This document shows positions 1 to 64,000 of a stretch of DNA of 64,000 bases, in pieces. Both the position numbers and the translations under genes were made by a program. Within the stretch, counting starts at the first letter, position 1; every line of letters starts with the position of its first letter. Under the pieces are notes generated by a model. That model was not told where the DNA came from. It searched no databases and saw nothing but the letters and a program-made list of their open reading frames with translations. Source of the DNA: Acanthopleura granulata (lineage: Eukaryota; Mollusca; Polyplacophora; Chitonida; Chitonidae); NCBI GenBank assembly GCA_016165875.1, contig JABBOT010000005.1, positions 23,752,627 through 23,816,626 on the forward strand, read 5' to 3'.

Positions 1-1096
1 ATATGCAACAGGTAAAAGAAGGATACAAATCACACCTGGGCCAGGTTGATAATAAACTGAAGACATCAGCCTGTCAACACTACAACCTTCCTGTTGATCC
101 ACAGGTGAAATCTGACGGCCGGGTGAAGCGGCAAAAACGCACATATCCACACATAAATACACGTCCTCCAGGTATGTCAGACGGCCTGGCCATGCAGTTA
201 CAGCATGCCCTGAAGACAAGAGAGCGTGTGCGCAAGGTCTGTATAAATATACTACTGAACACACAACATGTTCAGGTAGGTAAATTAAAAAAACAAAAAA
301 CAAACCCTGCACCATCTTGCATATTCAACAGTCAAGACACAAAAGGTAATTGTATACAACAACACGGCCTTGAATAGGAACTTATGATCCATATGCTCAA
401 CGCTATCTTTCTCAAAAAGTTGCAACCACACTGTCACACAGCAATAATGAAACAAAAATGAAGCCAACACAGAAAAAACTGCCAACCAACCAAACTCATT
501 AATTTCCTCTGTACTGACAGTATACATGCCAACACCTTTCCCTTTTGACAAAATCACCCTTTTTTTTTATTTCTTGCTAAGGCCAGGCTGGGCCATCACA
601 AGTTGGACTGGACAGCTCCTGTTTATTCCAAGAAGCCACGTACGGCTTATGGCGGCTAGAACATGGCCACGTTGTAATGGCTTGACCACACCCTGTCAGG
701 GCTGTAGTAAGTCAGATCACAAAGTTCATGTACCTCCATCAAGGATCAATAAAGACTCTGGCCAGGCTACGTATAGGTATTAAGTCTACACTAATGACGA
801 CACTAGCTCATCAGACACGGAAGCAGTAATGCTTCCATAAACATACACCAAACAACCACTGTGCATCCTGTGACATCAAACACTACTTAATAAGGGAAAT
901 GCAAAGCTTTTCCTAAGTCAGACCACACAGGAAACACACCCCATCATACCATATATATCAATGGCTGCAAATTGGAGCGAAAAAGTAAAGTCTTTTTTAC
1001 AAACATATTATCAAACATACACTAAAGGTCATAATTTCCCCAAGACTCAAAAGAAAAAATCAATAAATAAATACCCATTCAGGCAATACATGATCT

Positions 1097-1171
1097 CATT
1101 ACCACAGGTTGAAATAACATTATCAAAGGCATAATGCTATCGCATTACCACAGGTTGAAATAACATTATCA
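1097..1171. repeat. 29-bp direct repeat, two copies 46 bp apart
   Basis: CATTACCACAGGTTGAAATA plus ACATTATCA at 1097 and 1143. Confidence 0.9.
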
Positions 1172-1365
1172 CGTTGCAAACTGCTTCCACACTTGTCTTC
1201 TCTATATGCAGGATGAAGACAACACTGTGCAACATTTACTACACTCTAAGATGACGACATAGACATTTGCAAAGGTCTCTCTACTGGAGGCACTGACGGC
1301 TTTGTGTACCACGCATTAACATCGTGGATCTTCTGCAATGGGACCATCATGGTGATGTGCATGAA

Positions 1366-1443
1366 TGTTTGAGAAACATACAGTGTCATATCCACATCTC
1401 TCAATGTTTGAGAAACATACAGTGTCATATCCACATCTCTCAA
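1366..1443. repeat. Perfect 39-bp tandem duplication
   Basis: TGTTTGAGAAACATACAGTG through CATCTCTCAA at 1366 and again at 1405. 39 bp is 13 codons, so frames stay open on both strands by chance. Confidence 0.93.
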
Positions 1444-4400
1444 TGTGTAAATATTCTATCAGGAAGAGTGTGTATACAAGCACCCTGTTATTACACAGTC
1501 ATCAGCATGGTGGAGAATGGGAGCTGTCCATCACAAACACTCTGACATCTGTTCAATTATCCAACTAAACAGAATCATCCTTATCGAAATTTATATGCAT
1601 AACTGGCTCACCAATATTGGATTAACACATTCCTAAAATGCCATTCCAACTGGTCTGTGTCTGATTCTCTTATGACGAACAACTGATTACATCTACAGAC
1701 CACTGGCCATCAGCTCATGCTATTTTTTGTTGTTTTTGAACCATACACATTAAAATTAATACAAGTATTCAAACACTTTAACTATAAAAGCAAGCATGTG
1801 CAATAAGGCCTCTACAACTAGCCTTAATGTTCATTTCTGACCTATATTTTGAAGTTCCGGAAGCACATGATCCACCACGAACAATTTTGACAGAGCATGA
1901 AACTTACACATCATAAATAGAACACATTCCAGTATGTTATTAGATTGTAAATGACAGAGATAAATCAGTGGATAAAACTGAACAGGGTATATGATAAAAA
2001 CTAAAACATGTTCAATGTTGAAAAATTATAAACGTACATTACATACCCTAAGGGTGTATTTTTACCAATTAAGTCTCAAAGAAATAAACGTGCGGATCAG
2101 TTCTTGTATTAATTAAGGCTGAAAACCACAACTCAGTGATAAATATCACAAATACATATTATATATATATGTAAGCTTCACGTGCTGATGCACTGAGAAA
2201 AAGTTCCAAATGTTCTCATCTGAAGTGCTTGTATTCCAAGCACTTTCACAAAAGGCAATATGATGGTTAATACTGAAACACTGAATACTTTAAAGAACAT
2301 ATTCCAAAATAACCTTTCTTCAAGGACTTCCTTGGTCAAGAAATTTCAAATACTTTCAAGAATTCCGGGGTCAGTGGGGACCCAGAGTACCCACACTGGT
2401 ATACATTCTACATTCCAGCTCTCAAAATTTCTTAGCACCACAAATCTCAACCTGCAAGGCCACAACAATTTAATATTAGAAGATATCGAGCAGCTGTGCT
2501 CTGGATATCCTGGTAGACATGAATTAAAGCTTAAGAATGTATGTGTAAGTAATCATGCCAGTCACATGTGAACAAAATGACAGTCTTCACCTCACATATA
2601 ATGAGAATTTTAACAACTGCCTATACTCTGTTTACAGAAGGTATATTTCCTAGGTGTGTTTTAAACAATAGGAAAACAAAGAAAAAAACAATAGGGCTTA
2701 CTACTAAAAAAATAAAAATCCACTCTGTATTATATGATATCATAGGCAGTTCCAAGTTATTAAAACCATATCAATTCAAATACATACCAATTCAAATCCA
2801 CATTTAAATGCAGCTGACGCCATGAAACCTTACTTCTTGTGCCTTTCATAGATCTCAATTCAGTGTGATAAAGTGACATACGCCATAGCAAAAGGAAGAA
2901 GCAAATACATCTAGTGTATATTCAAATGGTTCATGTAGACAGCTGCCAGGTGCACGTCATCTAACACCTTTAAAAGGACCAAGTATCCAAATACAGCAAT
3001 GTGAGCAAAGAAACACGTTCCAACGCAAATATATGATTAATAGAAGAAAGGAAAGGAAAGGAAAATAGAAATGTTAGCTCACCTTAACTTCCCCTATGCA
3101 TTGTTTACCTTGCCTGACACTGTGTGTAGTGTATGAAGGCTTACTTTCAACATCTACCTGAACAGGTAACAAGCCACCTGAAGTCGCTTATTGCCATCAG
3201 CAGGATAGCTGACCAGGTAGCTAGAGCAGCACCTGTGTGGTAGGAACACCTATTTCCAATCAGCACCTGATACGGTGCTAATCAAACCCTGAGCACAATA
3301 TTACCTGTGCTAATTACCTGCAACCCCCTGCTCCCCCCCCCCCCACCACTACAGATTCTACCACAGGTACGCAGTAGATCCAGGTAAAATAGAACAGCCA
3401 GCATGAATACTTCCTTTCAACATTCAAATTTACACAGTTAGAATAAAAAAAAACAACATGACCATGACGGTGACTTGCATACATATCTCAGCCAGACTGT
3501 GCTGAACACTGCATTAATTTATGCATTTTTAAAACCATAAAAATACATCTATAACAAGCTGAATTTATAAAAACACAAGGTAGACTTGGTAAACTCCAAA
3601 CGACGTTCATGTCGTTTTATCAGCCTTGGATGAAAGAACTACATGTATAAGATTTTCGGAACATCAAGATGTGTCCCTCATGGCACAGCGAATAGCAGAC
3701 AATTTCATCATGACATCAACCTGGCGCTGACGACTACAACACAGAAAGATTCCAGATCAAACCCGTCGATGAAGCAGTTTTTCCAACGCAGACATGAAAA
3801 TGCAATGCATCACATAACATGGCAATCAGCACAGGTAAATGGTGCAACCAAGAATTTAAAATAGAACAATTTTAATAAGTTTACGTGAATCAGTTCTGCA
3901 GTATCTGCATTATGGGAACGCCGAAAAATTTATGGCCAGACACTTTAACTCGTAATAAGGGTTTAGAAAAACTTATCTATGAATTTTAACCTTCCAGAGG
4001 GACTTGCATAAGGCCCGTACACTGAATCCCTTGGAACATTTATCAAACATGTATGTAATTAAATGTCAATATATATATCACAACACTAACCACCCTATGA
4101 ATACATGGCTGTACCACCTGAGGTTGGAAAGTATGCAAGTATGACGTTCACACAGAATACTGTGAGTTTTTATTGGATTCTGTAAGTAATAACGTGGTAT
4201 ATACATTCCTTGCAATATTACAACTTGCAAAGTTTTTGCAAAATTTTCTTCTGACACATTCACTCTCCATGAAAACCCTGTCTTTTGTATCAGTTCACAC
4301 TTGTGCATATTATCTCGTGGTGATTTCAGGAGGGAGGTGTATGCATATATTTTGTGATTACCTGTGTGACAGTATTATTCATCAAATGAACTGTGTACAA

Positions 4401-5007
4401 TCTACTCATCTCGCTAAAGGTCAACGATGTTCAACTGTTTAATGATAACAATGAAAACCACACTATTTATCAAAAGACACACTCATTTCCATCTTTGCTT
4501 CCTTCTATAAAAACCTCATTTGGCTGCATTTATTATTAATGATAGGAAAATCATCTTCAATCATTTGGCCTGGTATTAAACCCTGTACTGGATAACAGCT
4601 ATGACAAACATATAGCTGATAGCAAACCTTGCCATACAAAAGACAATATGCAGTCACAGGCTGCATACTGCAGGCATGATCAAGTATGATTAAATTTCTT
4701 TAATATGTCGATATTTCATTTGACGGATAAAGAAGTGGTATAAATGTTTGTGTAGCTATTTTCACTCTGGTTTATAATTCTTGTTTAGGAATTAATCAGT
4801 GAATTCTTTCCAGAAAAAGTTCAAGCAGGTCGGGAAATTCACAAAAAATATATTTTTTTTACACCATATCTATAGGATTATTGGCACAATACTGTACACT
4901 TATACTGTATGATTCTAAAATTCAGAAATTCTAAAATTCTTCTAAAAACAGAAAATACATTTTTCTGATTAACATGTATACAGAATAAAAATATAGTAAA
5001 GCAATGC

Positions 5008-5180
5008 GGGGTCTTTTGTACTGGTACACATCTATACCCTAATGTGTTGAATTAGGGGCAAGCAGGGTCTTGTGTACTGGTACACATCCATACTCTAATA
5101 TGCCAAATTAGGGGCAAGCAACACAGGGTCTTGTGTACTGGTACACATCCATACTCTAATCTGCCGAATTAGGGGCAAGG
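5008..5180. repeat. Three tandem units of 57-61 bp
   Basis: GGGTCTTGTGTACTGGTACA through ATTAGGGGCAAGC, starting at 5008, 5065 and 5126. Confidence 0.9.
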
Positions 5181-6713
5181 CTCTGCACAGCATCTCATGG
5201 GGTGAACCGATGTTCGGTCAATGACCCTCCCAATCAATAAAATTTGGGTCAGCATCACCCACCATTTATAACCATAAACATGTGCAGCTTTAACTCCGGA
5301 CAAAATCCACACTGATCCTGTTCGAATTCTTAGGTGGTGCAGATGGCCGGGTCCTCTTTTGTTTCTTGCTCATAATTTTTTGGAAAGGTCATCCAGAGCC
5401 TTAAGCATTAAGAATTTCTTGAAATTCTGTGCATGAACCTTACAACAAGTAACAGATCTGTGAAAGGTCTCTTGATCTCAGTGCACTGCATCACTGCCAA
5501 GAACTGCTGGAAAATTTCCTAGGGATGCTGAAATTCACAAAATGTATCTTTCCATGTTGAAGCAATTATCCTGGATGTTCAAGTTTTACAGCCAGCATGA
5601 CAAGTGAAATTTTGAAGTCAGACAATTTTAATTTTGTGCCTAGGAACAATAACCAATTCAGAAGTTTTACTCATTCCAATATCCAACCCTCAGAAAGTCC
5701 ACAACAATGACTCAGGTTTTCATGATATGTATGCGTTTACTTCATTATTAAAACTGTGAGCCTATACTTTTCCGTTATTGTGTTTATTTAATAACCCATT
5801 CAGCAAAACGGATAGCAAAGCTGCTGTGCATGCTAAATCAAGCAGATTACATCTGCTACCATGTAGACATGGGACATGCGATGATAATCCTGGATCTAAC
5901 CCAGCATGTCACAACCCTCACACAAACACAGAGAGTACATCACACACAGACGACGATAACAAATTAGCAATCAACCTACGTCCCCAAAGCTGTGCGATAT
6001 GATAAGGTTAACACGATGGTCCCTGTCCAATCTATCATGAATTGGTCTAAATCTGACGAGAAAAGCACTCGCTTTTTTTTTTTGAAAGAGTCTTCTTTAC
6101 AAAGTCTACTCACTTTTCGACTCAACCTTTTCAGGATACTTGAGATGTTCATGAGAGTTCATGCTTACTTGATCATCAAAGTAAACCAGGAAATGCAGCA
6201 CGGAAGAGAGCTATAATACACTGTGCAACACAGTAAACAAACTGCTTGATGTAATATGACATTTTGCCATGCAAGTCATACTATATATAGACAATCCCAC
6301 TCTCACATCCATACACCTCAATGGACTTTCACATGTTTTTGTCCAGATCAGATTTTTCAGCTGATTCCTCTCTGGCACTTTTAGTACATTTAATATTGTT
6401 AACAGCTTAGTCATATCCTCACCATGATGTATCTGTAATATTTCTAACAGGACGTAAAAGTCATTTTTTCAATCCCATGAGTGTGCATATGCCACACCCT
6501 TCTTAGTGCACTTGTTTTTTGAATGTCTGAGTGTACTCACCACACATCTCCAGAATTGTCAGGGCAGAAGAAACTACATACAGGCAGTACTAACTATGAA
6601 ACATGTTGCATGCCTAAGAGACACAATATACCCGCAGTGCTACCACTCATGGTGAAAGAAGCATCGAGCCAGGGCAAAGGATGACATGTAAAAGGGATAT
6701 CTCAACCGTCTGT

Positions 6714-7045
6714 AAGAGGTACGCCCAATACAGTCCCTAAGAGGTACACCCAAATACAGTCCCCAAGAGGTACACCCAAATACAGTCCCTAAGAGGTACA
6801 CCCAAACACAGTCTGAAAGAGGTACACCCAAACAGTCCGCAAGTGGTACACCTAGACACAGTCCGCAAGCAGTTCACCCACAGTCCATAAGTGGTACACT
6901 CAAACACAGTCCATAAGAGGTACACCCAAACAGAGGTCGGTGAGCGGTACACCCAAACACAGTCTGTATGAGGTACACCCGAACACAGTCTGTATGAGGT
7001 ACACCTGAACACAGTCTGTATGAGGTACACCCAAACACAGCACAG
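6714..7045. repeat. Minisatellite of about 25-26 bp
   Basis: About 13 degenerate units of AAGAGGTACACCCAAACACA plus GTCC or GTCTGT. The minus-strand open frames at 6640-6831 and 6737-7126 are frames through this repeat. Confidence 0.88.
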
Positions 7046-8596
7046 CTCTACATGTGTAACCTGGAGAAGAGCAGCTTGATTCTGGACCTCGGGCAATCTG
7101 ATACCCGATACTTCTCCTTGGATCAATATTGCATGTTCACAGGGACGTCATTAGAAACCCGCGTTCCCTGAGATGATACCATCAACCATGCCATTTCTGC
7201 CCAAACTCGGCCATATTGTTCTGTGGGCAGAGCTTTGTGCATGGCTTCAGTCCTCTCATAATATCTTCCCTTTCAGAGTATCAGGTTGTTCGTCCTGCTA
7301 ACCACAGCCAAGCCAGGCGTTTATTACTGGTCACTGAAGACACTTAATAAAGAACTCAGAGAGCTAATGACAGACAACACACAGCCTTTATATTCACAGG
7401 CACGCACATCAAAGGGACAGGAGAAGTCTGTTGATGGAAGTAGACAAAGGAGATCTTCTGCAAAAACACAGACATACGGAAAAAAAAAAACCACTCCCAA
7501 CAGAGTTCGTCGCCAAAAATGAACGGGAATATGAAGTTTTCAACAGCAAGTTCGAAACCAATTACAGCCACTATCGTACAAAAACAGAACACTTTCTTGA
7601 ATTTACTCGGAACAATTTTTAAACACAACATCAATGAACTCTTAACGGAAATTTACGAACAACACAACATTTTTTTTTATCAATGGTACACCATCAATCA
7701 ACTCTCGGGGTAATGCGCAAACACCACCACAAGCACCGCATCCGAGATACATACACATCAATACTCAATCCACCACATTTCCTGCCCGGTGCATATCGAG
7801 CAGCACGCTGTATGTATAATATTGTTTTTCCCTAACCTCACAAGGAAACTGATGCCCATTTCCATTCACCCGAGGACCCATAACCCAATAGCTCTCTAGC
7901 CCCTGATTGTGATTGCCTACTGCACGACAAGCTTCCATTACTCAGTGTCTTTTACATTCTGACGATGTACACTTCAGGCTATTACACATCGCCAATCCGA
8001 CTCTCTTCTCATTGCTACATCTAGGTGAGGCATCCAATCCAACACTCTCCAAAAGCCACTCTGTTTCAAGTGCCTGATTGAGCATCAAGACGTGCACTTG
8101 TGTTTTATTGATTAGCTGAATTCACTTAATTGTTCTCACCTGCAATGATACTTGCAATCTATCTTCCGAGTTCACTCAAGCTCATAATCTATTCGTGTAT
8201 TCAACGCATGCCCTAACAGTTCTAGTACGTTTGTAATGTGCTCACAACACTGTGATTTTATACATTTTGATATGAAACGTACAAACTGAGTAGATCAATC
8301 CAGGGAGATTATTCTCGAAACAATCCTAAATAAGTACATGTAAACAGGACTCATGCATGTACATGTATATGCGAACTGCTGAAACAAAAGCCAACCAATT
8401 AATGCTCGAGAGATCACTCAGCTGTCTCAACTGATCTAAACGGAAACTTCTGACTTCACTGCATAGTTTAATCTTAATTAAACACAAGTAAGCTGAAAAA
8501 CATAAAGAGTATTTCAGACATTACCAAATGAACATCATGCAGCACCTGGACAAAACCAGAAAACAGAGTCTGAGGAATAGATTTATCAGCACAAAA

Positions 8597-9440
8597 AACA
8601 CAGCATGCATTATCACCTGATGACATTAGGTATGGGTGTTAAGCCCAGAGACCAGAATACTGGTGGAAGGATAGCTTTACCTGGACACAGGACACAACGA
8701 CTACAGCAAGCATTATCACCTGAGGACAACAGACAAGAGAACACTGGTGGAAGGATAGCTTTACCTGGACACAGGACACAATGACTACAGCCTGCATTAT
8801 CACCTGAGGACAACAGACAAGAGAACACTGGTGGAGGGATAACTTTACCTGGACACATGACACAATGACTACAGCCTGCATTATCGCCTAAGGACAACAG
8901 GTAAGGGTGTTAAGCTCAGACACCAGAGAACATTGGTGGAGTGAGTGAGGGAGTACTTGGGGTTTAAAGTCATACTTAATAATGTTTGAGTCATATGACG
9001 ACGAGGAGCCCTTCTGGTGTGCGCATATACTTTGTCTTCTTACAGCAGGGACACAGAACACAGTGACAACAGCCTGCATTATCAACTGAGGACATCAGAC
9101 AAGAGAACACTGGTGGGGGGGGGGGAACTTTATCTGGACACAGGACACAGTGACTACAGCCTGCATTATCGCCTAAGGACAACAGGTAAGGGTGTTAAGT
9201 TCACACACCAGAAAACACTGGTGGAGGGATAACTTTACCTGGACACAGAACACAATGACTACAGCATGCATTATCACCTGTATAACAGGTGAGATGTTAG
9301 GCTCACAGACCAGAGAACATTGGTGGACGGATAGCTTTACCTGGACACAGAACACAATGACTACAGCATGCATTATCACCTGTATCACAGGTGAGATGTT
9401 AGGCTCACAGACCCGATGGTAAGAAAGCTTTTGCTTGGAC
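8597..9440. repeat. Tandem repeat with two unit lengths, about 84 and 104 bp
   Basis: Units contain GCATTATCACCTGAGGACAA, CAGAGAACACTGGTGGA and TTTACCTGGACACAGGACAC. Starts of ATTATC are near 8609, 8712, 8796, 8880, 9078, 9165, 9269 and 9373. Long units carry an extra segment (GGTGTTAAGCTCAGACACC). A G run at 9113-9123 interrupts one unit. The several open frames on both strands here are repeat frames. Confidence 0.9.
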
Positions 9441-9623
9441 ACAGAACATAGGCACAGAGACATGCAGTTAGTGGCTGGTCATCTTGATTTCACCCAAAAT
9501 AGTTACAGTTTATAGACTAGAGAACAGTGGGATAGGGATAGCTTTTCCACAATGATTGCCACATGTAAGAGCACCTGGACAACACGTGTAAAGCACACGG
9601 ACATGCAGGTAGTGACTGGTTAC

Positions 9624-9749
9624 CTTGAGTCCACCCATAATAACATCAGCAGTGGTGAACGAGGACACGGGGCTCTTTGGAAGACCATCATCATCAGAAT
9701 GGAAAGACTGCCTCTTCTTGAGCTTTGTGGCAAGCTCAGATTTGAAATT
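9624..9749 (-). CDS. Exon 4 of the CRACD/DUF4592-like gene
   Basis: On the minus strand, the acceptor AAATTTGATTTTAG (AG at 9751-9750) is followed by 126 bases, exactly 42 codons with phase 0 at both ends, and then CTCAAG|GTAACC. The product begins NFKSELATKLKKRQSFHSDD, continues DGLPKSPVSSFTTADV and ends IMGGLK. Joined to exon 3 this reads ...VENINQ-NFKSELATKL..., like the short helical stretch followed by an acidic-Ser-Pro segment in vertebrate CRACD. A longer plus-strand frame (9552-10019) covers the same bases but has no recognisable content. Downstream exons, including the long central region expected for this family, were not found between 1 and 9623, so the gene probably runs off the left edge. 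AG choices at GAG|CTT or AAAG|CTC would keep the frame but shorten the exon. Confidence 0.62.
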
Positions 9750-10187
9750 CTAAAATCAAATTTCAAAAGAATATCCAATATGTTAACAAAAAGTCATCTT
9801 TACATCTTGCAATCTTGGTTCTCGTTTTCTAGATACATGCACATTGTCTTCAACGATGCTTTTGTGCTCCAATCCTTTTCTAGTCATGGGGAAAATATCA
9901 AGAAACACTCTCTAGGTAGATCAGAGCTCAAATTATTATTCTTTGAACCCAAAGAAAATGGCTTTCACCCTAGGTCTGTAAAATCGGGTATAAATGAAAA
10001 AATAAAGCAATGTTCTTAAAAAATTAACGAACTTGGGACCATAATGATAAGAGAGAGTGTACAAATTTCAACAGTCCATGCACATACAGGTGTACATCAG
10101 GCCAACCTAATTGCACTCACGATGGAAAGAAAAAAGCGGAAACCATGAAATAAGCCAAACATGAGAATTACAAGAACTAATAGTTAC

Positions 10188-10249
10188 CAGCTTTCTGTAT
10201 GAAAGAAGACGAACACCATTTTCATCTGGCAGAGCAATGTATGCCATGG
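10188..10249 (-). CDS. Possible alternative micro-exon between exons 3 and 4
   Basis: On the minus strand the 62 bases between AGTACAG (AG at 10251-10250) and a GTAACT donor (10187-10182) encode a residue completed from the previous exon, then MAYIALPDENGVRLLSYRKL. The phase fits the long form of exon 3 (donor after 17107) at one end and exon 4 at the other. The acceptor lacks a good pyrimidine tract and I recognise no family for the peptide. The phase agreement may be chance, so this is only an alternative to the direct exon 3 to exon 4 junction. Confidence 0.2.
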
Positions 10250-11734
10250 CTGTACTTCTTAGTAGTATTTACCACAGTGATTGATCTTACAGGTTTAACT
10301 CTGCCTCAGCATACACGTACTACATCAATTAGTAATCACCATCAATTGTAAAACAAATCAAGTCTGTCAAAAGATTTTGATGACAGCATAGACCCACTGT
10401 CATAACTACAAGCTGCTCAGGACAGGGTTTTTCTGTCTGCTCAAAGACTGGTCTGGGCACTGATGTCACTACAGATGACCAATGCTCATTCATATTTCGC
10501 ATCTAACAAGAGATCTATCACATACTACACACTCTTATTACTCACAGATGAGTCTACTGTCAACACAATATGTACGGCAGACATAAACACAAGAACCACC
10601 ACATATCTTGGAAATCTGTGACGATTTCAGAATTTTCATGTATGAGAGGACACCAAGATTGGCCTTTTGCATGCAGACACCATCATAATATGCCACAAAT
10701 AATATGAAATTGATTGTAAGCTCACAGAGAAGCAAACCAGTTCACTTATTTTTGAACCGCAATCTGTTTTTGTACCAGAGACAGTCCCATCTAGTAGAAA
10801 TCATAATCATGCTGCAAGGCATTCTTGTTTCCAATGATCATATGATTTTGGATATGAAAACAAATTTTTGTGGTTGATCAAAAAATGTTGATAGCTTAAA
10901 ATAAGAAATCAGGAACCTTCAAATTTTTTTAATCCCACTGCATGTATTTAAATTTCCTGTCCCTACTGAACAATTTATGAACAAACTTGTCAAAATATCT
11001 AGCAAAATTGTTGCTGAAGATGTACTGTACAACATGTCCTATAATTTCTCCAGACCCCAGTATTTTTTAGTCCGTGAAACACGAGAGATGTCAGCTGTTA
11101 CCGTGTCCAATTCTCTCCTGGAGAGCAGAGCGCACATAAACCACGCTACCCTCAACCTAGTATGATCTACATGAACACTGGGACAGAACAGAATACATAT
11201 GTACATATCATGCCTTATGTTGAATGTCTGCCACACGTATCTATGATATAAATATTTATTGTATATACTTGTACACACACAGCTGTAGTAGATGAGTAGA
11301 GATATTACATGCTAAGCCTTATGACATGCAACACTGTTTCAGAAAAAACAAGATAATTGTGAACGTTTGCCAATTTTAAGCATTCATGAATGCAGTCAAC
11401 AACTGACGAACAGATAACCTACATTCTGTACAATACATACACATCAATTTCCTGAGGTATACCCGAGGCTGGGGTTGTTTTATTCCGTGGTTATCACTGG
11501 TGGTGCCATTTCATCACCACAGAAAAAATACCCGTTACTAAAGTTCAATTCAAGTTTTCTTTTCCCACTTTTCTTCTCTATAACAGGCAAAGTGCATTTA
11601 AAAAAAATGCCTCCAGTAATTTCTTGTGATTCTTCTATAATACAGTGAGGTGTGGAAAGATTATTTGGAACAGGATAAATATGTGCAATAAATGCAACCT
11701 GGAACTAGATATAAATTTGGTATGGACGTATGCG

Positions 11735-11899
11735 ACCCTAGCTCATGCTGGCTTCTTCTAAAGTCACACGTGGGAAGGTCGGCCAGCAACCTCCAGATGG
11801 CTGTCGATTTCCACCCAAAATGCTGGCTGCCCTCACATAAGTGATTTATGCTTGAGTATGGCGTAAAACATCAATCAAAAAAAGTCAAATAAATAAATA
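11735..11899 (+). mobile_element. 5'-truncated degenerate SINE
   Basis: Matches the SINE body from AGCTCATGCTGGCTTC through GGGAAGGTCGGCCAGCAACC to the tail GAGTATGGCGTAAAACATCA and AAATAAATAAATA. The tRNA-like head is missing. It lies in the intron between exons 4 and 3. Confidence 0.75.
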
Positions 11900-13398
11900 C
11901 AGACATACGCACATGTATACACATATATGTGGACAACCTGTTTACATGCACCTAGTGAATCATTTTACAAACATGCAGTACTACAGTTAAACAGTAGCCA
12001 AGCCAAACTGAATGATGTTCAGCTGGTCACATTTCAAACCTTTAGTGTTCAGTTTTCAATAGTTGATTACACTTGAGTGACCACACTTACATGTAAATCC
12101 ATGTCCACTAGTGAATCACCCCGTCCCTCACCTCCATATGTAACCCAGATGGGATGTACAGAAGGGGGTGTGTCAATACTAGGCAGTCAGCACTATACAC
12201 ATATCTGGGCCATACAACATACATACACAGATATACAGAAGACACACAATCACATGTTGAGGGAGTTGTCAATAGCCAACATTATAACACTAACACTGTG
12301 CGAACAGGAGCATTAAGAACTGTAGAGGTCACTCCATACATACAATGTCTGTAGAGCGAAGGCGGTAAGAAGTATGGGCAAACAAATGTTACAATACCCA
12401 GAACAAGGTTATTAAGCTCTCCTGCTTCCCAAAGATTACGACAGATTATCAAAATTACAAATGTACACATGGTTTTCTCGGCTGTTGTATTTATAGCAGA
12501 GATTAAAGCCAAATATCATCCCATAAATCTTTACCTAAATATTTACACTGAAAATAAATGATTCAGAATACTGTGCACCATACCGAAAAAAAAAATGATA
12601 TTACAACTCATAGAATCACGTTTTTTTTTTTTGTTTTTCTTTCAGGTGCACTGGCTTGAGAGCAAACTGAGCAAACATAAAGAAACTGGAGCAAACCAGT
12701 TGCATCACCTTAAACCAAGCTGCTGCCATATATTAGTATGCTGTATGTCTTACATGCCATGTCACATTATCTGCTGAGAGACATAATCATTATATGATCA
12801 TTACAAGTTAATTACTGTATATGATCTAAAATTCAGGCCAGGTGGTTGATGTGTTTATTAGGAAGGGAAGATGATATCTACTGCAAAAATATAAGTGTCA
12901 GCGACAAAAGTAATTATTTCTGGCTGTAAACAAGTAGTTTTTCAGGTGAGACGTATTTTAGGGCTCATACAGTAACCTGAAAATAATATTCAAAGATTAT
13001 TCAACTATAGTAACTGTTAATAATCATAATAATTATTTAAGAAATCATATTTAAACTTTTACAGTTCAAGTGGTTAGTCAACCTTTAAATAATAAATACA
13101 CACCTACTTTAATTTCCACGGAAACGAATGAACACTGTATTTTCCCACACCAGAACCAACAGTGTGTTGCTGTTTCACACTAGCAGAACTTGACATGACA
13201 TTCCAAACTTTCCACAGCTGACTGCCTTGCTAATGTTACGTAACATATGTGCCTATAACACTACTCATTCACTGATCAATAATCTGGTATGACAGCCTGA
13301 TGAATTCTATCTGACAGCATAAGTGGTCATAAATGTACAAATGCATCAAAAATGCCACCCTTAGGTTGGGAGCTGGCTACTGCTGAAATGGCTGGCTG

Positions 13399-13503
13399 GT
13401 CATCTACACTGAAGTTATGCCCCAGCACAATGTGTCATCTACACTGAAGTTATGCCCCAGCACAATGTGTCATCTACACTGAAGTTATGCCCCAGCACAA
13501 TGA
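13399..13503. repeat. Three tandem 35-bp units
   Basis: GTCATCTACACTGAAGTTAT plus GCCCCAGCACAATGT at 13399, 13434 and 13469. Intronic. Confidence 0.93.
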
Positions 13504-13837
13504 AGGTATATTTCATGACTATCACATCATCACTGATGACGTCATGCACGAGAAAATGAATGGTTTCAGAAACACCCCTAAAGCAGAATTAGAGCTATCA
13601 TCATCTTGGGTTATAGAGGCAGTGAAACGAGTGCCTGATCCAGAGTTGGGCATGAGGTAGTCTACAGATGGCTTGTGAAGAAAATATGCATGATTTTTCT
13701 CTCCGCAGACATAACGTCAGATTCACTAAAGAGTTACTTACCACTAAATTTAATGTTTGATGAAATTCTGTGACAGAGAACAATAACAAAATTGTTTGTC
13801 ACTCAAGACACTGATAAATAATTATTGTGGTAAGTGA

Positions 13838-13935
13838 CCTAAAATTTTGACCATGACTAACTTGCACATTTTGCATGATTCTGAGACTTCTACTGATGTC
13901 AGAAACACTTTTTGGCGTTTCTTCTTCAGGTGTGA
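13838..13935 (+). repeat. Dispersed repeat family, plus-strand fragment in an intron
   Basis: GTGACCTAAAATTTTGACCA, then ACTTGCACATTTTGCATGAT and TCTGAGACTTCTACTGATG. A diverged member of the family at 63330. Confidence 0.6.
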
Positions 13936-16900
13936 TAATATCCTATGCATAATATTTTATAACATTTTAATATTTGGCTCTAAAATTACAATTCTTTGAG
14001 CCAAATTTTAGGACCTTTACAGTACACTTACAAACAAAACATGAACTTGACCAATACTTTAAAACTCGATCTAAAAAAATATATATAGGAAACATTTCTG
14101 ATGTTTGGTATCATGAATCTTGATTGATCATTTGACAAAAGTGAAAAATATATTCTAGATAAGGTTCAATCTTAGACAGTTCAGGCTAACCATTCTGATG
14201 AAATGGGAAAACAGAGAAATCACATGTGGTTTATGCAATCCCATCTTAACAGTAAGTGTTGGCATGTTTATAGGAATTGTCAGAATGCAATCACGTATCA
14301 GTAACCTGTATGCTTAGGGGTCAGAAGTTAAACACTGTATTAGCCGGGCAATTCTTCGGACAATGGTACATGGTGTTTATGAAGACAGTTCTTACAGCCC
14401 CGCAGTGCAAGAGAGACCTGATTGGGCTTGAAACTGTTATTCTCCTGGTCAAACCGATTAGCTCCGGACATGGCCCAGTATACAGGTCAGTTAGCACGCC
14501 TCCAGCAAACATCTTTTTCAGGAGTCAATCTTGGCTCAAGAAAACAAATCCACAGCTAATCTTCTTAGGCTAGAAAGTCTTAATTTAAGGCTTTAGCAAG
14601 GTATAAGCAAATGCCTCAGCAAAAGCAAACATGACCTGCAGAAATGGTTGAACTGAAAAGGCCCTAAATGCACTTAACACACTATTAAAGCCCTTTTCCT
14701 TAATGGCAAATGAATTTCAAGTAACAATGCCACTGCTAGATCTAGAAATTAACATACACCTTAAAGACCTCAGCGAAAGTTTGTCACAAAGAAACACTGA
14801 AGATTAAACTTAGACAAGGTCCACTTCACAAGGTCTGATTGTTTGAGCATATAGACAAAGTTCTTTCTGTAAGTTAAGTTATACACAACAAGTCACTTGC
14901 GTTTATCAAAATGGCTTGGTCGTGTTATCCTTCCTAATCTTCCAGCTTAAACTAAATCTGTCAGATGTGAAAGGATTAGAGATGGCTGGTTGATCTTTGA
15001 CGAGGATTGAATTTTGCTTACTTTACCATTCCACTGGTGTTCCAACATCCAAGAAAACTCAAGAATATTTCATGAACAAGCAGGCAGTTATCAGGTTGAA
15101 CAATGCATACTGAGATTAAAATACATTAAATCCTCAACAAATTCAATCAACCAGTGGAGTATAGTTTTGGACAGAATGTGAAACATAATTCGTAACCTTC
15201 TGATAGCAAAAAATGTTTTGTTAAAGTAGGGCCACATATAATCTTTACAGAAATTTTAAAATAGCCTGTCCACATCAGGTAACATTCCTCTCATATCTTA
15301 ACTTGCACCATGCTCATGGGAAGATTTCTTGGAATTTAGGACAGATACGTTATAGGTACACTCTTACTGACTGTGGTCTGTCATTATACTGGAATCACTG
15401 TAGATAAATGTTTTGTGTCTTAATCAAACAAAGCAGACTGCAAAGTCCGAGCCTCCTGCCCAAATATCCAGCCTCAAAGATGGTCTTAGCCTTGAATGGA
15501 GAACATCTCATCCAAATCAATAATACAGGTCAGGACAACATCAACAAATCTTCCTGCCTAAAATACACAATGGTTTGCCTTGATGGCAGCTTCCTGCATG
15601 TCCATTATGTCAGCAGAAAATTATGTCCTGTCATATTTGGTGGCAAAACAGAAGGTATTTAGCTCCGCATTACACGCGACGATAATAATAAATACATATC
15701 TGCTGCAAGTGTTTGTACTGGTTGTCTGAAGAAGCTGTTCACTGGATATGACACCTAGATAACCTTGGGGAGAATACAACAGGCTGACCATGGGCTTCTT
15801 TATGTCAACAAGGAACTGAAGTTTTCAAATATCACCTCATTTAACACATTCCACTGGATTCCTTGTAGGATCAGAAAACATTTCTCACCATTCTTAATTT
15901 GCACGAGCGTTCAACTGAGACATTTCTACAGAAGCACGACAAATTTGTTGCCAACTTGATGAAATATTGTTTTCAGGGACATACGCAACAAATGCAAAGG
16001 AGGGTGAGGTGAAAAAGTATGCAAACAGTTCAACTAAAATTTTAGCAATTAACACAGTTCTGTTGCAAATAATCCATTATGCCCTTGACTTACAAAGCTG
16101 AAGATTAGAACCAATATTTATGAACGTGAAAACCTATTTGTCATTGGCAAATAACATTTGATGATATGTGAGGGAAGGGAGGAGGTCTTAAACACCCCTG
16201 AAGACTAAAGAGTTTTTATTTATAGAAACATGGAACATCAGGCTAGAAGCATACTGACTTGACAGACTGAAAAGTTAATGCAAATTATTATGACAGCAGA
16301 AAGAAAGAACTTCGTTCAATTCATCACACCACGCTTCTGCCCATTTATCCCTTTTTCACAAAAACACAGAAATCCAATCCAAACAGACAACGCACTGCGT
16401 TTACTATGTCCCATCCTGCCCTCAAGAAATTACAGTAGGTCTCTGGGAAATAATACATAATGCGCAATAAACTACACACATTACGCATCTCTTCTGCCTC
16501 TTTGTTTGTCACCTCTAAGTCATTGTTTACAGTGGGTAAAAGTTTCAATGCCCTTCCATAAGCATGACTTTACAACTGGGTCATATATAATTAATATGAC
16601 AAGACGGGAGACAAAAAAGACATGCATACTAACCCCAAACCTTTGACAGCCAAAAATATGACCTTAATAAACCAGTGGAAGTAATTAAATATACATGTAC
16701 CTCTGCATGAGTTTGCAGGTGTACGAGGAGATTGTGTCTGACAAAAATTATTTCTTGAACAGTTTTCAGTTTCCCTGTCACAATAGAACTATTTGTACAA
16801 TATACATGTGCTATCAAGATAAAGTGCTGTTCCACACTCAGTCAACTACAGGTACGCACAATTATCGACTGAAAAAAAGCGATGAGAAAAGATGCTATTT

Positions 16901-17119
16901 ACTGGCAAACAACTTCATTAGGTAATATTACATATAAAAATGTTACTGTAAGATTAATGGTTTCCTCAGAAGGTAATGGAACAGTTCTTAGCTTCAAAAA
17001 CACAACTGAAGAAAACATAAAAAGTACCAAGGAAAACAGAATGTAAATGTAAAGATCATTAACAATGTAAAAACTTGGAAACAAGGGAAAAGTTCCACCA
17101 CCATACCTATGGTACAGAC

Positions 17120-17258
17120 CTGATTGATATTTTCCACAGATTTAGCACCTTTCGTGAAAGTTTCGATGTTAGCTTTTTTGGAATCCTTTGGATCGGGATT
17201 GAAAATACTGTCTTCAGAGATGCTCCTGGCTTGGGACAGCGTCTTGTGCGTCTTGAAC
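17120..17258 (-). CDS. Exon 3 of the CRACD/DUF4592-like gene (DSIF motif)
   Basis: The acceptor on the minus strand is CATACTTTGTTTCAG (AG at 17260-17259). Phase 2 from exon 2 is completed by the first base (GG+G = Gly). The exon then encodes 46 codons: FKTHKTLSQARSISEDSIFN, followed by PDPKDSKKANIETFTKG and ending AKSVENINQ. The 'S.S.DSIF.P' and 'S..NI' motifs resemble the segment of human CRACD around SHDSIFIPDG and SQDNI, recalled from memory. Two donors are possible. CAG|GTCTGT after 17120 gives phase 0 and joins directly to exon 4, the model preferred here. ATAG|GTATGG after 17107 gives a 152-base exon ending in phase 1, which would need the doubtful micro-exon at 10188-10249. This exon lies outside the duplicated block and occurs once. 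The open frame starting at 17352 begins in the intron. Confidence 0.72.
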
Positions 17259-17372
17259 CTGAAACAAAGTATGCAGAACTAATAGCATCAACAGCATGGA
17301 TACTTTTATCCACTTGGACGCTGTTGTCACATCCCAAGCATAACAGGGCCAACCATCACATCATAGCTACAG

Positions 17373-17492
17373 AGTTTCCCCCCGGTCTCTGCCCAGTTTC
17401 CTTCCACAGTAATGCTGGCTGCCGTCGTACAAGTGAAATACTCTTGAGTACGTTTGAAGAACACCAATCATTTAAATAAATAAATAAATATA
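17373..17492 (+). mobile_element. 3' fragment of the SINE
   Basis: Only the distal part remains: CTCTGCCCAGTTTCCTTCC, AATGCTGGCTGCCGTCGTAC, TACTCTTGAGTACG and a run of AAATA. It lies about 115 bp upstream of exon 3 in the intron, in antisense orientation to the gene. Confidence 0.72.
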
Positions 17493-17582
17493 TAACTACA
17501 GACCATACCATCACTACAGACTTGCCACGATACAATCCCAAAAGTTGCTGATGTGATGCTAAACCTTAATCATTCATTCATT

Positions 17583-17755
17583 CATCACTACTGACCATAT
17601 CATCACAACTGACCATATTAGCACTACTGACCATATCATCACTATCGACCATATTAGCACTACTGACCATATCATCACTATCGACCATATTAGCACTACC
17701 AACCATATCATCACTACAGACCATATTATCACTACCGACCATATCACTGCCGGTA
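17583..17755. repeat. Short minisatellite of about 18 bp
   Basis: Alternating ACTACTGACCATATCATC and ACTATCGACCATATTAGC units, about nine in all. Intronic, in the intron between exons 3 and 2. Confidence 0.9.
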
Positions 17756-17871
17756 GTACTGATCACTTCAACGCAACAAAGGCACTTTGAAACTATATCA
17801 GATTCCATCAGATCATATCACTACACATCTCAACAACAACAGGGAATTTACCTGCAGGATAATTTGTTTTA

Positions 17872-18027
17872 GCACTGTCATGTTACCAATACCATTTGAC
17901 CCATGTTTCAGCACTGTCATGTTACCAATACCATTTGAACCATGTTTCAGCACTGTCATGTTACCAATACCATTTGACCCATGTTTCAGCACTGTCATGT
18001 TACCAATACCATTTGAACCATCTTTCA
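17872..18027. repeat. Four tandem 39-bp units
   Basis: GCACTGTCATGTTACCAATA plus CCATTTGACCCATGTTTCA at 17872, 17911, 17950 and 17989. The GACC/GAACC variant alternates strictly between units, so the real repeat is a 78-bp dimer copied once. All three plus frames are open only because 39 is divisible by 3. Confidence 0.93.
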
Positions 18028-20395
18028 ATGATTAGATCTAAGTATGGCTTAGGGCTAATAGCCAATTCCACAGAATTTCAGCCTTATTATTGTGTAAAGC
18101 TCATGGAAAAATCTCCAGCTTATACAGACGAATACAGTGAGAAAAATGAGCATGGGTATGGATGACTACAGGGTTACAGTAAAGCGAGAGGATGGTGTGA
18201 GGTTTTCAAATTGATTTATTCTGCCCTTTGTCTATACAGGATACCACACACACATGTTCACACATGCACATAAATGTATGAATCCTCACATGGAACCGCT
18301 AACCCAATGTGACAGATCATGGCATCCTGGTTCACCAAATATTTGAAGACAGCCTATAAAGAAGACAGGAATGCATAAAAACAATGTTACCCTTGAAAGA
18401 AAGCTGCCAGGTGGTTTCATAATCACAGACGCTCCACTCCAGGAATCAGGCCAAAGCCCAAGAATGGCTTAGATTATGCCACAAAATCCGCCCTCTCAGG
18501 AAAAAGTGTGAGTAATGGAATGCCAGTCAGCTAAATGGAACAGCAATATATCTCTCCACGGGCACATGTACTGTTCCCGAACAAGGGCAACTGGTCAGTG
18601 TATCAGGACGAAAACAGCCTTCATACTGAAAAAACGCAACTCGTAATACATGGAATTTTTTCGGGATCTCAACAGCTCTGTCTGCATCAACAATTTGCAG
18701 CATCTGAAGATGACCTGCTCAAGGCTTTTGTTCCGCATCCAACCCCTCGGATGTTATCCATCAAAAAAAATGTCAATAAAACTGCGCCACATGCATGCAG
18801 TCAGAAAGCAGGGCAGAGGGACTTGTCCTCCCTGAGTTACATCATGTCTGGCTCAGGAGAAGGAGCGAGTACAGTGCGTCCAGACAGCCTGGGGTTTATA
18901 TGCTAATGAATGACTCACTCAAAGCAATGGTTTAAAGTGGGCAAGCCAACGGCTGGCTCAATCCTCTCGCGACCATGGGAAGGGATTTTGATCATTGAAT
19001 CACTGAGGCAATCAACTGGAAAAATTTCACACACGGTAAAACAAATCAGTTTTTTTCCTTTCCTTTGACCATACCCATGCACCCATGCACATGTGAATGA
19101 CCTACATCAATGAACTGAGAATTTTTTTGTTCTAACAGAGCTGCCTGTGCATCACAGAGTGCAGGGAAGTTCTTATGGTCAAGTAGCATTCCAAACAGAT
19201 ACAACTTAGAAAATTAATTATTTACATATATACTTTATTTCAGCCAACACTATAATCTTTCAAGTACAATTACATCTAGATGTCGTTGGAAATAAAGGTG
19301 ACACTGGCACATGACCAGCCTGTCTATACAGCCATAGTCACAAAAGTAATGTAAACAGAGAAGTCAATGCTCAAACCACAGCAAATAAAGAAATGAAACT
19401 GTGGTGTAAAAATTTAGTACTATTCGGGTTTTTCAGTTTTTTGATTTAACATTCCCTTTTAACATTATTCGAGTCCTCTCACAGCAGGTCGGTTCCAATG
19501 CTGATGTATTCATAACTGGCAACAATGTGAAGTCATAGTGTGCCACGTGACACCTCACCCTGTCATAGTTTGTGGTCGCCAGATGCAGCAATTGGCTTAT
19601 AACCATATACTGGGTGTATCACTGAAGCAAGTGCCAAGACGTTACATCTTGTGTATGAAACTTCAGTCACTACGGTGGGGTTGCATTATTCCGAATTAGC
19701 CTGGTACACTGAACAATCTCCATGTATTTTATGGCTGCATTGTGTTTGTCAATAATACATGCTCTAATCAACCGAGAAGACTAGTAGAGCTATAGAACAA
19801 CCTAATAACTTCCTTGGCAGACAGATGGTTGAGGCTCGCCATCAAAAGCTCGCCATCCACACGTTTACTGCTGAAAGACATTCATCACCTTCATAAATGC
19901 GCCATAATTCAATAAAAGAACAAAATCACTAAAGGTCTTGTGTCTGGGGAAGGAAGACTTGGAGAGACATGACTCTAATACATCACTGGATTTTCATAAA
20001 CCAGTACTTGGAAGCAATATTCCTTTGAGGACACAATAAAAAATCGCCGAAAGAAGCCAGTGTTATGAAGTACAGACGCATAAAACAGACCCTATTGGAA
20101 GCTTTATGCCTATCTTCTGACTGAGAGTGATGATACCGTCGAGGAGCATCACCCGCAGAGAAACAAGCCTCTGCAAGTGGTGTGCTTTCTTTTTGTTATT
20201 TCATACACTTAAACATGTCACAGTTTCTGCACAGTGGTGCTTGTGAAGGAAAGAGCTGGCTCACAAGCACTGCAGCACTACAGCAGAGAATAATGTGTAA
20301 TCACACAGTCTGGAACCAATTGTAGCTTGTAGATGTTCCTCATTTAAAAATAAAAGGTCTCCTTAGATGGCCTAACATTTCTCCCAGTTTTAGAG

Positions 20396-20580
20396 GTAAT
20401 GTCACAAAATATTATTTTTCATACTGAAACTTCCCTGAAACTTCCACTTTTTCAGAAGAATAACATCTTACGTTCCAAACAAATGTCAACAAACCTTCCT
20501 GAAGTCAACAGAACTATCATAATGGGAACAACTGAGCAACTTAGTAATGGTCTAAATTTTAGGTCGTTTAGGGTATTTCA
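20396..20580 (-). repeat. Dispersed repeat family, diverged copy (also at 28077-28264)
   Basis: ACAGAACTATCATAATGGGA, GAGCAACTTAGTAATGGTCT and AAATTTTAGGTCGTTTAGGG match the reverse of the family consensus. It lies at the left end of the duplicated block, so it appears twice. The open frame at 20399-20584 is this repeat. Confidence 0.6.
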
Positions 20581-21122
20581 ATGACAAATGGTGCTTCAGA
20601 CCTGTGTTTTCCATCTAAAATATATCATCCTCAAAATTTTTTTACTGCCCACCTGGCCAAACTTTTCAGAAACTTTGTTTTGAGCTTTCTTTATTTTTGT
20701 CAGATTTAAAGACTACTATTTTCTGGAAAAAAAAAAATTGTTTGGTAGCATAATGTAGATTTTTTATAGGGTGTTCACTAAGGCATATTTTGAAGGCTTC
20801 AATTCTGCTTGAGTAATTAGGTTAATACCCAAATCAACATTTAGCTTAAAATATTGCCTTGACTGTGACATCTGAATGGAGACAGGAATATTTCTGTCCA
20901 CAAATAATACTGTCTAAAAATGTCTATTTCAGATTAAACAGACTGTTTTCAATCATTGTCCTTGGGTCTTCCAGACACATGTTAAGGATCCCAAGTGATA
21001 ATTTTATCATTGTTTGCTGTTAAAAAAACTGTCGTCAATAACTGGTCAAGTATACTTCAGTTGTTCAAAAGTGTTGTATCTTGTTTAAGTGAGGATGTGT
21101 TGTGAGTGATTGGCTGGCTTAC

Positions 21123-21306
21123 CCTCCATCATCTTCCTCCTCCTCAATCTGCTGGGACATGAGAGCGCTCGTAGATTTGGCCTTCACACACACTATGCTG
21201 GCAGGGCTCTCCCCTCCCTTCAACTTGGACCGTTTCCTGGAAGCTCTGAAAAACTTTCTCATTGCTTCGAAGGGTTTGAACTTTCTCTTCTTTTCATTTT
21301 TTCCAT
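21123..21306 (-). CDS. Exon 2 of the CRACD/DUF4592-like gene, copy A (basic segment)
   Basis: The minus-strand acceptor is TTCTGTTGCAG (AG at 21308-21307) and the donor is GTAAG from 21122. The exon is 184 bases, phase 1 in and phase 2 out, matching exon 1 before it and exon 3 after it. It encodes about 61 residues in three parts: a very basic stretch (KNEKKRKFKPFEAMRKFF, then RASRKRSK), a middle stretch with SIVCVKAKSTSALMS, and an acidic tail (QQIEEEEDDGG). A basic KFK..KFF motif near the N-terminus is, from memory, a hallmark of KIAA1211/CRACD and its paralogue. The longer open frame starting at 21376 reads through the intron and its first 23 residues should not be used. Copy B differs by two substitutions and one extra Glu codon, so the reading frame is preserved, as expected for a real exon. 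Confidence 0.75.
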
Positions 21307-22318
21307 CTGCAACAGAACAAAGGTTGAGTGAGTGCTCCAGGAACTGATCTGAAATACTCGGGACTTCAGCTTTCATAAATGGAGCTTGATTTAATAGCTA
21401 TTGACTGGAGGAAGAGAATTTTGCTTTTACATTATCAAAGATCAATGTCAACAAACTTACCAAGAATAATGAAACACAAAATCTGTATTTGCACAGCCTG
21501 GGAATATCGTATTGATTTATTACACTGTTGTTTAAACCCAATCAAAATATTTTCCCATGCCTGTGATGGCAGCAAAAATAGGACAACACACATTTAGAAA
21601 ATTAGACAGAAGGAAAATGAGAAAGTCCAGAAGGAAATGGCCCAATTCCATGTTGACTTCCTTATTTACTTGTTTTATTACAGCTTATTTCAATGCTTAC
21701 AATACTTCATTTGCATACATGTAGAAGACAGCTTTAGGGGTGGAGGGATTTTGTTTAAAGTGAGACGGAAACATTCATGCCTTGCTAGGTACTTGACAGG
21801 CCCCACTCCCCCCGATAAACCACAAGAACAGGAAGCCAGATTCAATATGCCTTTAGAGCAAATGGTGTGTAAAGGCTCCTTTCATAAGTAAATACTCTCT
21901 AGAAAAGAACCCTTTTGTTTTCTGCTCAGGACCTGTATCACTTTTAAATCTTCCGCACACCATCAACAGCTCATGTACCTGGAGTATTCAGACCATTACT
22001 CCATAGTGTATCTCTTTTTTTTTTTTTTTTCCTTTTCATTTGCTGCACAAAATGTTATTTTGCTTGTAATGTTCCCCTGCCAACATTTGTGTTACTGTAC
22101 GTACAACTCCAGATTCAGGCTGTCCCTCTCAATGTGGGCAACACAAAAGGGTCCAAATCGTAGTGAAACACACCGTCTCCTGATGTGACGCTGCATTGCT
22201 TGTACATATACACCAAAAAGGCATGATGTACTCCAGGAAGGAACAATGGGATAGATAGTTTTAGACTGCTGTGTCAAAGGCTGGGTAGAGGTTTTATGAG
22301 TTTCCTACTCCTCAACAA

Positions 22319-22476
22319 TATTTATTTATTTATTTGATTAACGTTTTATGTTGTACTCAAGAATATTTCCCTTCTCCAACGGAGGTAGGCATTATGGTGG
22401 GAGGAAACCAAACAGAGCCCGGGCAAAACCCATGATCATCAGCCATGGTTATGGCAGACCTTCCCACGGCTACCCC
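22319..22476 (-). mobile_element. Truncated SINE, inverted relative to its neighbour
   Basis: Begins with TTTATTTATTTATTTGATT (reverse of the tail), then AAGAATATTTC, CATTATGGTGGGAGGAAACC and CCCATGATCATC, ending within the body. The tRNA-like head is missing. It lies about 150 bp from the plus-strand SINE at 22633, so transcripts of this region could form a hairpin. The copy B counterpart is 29924-30080. Confidence 0.8.
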
Positions 22477-22632
22477 CGTCAGCCACAGAAGGTCTATAAC
22501 TAAGGCACTATATTTCAAAACACATGTTGAGTATGTGTATAATGGCAATCACAGCACCCCTCAAACAAGCTGGTCTTATGTTCCCTCTCATAATACCTCA
22601 CTGTTTCTGTACAGCTGTGCTCATAAAGCACC

Positions 22633-22908
22633 GGGGGCCTCCGTAGCTCAGTTCATCAGCACGCTAGCGCAGTACAATGACCCGAAGCCTCCCACCAATG
22701 CAGTTGCTGTGAGTTCAAGTCCAGCTCATGCTGGTCTCCTATTCGGCCATACGTGGGAAAGTCTGGCAGCAACCTGCGGATGGACATGGGTTTCCCCGAG
22801 GCTCTGCCCAGTTTCCTCCCGCCATAATGCTGGCCGCCGTCATATAAGTGAAATATTCTTGAGCACATTGTAAAACGTCAATCAAATAAATAAATAAATA
22901 AATAAATC
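22633..22908 (+). mobile_element. tRNA-derived SINE, full-length copy (copy A block)
   Basis: Starts GGGGGCCTCCGTAGCTCAGT, a clear tRNA-like head with an A box. It has GAGTTCAAGTCC (B box), the shared SINE body, and a tail of CAATC plus AAATA repeats. No clear target-site duplication is seen. The open frame across it (22445-22873) is SINE sequence, not a protein. The same element is at 30237-30511 in copy B. Confidence 0.85.
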
Positions 22909-24364
22909 ACTGCAGTGCTGTACAACAGTAGAGAATGGTGTGTTTTCACACAGCTTGGCATCCATTTGTACATGTGGGAAATGTTGCCCACGGCCAGAAG
23001 TTTTGCTGCACAAAGTTGTCTTGCTGCACATAAATGTTTAGAAACTTCTACAACTTCAAAGTATGGAATTTCCTTCGAAATCATATCCCGAATAAATGAA
23101 TGGGGGATACACTAAATTGTGTCTATACATGATGGCATAACTAATGTGATACTTCAAGCAACATGTACTGTGTACTATGGCAAATTATAATTTCAATGCG
23201 TGACATATGCATCTGCCATCAATCTTTCGGATACTAACAAACGCAGGCATCAATACCGCATTTAATGCACATGATGCTGTCACCTTTAATCTGACACCAT
23301 CTACATATTCTCTTTACACATACATGTATATTCTTAAAAACAACAGCTACAAATTGACATGCAACAGCATTACTTCATCAAGCCAGAAATAAAATATAAA
23401 AAGGAAATGCAATGACAGAGCAATTAAATCCTCGCACGATTTGAACTGGGGGCTATAGGGCTTTGTGTGATGATCTGTCGCTTGTTGTTTAATCTGCCTT
23501 ATCCACTGTACACAGACAGCTATTAAATCCCCTCCTGGTGTGGACAGGGCATTTTTGTGCCCCTCAATACATTGACAGCCTTCCTCACTTCCTCTCCGTT
23601 TCATGACAATTTCTGCCATCGTGTTTTTACACCACACTTTGTGTCATCAGTTATGTAAACTTACACTGGATGCACTTGGCAGAACTCTTTATGACTGTGG
23701 ACAACAGTTCAGACATACAGCTAACTTTTCAAAAGGATTAATTTTGACACCCCTGAAAAAACATTTTCTTTCTTCAATTTTGTTTTTGGGATTTTAATTT
23801 TTTTTTTTTTTGGCTACAAGAGCAGTAAAACCAGATTCTGGTACATGCTGGTATAATTAAATGTGTTAAGTCTTAATCTGGATTGTCATGCTCAATTCTT
23901 TTTTGTCCATACCTAACAGCATTTCACCTCACTGTGAAGCCCCCTGCCCCTGAATAATACACTTTAAGCAGTCAAAAATCTAATAACGTCACTTGAAATA
24001 TTAGTTCTGTCCAAAAATTCCATCCGAAATCTAACACTTTTCTGCAAAATAATTTTAATGGTTTTTACAAGTTATAAATCCACAAATCATCCCCTTCATA
24101 TATTACAGTGAATATGTGTAGAACAGACAGCTAAAAATACACATTTACAGCAACATTTACAAGTACAGTGTACATAGTTGTTCGGTTTTTGCTAGGTTTG
24201 TCCACAAATTAGCCATACATGTAACACACGATGCAGTTCAAGTGGAGATAACTGGTGTCACCGTGAGAAATGTTTCCCACATGTACAAGAGACAGTTCAA
24301 CATAATCTCATTGAACGCACCTACATGCAGAAGTACATGCAGGTGCGTACACTGGCAAATTTCC

Positions 24365-24555
24365 AACTGGTATACCCTAAATCACCTAAAATTTTTGTAG
24401 CTCATTTTAGTCCTGTTAATTGTAGAAAGGTATTTTGAGGTTAACTGGGAAGGCAGGATCACATCCTACAGAACAAATGTAAGTTTCAGTTCCACAAGTT
24501 ATTTACATGTATTAAGGTATTTATTTGCCTCTAAAAATGAAAAAATTAATGTGAT
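24365..24555 (+). repeat. Dispersed repeat family, diverged plus copy (also at 32003-32190)
   Basis: TACCCTAAATCACCTAAAAT, then AGCTCATTTTAGTCCTGTTA and GGTATTTTGAGGTTAACTGG follow the order of motifs seen at 63330. Confidence 0.5.
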
Positions 24556-25339
24556 CTCTATTTTATGTGATCTCATGTGCTTGTATAGGTTTGCTAACAT
24601 CAGTTACATCAACAGATATTTTTCCTTTCTCTCCAATGAAATTTAACACCTTGATTCTACTGCATCAAATCAGTCTCCAAGGTTTTAGGCAAACTGACAT
24701 CTGCTACAATGTAGTTCTCAGAAGCCTTCATGTACATACATACATGTACAGACTTTGTACCAGCAAGTCCCATTAAGCACACATCATTGTTAACATTGTA
24801 CACAAGGTCTTATTTTCTTACCAGGCTCCAGGAATGAGATTGCAGGGCTAACTTAGTTGTATACAACTATGTGTGTGACTGTTTGTTGGTAATTTTTGTC
24901 ACAGTATGCAGGAAATATCCAGAAACTTGTAGGGATGTTCACAACAGCATGAACAATCCCAGTCAATTTATAAGAGATTGCACTTAGTATCAGGGAACTC
25001 ACACATGTTGGCATGATTTACATTTATGGTCTAAAACCTATATGTTTAAGGCTAAGATAACACTGCAAACCAAAAACTACAAGCATCTATATTGAGATAC
25101 ATTTGATATATCTACAGAAATTAAGAAAGGATTCTAAAATGTTTTTTAATTTATATACATAAAAAATGGAGCATATTGTTCTAAAGTTCTAAAATGTTTT
25201 ATAATAGCAAAAAAACAAAAAAAATACTGTGCAATGTACTTAAAACCCCTTGGTCTTAAGCACATGTACATTGTAACCAATGCATACAAATTCCAAGAGA
25301 TATTATTTATACCAGTCATTCATTAAGTTGTGTAGGTGT

Positions 25340-25705
25340 TGTATAAATTTGGTGAACTTGGGACAAACTATTCAAGACATAGAGCATATACCAGCCTTTT
25401 ATAAAATTTAACTCCAGTGACCCTATGACCTTGAATAAAAAGGTCAAGGTCACTGAAAATCAATAGGGTTATTCCTCATGCCAATGTGTAGGTGTGGTGT
25501 AGGTTTGGTGAACTTGGACTAAACCGCTCTAGAGATAGAGCATTTACAAGCCTTGTATAAAATTTAACATAAATGACCTTAATGACCTTAAAGAAAAGGT
25601 CAAGGTCAGTGAAAATCAACAGGGTTCTTCCTCGTGTCAATGTGTAAGAATGGTGTAAGTTTGGTGAAAACCTGATAAACCGTTCTAGAGATAGAGCATT
25701 TATAC
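25340..25705. repeat. Tandem repeat of about 150 bp with AGGTCA-rich inverted repeat (copy A)
   Basis: Two and a half units of a sequence containing TTTGGTGAACTTGGACTAAA, GATAGAGCAT and AAGGTCAAGGTCACTGAAAA. Each core is an inverted repeat: TGACCTTAATGACCTT with AAGGTCAAGGTCA (25418-25452 and 25574-25608). TCAAGGTCA matches the extended half-site known for NR5A and ERR nuclear receptors, but use as a regulatory site is untested. The open frame at 25476-25736 is repeat-derived. Confidence 0.85.
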
Positions 25706-25800
25706 CAAAATTGGCTGAGGGGTAAAAATGAAGCATGCTTTTGTATAATCTCCAACGATCATGTTTGTTTTCAACCTACTGTATAAGAAGCAATAAGATT

Positions 25801-25916
25801 TCTTTATTTATTTAATTGGTGTTTTACGCGACCATCCACAGGTTGCTGGCAGACCTTCCCATGTACAGCCAGAGAGGAAGCCAGCATGAGCTGGACTTCA
25901 ACTCACAGCGACCGAG
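25801..25916 (-). mobile_element. SINE fragment with internal deletion, next to exon 1 (copy A)
   Basis: Tail (TTTATTTAATTGGTGTTTTACG) joined directly to the body (GACCATCCACAGGTTGCTGG through GAGCTGGACTTCAACTC). About 73 bp present in copy B at 33470-33542 are missing. The SINE lies in the first intron, about 40 bp beyond the exon 1 donor. Confidence 0.8.
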
Positions 25917-25957
25917 AAGTATAAAGAATGTTGGTGAATTGTTTTCCAAAGTCTTAC

Positions 25958-26149
25958 CCAGCCCTTCCTCCATCTGCTCCCCACTGGGCCCTGCAACTAT
26001 TTCCGCCTCTGTCTCCATGGTAACAGCTCCCGTCCTCTGCTTTCAATGATTGGTTTCAGCCGTGGCTGAAGAAACTGCTGACCAGGTCACCATGTGGGGC
26101 GCCTCGTCGTCTGTTGTCAGGAACTAATCTGCCCCACCCTTAGAGTCAT
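25958..26149 (-). CDS. Exon 1 (5' UTR plus first 20 codons) of a CRACD/DUF4592-like gene, copy A
   Basis: Read on the minus strand, a pyrimidine-rich tract ending in TTTGCCAG (AG at 26150-26151) precedes the exon, and a GTAAG donor follows at 25957-25953. The start ATG is at 26018 in a strong context (ACCATGG). An in-frame TGA lies ten codons upstream, so the first 131 bases are 5' UTR and at least one more UTR exon should lie further right. The coding part is 61 bases: an acidic N-terminus beginning METEAEIVAG and ending MEEGL plus one base (phase 1), which completes a codon with exon 2 (G + AT = Asp). An identical exon is in copy B. The open frame runs past the donor into SINE sequence; that extension is not coding. 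Seen: splice signals, phase, start. Inferred: membership of this gene. Confidence 0.68.
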
Positions 26150-27739
26150 CTGGCAAACAGAAAACAGAAAACTGTTACCACCACGATGCAGGTGATGGTG
26201 GCTGCATGTACAGAGACATGTACAACAAAACCTCTCACAGTGGGAAGTGCAAAATTACATCCTGGTAGCAGAGGTTACTAAGCCTGTGTTAAAGATTCCT
26301 GTGTCCTGGCAACATGGGATGCCTGTTGCTGAGAAAACAAGAACGTGGCACCTGGCACAGCCTGCTTCTTCTCTCTACGTGCAATATTTGTACTGGAAAC
26401 TGCTGTATTCAGGGGTTTTGCAGCAGTTAATGTGGTCTTACATGAAGTCTTATTGCGGCCACTTTCCATTCACTAATAGGGCATACCCTCTACAGGCATC
26501 TCTGACCAAAGATTGGAGATGACCTCTGCCATATAAGTCATATACTTGTATACTTTGAGTCTTATGACCCAAAAAAGAACACTATTTCAAATCTACAAAA
26601 AAGATACAATGTATCAAAGATAAATCATCTGTGCACATGAATTAACAGGTGGACTGAACATTTGCGATGCACTGTGCATGTACATTCAGCACATCACTAT
26701 ATCTGGGGTACCAGATGCCATTTGAACAACAGTATCATTTGATAACATACGTGTAGTGCAGGAAATGGAATGGTTTCATGTTGGATGGTAAAAGTAAACC
26801 AAATCAATATGATTTACCTTTACCTCTCATTAAAGAATTAAAGGATGACAAAGTGATTGAGAGCAAAGAAGACACAAAAAACACCTGTTGGAAACTGAAA
26901 TAGTCTGACGTTTGATGGCAAACGTAAAGCCTTTGAGCACAAAGAAGATAAAGAAGTGCCCTTCACTTAATATTTTGAATGTATAAATGTACATATACTT
27001 CAAGGCATCCATAAGTACAGGTACATGTGGAAACGTACACATACTACGCTTACTACATACTTTACAGCATGACCCCTGAAAGACATTTTTTTGCCCATTC
27101 TTATAATTAGACAGCGTATCTTGTTCTTTGTACCAAGTAACAACTGACATACTTCAACATGAATTTAGTTGTGCAAACCACACATATGGACTTTTATAAG
27201 GAGGTGTGAATATAAACATACCTGCTCAAAAACAATAATAAAGGCCTGCTAAAAATAGCACAGGAGTACTTGCTGGTTTTGAACCTGAGCCCTGGAGAGA
27301 GACCAGAGGGCTTCCAGCTGAATCCATCAGGCATATCAGCTTCCCTGAGTTTAGGTGCACTCAATAATACGACAGTATCATTTCTTAATTTCATCATTAT
27401 CATTGTTTATTTATAAACAACACATAAACTCAGCCTATAAATTTCACCTTTCAAAGTGACAGTCAATGAGAAAAATACATAAAATACGACACAGTTCAAT
27501 TCACAAACAATTTACATGTATACTTGTTTACCTCGCGCACTTAATGGCCAGAAATTTAATTGATTCCTTGCAACAGAACTCTTTATAAAGCTTCATAACT
27601 TTTAACAGGTCACAAAAAACAGATTTAATTGGTCACTGTGTCTCGTGGCAAGTTAACCGTGCCGCATTCATTGATGATGTATTATTCTATATAAGTTGAG
27701 CCAGACAGATAACTGTGAGAAGTTACAAAGCCTCTCTTA

Positions 27740-27752
27740 NNNNNNNNNNNNN
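27740..27752. other. Assembly gap (13 Ns)
   Basis: A run of 13 unknown bases. The sequences on either side are the end and the start of the same 7.7-kb block, so the true gap is probably negative (an unmerged overlap). Confidence 0.97.
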
Positions 27753-28815
27753 AGTACAGACGCATAAAACAGACCCTATTGGAAGCCTTATGCCTATCTT
27801 CTGACTGAGAGTGATGATACCGTCGAGGAGTGTCACCCGCATAGAAACAAGCCTCTGCAAGTGGTGTGCTTTCTTTTTGTTATTTCATACACTTAAACAT
27901 GTCACAGTTTCTGCACAGTGGTGCTTGTGAAGGAAAGAGCTGGCTCACAAGCACTGCAGCACTACAGCGGAGAATAATGTGTAATCACACAGTCTGGAAC
28001 CAATTGTAGCTTGTAGATGTTCCCCATTTAAAAATAAAAGGTCTCCCTAGATGGCCTAACATTTCTCCCAGTTTTAGAGGTAATGTCATAAAATATTATT
28101 TTTCATACTGAAACTTCCCTGAAACTTCCACTTTTTCAGAAGAATAACATCTTACGTTCCAAACAAATGTCAACAAACCTTCCTAAAGTCAACAGAACTA
28201 TCATAATGGGAACAACTGAGCAACTTAGTAATGGTCTAAATTTTAGGTTGTTTCGGGTATTTCAATGACAAATGGTGCTTCGGACCTGTGTTTTCCATCT
28301 AAAATATATCATCCTCAGAATTTTTTTTTACTGCTCTCCTGGCCAAACTTTTCAGAAACTTTGTTTTGAGCTTTCTTTATTTTTGTCAGATTTAAAGACT
28401 ACTATTTTCTGGAAAAAAAAAATTGTTTGGTAGCATAATGTAGATTTTTTATAGGGTGTTCACTAAGGCATATTTTGAAGGCTTCAATTCTGCTTGAGTA
28501 ATTAGGCTAATAACCAAATCAACATTTAGCTTAAAATCCTGCCTTGACTGTGAAATCTGAGTGGAAACAGGAATATTTCTAACAAAATGTCCACAAATAA
28601 TACTGTCTGAAAATGTCTATTTCAGGTTAAACAGACTGTTTTCAGTCATTGTCCTTGGGTCTTCCAGACATATGTTAAGGATCCCAAGTGATAATTTTAT
28701 CACTGTTTGCTGTTGAAAAAACTGCCTTCAATAACTGTTCAAGTATAATTCAGTTGTTCAAAAGTGTTGTATCTTGTTCAAGTGAGGATGTGTTGTGAGT
28801 GATTGGCTGGCTTAC

Positions 28816-29002
28816 CCTCCATCATCTTCCTCCTCCTCCTCAATCTGCTGGGACATGAGAGCGCTCGTAGATTTGGCCTTCACACACACTATGCTGGCAG
28901 CACTCTCCCCTTCCTTCAACTTGGACCGTTTCCTGGAAGCTCTGAAAAACTTTCTCATTGCTTCGAAGGGTTTGAACTTTCTCTTCTTTTCATTTTTTCC
29001 AT
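28816..29002 (-). CDS. Exon 2 of the CRACD/DUF4592-like gene, copy B (probable haplotype duplicate)
   Basis: This is the counterpart of 21123-21306. It has the same acceptor (AG at 29004-29003) and donor (GTAAG from 28815), but is 187 bases because the acidic tail has one extra Glu codon (EEEEEDDGG against EEEEDDGG). Two residues also differ: KLKEGESAAS here against KLKGGESPAS in copy A. The in-frame indel and unchanged splice sites support coding function. The context says this is an allelic copy created by unmerged contig ends. Confidence 0.66.
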
Positions 29003-29923
29003 CTGCAACAGAACAAAGGTTGAGTGAGTGCTCCAGGAACTGATTTGAAATACTCGGAACTTCAGCTTTCATAAATGGAGCTTGATTTAATAGCTATTGA
29101 CTGGAGGAAGAGAATTTTGCTTTTACATTATCAAAGATCAATGTCAACAAACTTACTCAGAATAATGGAACACAAAATCTGTATTTGCACAGCCTGGGAA
29201 TATCGTATTGATTTATTACAATGTTGTTCAAACCCAATCAAAATATTTTCCCATGCCTGTGATGGCAGCAAAAATAGGACAACACACATTTAGAAAATTA
29301 GACAGAAGGGAAAATGAAAAAGTCCAGAAGGAAATGGCCCAATTCCATGTTGACTTCCTCATTTACTTGTTTTATTACAGCTTATTTCAATGCTTACAAT
29401 ACTTCATTTGCATACATGTACAAGACAGCTTTGGGGGTGGAGGGATTTTGTTTAAAGTGAGACGGAAACATTCATGCCTTGCTAGGTACTTGACAGGCCC
29501 CACTCCCCCCGATAAACCACAAGAACAGGAAGCCAGATTCAATATGCCTTTAGAGCAAATGGTGTGTAAAGGCTCCTTTCATAAGTAAATACTCTCTAGA
29601 AAAGAACCCTTTTGTTTTCTGCTTAGGACCTGTATCACTTTTAAATCTTCCGCACACCATCAACAGCTTGTAATGTTCCCCTGCCAACATTTGTATTACT
29701 GTACGTACAACTCCAGATTCAGGCAGTCCCTCTCAATGTGGGCAACACAAAAGGGTTCAAATCGTAGTGAAACACATCGTTTCCTGATGTGACGCTGCAT
29801 TGCTTGTACATACACACCAAAAAGGCATGATGTACTCCAGGAAGGAACAATGGGATAGATAGTTTTAGACTGCTGTGTTAAAGGCTGGGTAGAGGTTTTA
29901 TGAGTTTCCTACTCCTCAACAAT

Positions 29924-30080
29924 ATTTATTTATTTATTTGATTAATGTTTTATGTTGTACTCAAGAATATTTCCCTTATCCAACGGAGGTAGGCATTATG
30001 GTGGGAGGAAACCAAACACAGCCCGGGCAAAACCCATGATCATCAGCCGTGGTTATGGCAGGCCTTCCCACGGCTACCCC
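29924..30080 (-). mobile_element. Truncated SINE (copy B block)
   Basis: Counterpart of 22319-22476. Confidence 0.8.
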
Positions 30081-30236
30081 CGTCAGCCACAGAAGGTCTA
30101 TAACTAAGACGCTATATTTCAAAACACATGTTGAGTATGTGTATAATGGCAATCACAGCACCCCTCAAACAAGTTGGTCTTATGTTCCCTCTCATAATAC
30201 CTCAATGTTTCTGTGCAGCTGTGCTCATAAAGCACC

Positions 30237-30511
30237 GGGGGCCTCCGTAGCTCAGTTCATCAGCACGTTAGCGCAGTACAATGACCCGAAGCCTCCCACC
30301 AATGCAGTTGCTGTGAGTTCAAGTCCAGCTCATGCTGGTCTCCTATTCGGCCATACGTGGGAAAGTCTGGCAGCAACCTGCGGATGGACATGGGTTTCCC
30401 CCAGGCTCTGCCCGGTTTCCTACCGCCATAATGCTGGCCGCCGTCATATAAGTGAAATATTCTTGAGCACATTGTAAAACGTCAATCAAATAAATAAATA
30501 AATAAATAAAT
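30237..30511 (+). mobile_element. tRNA-derived SINE, full-length copy (copy B block)
   Basis: Counterpart of 22633-22908 with only a few substitutions. Confidence 0.85.
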
Positions 30512-32974
30512 CACTGCAGTGCTGTACAACAGTAGAGAATGGTGTGTTTTCACACAGCTTGGCATCCATTTGTACACGTGGGAAATGTTGCCCATGGACA
30601 GAAGTTTTGCTGCACAAAGTTGTCTTGCTGCACACAAATGTTCAGAAACTTCTACAACTTCAAAGTATGGAATTTCCTTCGAAACATATCCCAAATAAAT
30701 GAATGGGGGATACACTAAATTGTGTCTATACATGATGGCATAACTAATGTGATACTTCAAGCAACATGTACTGTGTAGTATGGCAAATTATAATTTCAAT
30801 GCGTGACATATGCATCTGCCATCAATCTTTCTGATACTAACAAACGCAGGCATCAATACCGCATTTAATGCACATGATGCTGTCACCTTTAATCTGACAC
30901 CATCTACATATTCTCTTTACACATACATGTATATTCTTAAAAAATACAGTTACAAATTGACATGCAACAACATTACTTCATCAAGCCAGAAATAAAATAT
31001 AAAAAGGAAATGCATTTACACTGCCTATTTACATAAATCATGCGCTGGATCAATGACAGAGCAATTAAATCCTCGCACGATTTGAACTGGGGGCTATAGG
31101 GCTTTGTGTGATTATCTGTCGCTTGTTGTTTAATCTGCCTTATCCACTGTACACAGACAGCTATTAAATCCCCTCCTGGTGTGGACAGGGCATTTTTGTG
31201 CCCCTCAATACATTGACAGCCTTCCTCACTTCCTCTCCGTTTCATGACAATTTCTGCCATCGTGTTTTTTACACCACACTTTGTGTCATCAGTTATGTAA
31301 ACTTACACTGGATGCACTTGGCAGAACTCTTTATGACTGTGGACAACAGTTCAGATATACAGCTAACTTTTCAAAAGGATTAATTTTGACACCCCTGAAA
31401 AAACATTTTCTTTCTTCAATTTTGTATTTTAATTTTTTTTTTTTTTTGCTACAAGAGCAGTAAAACCAGATTCTGGTACATGCTGGTATAATTACATGTG
31501 TTAAGTCTTAATCTGGATTGTCATGCTCAATTCTTTTTTGTCCATACCTAACAACGTTTTACCTCACTGTGAAGCCCCCTGCCCCTGAATAATACACTTT
31601 AAGCAGTCAAAAATCTAATAACGTCACTTGAAATATTAGTTCTGTCCAAAAATTCCATCCGAAATCTAACACTTTTCTGCAAAATAATTTTAATGGTTTT
31701 TAAAAGTTATAAATCCACAAATCATCCCCTTCATATATTACAGTGAATATGTGTAGAACAGACAGCTAAAAATACACATTTACAGCAACATTTACAAGTA
31801 CAGTGTACATAGTTGTTCGGTTTTTGCTAGGTTTGTCCACAAATTAGCCATACATGTAACACATGATGCAGTTCAAGGGGAGATAACTGGTGTCACCGTG
31901 AGAAATGTTTCCCACATGTACAAGAGACAGTTCAACATAATCTCACTGAACGCACCTACATGCAGAAGTACATGCAGGTGCGTACACTGGCAAATTTCCA
32001 ACTGGTATACCCTAAATCACCTAAAATTTTTGTAGCTCATTTTAGTCCTGTTAATTGTAGAAAGGTATTTTGAGGTTAACTGGGAAGGCAGGATCACATC
32101 CTACAGAACAAATGTAAGTTTCAGTTCCACAAGTTATTTACATGTATTAAGGTATTTATTTGCCTCTAAAAATGAAAAAATTAATGTGATCTCTATTTTA
32201 TGTGATCTCATGTGCTTGTATAGGTTTGCTAACATCAGTTACATCAACAGATATTTTTCCTTTCTCTCCAATGAAATTTAACACCTTGATTCTACTGCAT
32301 CAAATCAGTCTCCAAGGTTTTAGGCAAACTGACATCTGCTACAATGTAGTTCTCAGAAGCCTTCATGTACATACATACATGTACAGACTTTGTACCAGCA
32401 AGTCCCATTAAGCACACATCATTGTTAACATTGTACACAAGGTCTTATTTTCTTACCAGGCTCCAGGAATGAGATTGCAGGGCTAACTTAGTTGTATACA
32501 ACTATGTGTGTGACTGTTTGTTGGTAATTTTTGTCACAGTATGCAGGAAATATCCAGAAACTTGTAGGGATGTTCACAACAGAATGAACAATCCCAGTCA
32601 ATTTATAAGAGATTGCACTTAGTATCAGGGAACTCACACATGTTGGCATGATTTACATTTATGGTCTAAAACCTATATGTTTAAGGCTAAGATAACACTG
32701 CAAACCAAAAACTACAAGCATCTATATTGAGGTACAGTTGATATAGCTACAGAAATTAAGAAAGGATTCTAAAATGTTTTTTAATTTATATACATAAAAA
32801 ATGGAGCATATTGTTCTAAAGTTCTAAAATGTTTTATAATAGCAAAAAAACAAAAAAAATACTGTGCAATGTACTTAAAACCCCTTGGCCTTAAGCACAT
32901 GTACATTGTAACCAATGCATACAAATTCCAAGAGATATTATTTATACCAGCCATTCATTAAGTTGTGTAGGTGT

Positions 32975-33335
32975 TGTATAAATTTGGTGAACTTGGGACA
33001 AACTATTCAAGACATAGAGCATATACCAGCCTTTTATAAAATTTAACTCCAGTGACCCTATGACCTTGAATAAAAAGGTCAAGGTCACTGAAAATCAATA
33101 CGGTTATTCCTCATGCCAATGTGTAGGTGTGGTGTAAGTTTGGTGAACTTGGACTAAACCGCTCTAGAGATAGAGCATTTACAAGCCTTGTATAAAATTT
33201 AACATAAATGACCTTAATGACCTTAAAGAAAAGGTCAAGGTCAGTGAAAATCAACAGGGTTCTTCCTCGTGTCAATGTGTAAGAATGGTGTACGTTTGGT
33301 GAAAACTTGATAAACCGTTCTAGAGATAGAGCATT
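32975..33335. repeat. Same AGGTCA-rich tandem repeat in copy B
   Basis: Counterpart of 25340-25705, with inverted cores at 33053-33087 and 33209-33243. Confidence 0.85.
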
Positions 33336-33430
33336 TATACCAAAATTGGCTGAGGGGTAAAAATGAAGCATGCTTTTGTATCTCCAACGATCATGTTTGT
33401 TTTCAACCTACTGTACAAGAAGCAATAAGA

Positions 33431-33634
33431 TTTCTTTATTTATTTATTCATTTGATTGGTGTTTTACGCCACACTTAATAATATATAGGAGGAGACCGCA
33501 CAGAGCCCAGAGGAGACCACACAGAGCCCAGAAGAAACCCACGACCATCCACAGGTTGCTGGCAGACCTTCCCATGTACAGCCAGAGAGGAAGCCAGCAT
33601 GAGCTGGACTTCAACTCACAGCGACCGAGAAGTA
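33431..33634 (-). mobile_element. SINE fragment next to exon 1 (copy B), longer allele
   Basis: Same insertion as 25801-25916 but retaining the middle (GGAGGAGACCGCACAGAGCC and a near repeat of it). The 20-bp-scale repeat inside shows a small local duplication as well as the copy A deletion. Confidence 0.8.
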
Positions 33635-33670
33635 TAAAGAATGTTGGTGAATTGTTTTCCAAAGTCTTAC

Positions 33671-33862
33671 CCAGCCCTTCCTCCATCTGCTCCCCACTGG
33701 GCCCTGCAACTATTTCCGCCTCTGTCTCCATGGTAACAGCTCCCGTCCTCTGCTTTCAATGATTGGTTTCAGCCGTGGCTGAAGAAACTGCTGACCAGGT
33801 CACCATGTGGGGCGCCTCGTCGTCTGTTGTCAGGAACTAATCTGCCCCACCCTTAGAGTCAT
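33671..33862 (-). CDS. Exon 1 of the CRACD/DUF4592-like gene, copy B (probable haplotype duplicate)
   Basis: This is the counterpart of 25958-26149, with the same 192-base length, the same acceptor (AG at 33864-33863), ATG at 33731 and donor at 33670. The coding part is identical to copy A. It lies in the second of two near-identical 7.7-kb blocks that meet at a run of Ns, so it is best treated as the other allele rather than a second exon. If the duplication were real, splicing exon 2B to exon 1A would bring an in-frame-stop UTR into the message. Confidence 0.62.
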
Positions 33863-35452
33863 CTGGCAAACAGAAAACAGAAAACTGTTACCACCACGAT
33901 GCAGGTGATGGTGGCTGCATGTACAGAGACATGTACAACAAAACCTCTCACAGTGGGAAGTGCAAAATTACATCCTGGTAGCAGAGGTTACTAAGCCTGT
34001 GTTAAAGATTCCTGTGTCCTGGCAACATGGGATGCCTGTTGCTTAGAAAACAAGAACGTGGCACCTGGCACAGCCTGCTTCTTCTCTCTACGTGCAATAT
34101 TTGTACTGGAAACTGCTGTATTCAGGGGTTTTGCAGCAGTTAATGTGGTCTTACATGAAGTCTTATTGCGGCCACTTTCCATTCACTAATAGGGCATACC
34201 CTCTACAGGCATCTCTGACCAAAGATTGGAGATGACCTCTGCCATATAAGTCATATACTTGTATACTTTGAGTCTTATGACCCAAAAGAGAACACTATTT
34301 CAAATCTACAAAAAAGATACAATGTATCAAAGATAAATCATCTGTGCACATGAATTAACAGGTGGACTGAACATTTGCGATGCACTGTGCATGTACATTC
34401 AGCAGATCACTATATCTGGGGTACCAGATACCATGTGAACAACAGTATTATTTGATAACATACGTGTAGTGCAGGAAATGGAATGCTTTCATGTTGGATG
34501 GTAAAAGTAAACCAAATCAATATGATTTACCTTTACCTCTCATTAAAGAATTAAAGGATGACAAAGTGATTGAGAGCAAAGAAGACACAAAAAACACCTG
34601 TTGGAAACTGAAATAGTCTGACGTTTGATGGCAAACGTAAAGCCTTTGAGCACAAAGAAGATAAAGAAGTGACCTTCACTTAATATTTTGAATGTATAAA
34701 TGTACATATCCTTCAAGGCATCCATAAGTACAGGTACACGTGGAAACGTACACGTACTACGCTTACTACATACTTTACAGCATGACCCCTGAAAGACATT
34801 TTTTTGCCCATTCTTATAATTAGACAGCGTATCTTGTTCTTTGTACCAAGTAACAACTGACATACTTCAACATGAATTTAGCTGTGCAAACCACACATAT
34901 GGACTTTTATAAGGAGGTGTGAATATAAACATACCTGCTCAAAAACAATAATAAAGGCCCGCTAAAAATAGCACAGGAGTACTTGCTGGTTTTGAACCTG
35001 AGCCCTGGAGAGAGACCAGAGGGCTTCCAGCTGAATCCATCAGGCATATCAGCTTCCCTGAGTTTAGGTGCACTCAATAATACGACAGTATCATTTCTTA
35101 ATTTCATCATTATCATTGTTTATTTATAAACAACACATAAACTCAGCCTATAAATTTCACCTTTCAAAGTGACAGTCAATGAGAAAAATACATAAAATAC
35201 GACACAGTTCAATTCACAAACAATTTACATGTATACTTGTTTACCTCGCGCACTTAATGGCCAGAAATTTAATTGATTCCTTGCAACAGAACTCTTTATA
35301 AAGCTTCATAACTTTTAACAGGTCACAAAAAACAGATTTAATTGGTCACTGTGTCTCGTGGCAAGTTAACCGTGCCGCATTCATTGATGATGTATTATTC
35401 TATATAAGTTGAGCCAGACAGATAACTGTGAGAAGTTACAAAGCCTCTCTTA

Positions 35453-36275
35453 GTGGAGTCCTCACCCTCTACAGATTAGGCCACCTGAGTGACACTGATG
35501 CCCTAAGGGGATCTATCTTTGACTTGAGGAATCACCCAACTGCGCTGATAACAGCTCTGCTGCCTTATTATCAAGGAACACAGGCATTCCTTTGATGGGG
35601 ACAGCATCATGCATGGGTTGGCAGGTCAAATTAAACTAATGGCATTGCAGTCGTATGTATAGTCAGATCCAATCAGGGGACATAATTGCGCAAGATTTTT
35701 TCTCCCTTCAACAGCATACCACACACTGTATTGCTTCTTATAAAAATAGCTGTGCAGATACAGTGTATGTCCTGGTTTGGCTTCAGCGGTGCACCCCGTA
35801 TCTTTGTACACCTACTGTGTCTGCAGCTCTGTGCTAAATGCTGCTCTGACAAAGCTGCCTCAGTCTGACAAAGAGAGAAGCAGTCAGGGACAAAGGTTTG
35901 TATTATGAACTAATGTAGGTGTAGGTGTTAACCTACATGTACTGAAATAATAATGAAGGCAAGCAGAAGAAAATATAGGCTTGAAAAGAAGTGAACAATG
36001 AAAAAAAAAAAGTGATTTATATACAAGGGTCAAAGCCACCTTAAAGTGACTTGCCAATAAAAAAAAAAATGGAAATGGAGGAAGTATATACCGGATTTGT
36101 TTAGCATTTTCTAAGTGACACATTCTGATTACTTCGCCTACCTTATAGAGACCTTTATAAGTTGTTTGTGAAACTTGATTCATTTGAAAGATTAAAGCAC
36201 TGATATCAGACATGTCATTTTAAGGCCTTTTTACACTTGTGAAAATGTATTTTTACAAACTAAGGTGAAATACAA
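35453..36275. other. Non-coding sequence right of the duplicated block
   Basis: Unique sequence that should hold upstream intron or the 5' region of the minus-strand gene. No exon or promoter element could be supported. Confidence 0.5.
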
Positions 36276-36693
36276 TATGGTGAAACGCTACCCTACATGT
36301 ACAACTGCTATATGATGAAATGCTACGCTACATGTACAACTGCTCTATGGTGAAATGCTACGCTACATGTACAACTGCTCTATGGTGAAATGCTACGCTA
36401 CATGTACAACTACTCTATGGTGAAATGCTACGCTACATGTACAACTGCTCTATGGTGAAATGCTACGCTACATGTACAACTACTCTATGGTGAAATGCTA
36501 CGCTACATGTACAATTACACTATGGTGAAATGCTACGCCACATGTACAACTACTCTATGGTGAAATGCTACGCAACATGTACAACTACTCTATGGTGAAA
36601 TGCTATGCTACATGTACAACTACTCTATGGTGAAATGCTACGCTACATTTACAACTACTCTATGGGGAAATGCTACGCTACATTTACAACTTC
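36276..36693. repeat. Minisatellite, 12 units of 35 bp
   Basis: The unit is like TATGGTGAAATGCTACGCTA plus CATGTACAACTACTC, with exact 35-bp spacing from 36276 to 36661. Each unit carries ACATGTAC or a one-base variant. The edge units are more divergent than the central ones. Confidence 0.93.
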
Positions 36694-39303
36694 AGTAACC
36701 TGCTTCATACGATGTGTACGTGCTACACGTATCGTAGACATTCTAGATGTATGTACTATGCGTAAACACACTACTGCAGTCCTCACGCCACTGACAAAAA
36801 CACACTTAACATAACTTAACATATATGTGAAGTACTATGCGTTCAATCAATGCTCATCTCGACAAACTTGAATGCGGTTTCAAGTGAATGGTCACCACAA
36901 TACGGCTAAAATGTTGCCAACGTGGCATTAAGCTATAAATCATTCACTCAAGTGAACGACTTGGACAGTCTTTTATGATCTTTTGTATCATTCATTTTTC
37001 ACTTTTTTGATGATGATTGTCATCGTAACCAAAATGATCAAACCATGAACCATGTTCATAGTTTGAGAAGTCACCTATTTACTGTTCTATACATGTATAT
37101 CAGAATACACATCCAATGTATCATATCTGGATGTTGTGCATGTATCCTGCTCTACTGTATACTTTACCACAGCATCTTGATACATGCTGTCATGATGGAC
37201 CATACACTGCAAAAAGCTACACTTTCACAGATACATACAGATTATTTCCATGTCATAATTCTCAGAGTTATGGGTCCCTTGACACTACATGTATGTACAA
37301 TTGTTTTAGCACCAAACCTCCATGGACACATAGACATATACTCACTATATAAATAGACTGAAGGAAACTATCACAAATCTTTTATTAAGTAAAGCCAGGA
37401 CTATATTTACATGTACATGCACTAACACAGCCCAACCTAGTCTAACTCAAACCTAAGTAAACATTCCTCTAAGACAGACAATAAATTCTTGCAGTCATCA
37501 CATTTAATAACACACTATTGCAATACCCTTATTATCACTGAGGACAACCATGGAACAATGAGTGCAGGTCAATCTAAAAATACCCTGTGCCCAGCTGGGT
37601 TTGAACTCACGTCTTGTGTGACCCAGCGGCTGAAAGACATGCACCTTAACCATGACAATGCGCTCTACTGAACTCAATAATAACAATGGTGCACATGTAT
37701 CTGAAGTACATGTAGGCGAAAGCTTCAAATCATGTCTTATATCATCATGGACGATGATCGCTGCTAAATCAACCCGTTCCACTGAAATGACTGGCATGCC
37801 ATCGCTCTTCCTCACACTTGCCTCTACTCCGCCGACCAGATGAGCACGTAATACACACCTGAGGGTTCGTTAACGCAACGTTCCTCAACACAATACTCCG
37901 TACCTGGATCAATATGCTGGGCAAGGAGAAACTCCGTGTAATCCAGCTTGTTTACCTGAGAAAAGACAGGGTTTGTGGTCGAGTCAGCCAACAGTACATG
38001 TACGTGTATAATCACATACCCCGCAGTCAATAAACCTGATTATAGGCAGGTCTTAACTGACCAGTCCCACAGAGTTTAAACAAAACGAGCTAAATATACT
38101 CTTGGCCAGCTACAGCCTTCGTTCGTGTGCTGCTGTATGAGAAGTAAATCCAGGAACTCAACTAGCTGGCAGCACATGTATGAATAGGATATTGTTATTA
38201 GTGTATATAATACGCGGCATGCATACATAACATTAGACATGCGTATGTGTGTGTATATATCTGTGGCCAAGACAACGAGCTAATTTAGTGTGCCTTCACG
38301 ACTTTCAACTCACCTGAAAGATCTGCATTTTTGCACCTGGAGAACAAGCAGCGCTGTGCCTTTAGTTAACCAAGAACTAACTGGCAAATATACGAGAACT
38401 TAGAAGGATAAATATGTGTAATGAACTAGTCCTGGCTTTCTCTCAATCAGCCTCTAGTAAAGGTTTCAGAGCCCCTGAGGCAGTCACTTGGCATGCTCAA
38501 TGAACCATGGATAATGTAACTTCCTCTGCCTTATGAGAGTTCCCCACAGGCAACTGCACATGACAACCAGGGTAATCAGGGCTGGTTCAACCTGCTTTTA
38601 ATTAAATCCACCCACCCACCCACCCGCTACTGGCCAGTAGCACCCTCTACCCTTTGTACAGTACAGTATATAGTAGTTGTGCTTCTATAGGTACACAGGT
38701 ATATCATCACCAAGTTATTAGCAGGCACCTGATCGCGTAGTTATCAGCACAACTGGCTGAACATACACATGAGAATCTTACTCAAAACCTAAAGCTGAAC
38801 CTGCCTGAAAATACACACTGAGCTGAATATGGAAGATGCATGAACACATATATGTGTTATGACTTACAAGTACTTACAATGCATTGTTCTTTAACTGAAG
38901 AATTTTTCACTTTTATATACGTACAATAACACCGGTAATCGGATTATGGGTGTAGGAAATTGAAGTGCCTGAAGTAAATCAACAAACTCTGGCAAGTTAC
39001 TCACAAACTTTTCAATGTATCCAAACATGTACTATCAATATCCATGGGTTCAATCCACAGGATATCAGTCCATTATGTCCTCTACATTTCCCATCAAGCC
39101 AGTTGTAACCTTTTCCTCTTATAACCATAAAGAGATATACCCCCCTCTGGAGTCACACACATGTGCACTGTACGCGTGGAGCTAGCTGCCTTTAATAATG
39201 CACTGACAGGAATGGTACAAGTAGGTCAAGTTTAATTAGGACTGATTTGCCCTCATTATCATTCCAGGCTTTCCCCACACCATATGCATTGCACGTATAA
39301 GTT
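36694..39303. other. Non-coding sequence between two minisatellites
   Basis: Holds the tRNA-like segment at 37547-37672 and a short CCCA run (38610-38625, potential G-rich structure on the minus strand). Open frames are short and featureless. Confidence 0.5.
37547..37672 (-). mobile_element. Possible second tRNA-related SINE head
   Basis: On the minus strand, CATGGTTAAGGTGCATGTC (A-box-like) is followed after about 30 bases by GAGTTCAAACCCAGC (B-box-like). The body that follows does not match the main SINE. It is too long and irregular for a functional tRNA, and no tail or flanking duplication is identified. Confidence 0.35.
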
Positions 39304-39615
39304 TTCAATGAATCTGCCATGAAAAATTTGCCCAAAGATAGCAACATGATCCCAACACCCAAGTTCTCACTGAATCTGCCAACAAGAAATATTCGCCCAA
39401 AGAAAACAGCATGATCCCAATACCCAAGTTCTCAATGAATCTGCCAACGAGAAACATTTGCCCAAAAGAAAACAACATGATCCCAATACCCAAGTTCTCA
39501 TTGAATCTGCCAACAAGAAATATTCGCCCAAAGAAAACAACATGATCGCAATACCCAAGTTCTCAATGAATCTGCCAACGAGAAACATGAACATGTGCCC
39601 AAAAAACAAAACCTG
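39304..39615. repeat. Minisatellite, about five units of 65-66 bp
   Basis: Units start TTCTCAATGAATCTGCCAAC and continue AGAAA..TTGCCCAAAGAAAACA and CATGATCCCAATACCCAAG, at 39364, 39429, 39495 and 39560. The flanking partial units are diverged. Confidence 0.9.
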
Positions 39616-40110
39616 ACCCCAACAACCAAGCTCTCAATGAAACTCTTCACTATATGTAGACACATGTGCCCAAAGAAAATACACTAACAACAACAAAATG
39701 ATTGATGTGTGAAGACCATAGTACACAACAACTATACACTGAACACATTTAGGTACATGTATTTAATTCTTATTTTATGCCACACTCAGTTTTATTTTGC
39801 TTTCAGGGTCTATCCATCAGAAAAGTCTGTGAAGCTGAATGAGTGTTGACAAGTGTCCTCACTACGGCAGTTCAAATGATGATCCAAAATTTCTCTTTAT
39901 AGGTAACTGTCTGCATGCCTGCCTCCCAGATTCAACAGAAAGTTAATGTACACATGTGCAGTGTAAATCAGAGTGTGTTTCTACGAATCTGTGATTCGTA
40001 AACACCCCCTCCCTCCCCCTTCCCCCCCAAAAAAACAACCAGACGAGTTCTAAACTCAGACAGAAACAGGAGACATTGTTGAAAGGGAAAAGTACCAATG
40101 TGGGGAGAGC

Positions 40111-41510
40111 TGAGCTAAATCTGCCCAACCACAACACAAACCTTCCAACTCCTGCTGGTGTTGTGGGCAGACGAGGTGGCAAGGTGTCTGTCTGCTGACG
40201 TGGGAGTGTGTGAGCTAAATCTGCCCAACCACAACACAAACCTTCCAACTCCTGCTGGTGTTGTGGGCAGACGAGGTGGCAAGGTGTCTGTCTGCTGACG
40301 TGGGAGTGTGTGAGCTAAATCTGCCCAACCACAACACAAACCTTCCAACTCCTGCTGGTGTTGTGGGCAGACGAGGTGGCAAGGTGTCTGTCTGCTGAGG
40401 TGGGAGTGTGTGAGCTAAATCTGCCCAACCACAACACAAACCTTCCAACTCCTGCTGGTGTTGTGGGCAGACGAGGTGGCAAGGTGTCTGTCTGCTGAGG
40501 TGGGAGTGTGTGAGCTAAATCTGCCCAACCACAACACAAACCTTCCAACTCCTGCTGGTGTTGTGGGCAGACGAGGTGGCAAGGTGTCTGTCTGCTGAGG
40601 TGGGAGTGTGTGAGCTAAATCTGCCCAACCACAACACAAACCTTCCAACTCCTGCTGGTGTTGTGGGCAGACGAGGTGGCAAGGTGTCTGTCTGCTGACG
40701 TGGGAGTGTGTGAGCTAAATCTGCCCAACCACAACACAAACCTTCCAACTCCTGCTGGTGTTGTGGGCAGACGAGGTGGCAAGGTGTCTGTCTGCTGACG
40801 TGGGAGTGTGTGAGCTAAATCTGCCCAACCACAACACAAACCTTCCAACTCCTGCTGGTGTTGTGGGCAGACGAGGTGGCAAGGTGTCTGTCTGCTGACG
40901 TGGGAGTGTGTGAGCTAAATCTGCCCAACCACAACACAAACCTTCCAACTCCTGCTGGTGTTGTGGGCAGACGAGGTGGCAAGGTGTCTGTCTGCTGACG
41001 TGGGAGTGTGTGAGCTAAATCTGCCCAACCACAACACAAACCTTCCAACTCCTGCTGGTGTTGTGGGCAGACGAGGTGGCAAGGTGTCTGTCTGCTGACG
41101 TGGGAGTGTGTGAGCTAAATCTGCCCAACCACAACACAAACCTTCCAACTCCTGCGGGTGTTGTGGGCAGACGAGGTGGCAAGGTGTCTGTCTGCTGAGG
41201 TGGGAGTGTGTGAGCTAAATCTGCCCAACCACAACACAAACCTTCCAACTCCTGCTGGTGTTGTGGGCAGACGAGGTGGCAAGGTGTCTGTCTGCTGAGG
41301 TGGGAGTGTGTGAGCTAAATCTGCCCAACCACAACACAAACCTTCCAACTCCTGCTGGTGTTGTGAGCAGACGAGGTGGCAAGGTGTCTGTCTGCTGAGG
41401 TGGGAGTGTGTGAGCTAAATCTGCCCAACCACAACACAAACCTTCCAACTCCTGCTGGTGTTGTGGGCAGACGAGGTGGCAAGGTGTCTGTCTGCTGAGG
41501 TGGGAGTGTG
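40111..41510. repeat. Satellite array, 14 tandem units of exactly 100 bp
   Basis: The unit starts TGAGCTAAATCTGCCCAACC and ends GTGGGAGTGTG. All 14 units are 100 bp and nearly identical: one site is C or G (CTGACG/CTGAGG) and only a few singletons occur, for example at 41155 and 41366. Each unit can fold: CTGCCCAACCACAACAC pairs with GTGTTGTGGGCAG over 13 bp with a 4-base bulge. The minus-strand 77-codon frames that recur every 100 bp come from the repeat and are not genes. Confidence 0.96.
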
Positions 41511-44500
41511 TGCCAAGTGCAGAACAGAAGCACATGGCTGCTTGGTGAGAAACGACAACAGTGCACCTTTTTTTTTTTTCCAACTTTTCGGCACATAATG
41601 AGGCAATTATCCACACTTATGCTTTATGCAATGAAACAATTATTGTGTGGAATTCAAAATGTAATTTTCCTCATTCCTCATACAGGTACATTAAACACCT
41701 GTGTTTTTCAGCATGATTTTTGATGCCACATGTATACATGGCACAACAACAGGTGAGAAGTTAATGAGGCTAAGACAGATGTGGCAGTAACCACACCTGT
41801 CTGCAATGTCCACATATCCGGTGTTATCAGTTCCCTGAATTAGTTCTGAGAGGAAAACATTCAGCAAGCCAGCCTGGAGATTCACCTGGTCGTACAACAC
41901 ACTGTTGAATAAAGTGATTCAATTTGTATATTTACATATATTGTATGTATGATACATGTACATGTGCTATATATAAGTATGCACATAAAGATCGCCCATA
42001 CATGTATATTTATGCATGTGTACATGTCCTGTATGTAAAGCCACTTCCTTGACCAGCTAATGTAATATAACAACTACCTAAGAATATTAATTACACCTAC
42101 AGTCACAAAGTTGAAGTTCTTCATAAGTATTTCCTAATCCTTTAACAATCAGAGACACTTTTTTAGTCCATGTAAACCAAACCAAGGCAAACGGTCAGTT
42201 GTTCCCCCAAAATAAAGTTCTCTGATACCAATTCAAAGCAAATTACAAAAATGCTAATGATGGCCTTACAAAGAAGAGATTGTCTTTAAGTAGTTCAGAT
42301 CTATTTTTTGGCTGTCTTGCCTTGCCTGTCTAAACACTGCTGCCACAAGCTTGTTGTGTCTGTTATCGTCACTTTCAGATACATGTAACTGATTAAGTCC
42401 TTAACTGATAATCTAAGCTAGTGATGGTTGGCAGACTACCTCTGATGCTCCTGTCATAATCTATGACCCTTCACTCAGGTGATAAATGCTCACACTACAC
42501 CCTAAGAGTCTCTTACTGACGTGTTTACAAGCACAGTCATCCTTCAACTTTGTACTAGGACATTATTATTAACTGTTTGAAGGTGAAAAGGTCTTCACAC
42601 CATCCATTTGTATAGGGGACACACCCTTCTAATGTTTTTAATGTTATTTTTAGCTCGACCTAAACACTAATAAAATGGTATAGTTATAATGTTATACCAG
42701 CACAGGTTGACTTTAAATATATGCCTGTGGCATATTAACCTGCTGGCATAACATATATAATACAGGTACATACTTGATCATAAATCTGTACAACTGGTCA
42801 GATTTCATACACAAGTTAAGGTTTACACTTTTTTTAATGCGCTACTGTGGTTACTCGACTGATAGACTTTTAAAACTCAGGTGAGGAAGTTTGAGGTTGG
42901 TAGTGTTTGATAGATCCAACCAATCAGTACACACAAATAGCTGTACACCTTTATTACAGGAAGGTGACTAAGGAGTCTTGAATTCTGAAACCACAGACAC
43001 TGCTTTATATATATATATACACACATGAGAGTTGTTTAGTGTAGCATGTCAATGGCAAGAATACACACCAGCCCCCAAACATTCCGACAAGATATTCTGA
43101 CAGCAGGGTGGTTTGATGATGACTGTATGTCTCTAACCCTGTTGAATTGTTACATTAAAGTGTCACTCTGCTCACAACACAAAATGGGTAGAAATATTAA
43201 AATTATATGAAAGAAATCCAACAGAACAAAGTGAACACCACAGGTTCAAAAGAATTTTATCTGACGTGAAAATATTCCTTATATGACTTCGAATTAGGCA
43301 TTTACATGTGTGTCGTTTGGTGATGCCATGTGTTTGTACATCACCTCACACCAGGCAAAACAGACATGACACAAATATTATGTTTTCGTATTCTCTGAAG
43401 AAACGTACATGCACAATATCCGTTTTATTATACAGTAATTAATATATATTTTTGTAATTTGGGAAAGCAATTCAGATATTATCATTTCTCAATCTTTGGC
43501 ATTTCACCAGGCTTTTGAGACACATACATTGTATGTTTTGACACACAGTACCTCTTTCAGTTCATATAACTTTGCAGAGAGGAAGTCTCATTCTGCAATG
43601 ATTCAAATGATACTGAAATTGGAGTGGTTTTATGTCTGAATCTCAAAATTCATCGGTCATTATAAAGTATCATGCACCACCATATATTGTTACATCCACA
43701 TTTAAGGCCCTCTATTTATAATGAATACAAAATACATATGACATCGTTATCACACTTTAAATCCACCTACAAAATCGCTGTCCAAAACAATAACATAGCA
43801 ACTTCAATCATAATTGTGCAGTTCAACCATTAGTATACAGTTCATGAAATTCGTACCTGCAGAAATTTTATATCTTAATACATGTACGTGTGGTGTAATT
43901 ATAGTAAATTCACAAATGAATGGTCTATGGGTTTGAATTAAAACTAATATAAAGCTTGTAATAAACCTTTACAATTGTTTAAAACCACTGTTTACTGATG
44001 ACAGAATCTGCATGGCAAAGAAGACAGATGCGGAAGACTTAGACAAGTTACACGCATTTAAGAAAGGTTATGACTCCAAATCTCTTCGGCCAAAGCCCAC
44101 TGTGGACACAGCCATCTGTATGTATAGCTTCATCAGAAAAACACTACATGTAATTACCATACTACAAGTATGTATGGATCAACACACATGCGATTTGTTG
44201 GTAAATCTCCAAATGTACTGTGCATGGGTACTGTACAGCTATGCACTATTGACAGCGAGCAGCAATCATGCAGAAAGGCGAACAAAATGACACATAACCT
44301 GTCATTTATACTCAAACAAACACCTCACTTGTGTTTACTGCAGCAGGCTATTCTGATGACATATCATCTGTCATAAAGAGCTGGAGAGACATTGTAACAA
44401 TGCAGGAGAATGATCGAAAACATTCACAAAGTTTATAAAAGAAAAGAGAAAAAAAGACAAAAAAGTTAATCGTCAATGACAGGTGAAGGTTGTTTTTTTT

Positions 44501-45541
44501 TATCCGAGGGTTTAATCATCACGATGTATGAATGTACCCACAAGGTAAACTAGCCATTAGTTAGAGGTTAAAATTAGGAAGAAATTAGGTGGAGGCTTGC
44601 TGGGTTTGTATTTTTATACCTACACAACATAAATCTGTATTCTTGTCCCCAGTCTCCAACCCGCCTCTCACACACTGATTATATAGAAACCGGCCACTTA
44701 TTCACAGCCCCCTCCCCCAACCTATCCATTCTCCACATGACAAAACACCCAGCCTCAGGTATTTCTCTGAGGACTTACCACCTGAGCAGGGTCAGGGACC
44801 TACAAAACCTGACACAGTTTATATCCCCACCTCCAGCAGATGGTCCCCAGCAGAGGAGAGCCGAAAACAACATCTTCATATCCACATTTTTTTTTTTTTT
44901 GTCTCATCAGAAGACTGGAATGCATCTCCTGTCATCCTCGAGAATATTGCAGGTTTAGGACTGCGATTTGTGTTAGTATAAAACATATGGTATCAGAGGC
45001 GGATTGCAGGTTGGCTTGTACATGAACCTAGATACATATATACCCACACTCACACGCCATACATGTACCTTTGCGTCTAATAGCCTATGACATTGGCTCA
45101 CAATGGTGCAGTGTTATTGTAGTTTAGCGCTGTGCTTCTCAACACATTAAACCCATCTGACAGCTTAATACTTACATGTAGGTTGAGAGCATAATAGACG
45201 ACAACAAAAGGTTAAGTGTTCCCCATCGCCTCTTAATTCATTAATAAATCTTCGACTTTCAATCCCTTATTATGAATCAGCAACTGAGTGGAAGAAAAAC
45301 AGGGGACAATAACTATGCCTAAACCTGTCACTGTTAAGGCACACGTGTATATGTAGGGGCACGTGGTATATATGTACATCTAAGAGCTCTATGTAGATCC
45401 CCGAGTGCTTACTTATTCTATTACACAAACTTACAGCCTGCATTGCGACTTGACTTACATTTTCTGAGTTAGTAAACGTTTGCATTTCTACATATCACTG
45501 CCACAAAATACCCAATGCCAACTGAAAACCAGTACATGTAG
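41511..45541. other. Non-coding sequence right of the 100-bp satellite
   Basis: AT-rich sequence with T runs and an AT microsatellite (43006-43019). No supported gene. Confidence 0.5.
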
Positions 45542-45641
45542 CAAGTACCAGTAAGAAGCAATTCCTTGACATTGCCTTACACCCTGGGTCAAATAAGAAG
45601 CAATTCTTACGCATTGCCTTACACCCTGGGGTCAAATAAGA
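45542..45641. repeat. Two tandem units of about 48 bp
   Basis: AAGAAGCAATTCCTTGACAT through CACCCTGGGTCAAATAAG, repeated with a few changes. Confidence 0.85.
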
Positions 45642-46449
45642 GCTTCCTACTTTGGCTGCCCTTTTGAGACCCATCAGGCCTGAATGTTGAATATTTATAC
45701 AACTTCGAAGTGTCATCAATATGATCTTACTGCAGTGTTACTTAACATATTCAATAAGCATATTTAGCTAAGCATGCTAACAGTGATGTCCTGATTAAAT
45801 TTTTAAACAATGAAAATTTATCTGGATGCCTTTCTAATTTGCATCTGGAAGGACATGCAAGTTTATGACGAATCTACATAATTTTTCTTCCTTTATTTAC
45901 ATACAAGTTCATCAGTTAGCATTTAAATGAATCATAAATACTTTTAGAAAAGGTACATATAGTTATTAAAGACTGTTCACTGTTGCCAGATTGTTATATT
46001 TGCCTTTGTGGAAATCAATATGGCTCAACAACTTCACAGTTGAAGTTCCCATGCAGCCAAGTGTACTAGTATACATGTGCATGTGGAAAAAAATCTTTAT
46101 TATAAATCTGCTTGAAATGTAAAAATAATATTACTCCTGTATTAGTCCAACATCAAACTCTACCCCAGCCTCTACCAGCAATTTAAAATATTTCAAGCAG
46201 CTGTGAAAGTTAGACTGATCTAATGTTACAAGAATGCGATATTTTACAATTTCCTTTGTCTACAGGTATGTGGATGTGTATGAAATACACTATCAGGGTT
46301 TAAATCTGAGATTTTCTGAGATCGCATGTTCATGTTAATGCTTAACTGTATTCATGCAGTGCCCAGTGGATCAACTTCTCCCCTCTCAACATGCCAAACT
46401 ACACACACATGCATGTCCTGTGCTTCCCCTGTACTAGATGTTCTTGTCT

Positions 46450-46651
46450 CAAAGCCCTGGATTCAAGTCCAGTTCATGCTGGCTTCCTCTCTGGCCATAC
46501 ATGGGAAGGTTTTCCAGCAACCTGCAAACTGTCGTGGGTTTCCCCTCTGCCTAACTTCCTCCTGCCATAATGCTGGGTGCCATCGTATATGTGAAATATC
46601 CTTGAGTATGACGTAAAACACCAATCAAAATAAATACATAAATAAATAAAT
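46450..46651 (+). mobile_element. 5'-truncated SINE
   Basis: Starts near the B box (GATTCAAGTCCAGTTCATGC) and keeps the body and tail (GAGTATGACGTAAAACACCA, AATAAATA repeats). An apparent open frame at 46326-46616 is largely SINE. Confidence 0.78.
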
Positions 46652-46663
46652 CAGATCCGTGGA

Positions 46664-46797
46664 ACACTAAGTACTGCACAATGACAAACCTGTACATGTA
46701 CGTTACATGTAATCTTTCATGGAATCACTGAGTACTGCACAATGACAAACCTGTACATGTACCTTACATGTAATCTTTCATGGAATCACTGAGTACT
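46664..46797. repeat. Two tandem units of about 62 bp
   Basis: GAGTACTGCACAATGACAAA through CATGTAATCTTTCATGGAAT, twice, just after a SINE tail. Confidence 0.88.
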
Positions 46798-47110
46798 ACC
46801 GTATTTCACTTAGAGTTTAGCTTTTCTCAAGCAACACATTCTCTCAATTCTAAATGATTTTTCCACTTAAGGACTTAAAGAGTTTATTTTTTATGAAGTT
46901 TGAAGTTAATTCTTATCAGAAAAGGTTTAATTGCATTTCTACTGGCAAACTTTAGAGTGAAATACAGTATTTAATACCATACTCAATATTTCACTTATAC
47001 AACAGTGGACAATCAGATCAATGGGTGGCCAAAGAAAATCATCAGCCTCTGGCAAATAACTAACCAACTTGCTTTTATATACACCCAAGATATTCATGTG
47101 CAAAGCAAGC

Positions 47111-47310
47111 TGAATTGTCCATGACACAACAGTGAAAGGTATTTAAGTTATGAATTGTGCATGACACAACAGTGAAAGGTATTTAAGTTATGAATTGTGC
47201 ATGACACAACAGTAAAAGGTATTTAAGTGATGAATTGTGCATGACACAACAGTAAACGGTATTTAAGTGATGAATTGTGCATGACACAACAGTAAAAGGT
47301 ATTTAAGTGA
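47111..47310. repeat. Five tandem 40-bp units
   Basis: TGAATTGTGCATGACACAAC plus AGTGAAAGGTATTTAAGTTA at 47111, 47151, 47191, 47231 and 47271. Confidence 0.94.
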
Positions 47311-48354
47311 TCTTCTTCCAGCATATAAGACTACAAGCAGTACATGTAGTTCTAGTATGTGTAACATCAAGCAAACGAAAAGATAGTCGTTTGAGTGAGA
47401 ACAGTGAACACCTTGCACAGGTAGATTTCATGCTGAAGCCGAGCTCACTTAATTCTAGCCTCTAAATCAGCCTAGCTGCTCCTAAACTCCAGTTAAACGC
47501 ACCATCAGTCAGGTCAAAAGGCACTGGAGGATGCGTGAATGCGTCCCATTACATCTCATTATCACGAATCTCTTATCACCATAATGAGCACCCTCCCAAA
47601 TATCTGCATCATCACAATTAATGCTACATGTAGTTGTCACTAATTTCACCCGTGTCATGTCTGATGCCAGAAATTATAAGTACACTACCTTTTGTATTGG
47701 ATCCATCTGGATCTGTCAGCAATGTGAGCTGCATAAAAATGCACGAGGGGAATGGCAGATACCAGTCCCTTCCAAAAAAAAAAAAAAACCCACTCTAGTT
47801 AATATTTAGAGGTGCCTACTGCAAATAGCATTTATAGGTGGCCTGTGGATAACTATAATTAAGTGTCACCTGATTCAGACCACAGTCTACACATGCATTA
47901 CCAACAATTCAGGGTTTGATGTGCAAATATTTTGGGAACAGTCGGTGATTACGTTCGGTGTAAATAATGATGTTAACATCCTGCTCTCTGCCTCTGTGTG
48001 AATCAGTATTTATACAGGAGACTGAAGGTGCTGTTCGTATTGGACTTTAAATGGACATTTCATCATTGGCTCTAAGATGATTTGCCATGTTTGAGGACAC
48101 TCAAAGTGGGACGAGTGACAAATAGGATCAGTTGATCAAGTAGCTGATAAATCACAGTTCTAAGCCCGATTTCCCACAATTCTGTAAATCAGATTTCTTG
48201 TAAAGTTTTTGTAAAACCATGAACTAACCTGGTAAAATACAAAAACTTGGTTGACAAAAATTTGTGAAAGTGAGATCAGATTACCATATGAAGCATCCAT
48301 GTCACTTCAATGTAAATCATATGCAATACTTACTGACTTGTGTATTTATCTGAC

Positions 48355-48450
48355 TGCGACCAGCGTTATGATGGAAGAAAACCAGAGACAGCCTGGGGGA
48401 AACCCATGACCATACACAGAAGGCTAACAGGCCTTCCCACGTATAAAGAG
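48355..48450 (-). mobile_element. Short internal SINE fragment
   Basis: Reverse-strand body only (CAGCGTTATGATGGAAGAAA, GGGGGAAACCCATGACCATA, GGCCTTCCCACGTA). Both ends are lost. Confidence 0.6.
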
Positions 48451-48779
48451 TGAACAGTAAAATTAAAACTTAAGTGATATATTAGTGTGTCACTAAAACT
48501 AAATGTAACAGCAACATATAAAGCTGAACAATACTGGACCTGCAAAGCTTGTTTGTACCCATCACCAATACAAGATACAGTGAATAATCATGGAACTTGT
48601 AGCTTGCTATTTTGAGAACTGTAGTTATCATATCCAATTACTACTGAGAATTAACAATATACACCTCAGAGAATCCACCGCCACACATTATGGTTACATT
48701 ATTCACACACACAGAGTAATAAACACTGATATTCAGTTACGCAGTCCCTCTAGTCCTGCAGAGTCTCTTTCACTTCTGC

Positions 48780-49720
48780 CAGCAAAGCTTGTCACGCCAC
48801 ATTTCAGACTTGGTCGGGCACACTTTTGTCACCTTAACTTTCTGAAACTATTCAGCACTTAAAATTAATCTCTTACATCTTTCGTCACTGGACCTTAGCA
48901 AGATATATATATGTATACGCCATTACATGATTCAGCTAGCAAACACACACCTTTTGTCACAGGAGCTACAAGTGCAGTACATGTATGTAATATGTACTGT
49001 ACAGCAAAACATGTAATGTGAACAGTCTTAAAAGACAATTTTCACACAATACAAGTATCACCATTGATAAATCTACATTCATTGCTCAGAGATATATCGT
49101 ACCTGTATTTTACATGACTGTATTTATATTCCAATTTTGCACGCCACTGTCAACAACTGGAAGTAATGTATACTGTGGCTCCACACTTCATTCAAAATAA
49201 CACATCTATCACCACATTTTTGTATAATGCATGTACATGTAATAGTTCTACACATCATCCACTTTCCATCATTGGTCACCAAACCTTAATATTACAAAGG
49301 TATTGTTTTCACTGGAGCTTTTAACACTAGGCCTTCTCCATTGTATCAACTAATAAATCTTTCTCACTACACTTGTCAAGAGGCAGTCTCCCATCTTTAT
49401 CAATTCTTAACTTTTCTGCTGTCTAGATTTCTGTGCGAAGTTTTACACATTATCCAAAGTTCCACACTCTCGCACATCTGATAATGTGTCACATGATTTT
49501 TGTACATGTAAAGCTTACCACTTCACCAAAAGTTTAACGCTTTTGTTAGCAGACTTTTACAAGGCGCAGTTCTACATTTTATATACTTTAATACCTTGGT
49601 CAATACACTATCATGTAAAGGTACCACAGTAGATCTGCCCTCTATCAATTTTCACACTTTTGTCACCAGATCTATGCAAGGCAATTCAAATATCACTCGT
49701 CTTTGTTACCATATAAGTGC
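48780..49720. repeat. Ancient degenerate repeat tract
   Basis: Recurring motifs such as CACACTTTTGTCACC, GTCACTGGACCTTAGCAAG, GTCACCAAACCTTAAT and GTCACCAGATCTATGCAAGG appear at irregular distances, suggesting a decayed tandem array of short units. The 148-codon frame at 49596-50042 begins in it and shows no protein features. Confidence 0.4.
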
Positions 49721-51965
49721 TCAATCCACAATGTGTGCAAATAGTCAACTGCACAGAAAGTGTCCAATGCGAAATACAATGTCCTTAAGCACCTTTAGTA
49801 GACCAGTTCATATTTGCATGTATGTTAATGGACACCTGCACACATACTCTTCTAATGCACGTAGCACATATCTTCAGGCACAGTTTCTGAAAATAAGATA
49901 TGTCCATCGTCAGAGCATATGTTTGATACAAACATACCGATCATTACAATTCTTCTCAAAGTTGCCTGTGCCTGTCACCTCATTTGGATACACAATGTAT
50001 ACTCCGCAAAGAAAAGCTAACAGTGAACAACCTAATGTTTAGAGTGATGTACTAATTTTGACATAAGCCTCAGGACACTAGACTCAATCAGCAACAAAGC
50101 CAGGGCTGGTACATTTTTTTAACGCAACCAGTAGGAAATCTAGCCTTGCCCTAGCACTCAATGAAAAAAAAAAAAAAAAAAAAATAGCCTCCTAAAAGAA
50201 CAGATCTTAATAATGATTTAGTGCTGATCCAAGAGACACTTACACCTTATAATGTACACATGCTTGAGAAATGACTGATAACTACCATGGGAAAAAGAAA
50301 ATTGCACTGTGATTCATATCCTGATGTCCTTCAGTGTTTTATGATTGGTGATCTGATGGTCATACACCGTAGAAGACCTAATGTTTCATACACGACTAAC
50401 CTACTCATTTTGTCGCATTCTAAGATCTTAGAAAGGTGTGTTGAGATTTGTTTGGTAGGTACATGTAGGATTATATCTGCCTTGAAAACTTTCAAAAAGT
50501 TTCAAAAACACAAGTAATATTTTATGATCTTAATATGTCTTCTGTCTCTGTTAATAAAGAGGAGTTTACCCTGTGATCTTATGGGCCAAATACAGTACAC
50601 AGGGATACATACAATGTGCTGTTGCTTCGCAGAGAAAAAAGCCAGATATCATTCTCTGCATTTTTCCATTGTTCTAATATTTTTAGGTCAAGAATATGAA
50701 AGCAAACAAATCTTGCTATCACCAGGAAAGTTTGTTGCAAAGGTAAAAATATGGGAGGTCAAGACAGGCTCACCAGCTTAAGGTAAAAAATGTCAAGTCC
50801 CCACATACCTGAGGGTCCACAAGAAATAGTGGCTATACTAGCAGCTTTCTCTACTGACACACATAGTGTAAATGTACATACCTACTTGCCTATACACACA
50901 TACACGCACGTACAGACTGTACACTTGTGGGTTATAACTGGAGAGGATACGATGGAAGATAGCCAGCCAATACTTTAAGGCCTGTTCATAATCCAAACTA
51001 GGCAAACCGGCAGAGAGTGTGGGAAAGGATCCTTAGTTTACCTCAACAACGTGCTATTCCAACAAAACCTCAAGAACAGGTATGGCGTTGGACAGGTGAA
51101 AATACCTGGTGAACACTGCCATGACATACCTGAGAACATGTGGCAAGCTGACCACTTGTCTGGTTAATCTGTTCCCAGCCAGTACCTCTGGCGGCCCTTC
51201 GTAAAGGCTCCTTAAGGGGTAAAGCTAGCTATAGCTAGTCGACCGACCGAGCAAGCAACCGTCCGACAAAACAAGTGGGAAAGGCAAATCCAGTTAACAT
51301 TGATCCCTTCCCCCCAGTGGCTCTGAGTTTAGCTGTTAGCTCCCCGTGTTACTTATCAGCCAGGCTGTGTCAACGGGAGTCTCTCAGTGAGGGGTCCCTC
51401 ACCTTTGACTGGCCACCTTCTAACCTCTGGTGCTCAGTCAGAATGTCTTAGGTTTTCCTCTCCACTGCACACCACCTACCTACATGAATTATACACTACC
51501 TCAGTCCCAGGGGCCCACATAATCAGTTTACCCTAGTTCCATATGAGCTGCATGTACATGAACAACAGTTCACTGTGTTCTTCTCTAACAGGATCATCTC
51601 ACACGCATTCAGGCTGAAACGTATTATTCAGGTACATGAACAAGACAATCAAGCACAATGGTATCTCACTGAGAGCAACATTAACTGCACTCTACTAGAT
51701 TAACGTAAAAACTTAATTACAAGTCACCTGTGCTGAAAGAGAATGTAAAAGTCCGGTGGATGTATGTTAGCTTTTCATTCCTGTATATACAAAAGTCATA
51801 ACAGAAGAAATAAACTTTATGTAATCACTTGTTATGCTTGAAAAGACTTTAAAGACGAGATACAGAGTAACCCTTTATACATGATGTACATATAACTGTT
51901 ACTGTTTTTACATTTTAAAAAAGTTCATGTACATGCAAGAAATGCTATAATTTGTGCTGCATGTA
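49721..51965. other. Non-coding sequence left of the 26-bp minisatellite
   Basis: Contains a poly-A run at 50163-50184 not attached to a recognisable retrocopy. Open frames at 50287 and 50524 lack family features. Confidence 0.5.
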
Positions 51966-52975
51966 CCTGTCATGCGTACATGTCCCTGACCTGTGTTATC
52001 CGCATGGGTACCTGGCCTGCGTTATGAACACGTGTACCTGACCTGTGTTATCCGCACGTGTACCTAACCTGTGTTATCCGCATGTGTACCTGGCCTGCGT
52101 TATCGACACGTGTACCTGACCTGTGTTATGAACACGTGTACCTGGCCTGCGTTATGAACACGTGTACCTCAGGTGTGTTATCCGCATGTGTACCTGACCT
52201 GTGTTATCCGCATGTGTACCTGGCCTGCGTTATCGACACGTGTACCTGACCTGTGCTATCCGCACACGTACCTGATCTGTACTATCCATATGTGTACCTG
52301 ACCTGTATTATCCACACATGTACCTGACCTGTGTTCTCCGCACATGTACCTGACCTGTGTTCTCCGCACATGTACCTGACCTGTGTTATATGCACAGGTA
52401 TCTAACCTGTGTTATCCGCACATGTACCTGACCTGTGTTCTCCGCACATGTACCTGACCTGTGTTATCTGCACATGTACTTGACCTATGTTATCTGCATG
52501 TGTACCTGACCTGTGCTATCTATTCATATACCTCACCTGTGCTATCATACATGTACCTGACCTATGCTACTCAAGTGTGCACCTGACCTATGCTATCCAT
52601 GTGTGTACCTGACCTGTGCTATCCACACATGTACATATATATGTACCTGACCTGTGCTTTCCATGTGTGTACCTGACCTGTGCTATCCATGTGTGTACCT
52701 GACCTGTGCTATCCGCACATGTACATATATATGTACCTGACCTGTGCTTTCCATGTGTGTACCTGACCTGTGCTATCCATGTGTGTACCTGACCTGTGCT
52801 ATCCGCACATGTACATATGTATGTACCTGACCTGTGCTATCCATGTGTGTACCTGACCTGCGCTATCCATGTGTGTAACTGACTTGCGCTATCCATACAT
52901 GTGCCTACCCTGTGCTATCTATACGTGTACCTGACCTGTGCTATCTGTACTTGTACACAACAGGTGTTAAGTGTA
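51966..52975. repeat. Minisatellite of about 26-bp units over 1 kb
   Basis: Repeats of GTACCTGACCTGTGCTATCC plus CATGTGT or CACGTGT. The left third is rich in CACGTG and CCGCA, the middle in CACATGT, and the right in CATGTGT. From about 52600 a higher-order unit of roughly 90-110 bp containing GTACATATATATGTACC recurs three times. The open frame at 52058-52249 is a repeat translation. Confidence 0.93.
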
Positions 52976-53837
52976 CACACAAATTCACCATGTAATCCAT
53001 CTACATACCTGGATAATCAAGGCATGCAGTCCCATGCCAGTTATTCAACATGCATCTAACTGTACAAATTACATGTACAATGCAGCTAAACATACATGTA
53101 CAGTGTGTATTTTTTCATGACTTCATTAGGAAATAAAAGCTTGTTTTAAATACACCTGTGTGGAGGGATGATCCACAATCTATTATCCACAGCCTTCACT
53201 AGTTCACATGTTCACGTGTCATAGCACTTTAAAGAAATCTTCACTATTTAGAGCTGTGGCGTGTATTGTTCCACTTTTGGAATTCTTCTGTTTTACTTTG
53301 CACCTTTTATAGTGTAAACATCTGGTATTTTTCATCGCTATAACAACAACACGTATGAATTTCACAAATTTTGCCACGATAGGTCCAGCTGAAGAATTAT
53401 CATACTGTTGCTCCCTGCCATCCAATGATTTACTGTATAAAGTTACACCTATTCACTGAATTTGGTTAGTCTATAACTGAATCACCAGTCTGACACATTA
53501 CCTAGGTACAGCAGACTTAATGGTACTGTTTGTGTCCATATTAACTCTAACTGAATATCTGTCTACTTCCCCATTGTTCCTGTACCACATCAATACTAAA
53601 AGTTAAGCCTAGTTCTTATATATTGATTACCGTTTATGTATCAGAAATTGTTCTGCATAAGGTTCAGCCATGTACCGACAGCTGCTGAGTTACAAACTGA
53701 CAAAGCCCTTCTGTTATCCACTTGAGTATTCCCTAGTAACAGTGCATGCACGATACAACGGTTTGGATCACTATTCGGATGTACATCTACACACACAGGT
53801 GTGCATCATATCTACCATTTCAGAAAGCGGCAATCAT

Positions 53838-54077
53838 GCTAGATCAGCGCAATGACCCTCGGCCCTCTCACTAAAGCGTTCGCTGTGAGTTGAAGCCCAC
53901 CTCATACTGGCTTCCTCCCTGGGGGTACTTGGGAAGGTCTGCAAGCAACCTGCAGATGGTTGTGGGTTTACCCCGGGCAATGTTCAGTTTTCTCCCATCA
54001 TAAATGCTTAGTGTTGTCATATAAGTGAAGTACTCTTGATTACAGCATAAAACCACAATCAAATACACAAATAAATA
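53838..54077 (+). mobile_element. Degenerate SINE lacking most of the tRNA head
   Basis: Carries GCGCAATGACCC, GCTGTGAGTTGAAGCCCACC (decayed B box), the body and the tail (CATAAAACCACAATCAAATA). An old copy. Confidence 0.75.
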
Positions 54078-54164
54078 CCATCACAGTGCCACAATGTCGA
54101 GTAAATTAATGCTGCACTGAGGATTTGTTTATTCTCTTACTGTAAATGAGTTAAAATTTCATCC

Positions 54165-54362
54165 AAAAAAGTGCATCTTTAGAGGCAAAGGAATTTCCCG
54201 ATATATTATTTCTGGTGATGAAACTCATATTTTTCCCTAAGGGTATCTTCCAACCTTACAAGCAAAACTCAAAACAACTTTCCAAAATCAATAAAACTCT
54301 CAGAATGAGGAAATATAAGCAACATAGTCATGGACGAAATTTTAGGTCACTTAGGGTATACG
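54165..54362 (-). repeat. Dispersed repeat family, minus-strand copy
   Basis: Contains CAATAAAACTCTCAGAATGA, ATGGACGAAATTTTAGGTCA and CTTAGGGTATA. The whole 200 bp aligns in reverse to 63330-63565. Confidence 0.75.
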
Positions 54363-54598
54363 GCGGGTGCAAAGAGTAAATCAGCTCAGAAAGCTGTCAA
54401 AGCCCAGACATCACAACTGAAGCATCAAGAGCAAAATTCAAATACACAACCTCATTAGTCAAGGGCCTGACTGTTGCAGCGATATAGTGCTTCAATCATC
54501 TGAGAGGGCTTAGCAGAAAATTCTCAATATATATATATATACAGTGTAGATATTAGGGGAATTTATAAAACATACTTCTTTATGATAAATAACTATCT

Positions 54599-54850
54599 AT
54601 TTATTTATTTATATGATTGGTGTTTTATGCCGTACTCAAGAATATTTCACATATACGGCCAGCATTATGGTGGGAGGAAACCCGGGGGAAACCCACGACC
54701 ATCCGCAGGTTGCTGGCGGACCTTTCCACCTATAGCCGGAGAGGAAGCCAGCATGAGCTGGACTTGAACTCACAGTGACCCATTGGTGGGAGGCTTCTGG
54801 GTAATTCTGCTACAATAGCGCGATAACCGACCGAGACATAGAGGCCCCCA
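54599..54850 (-). mobile_element. Full-length tRNA-derived SINE with target-site duplication
   Basis: Read on the minus strand it starts GGGGGCCTCTATGTCTCGG, a tRNA-like head with an A-box-like stretch. It continues through GAGTTCAAGTCC (B box of a Pol III promoter) and a conserved body (CATGCTGGCTTCCTC, AACCTGCGGATGGTCGTGGG, TTTCCTCCCACC) to a tail GTAAAACACCAATC followed by ATAAATA repeats. The 12-bp direct repeat AAATAACTATCT flanks it at 54587-54598 and 54851-54862, proving insertion by target-primed reverse transcription. It is the best-preserved copy here. Molluscan V-SINE-type or MetaSINE families such as RUDI are candidates, but I cannot assign it without a library. Confidence 0.88.
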
Positions 54851-54976
54851 AAATAACTATCTGTACTTATAAAATGCTTCAAAGGATCAGAAAGATATTA
54901 AATTGGTGAAATGAACAAATTGATAAATTTTCCACAAATTATTACTTCAGTCATAAAGCACTTGATAGAGAATACT

Positions 54977-55117
54977 GTGTGTTACTACTGCAAAGCCTAC
55001 ATTCACTACTGTACTACTGCAAAGTATATGTGTACTACTGCAATGAGTATGTCTACTACTGCACTACTGCAAAGAGTATGCTCACTACTGTACTACTGCA
55101 TAGAATATGTTTATTGT
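54977..55117. repeat. Short degenerate repeat of CTACTGCAAAG type
   Basis: TACTACTGCAAAG or TACTACTGCA followed by TATGT recurs about seven times with irregular spacing. Confidence 0.75.
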
Positions 55118-56915
55118 ACATTTGTTATGTTGTCTTTATTTGATTCAATGAAAACATATCGTGCATCTGGACTTTTGCTTAATCTATCCAATGAAATATG
55201 ATTTGCTGTAAAAATTTATACACCATAACAACTTTTCCATTACAAATACATGTCTGACTCAACTGTCGATACCTACATTTTTATTGTTTACTATTCAAGG
55301 TTCATCACTTATTATGTATGCAAAGATGTATTAGGTAAGGCCCATGTCACAGGCATGGGTATATCAGAGCTAAAATTCAGAAATTGTCTCCTTGAGCTAC
55401 GATTATAATTCAAGTTTAAAGAAAATTTTCATTAGAAATAAATCATTGGATAAAATACAGTAATGATAATGAAGCAATGACACACATGTAAGAAGGGATG
55501 AGAAGTTCTGAAAAATAAATTATTTAAAGGAAAGAAATGTGAAGGCTGATTATTTTACCATATCGAAAAGGAAGTGACTCAAGTACAAGCAGTGGTTAGT
55601 TAATCGGATGTTCAAAAGGAAAAAGGAACACTACGAAAATTCAAAAAGAAAAATGAAAAAAGGTCAACATTACAGACTAGGCTGGAAATACCTGGACATT
55701 TCCTTGTAAAGTAACACATCAAATGATTTAATCCAACTTAATACCAGATTCCCCGCCTTTCTTTAAACCACAAAGTGTGATTTACAGTGTTTTAACACGC
55801 AAACACCTCTTCCACCTCCCTTTTCTTTGTAATATATATTCTACAACCGAAATCTTCCTTAACAGTTATTGCGATTAACTGTAAGGCCACATTCTTTTGA
55901 TTATTTAACATTCAATATATGCTACATGTACAAGTACTAAGAGGGAAATTCAATCAATATCTGATTAAATGCCACCTGTTGTACGGCAGACTGCATGGGT
56001 TTATGAGTGAATGATCAGTCCAGATTTAACCTCTACGACGAGATCTACACATACAGGTGTACTAGTATAGGCTATATGTCTGGTGTTGAAGTAGGTATAC
56101 ATCTAAGGCTGTTTTTACTTCTTTCCGTTTGTTATTTTGCCTTGGAAATAGCTGATGGCCACTCCCAAGACTGACGCTTAAAAGTATGTCTTAGTTCCAC
56201 CATGCTCCTGGGGAAATGAAAAAGACTTACTGAATGCAAATGATTTTCTTTTCATGTATTATTGCCGTGACATAGCTGAAACATAAATACATAACCATGT
56301 ACACATACACTCCAGCATTAAACCCTATTTCTTTGAAGTACAGGTATCCATCTCTGGAGATTTTAACAATACAATGTAAATACATGTACATGATACATAT
56401 AATATCTCTTCTTGTATTACTGTAAGAACCTCTGAGTATAAATAAATCAAGTCAAATATAACTGAATTACATATTTAAATACAGACTTCAATTAAATTAA
56501 GTTCATGGTATTAAGATTTGTCATATGAAACTGACTCAAAATATATCTGTACATGTACTTCTTGAAACAAATGAACAATTTCTACAGTACAATTCTGCTA
56601 ACACCAAGTACATCATACTGGTACATGTACCAGTTAAGTCAGACATGGTGGCTGTATATTACATAGGTATCGGGGCTAATAATGCCACATACTACATTGC
56701 ACCTATAATTTATTTTAGCATGTATAGATGCACTTTCAGAAGCAAAAACAAAATGCCTTAAAATTATACTGTTGAAGCCAACACTCAATATTTTATGATG
56801 ATTTCTGCTAATTCTGTTAATACAGCATGGAAATTATATAACCAAGGTGTAACCTGGATTAGTGTAGACATGGAGGGAATCCCTGAAATCTCAGCACTGA
56901 ACTGAGCACTAATGA

Positions 56916-57109
56916 GGCCATCCTTAAAACATTGTCTGTTGAGCATAAGCCGTCCCTGTGCGAAAAAAAAGGGTCAGCGGGTAGGGAATTCTTTTTTTTC
57001 TTTTTTTTTTTGTGGCTATTGAAAAAAATCCGGTTTTTAAATGGGGAGAAAAAGAAAAAAAATCTTTTCTCAAAATACCAATAAAAAGTACAGATTTTTA
57101 AGGATGGCC
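56916..57109. mobile_element. MITE-like element with 14-bp inverted ends
   Basis: GGCCATCCTTAAAA at 56916-56929 is exactly the reverse complement of TTTTAAGGATGGCC at 57096-57109. The 166 bp between have no coding capacity and carry opposed T and A runs (56998-57011 and 57026-57068). Flanks share only TGA/TGAT, so a target duplication is not certain. Confidence 0.5.
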
Positions 57110-57354
57110 TGATGCAGATGCTGATTCCCTAAACTGTATAATACATGCACCTACAGGCACTGTGAGGACCAATTAAAATGGGGCAGGGCAATGGGGCAAA
57201 ATCTCGTTAGATTGGTGTAGGCATGCATAACCCAGGAAGGTAATTATAACCCGACACTGATAATCTCTATCACATCAAGTTAAATGCTGTTCATGGTCGG
57301 AGCTATGAACTCAAACATGTAGAATGCTCACTACTATACTGTTAATCCCTGCAC

Positions 57355-57540
57355 ATGACACCACACAAAGTCACCCACCTGTGCAGTGTTTGTCAGATAA
57401 CCTGTGGCAAACAACACAGCCGTCATGTGAAAATTGACAAAGGTAGTAAGAAGAACAGGTGTCGATACTGCATGCAAGTAAAGGAATCCGAAAAGAAACA
57501 AAATTTCCTCAGCATCAATATTTTTGAAATAAAGATATAA
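57355..57540 (+). pseudogene. Small cysteine-rich fragment, possibly transposase-derived
   Basis: A 61-codon frame with CSVCQITCGKQHSRHVK and then GSKKNRCRYCMQVKESEKK. Two CxxC pairs around a basic stretch, with HVKI..KGSKKNRCRYC, recall the cysteine-rich C-terminal tail of piggyBac-type transposases. There is no catalytic domain, no flanking long frame and no clear splice site, so it would be a fossil at most. The resemblance is from memory and weak; chance is possible. Confidence 0.22.
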
Positions 57541-60500
57541 ATGTATGTCAAATATGCTTAACTTGTTGCTCTCAAAGTATTAAATTCAAACAACATATTT
57601 AGACTATCCTTAAAAATATGTTGGTTTGCCATATCCCAACCAACCCTACAATAAAGGGCAATTTATTACCATTTTGATACATGCGTAAATGTACTTTTGA
57701 TTTTAGTTCTTTAAAACCCATGTCTTTTTCAAAAGCCAGAATCACAAAGAAAAACAATTCCTACCACCTGCCATTATTTCTTTAGATAGCGTCGGGTTAC
57801 ACCCAACAAAGGATTTCATATGGATGGCCTTAACCTCTTTAATGATCTGAGGTACAGTTTTTCCTAGTGCCCATTGAAAAACAAATTGTTCAGAATTTCA
57901 TTTCAATGTTTTATACATTTTGATATACAGCTAATTCAGTATGCCTGCGAATGAGGCCACTACTTGTAGCACTCTGAATTCTGGACTTTAAAGTGGAAAG
58001 CCAAGATGTTGACAGCGACCTCTGCCAGCAGTGCCGGTCTATCTGTATATATCTATAATACCAGCTTATGTCCACCCATCCCAGGCTTCCTGACGTTAGC
58101 TAGGGTGTTGGTCAGTTGTGTCTCCGGGTATCACTGACCACATGGCCCTGCTTACAATGAGCTCACTGGACAGAATGGCCAGATTGATAAGGCATCTGTT
58201 GACAGTCCACTTCCTGTAACCAGAGATTTGAGGAAGTCCACAGCGCGCGACAGGGGGACGCATGCATGCATGCACAAGAGGCAACACTAATGGAACATCT
58301 CCTAACAGAGGTCTAGCTGGAACAAAAGGCTCAGTGATAAGGGCCAGGATGTAAGATGGCACCGAAGGCTTCGAGTAAATGTCGGTAAATTCAACCTGCT
58401 CCTTTCTAAAAAACACTGTCCTGCCATCTGCAAATAGGCCAGACAAAGAGGTGCAGTGTGACGATCGCAGTGTGTGGAGATAAAGGGGGAAGGATGCGGC
58501 TCATAGCCTGCACGCATCAGCCAAGGTCTCGTCCCAAAGATTACGGCTCAGATCAAACAAGTTAAGAGGGAATGTCTGGACCACCTCTCTTAACGCCATG
58601 TATGGTATGAGTGGGTTACTCAGAAATTGACAGTTTGGGAGACAAGCATGAACAATTTTGAGGAATCTAGAAGAGCATCCCCTATCTCTGCTGTGTAATT
58701 CTTAAAGAGTGATTTCAGCAAATTGGGAAAGCAAAACACTCGAGCAATCCTGGCTGGCTATGAACAGTTACAGGGATAGGATTTTAAAATTTCAAAACGG
58801 AACTCCCACTTCACGATATCAGACTTGTATGTACAGCAGTATGCATCCAACATACAAAAGAAACAATTCAAACTTTGATTTCCTACAAGTAGTTATGCAC
58901 TTCACGCGAAAAGGTTTACTTAATACACAGCTCACAATTAAAGTTTCTTAGCTTTTTATCTGACAATCTGAGAAATCTAAGATACATATAGGCATACATG
59001 TAAACATGTTAACAAAAATGAGTTAAATATCCTGAAAGACCTCTCACCTCAGGCTTGTTTCTTGTCAAAGTGAACACTGATTTGCCGGAAGCTGCAGGTA
59101 ATCAAGGTTACAAGGTTAGTCCGTTTCCTTGCTGTTATTTGTGTAACATCAGTCCCATCACACCTTGGGCAGCTTTTACACGTGTTGACAACAAAAAAAA
59201 AAAACATACAGGTAAAACTTTTGTTTGGGAAATATTAAAACCAATAATCCTCCAAACAACAAACTCCAGGAGAAAAGTACACAGTCAAACTAGGTGTCAG
59301 AAGATATGCCTATAGACACGGAGGATTGCTTCTCCTGCCGGCCAGCATGTCAACTACCTAGGCAGCTTAAGGACGCTCACCCACTGCAAACACCAATGCT
59401 GGAAGAGCAAACTCACTTTCATTGACATTTCTACATTGCAATGTAATCCAGCAAAGTTTCACGGCAGCTTACACTCTAAGGCAGAGCAAATCCTTGGGGC
59501 CTGGGCTAATCCATGTCTGTAAGGCCCGTAGGCCGGACGTCTGATATCTTAGCCTCGTATGGCTGGACATGTGTGTTACCAGGTTCACAGGTCGTGTTGG
59601 CAGGAGGGAAACGCGCGGGCTGAACCCTGTCCCATCATGCCCTGCTGCCAGCTGACAAACCCGCCACAGCTTCGGCTCTTTACACCTTGCTGAATCAGCT
59701 GGACATGTCATCCCAGAGCTGTCAACAGATACACACCATCTTGGAACTCTGTCAACACATCAGCACGTTCTCATGGCGCATTCACACAAGTGCAACAGAG
59801 TCTTACACATTTCTTACATTCTACATGTACGACGGGATGCATTGTCTGCAAACAGGATAGGTGATGCCTCATATCAAAATACTTTACGTGAAGATTTTCA
59901 TAGTTTCCAGTTTGCTGACACAGAGTTGACATTTGCCAAAACAGGATAACAAGATGATATGATACATATTCAGGTATCTGCAAAATGTGGAAATAGAACT
60001 CAGCTTAACATCATCTCAATGCACTTAATCATAAGAAAATGGCTGACAATTCAGTATGAACACAAAACTCAATGCTTTACAGAAGCAGAGATATGTAGCC
60101 AATCTAGTAAGATTGTGGCATGATGTGGCCTTCTCTGCTGCCATAGGGCACATTAGAAGGTTGACAGGGCTGATTATTTTACTAAGGGAGGGTACTTTTT
60201 TCATCAATGTTTGCAAGGGCAGCATCCAAATATGAATTAATGTATGTTAGACACTTATGAGACGACGACTATTGAATCAATACTTGACTTTTCACCTCGA
60301 CCACTTCTCCTACAACTTACAGTTTTGTCTTCTAGCCAAATGCAGCTACATGTGCCATTGTCTAGATGGAATTAACGCCTGTGAGCCAAGAAGCCACAGT
60401 TGCCAAACATTAGAACACAGACCGCAAGACTAACCAAAAGAAAAACAAATTAAAAAATACTAAAACCCCTGAAGTACATTTTCTACTGAATACTATGGAG

Positions 60501-61112
60501 GATGTACTTGTAAACTTGTTCCCCAAGGATCGATTCTTACATAAAAAAACTGCCCTTTTTCCAAAGGATTCCTAAAGACTCCTGAATACGAGGGAAATGA
60601 GAAAGATTCTACATGCAGCCACAAAATCTTGTAGCACAAGCAGTGATTACTTAATTGGCATATCAAACAAACACCAAAGCTCCAAGCATCTCACATTTAG
60701 GTCTCCGAGGAATGGCATTTTATGATAAATGTCAACAAAAGAAGGCAAGGCAAGTTTTTATCGGCATCCTCATTCAAAGGATTATAGGAGTGGTACATGT
60801 ACATGTGTTTCTTGAAGATGTTCACTTCATAATGGCATAACATCGTCATAATAACTTGATTTATCTGATTGGACTATTACGACATACTCCAGATTACTTC
60901 ACTTGAATAATCAGGACCAACACAGGGGTTTTTCTGACCAATTTCATTTTAGAAACTCAGTTTGAACAAAAACTCAATATTTTTTCATACCAATGTATTG
61001 AAAACTCAATCTACCATGGAAACTCAATACAAAATTTATCCAGAACTCATCTTTGGATATTTCTTGTCCTGGTTACCACAATGAGAAAGTGGCCACCAGA
61101 AAAACCCCTGCA

Positions 61113-61251
61113 ACATTATGGTGACAGCAAACATTGAGCAAAGCCTAGAGGAAATCCACAACCATCAGCAGGTTCCTTGCAGACCCTCCCGCGTGAGGAC
61201 TGAGAGGAAGCCAGTTTGAGCTCACAACAACTTGAATTCACAACAACTGCA
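61113..61251 (-). mobile_element. Degenerate SINE fragment
   Basis: Reverse-strand body (ATTATGGTGACAGCAAACA, GAAATCCACAACCATCAGCA, GAGAGGAAGCCAGTTTGAGC) with neither clear head nor tail. Confidence 0.65.
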
Positions 61252-62331
61252 CAGGTGTTCAATAGTGTTATCATTACAATGACTAACAGGGTGTGTTGAG
61301 AGATGATAAAAGGGTACAAGAACAGGTTAAAAGAAATTATTCCCAATTATTTACTGATCACAATTTACTGTGAACATAGACCATGAAATGACAACTAAAT
61401 ATGTATACAGAATTACACTATTGCAATTTAATGTACTGTGATACACAAATACATGTACCCATGGTCTTCTACGAACAGCCATCATTTTGACCGCGTAAAT
61501 TAAAAGTACAGTTTGTCAAGACATCCAGAGGTCATTATTTTGGTAGAGCATGTTGCTGTTGTATACTGTAGTATGGTGATGATAAATGACAAATTGATAA
61601 ATGTCCAAGCTAGGTAGCTGTGTGTATAGGAAACAGACATTGCCCTCGCATGATAAGGAATCTAGATTGACTTGGCACTCTCCCCACAGCCACTGCATGA
61701 CACATGTATATTTATCATATCGGGAGCACCTGCTAGACATTCAGGCTGTTACCAATACACAGGTTATACATAAATACATAGAATGAACATCTGATATTTA
61801 TAATGGTTATCATTCCAACAGAGGGTAAGTCCTGAGAATCTTGGTGTACAGAAACCTGGTGATAGCTTACTACAAATATGGTGCTGACTTTTCTTGAGTG
61901 ACTTTTCTTGCTGACTCTTGATCGATGATGATGAAGAAAAACACAAATTACATGTATGTTCTCAATCATCAATGCGAGAGAAAAAAACACATAACTGTAT
62001 TCCCATTGAGGAGAAATACAAGTTGTATTTTCAATAATTCCAATGAGGAAGAAATATTGTATTCTAAATCATCTGTAAAAAGAAAAATAAGTATACATAT
62101 TGCAAATCCTGAAGAGGAGGATGACTTATTTCACACAGGAACAAAAATTAAATTCAAGAAACAATTCCCACTGTCATAATGTACACCTATTCCCCAAAAA
62201 CTGACTTTAACTGCATCCAGGAAGCATCTGTAGGATTTGTCTGGTGGATGTGTTGAGGTGTAATTGTAGCACAGTATTCTCATGGCATTACATGTACATG
62301 TAAGATAGGAGTGAGATTCTGTTGAACTGAT

Positions 62332-62542
62332 TTCGCTTATATGACGGCACTAGGAGTATGGTGGAAGGAAACCAGGTAGAATCCTGGGGAAACTCATGAC
62401 CATCTTCAGGTTGCTGACAGACCTGCCCACATACAACTGGAGATGAAGCCATCGTGAGCTGAATTCACAGCAACTGCATTTGTGAGAGGCTCATGGGTCA
62501 TTATACTGCAATAACTGGGTAACCACTAGGCCACGACGCACT
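62332..62542 (-). mobile_element. SINE with tRNA-like head, tail lost
   Basis: On the minus strand it begins CGTCGTGGCCTAGTGGTTAC, a tRNA-like head slightly different from the GGGGCCTCCGTAGCTCAG type. Decayed B box and body follow. The 3' A/T repeats are missing. Confidence 0.68.
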
Positions 62543-63029
62543 GATGCCAGGAGGTGATCTACATGCTGAGTCTCAATGCACGTGTGAGACCTATTATGAG
62601 AGGGTAGTTCAGTCCACGTATCTAAACCAAACCAATTTCAGACTATGAAGGTAATGACTAGGATTTTACAAACTGGCCTGTAATGGTCAGCAGTGTGGAT
62701 CTCTCTCAAAATCTTACACATGTGCCCTGATACAGCTGAAACTATAAACAGCTGTCAACTCAAATACAAACAGTTTTATAGCCCTTCAGGACCATTTCCT
62801 CATTACCAGATCACACACGTGCGACTTCAATATGGCAACATAATTACTGAAATTCAACTTGACCTCAAAACTACAACAATATTAATCATGCAAACTCTAT
62901 CCTGGCATCGCCACAATAAGGCTGAATTACTGCCGATGTAATCTCAGCAATAATCATTCATTTTATCCTGACATAACACTACATCAAACATACATTTTTC
63001 CTGAAGGATTTCATCCTACATCTATCTTT

Positions 63030-63133
63030 CAAAGAAACCCCATATCTCCTTTCTGCGATCAATAAAACTCTCAGAATCAGGCAAAAATGTGCAACTTAAT
63101 CTTGGACAAAATTATTGGGTCCTTTATGGTAGT
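63030..63133 (-). repeat. Dispersed repeat family, minus-strand copy facing 63330
   Basis: Contains CAATAAAACTCTCAGAATCA, GCAACTTAATCTTGGACAAA and TTGGGTCCTTTATGG. It is the reverse complement of the first part of 63330-63565, with about 200 bp between them, so the pair could be the arms of one foldback element. Confidence 0.75.
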
Positions 63134-63329
63134 CTTTTCCTCAGGTGTGCATCACTAACAGGACCTAATCCTCACCCTTCATCAACAAATTCCAATACAA
63201 GAGCCACACAAACCCAACATCATCCTTAACAATTAATCTTTTCCTCAAAGTATAACCAACAAATACGATGTTATCCTCACACTTCAATAACAACTAAAAA
63301 CCTTACCCTCAAATGATGCCACTATACAA

Positions 63330-63565
63330 CTACACATGTATCCCAAATTACCTAAAATTTCGTCCATGATTGAGTTGCTCATTTTTCCTGATTCTGAGAG
63401 TTCTATTCCTTGTGGAAGGTTGTTTTGAGGTATGTTTGGAAGGTAAAGATACATATAATATACTACTCATAAGGTGTAAGCGTGAGCATCACATGTTGAC
63501 ATTTTGTGGCATTTATTTACCTGTTAAAATGTACTTTTTGAGGCGAAATTCTCGGTCAATAACGG
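63330..63565 (+). repeat. Dispersed repeat 'CCTAAAATTTCGTCCATGA' family, plus-strand copy
   Basis: Contains ATTACCTAAAATTTCGTCCA, GAGTTGCTCATTTTTCCTGA, TTCTGAGAGTTCTATT, GTTGTTTTGAGG and ACTTTTTGAGGCGAAATT. It matches, on the other strand, 54165-54362 and 63030-63133. No coding capacity. The 63370-63816 open frame runs through it. Confidence 0.78.
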
Positions 63566-64000
63566 TATATCATCCTCAGTCATGTCAGTCCTCACACAAA
63601 TTTGTTCCTCTTGTCCTCAAGTACGTCACACACGTCTCCGTGTACCTCAAGACATCATATAGCATAAACGTACCAATAATGCCTCATACGTGTAAATGTG
63701 CGAAGGGTGCTCAGATTATAAGATATCTATACAAATGCAAGATTATCCGACATCCATATTCACACGTCTCTGGTATTCCCCAAGAACATGTACTTACCAC
63801 TGATGACCCAGATTAGTATACATGTGCCATTTGTTAAACCCTGAGACCACTGGTTAAGTTTCCAAAGAACTCACAGTGTCGTTTTTAGTGCTTTTATGCT
63901 ATCCTTGCTGAACACTCCAGATGCTGGGTCAAATAAAAATCCATGAATATCACACTTAAATGTAACGCAGATTTTCTTCTTGCCCTTGAACTGTGCTTCA

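Follow-up and report, generated by a model that had tools for sequence, protein, structure and literature searches.

A very probable unmerged overlap of two contig ends at a 13-N gap as the source of an apparent 7.7-kb tandem duplication in the Acanthopleura granulata assembly

Bionano hybrid scaffolding has a documented way of placing the same sequence twice in a scaffold: contigs that are seen to overlap by optical mapping are left unmerged, with 13 Ns written between them (PMC7649008, PMC10234399, PMC7902669, PMC10937405). As described in the paper on BiSCoT (PMC7649008), the output consists of contig 1, 13 N and contig 2, with the shared end, several kb long, repeated; the regions concerned 'usually correspond to allelic duplications', and one human assembly held 515 such overlapping regions (24.5 Mb). 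The account of the Poa pratensis genome (PMC10234399) states that overlaps, 'regardless of the size', were joined end-to-end by 13-N gaps, treats these gaps as the overlap class, as distinct from sized gaps and 100-N gaps, and attributes such overlaps to high heterozygosity, to repetitive sequence, to paralogous regions of the subgenomes or to errors of assembly. Papers on sweet corn (PMC7902669) and on Brassica oleracea (PMC10937405) likewise mention gaps of 13 N or 13 bp between overlapping contigs. The relevant passage on Brassica rapa (PMC8389630) terms such sites artifactual tandem duplications or negative gaps, and does not itself name 13 N. The heterotype false duplications described by the VGP (PMC8081667, PMC9516828) are closely similar to the locus presented here, with two diverged copies on one scaffold, a gap between them and doubled exons. 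Ko et al. (PMC9516828) count a gap that separates duplicates on the same scaffold among the characteristics of false duplications. Other hallmarks of the heterotype kind are half the usual read depth and heterozygous one-copy k-mers on each copy. The Acanthopleura granulata genome project used Bionano with BssSI and DLE1, according to its description (PMC7850002).

The window analysed here, a stretch of 64,000 bases of this assembly, has a single run of Ns, 13 long (27740-27752). It is flanked by two direct copies on the plus strand, at 20069-27739 (7,671 bp) and 27753-35452 (7,700 bp). Self-BLAST of the window recovers them as three collinear direct-repeat blocks, pairing 20069-21971 with 27753-29668 (96.7%), 22062-25832 with 29666-33472 (97.0%), and 25829-27739 with 33542-35452 (99.3%). 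The E-value of each block is printed as 0.0, so the match between the copies is far beyond what chance would give. In a global alignment, the copies pair from first base to last, with 30 identical columns at either end and zero overhang beside the 13 N on both sides: the final base of the left copy adjoins the Ns, and the first base of the right copy comes directly after them. A previous sequence-only reading had reported 7.7-kb tandem copies at 20069..35452, of which the left stops and the right begins at the N run, with about 7.7 kb of excess length. The coordinates proved exact, the position of the gap was borne out, and the excess that we measured is 7,684-7,713 bp, the 13 N included. Judged from the letters, this layout is that of a suffix-prefix (dovetail) overlap of two contig ends, in which the last 7,671 bases of the left contig, forming its 3' end, would correspond to the first 7,700 bases of the right contig, forming its 5' end.

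Because Bionano writes 13 Ns for contigs that overlap on the map, the run is probably the scaffolding software's own overlap flag. The length of the gap is informative, and the sequence-only reading had made no use of it. The locus shares with the Bionano negative gap both the exact number of Ns and the suffix-prefix identity of the contig ends, and we saw no difference from it at the sequence level. The duplicated pair is separated by a gap on a single scaffold, as in heterotype false duplications. We consider it very likely that the tandem duplication is false and results from overlapping contig ends that were not merged. We further infer that Bionano was the scaffolder used for this join and that each copy represents a different haplotype, as opposed to an erroneous or paralogous contig; that all three hold together, i.e., that the duplication is false, the scaffolding was by Bionano and the contigs are alleles, is probable. 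The sequence-only reading, too, had seen here two overlapping contig ends joined without merging, and it is supported by the dovetail with zero overhang, the allele-like divergence, the border microhomology of at most 1 bp and the lack of a border repeat pair. This kind of artefact is already known and holds no biological novelty.

The scaffold would have arisen as follows. A contig that ends at 27739 and another that starts at 27753 would both span a single 7.7-kb stretch of one locus. Most likely they would represent its two alleles in a heterozygous animal, diverged so far that the assembler did not merge them. Bionano hybrid scaffolding would have judged them to overlap and, in its default output, written the left contig, 13 N and the right contig, whereby the shared stretch would appear twice. 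The real locus would then be single-copy, with just one exon 1 and one exon 2. A point against this course of events is that, going by the recognition motifs, BspQI has no site in either copy, DLE-1 only one in each and BssSI two, so the optical overlap would rest mostly on labels lying outside it. The two states of the locus predict different DLE-1 maps: for a single copy, the sites at 5400 and 46866 would be 33.8 kb apart with one label between them, and for a true double copy they would be 41.5 kb apart with two labels between them, separated by 7.6 kb.

The copies differ by 116 substitutions over 7,566 aligned bp (1.53%) in the global alignment of 20069-27739 with 27753-35452, and by 13 indels (1, 1, 1, 1, 2, 3, 3, 7, 8, 8, 38, 73, and 93 bp), four of which are single-base. 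The genome-wide heterozygosity reported for A. granulata is 0.653% (PMC7850002), which is below this divergence. Transitions outnumber transversions 76 to 40, and the substitutions are clustered (with 30 bins of 250 bp, the variance/mean is 2.87, a value reached in none of 10,000 permutations). One stretch of 250 bp (20819-21068) has 17 differences, identical runs extend up to 636 bp, and divergence is 0.68% over the final 1,911 aligned bases. Ten of the first 500 aligned bases differ, compared with one of the last 500, and the final 492 are identical. The longest indel is a 93-bp segment present in the left copy only (21969..22061), with just a 3-bp repeat at its borders and no clear target-site duplication. 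The 73-bp segment present in the right copy only (33469..33541) lies within a SINE-like repeat and bears a 21-bp tandem repeat. Given the clustering of the substitutions, the transition bias and the small share of single-base indels, the differences look like those between two alleles and unlike long-read sequencing error. Paralogues undergoing gene conversion would fit the same divergence, so the pattern by itself does not tell alleles from a real duplication.

Two alternatives keep the duplication false and change its origin. A run of 13 N might also be the product of another tool, or stand between contigs that merely abut. If another scaffolder or gap filler had made the join, the 13 N would be a chance estimate of gap size; the window has one gap only and so gives no distribution of gap lengths with which to judge this, but 13 N is the documented fixed Bionano value for exactly such overlaps, and we think this origin rather unlikely. 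As noted for Poa pratensis (PMC10234399), repeats, paralogous regions and assembly errors can also give rise to overlaps flagged by 13 N. One contig end might be a second version of the same haplotype, erroneous or left unpolished, instead of the other allele, that is, a homotype false duplication. Duplications of this type are described near contig boundaries by Rhie et al. (2021, PMC8081667). Here, however, the differences are mainly substitutions with a transition bias, several indels are long, and their make-up is unlike that of long-read error. Nor do the differences pile up at both contig ends. The transition bias and the long indels speak against a duplicate made of sequencing errors, and we regard a homotype origin as very unlikely.

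The remaining alternative is that the 5' end of the gene is truly present twice in tandem, at 7.7 kb per copy, with a contig break and a gap exactly at the junction of the copies. The locus does resemble a tandem segmental duplication in that its direct copies lie next to each other, agree at 98.5% of their aligned bases and both have an open frame; gene conversion would also fit the uneven divergence together with the open frames. Assemblies can break at true repeats, and contigs that abut might likewise have been given a minimum gap. Yet this scenario demands that both contig ends stop at the junction with zero overhang and that the gap have, of all lengths, that of the overlap marker. A junction between the two copies was sequenced nowhere in the window, where 13 N stand in its place. 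If the repeat had confused the assembler, the outer borders should presumably have been broken as well, but the sequence is seamless at both 20069 and 35452. A query of 341 bp around either outer border finds no other match in the window than the second copy (E up to 0.01), and this match begins or stops precisely at the edge of the copy.

The outer borders also differ from those of a tandem segmental duplication with visible traces of its formation. Microhomology amounts to 1 bp and 0 bp, with nothing longer, and BLASTN of the two 3-kb border regions (E up to 10) reveals no long repeat pair, the matches being at most 28 bp long (the best by E-value has 23 bp, E 0.026, and is inverted; the longest has 28 bp). 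No recombination origin is therefore visible. A real duplication need not show a repeat pair or microhomology at its borders, and their lack weighs against it without being decisive; we hold a tandem duplication by recombination between flanking repeats to be unlikely on the same observations. A transposon-borne duplication was rejected, as the 341 bp at each outer border match only the other copy within the window. Altogether, a real duplication at this gap seems highly improbable to us. Equally doubtful is its biological corollary, a genuine recent duplication of the first two exons that would create two alternative start regions with their junction at a contig break. We likewise give hardly any credence to the alternative N-termini that it would imply, which would differ by K-G-G-E-S-P versus K-E-G-E-S-A and by one extra E.

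Under the preferred reading of an unmerged overlap, the doubled exons are probably not real, because they would lie in overlapping contig ends set side by side with 13 Ns. They belong to a gene on the minus strand. In the left copy, exon 1 (25958..26018, 61 bp) carries the ATG and ends in the donor GTAAGACT, with boundaries placed by splice signals, and exon 2 (21123..21306, 184 bp), placed by splice signals and homologues, has the acceptor ...TTGCAG and the donor GTAAGCCA. In the right copy, exon 1 (33671..33731) is identical, with none of the 116 substitutions inside it, and exon 2 (28816..29002) has 187 bp, with three substitutions and one in-frame 3-bp difference. Across 245 exonic bases, the copies thus show three substitutions, plus one codon of difference in frame. 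With the exon boundaries so predicted, the frame through exons 1 and 2 is open in both copies and has GT/AG splice signals, in agreement with the doubling of the two exons noted previously. Together, they encode 81 or 82 complete residues ahead of the next junction. Since exon 2 ends in a donor site, the gene presumably continues leftward past 20069.

A search with the peptide of exons 1 and 2 gave two matches only, both to short proteins: the unnamed protein P0001 (E 8.9e-7) and P0002, a protein of the gastropod Batillaria attramentaria that is named hypothetical (E 1.1e-6). The core common to the three, KKRKFKP.EA.RKFF...SK...S.V.VKAKST.AL, lies in exon 2, and the peptide of exon 1 has no clear counterpart in either protein. 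Exon 2 is a basic exon (KKRKFKPFEAMRKFF...VKAKSTSAL) with no Pfam family above the cut-off. Pfam gave nothing above cut-off among nine chosen reading frames, and the sole match of the exon 1 and 2 peptide was DUF5629 (E 0.14, 13.2 bits versus a cut-off of 26.6). The domain search for a further exon covered the minus strand of 1-20069 in three frames and 6 pieces, with stops read as Ala, and yielded no exon but one match below the cut-off (E 0.077). A likeness to the N-terminus of vertebrate CRACD/KIAA1211 is not supported: on the minus strand, short motifs of that region had, besides the copies of exon 2, just one short match, at 8576, in a frame with stops. In the window, ARAGORN found 0 tRNAs, and Rfam had 0 matches at the gathering threshold.

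The interest of the artefact is practical and not biological. If the scaffold is used as is, its annotation may show exons 1 and 2 once too often or contain a partial paralogue that is spurious, and analyses of length and copy number would be inflated by 7.7 kb. The same assembly may contain further joins of this kind; to list them, one could align the sequences on either side of each gap that measures exactly 13 N.

The window has other repeats. A dispersed SINE-like family occurs at 22633-22908, 30237-30508, 33429-33625, 46462-46653, 53835-54077, 54594-54849, and 62330-62515. Its copies are about 70-80% alike between sites by self-BLAST, and two of those that we read end in AAAT-type repeats. 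The tail of the family may resemble a SINE known from molluscs. A 26-bp minisatellite of about 25 copies (51981-52634, 80% matches) lies in the region 51960-52977 and is overlapped by a 90-bp higher-order repeat of four copies (52547-52902). At 40111-41512, a 100-bp unit is repeated fourteen times head-to-tail with 99% matches, and the 2-kb bin at 40001-42000 has a GC content of 50.6%, versus 35-45% in the other 31 bins.
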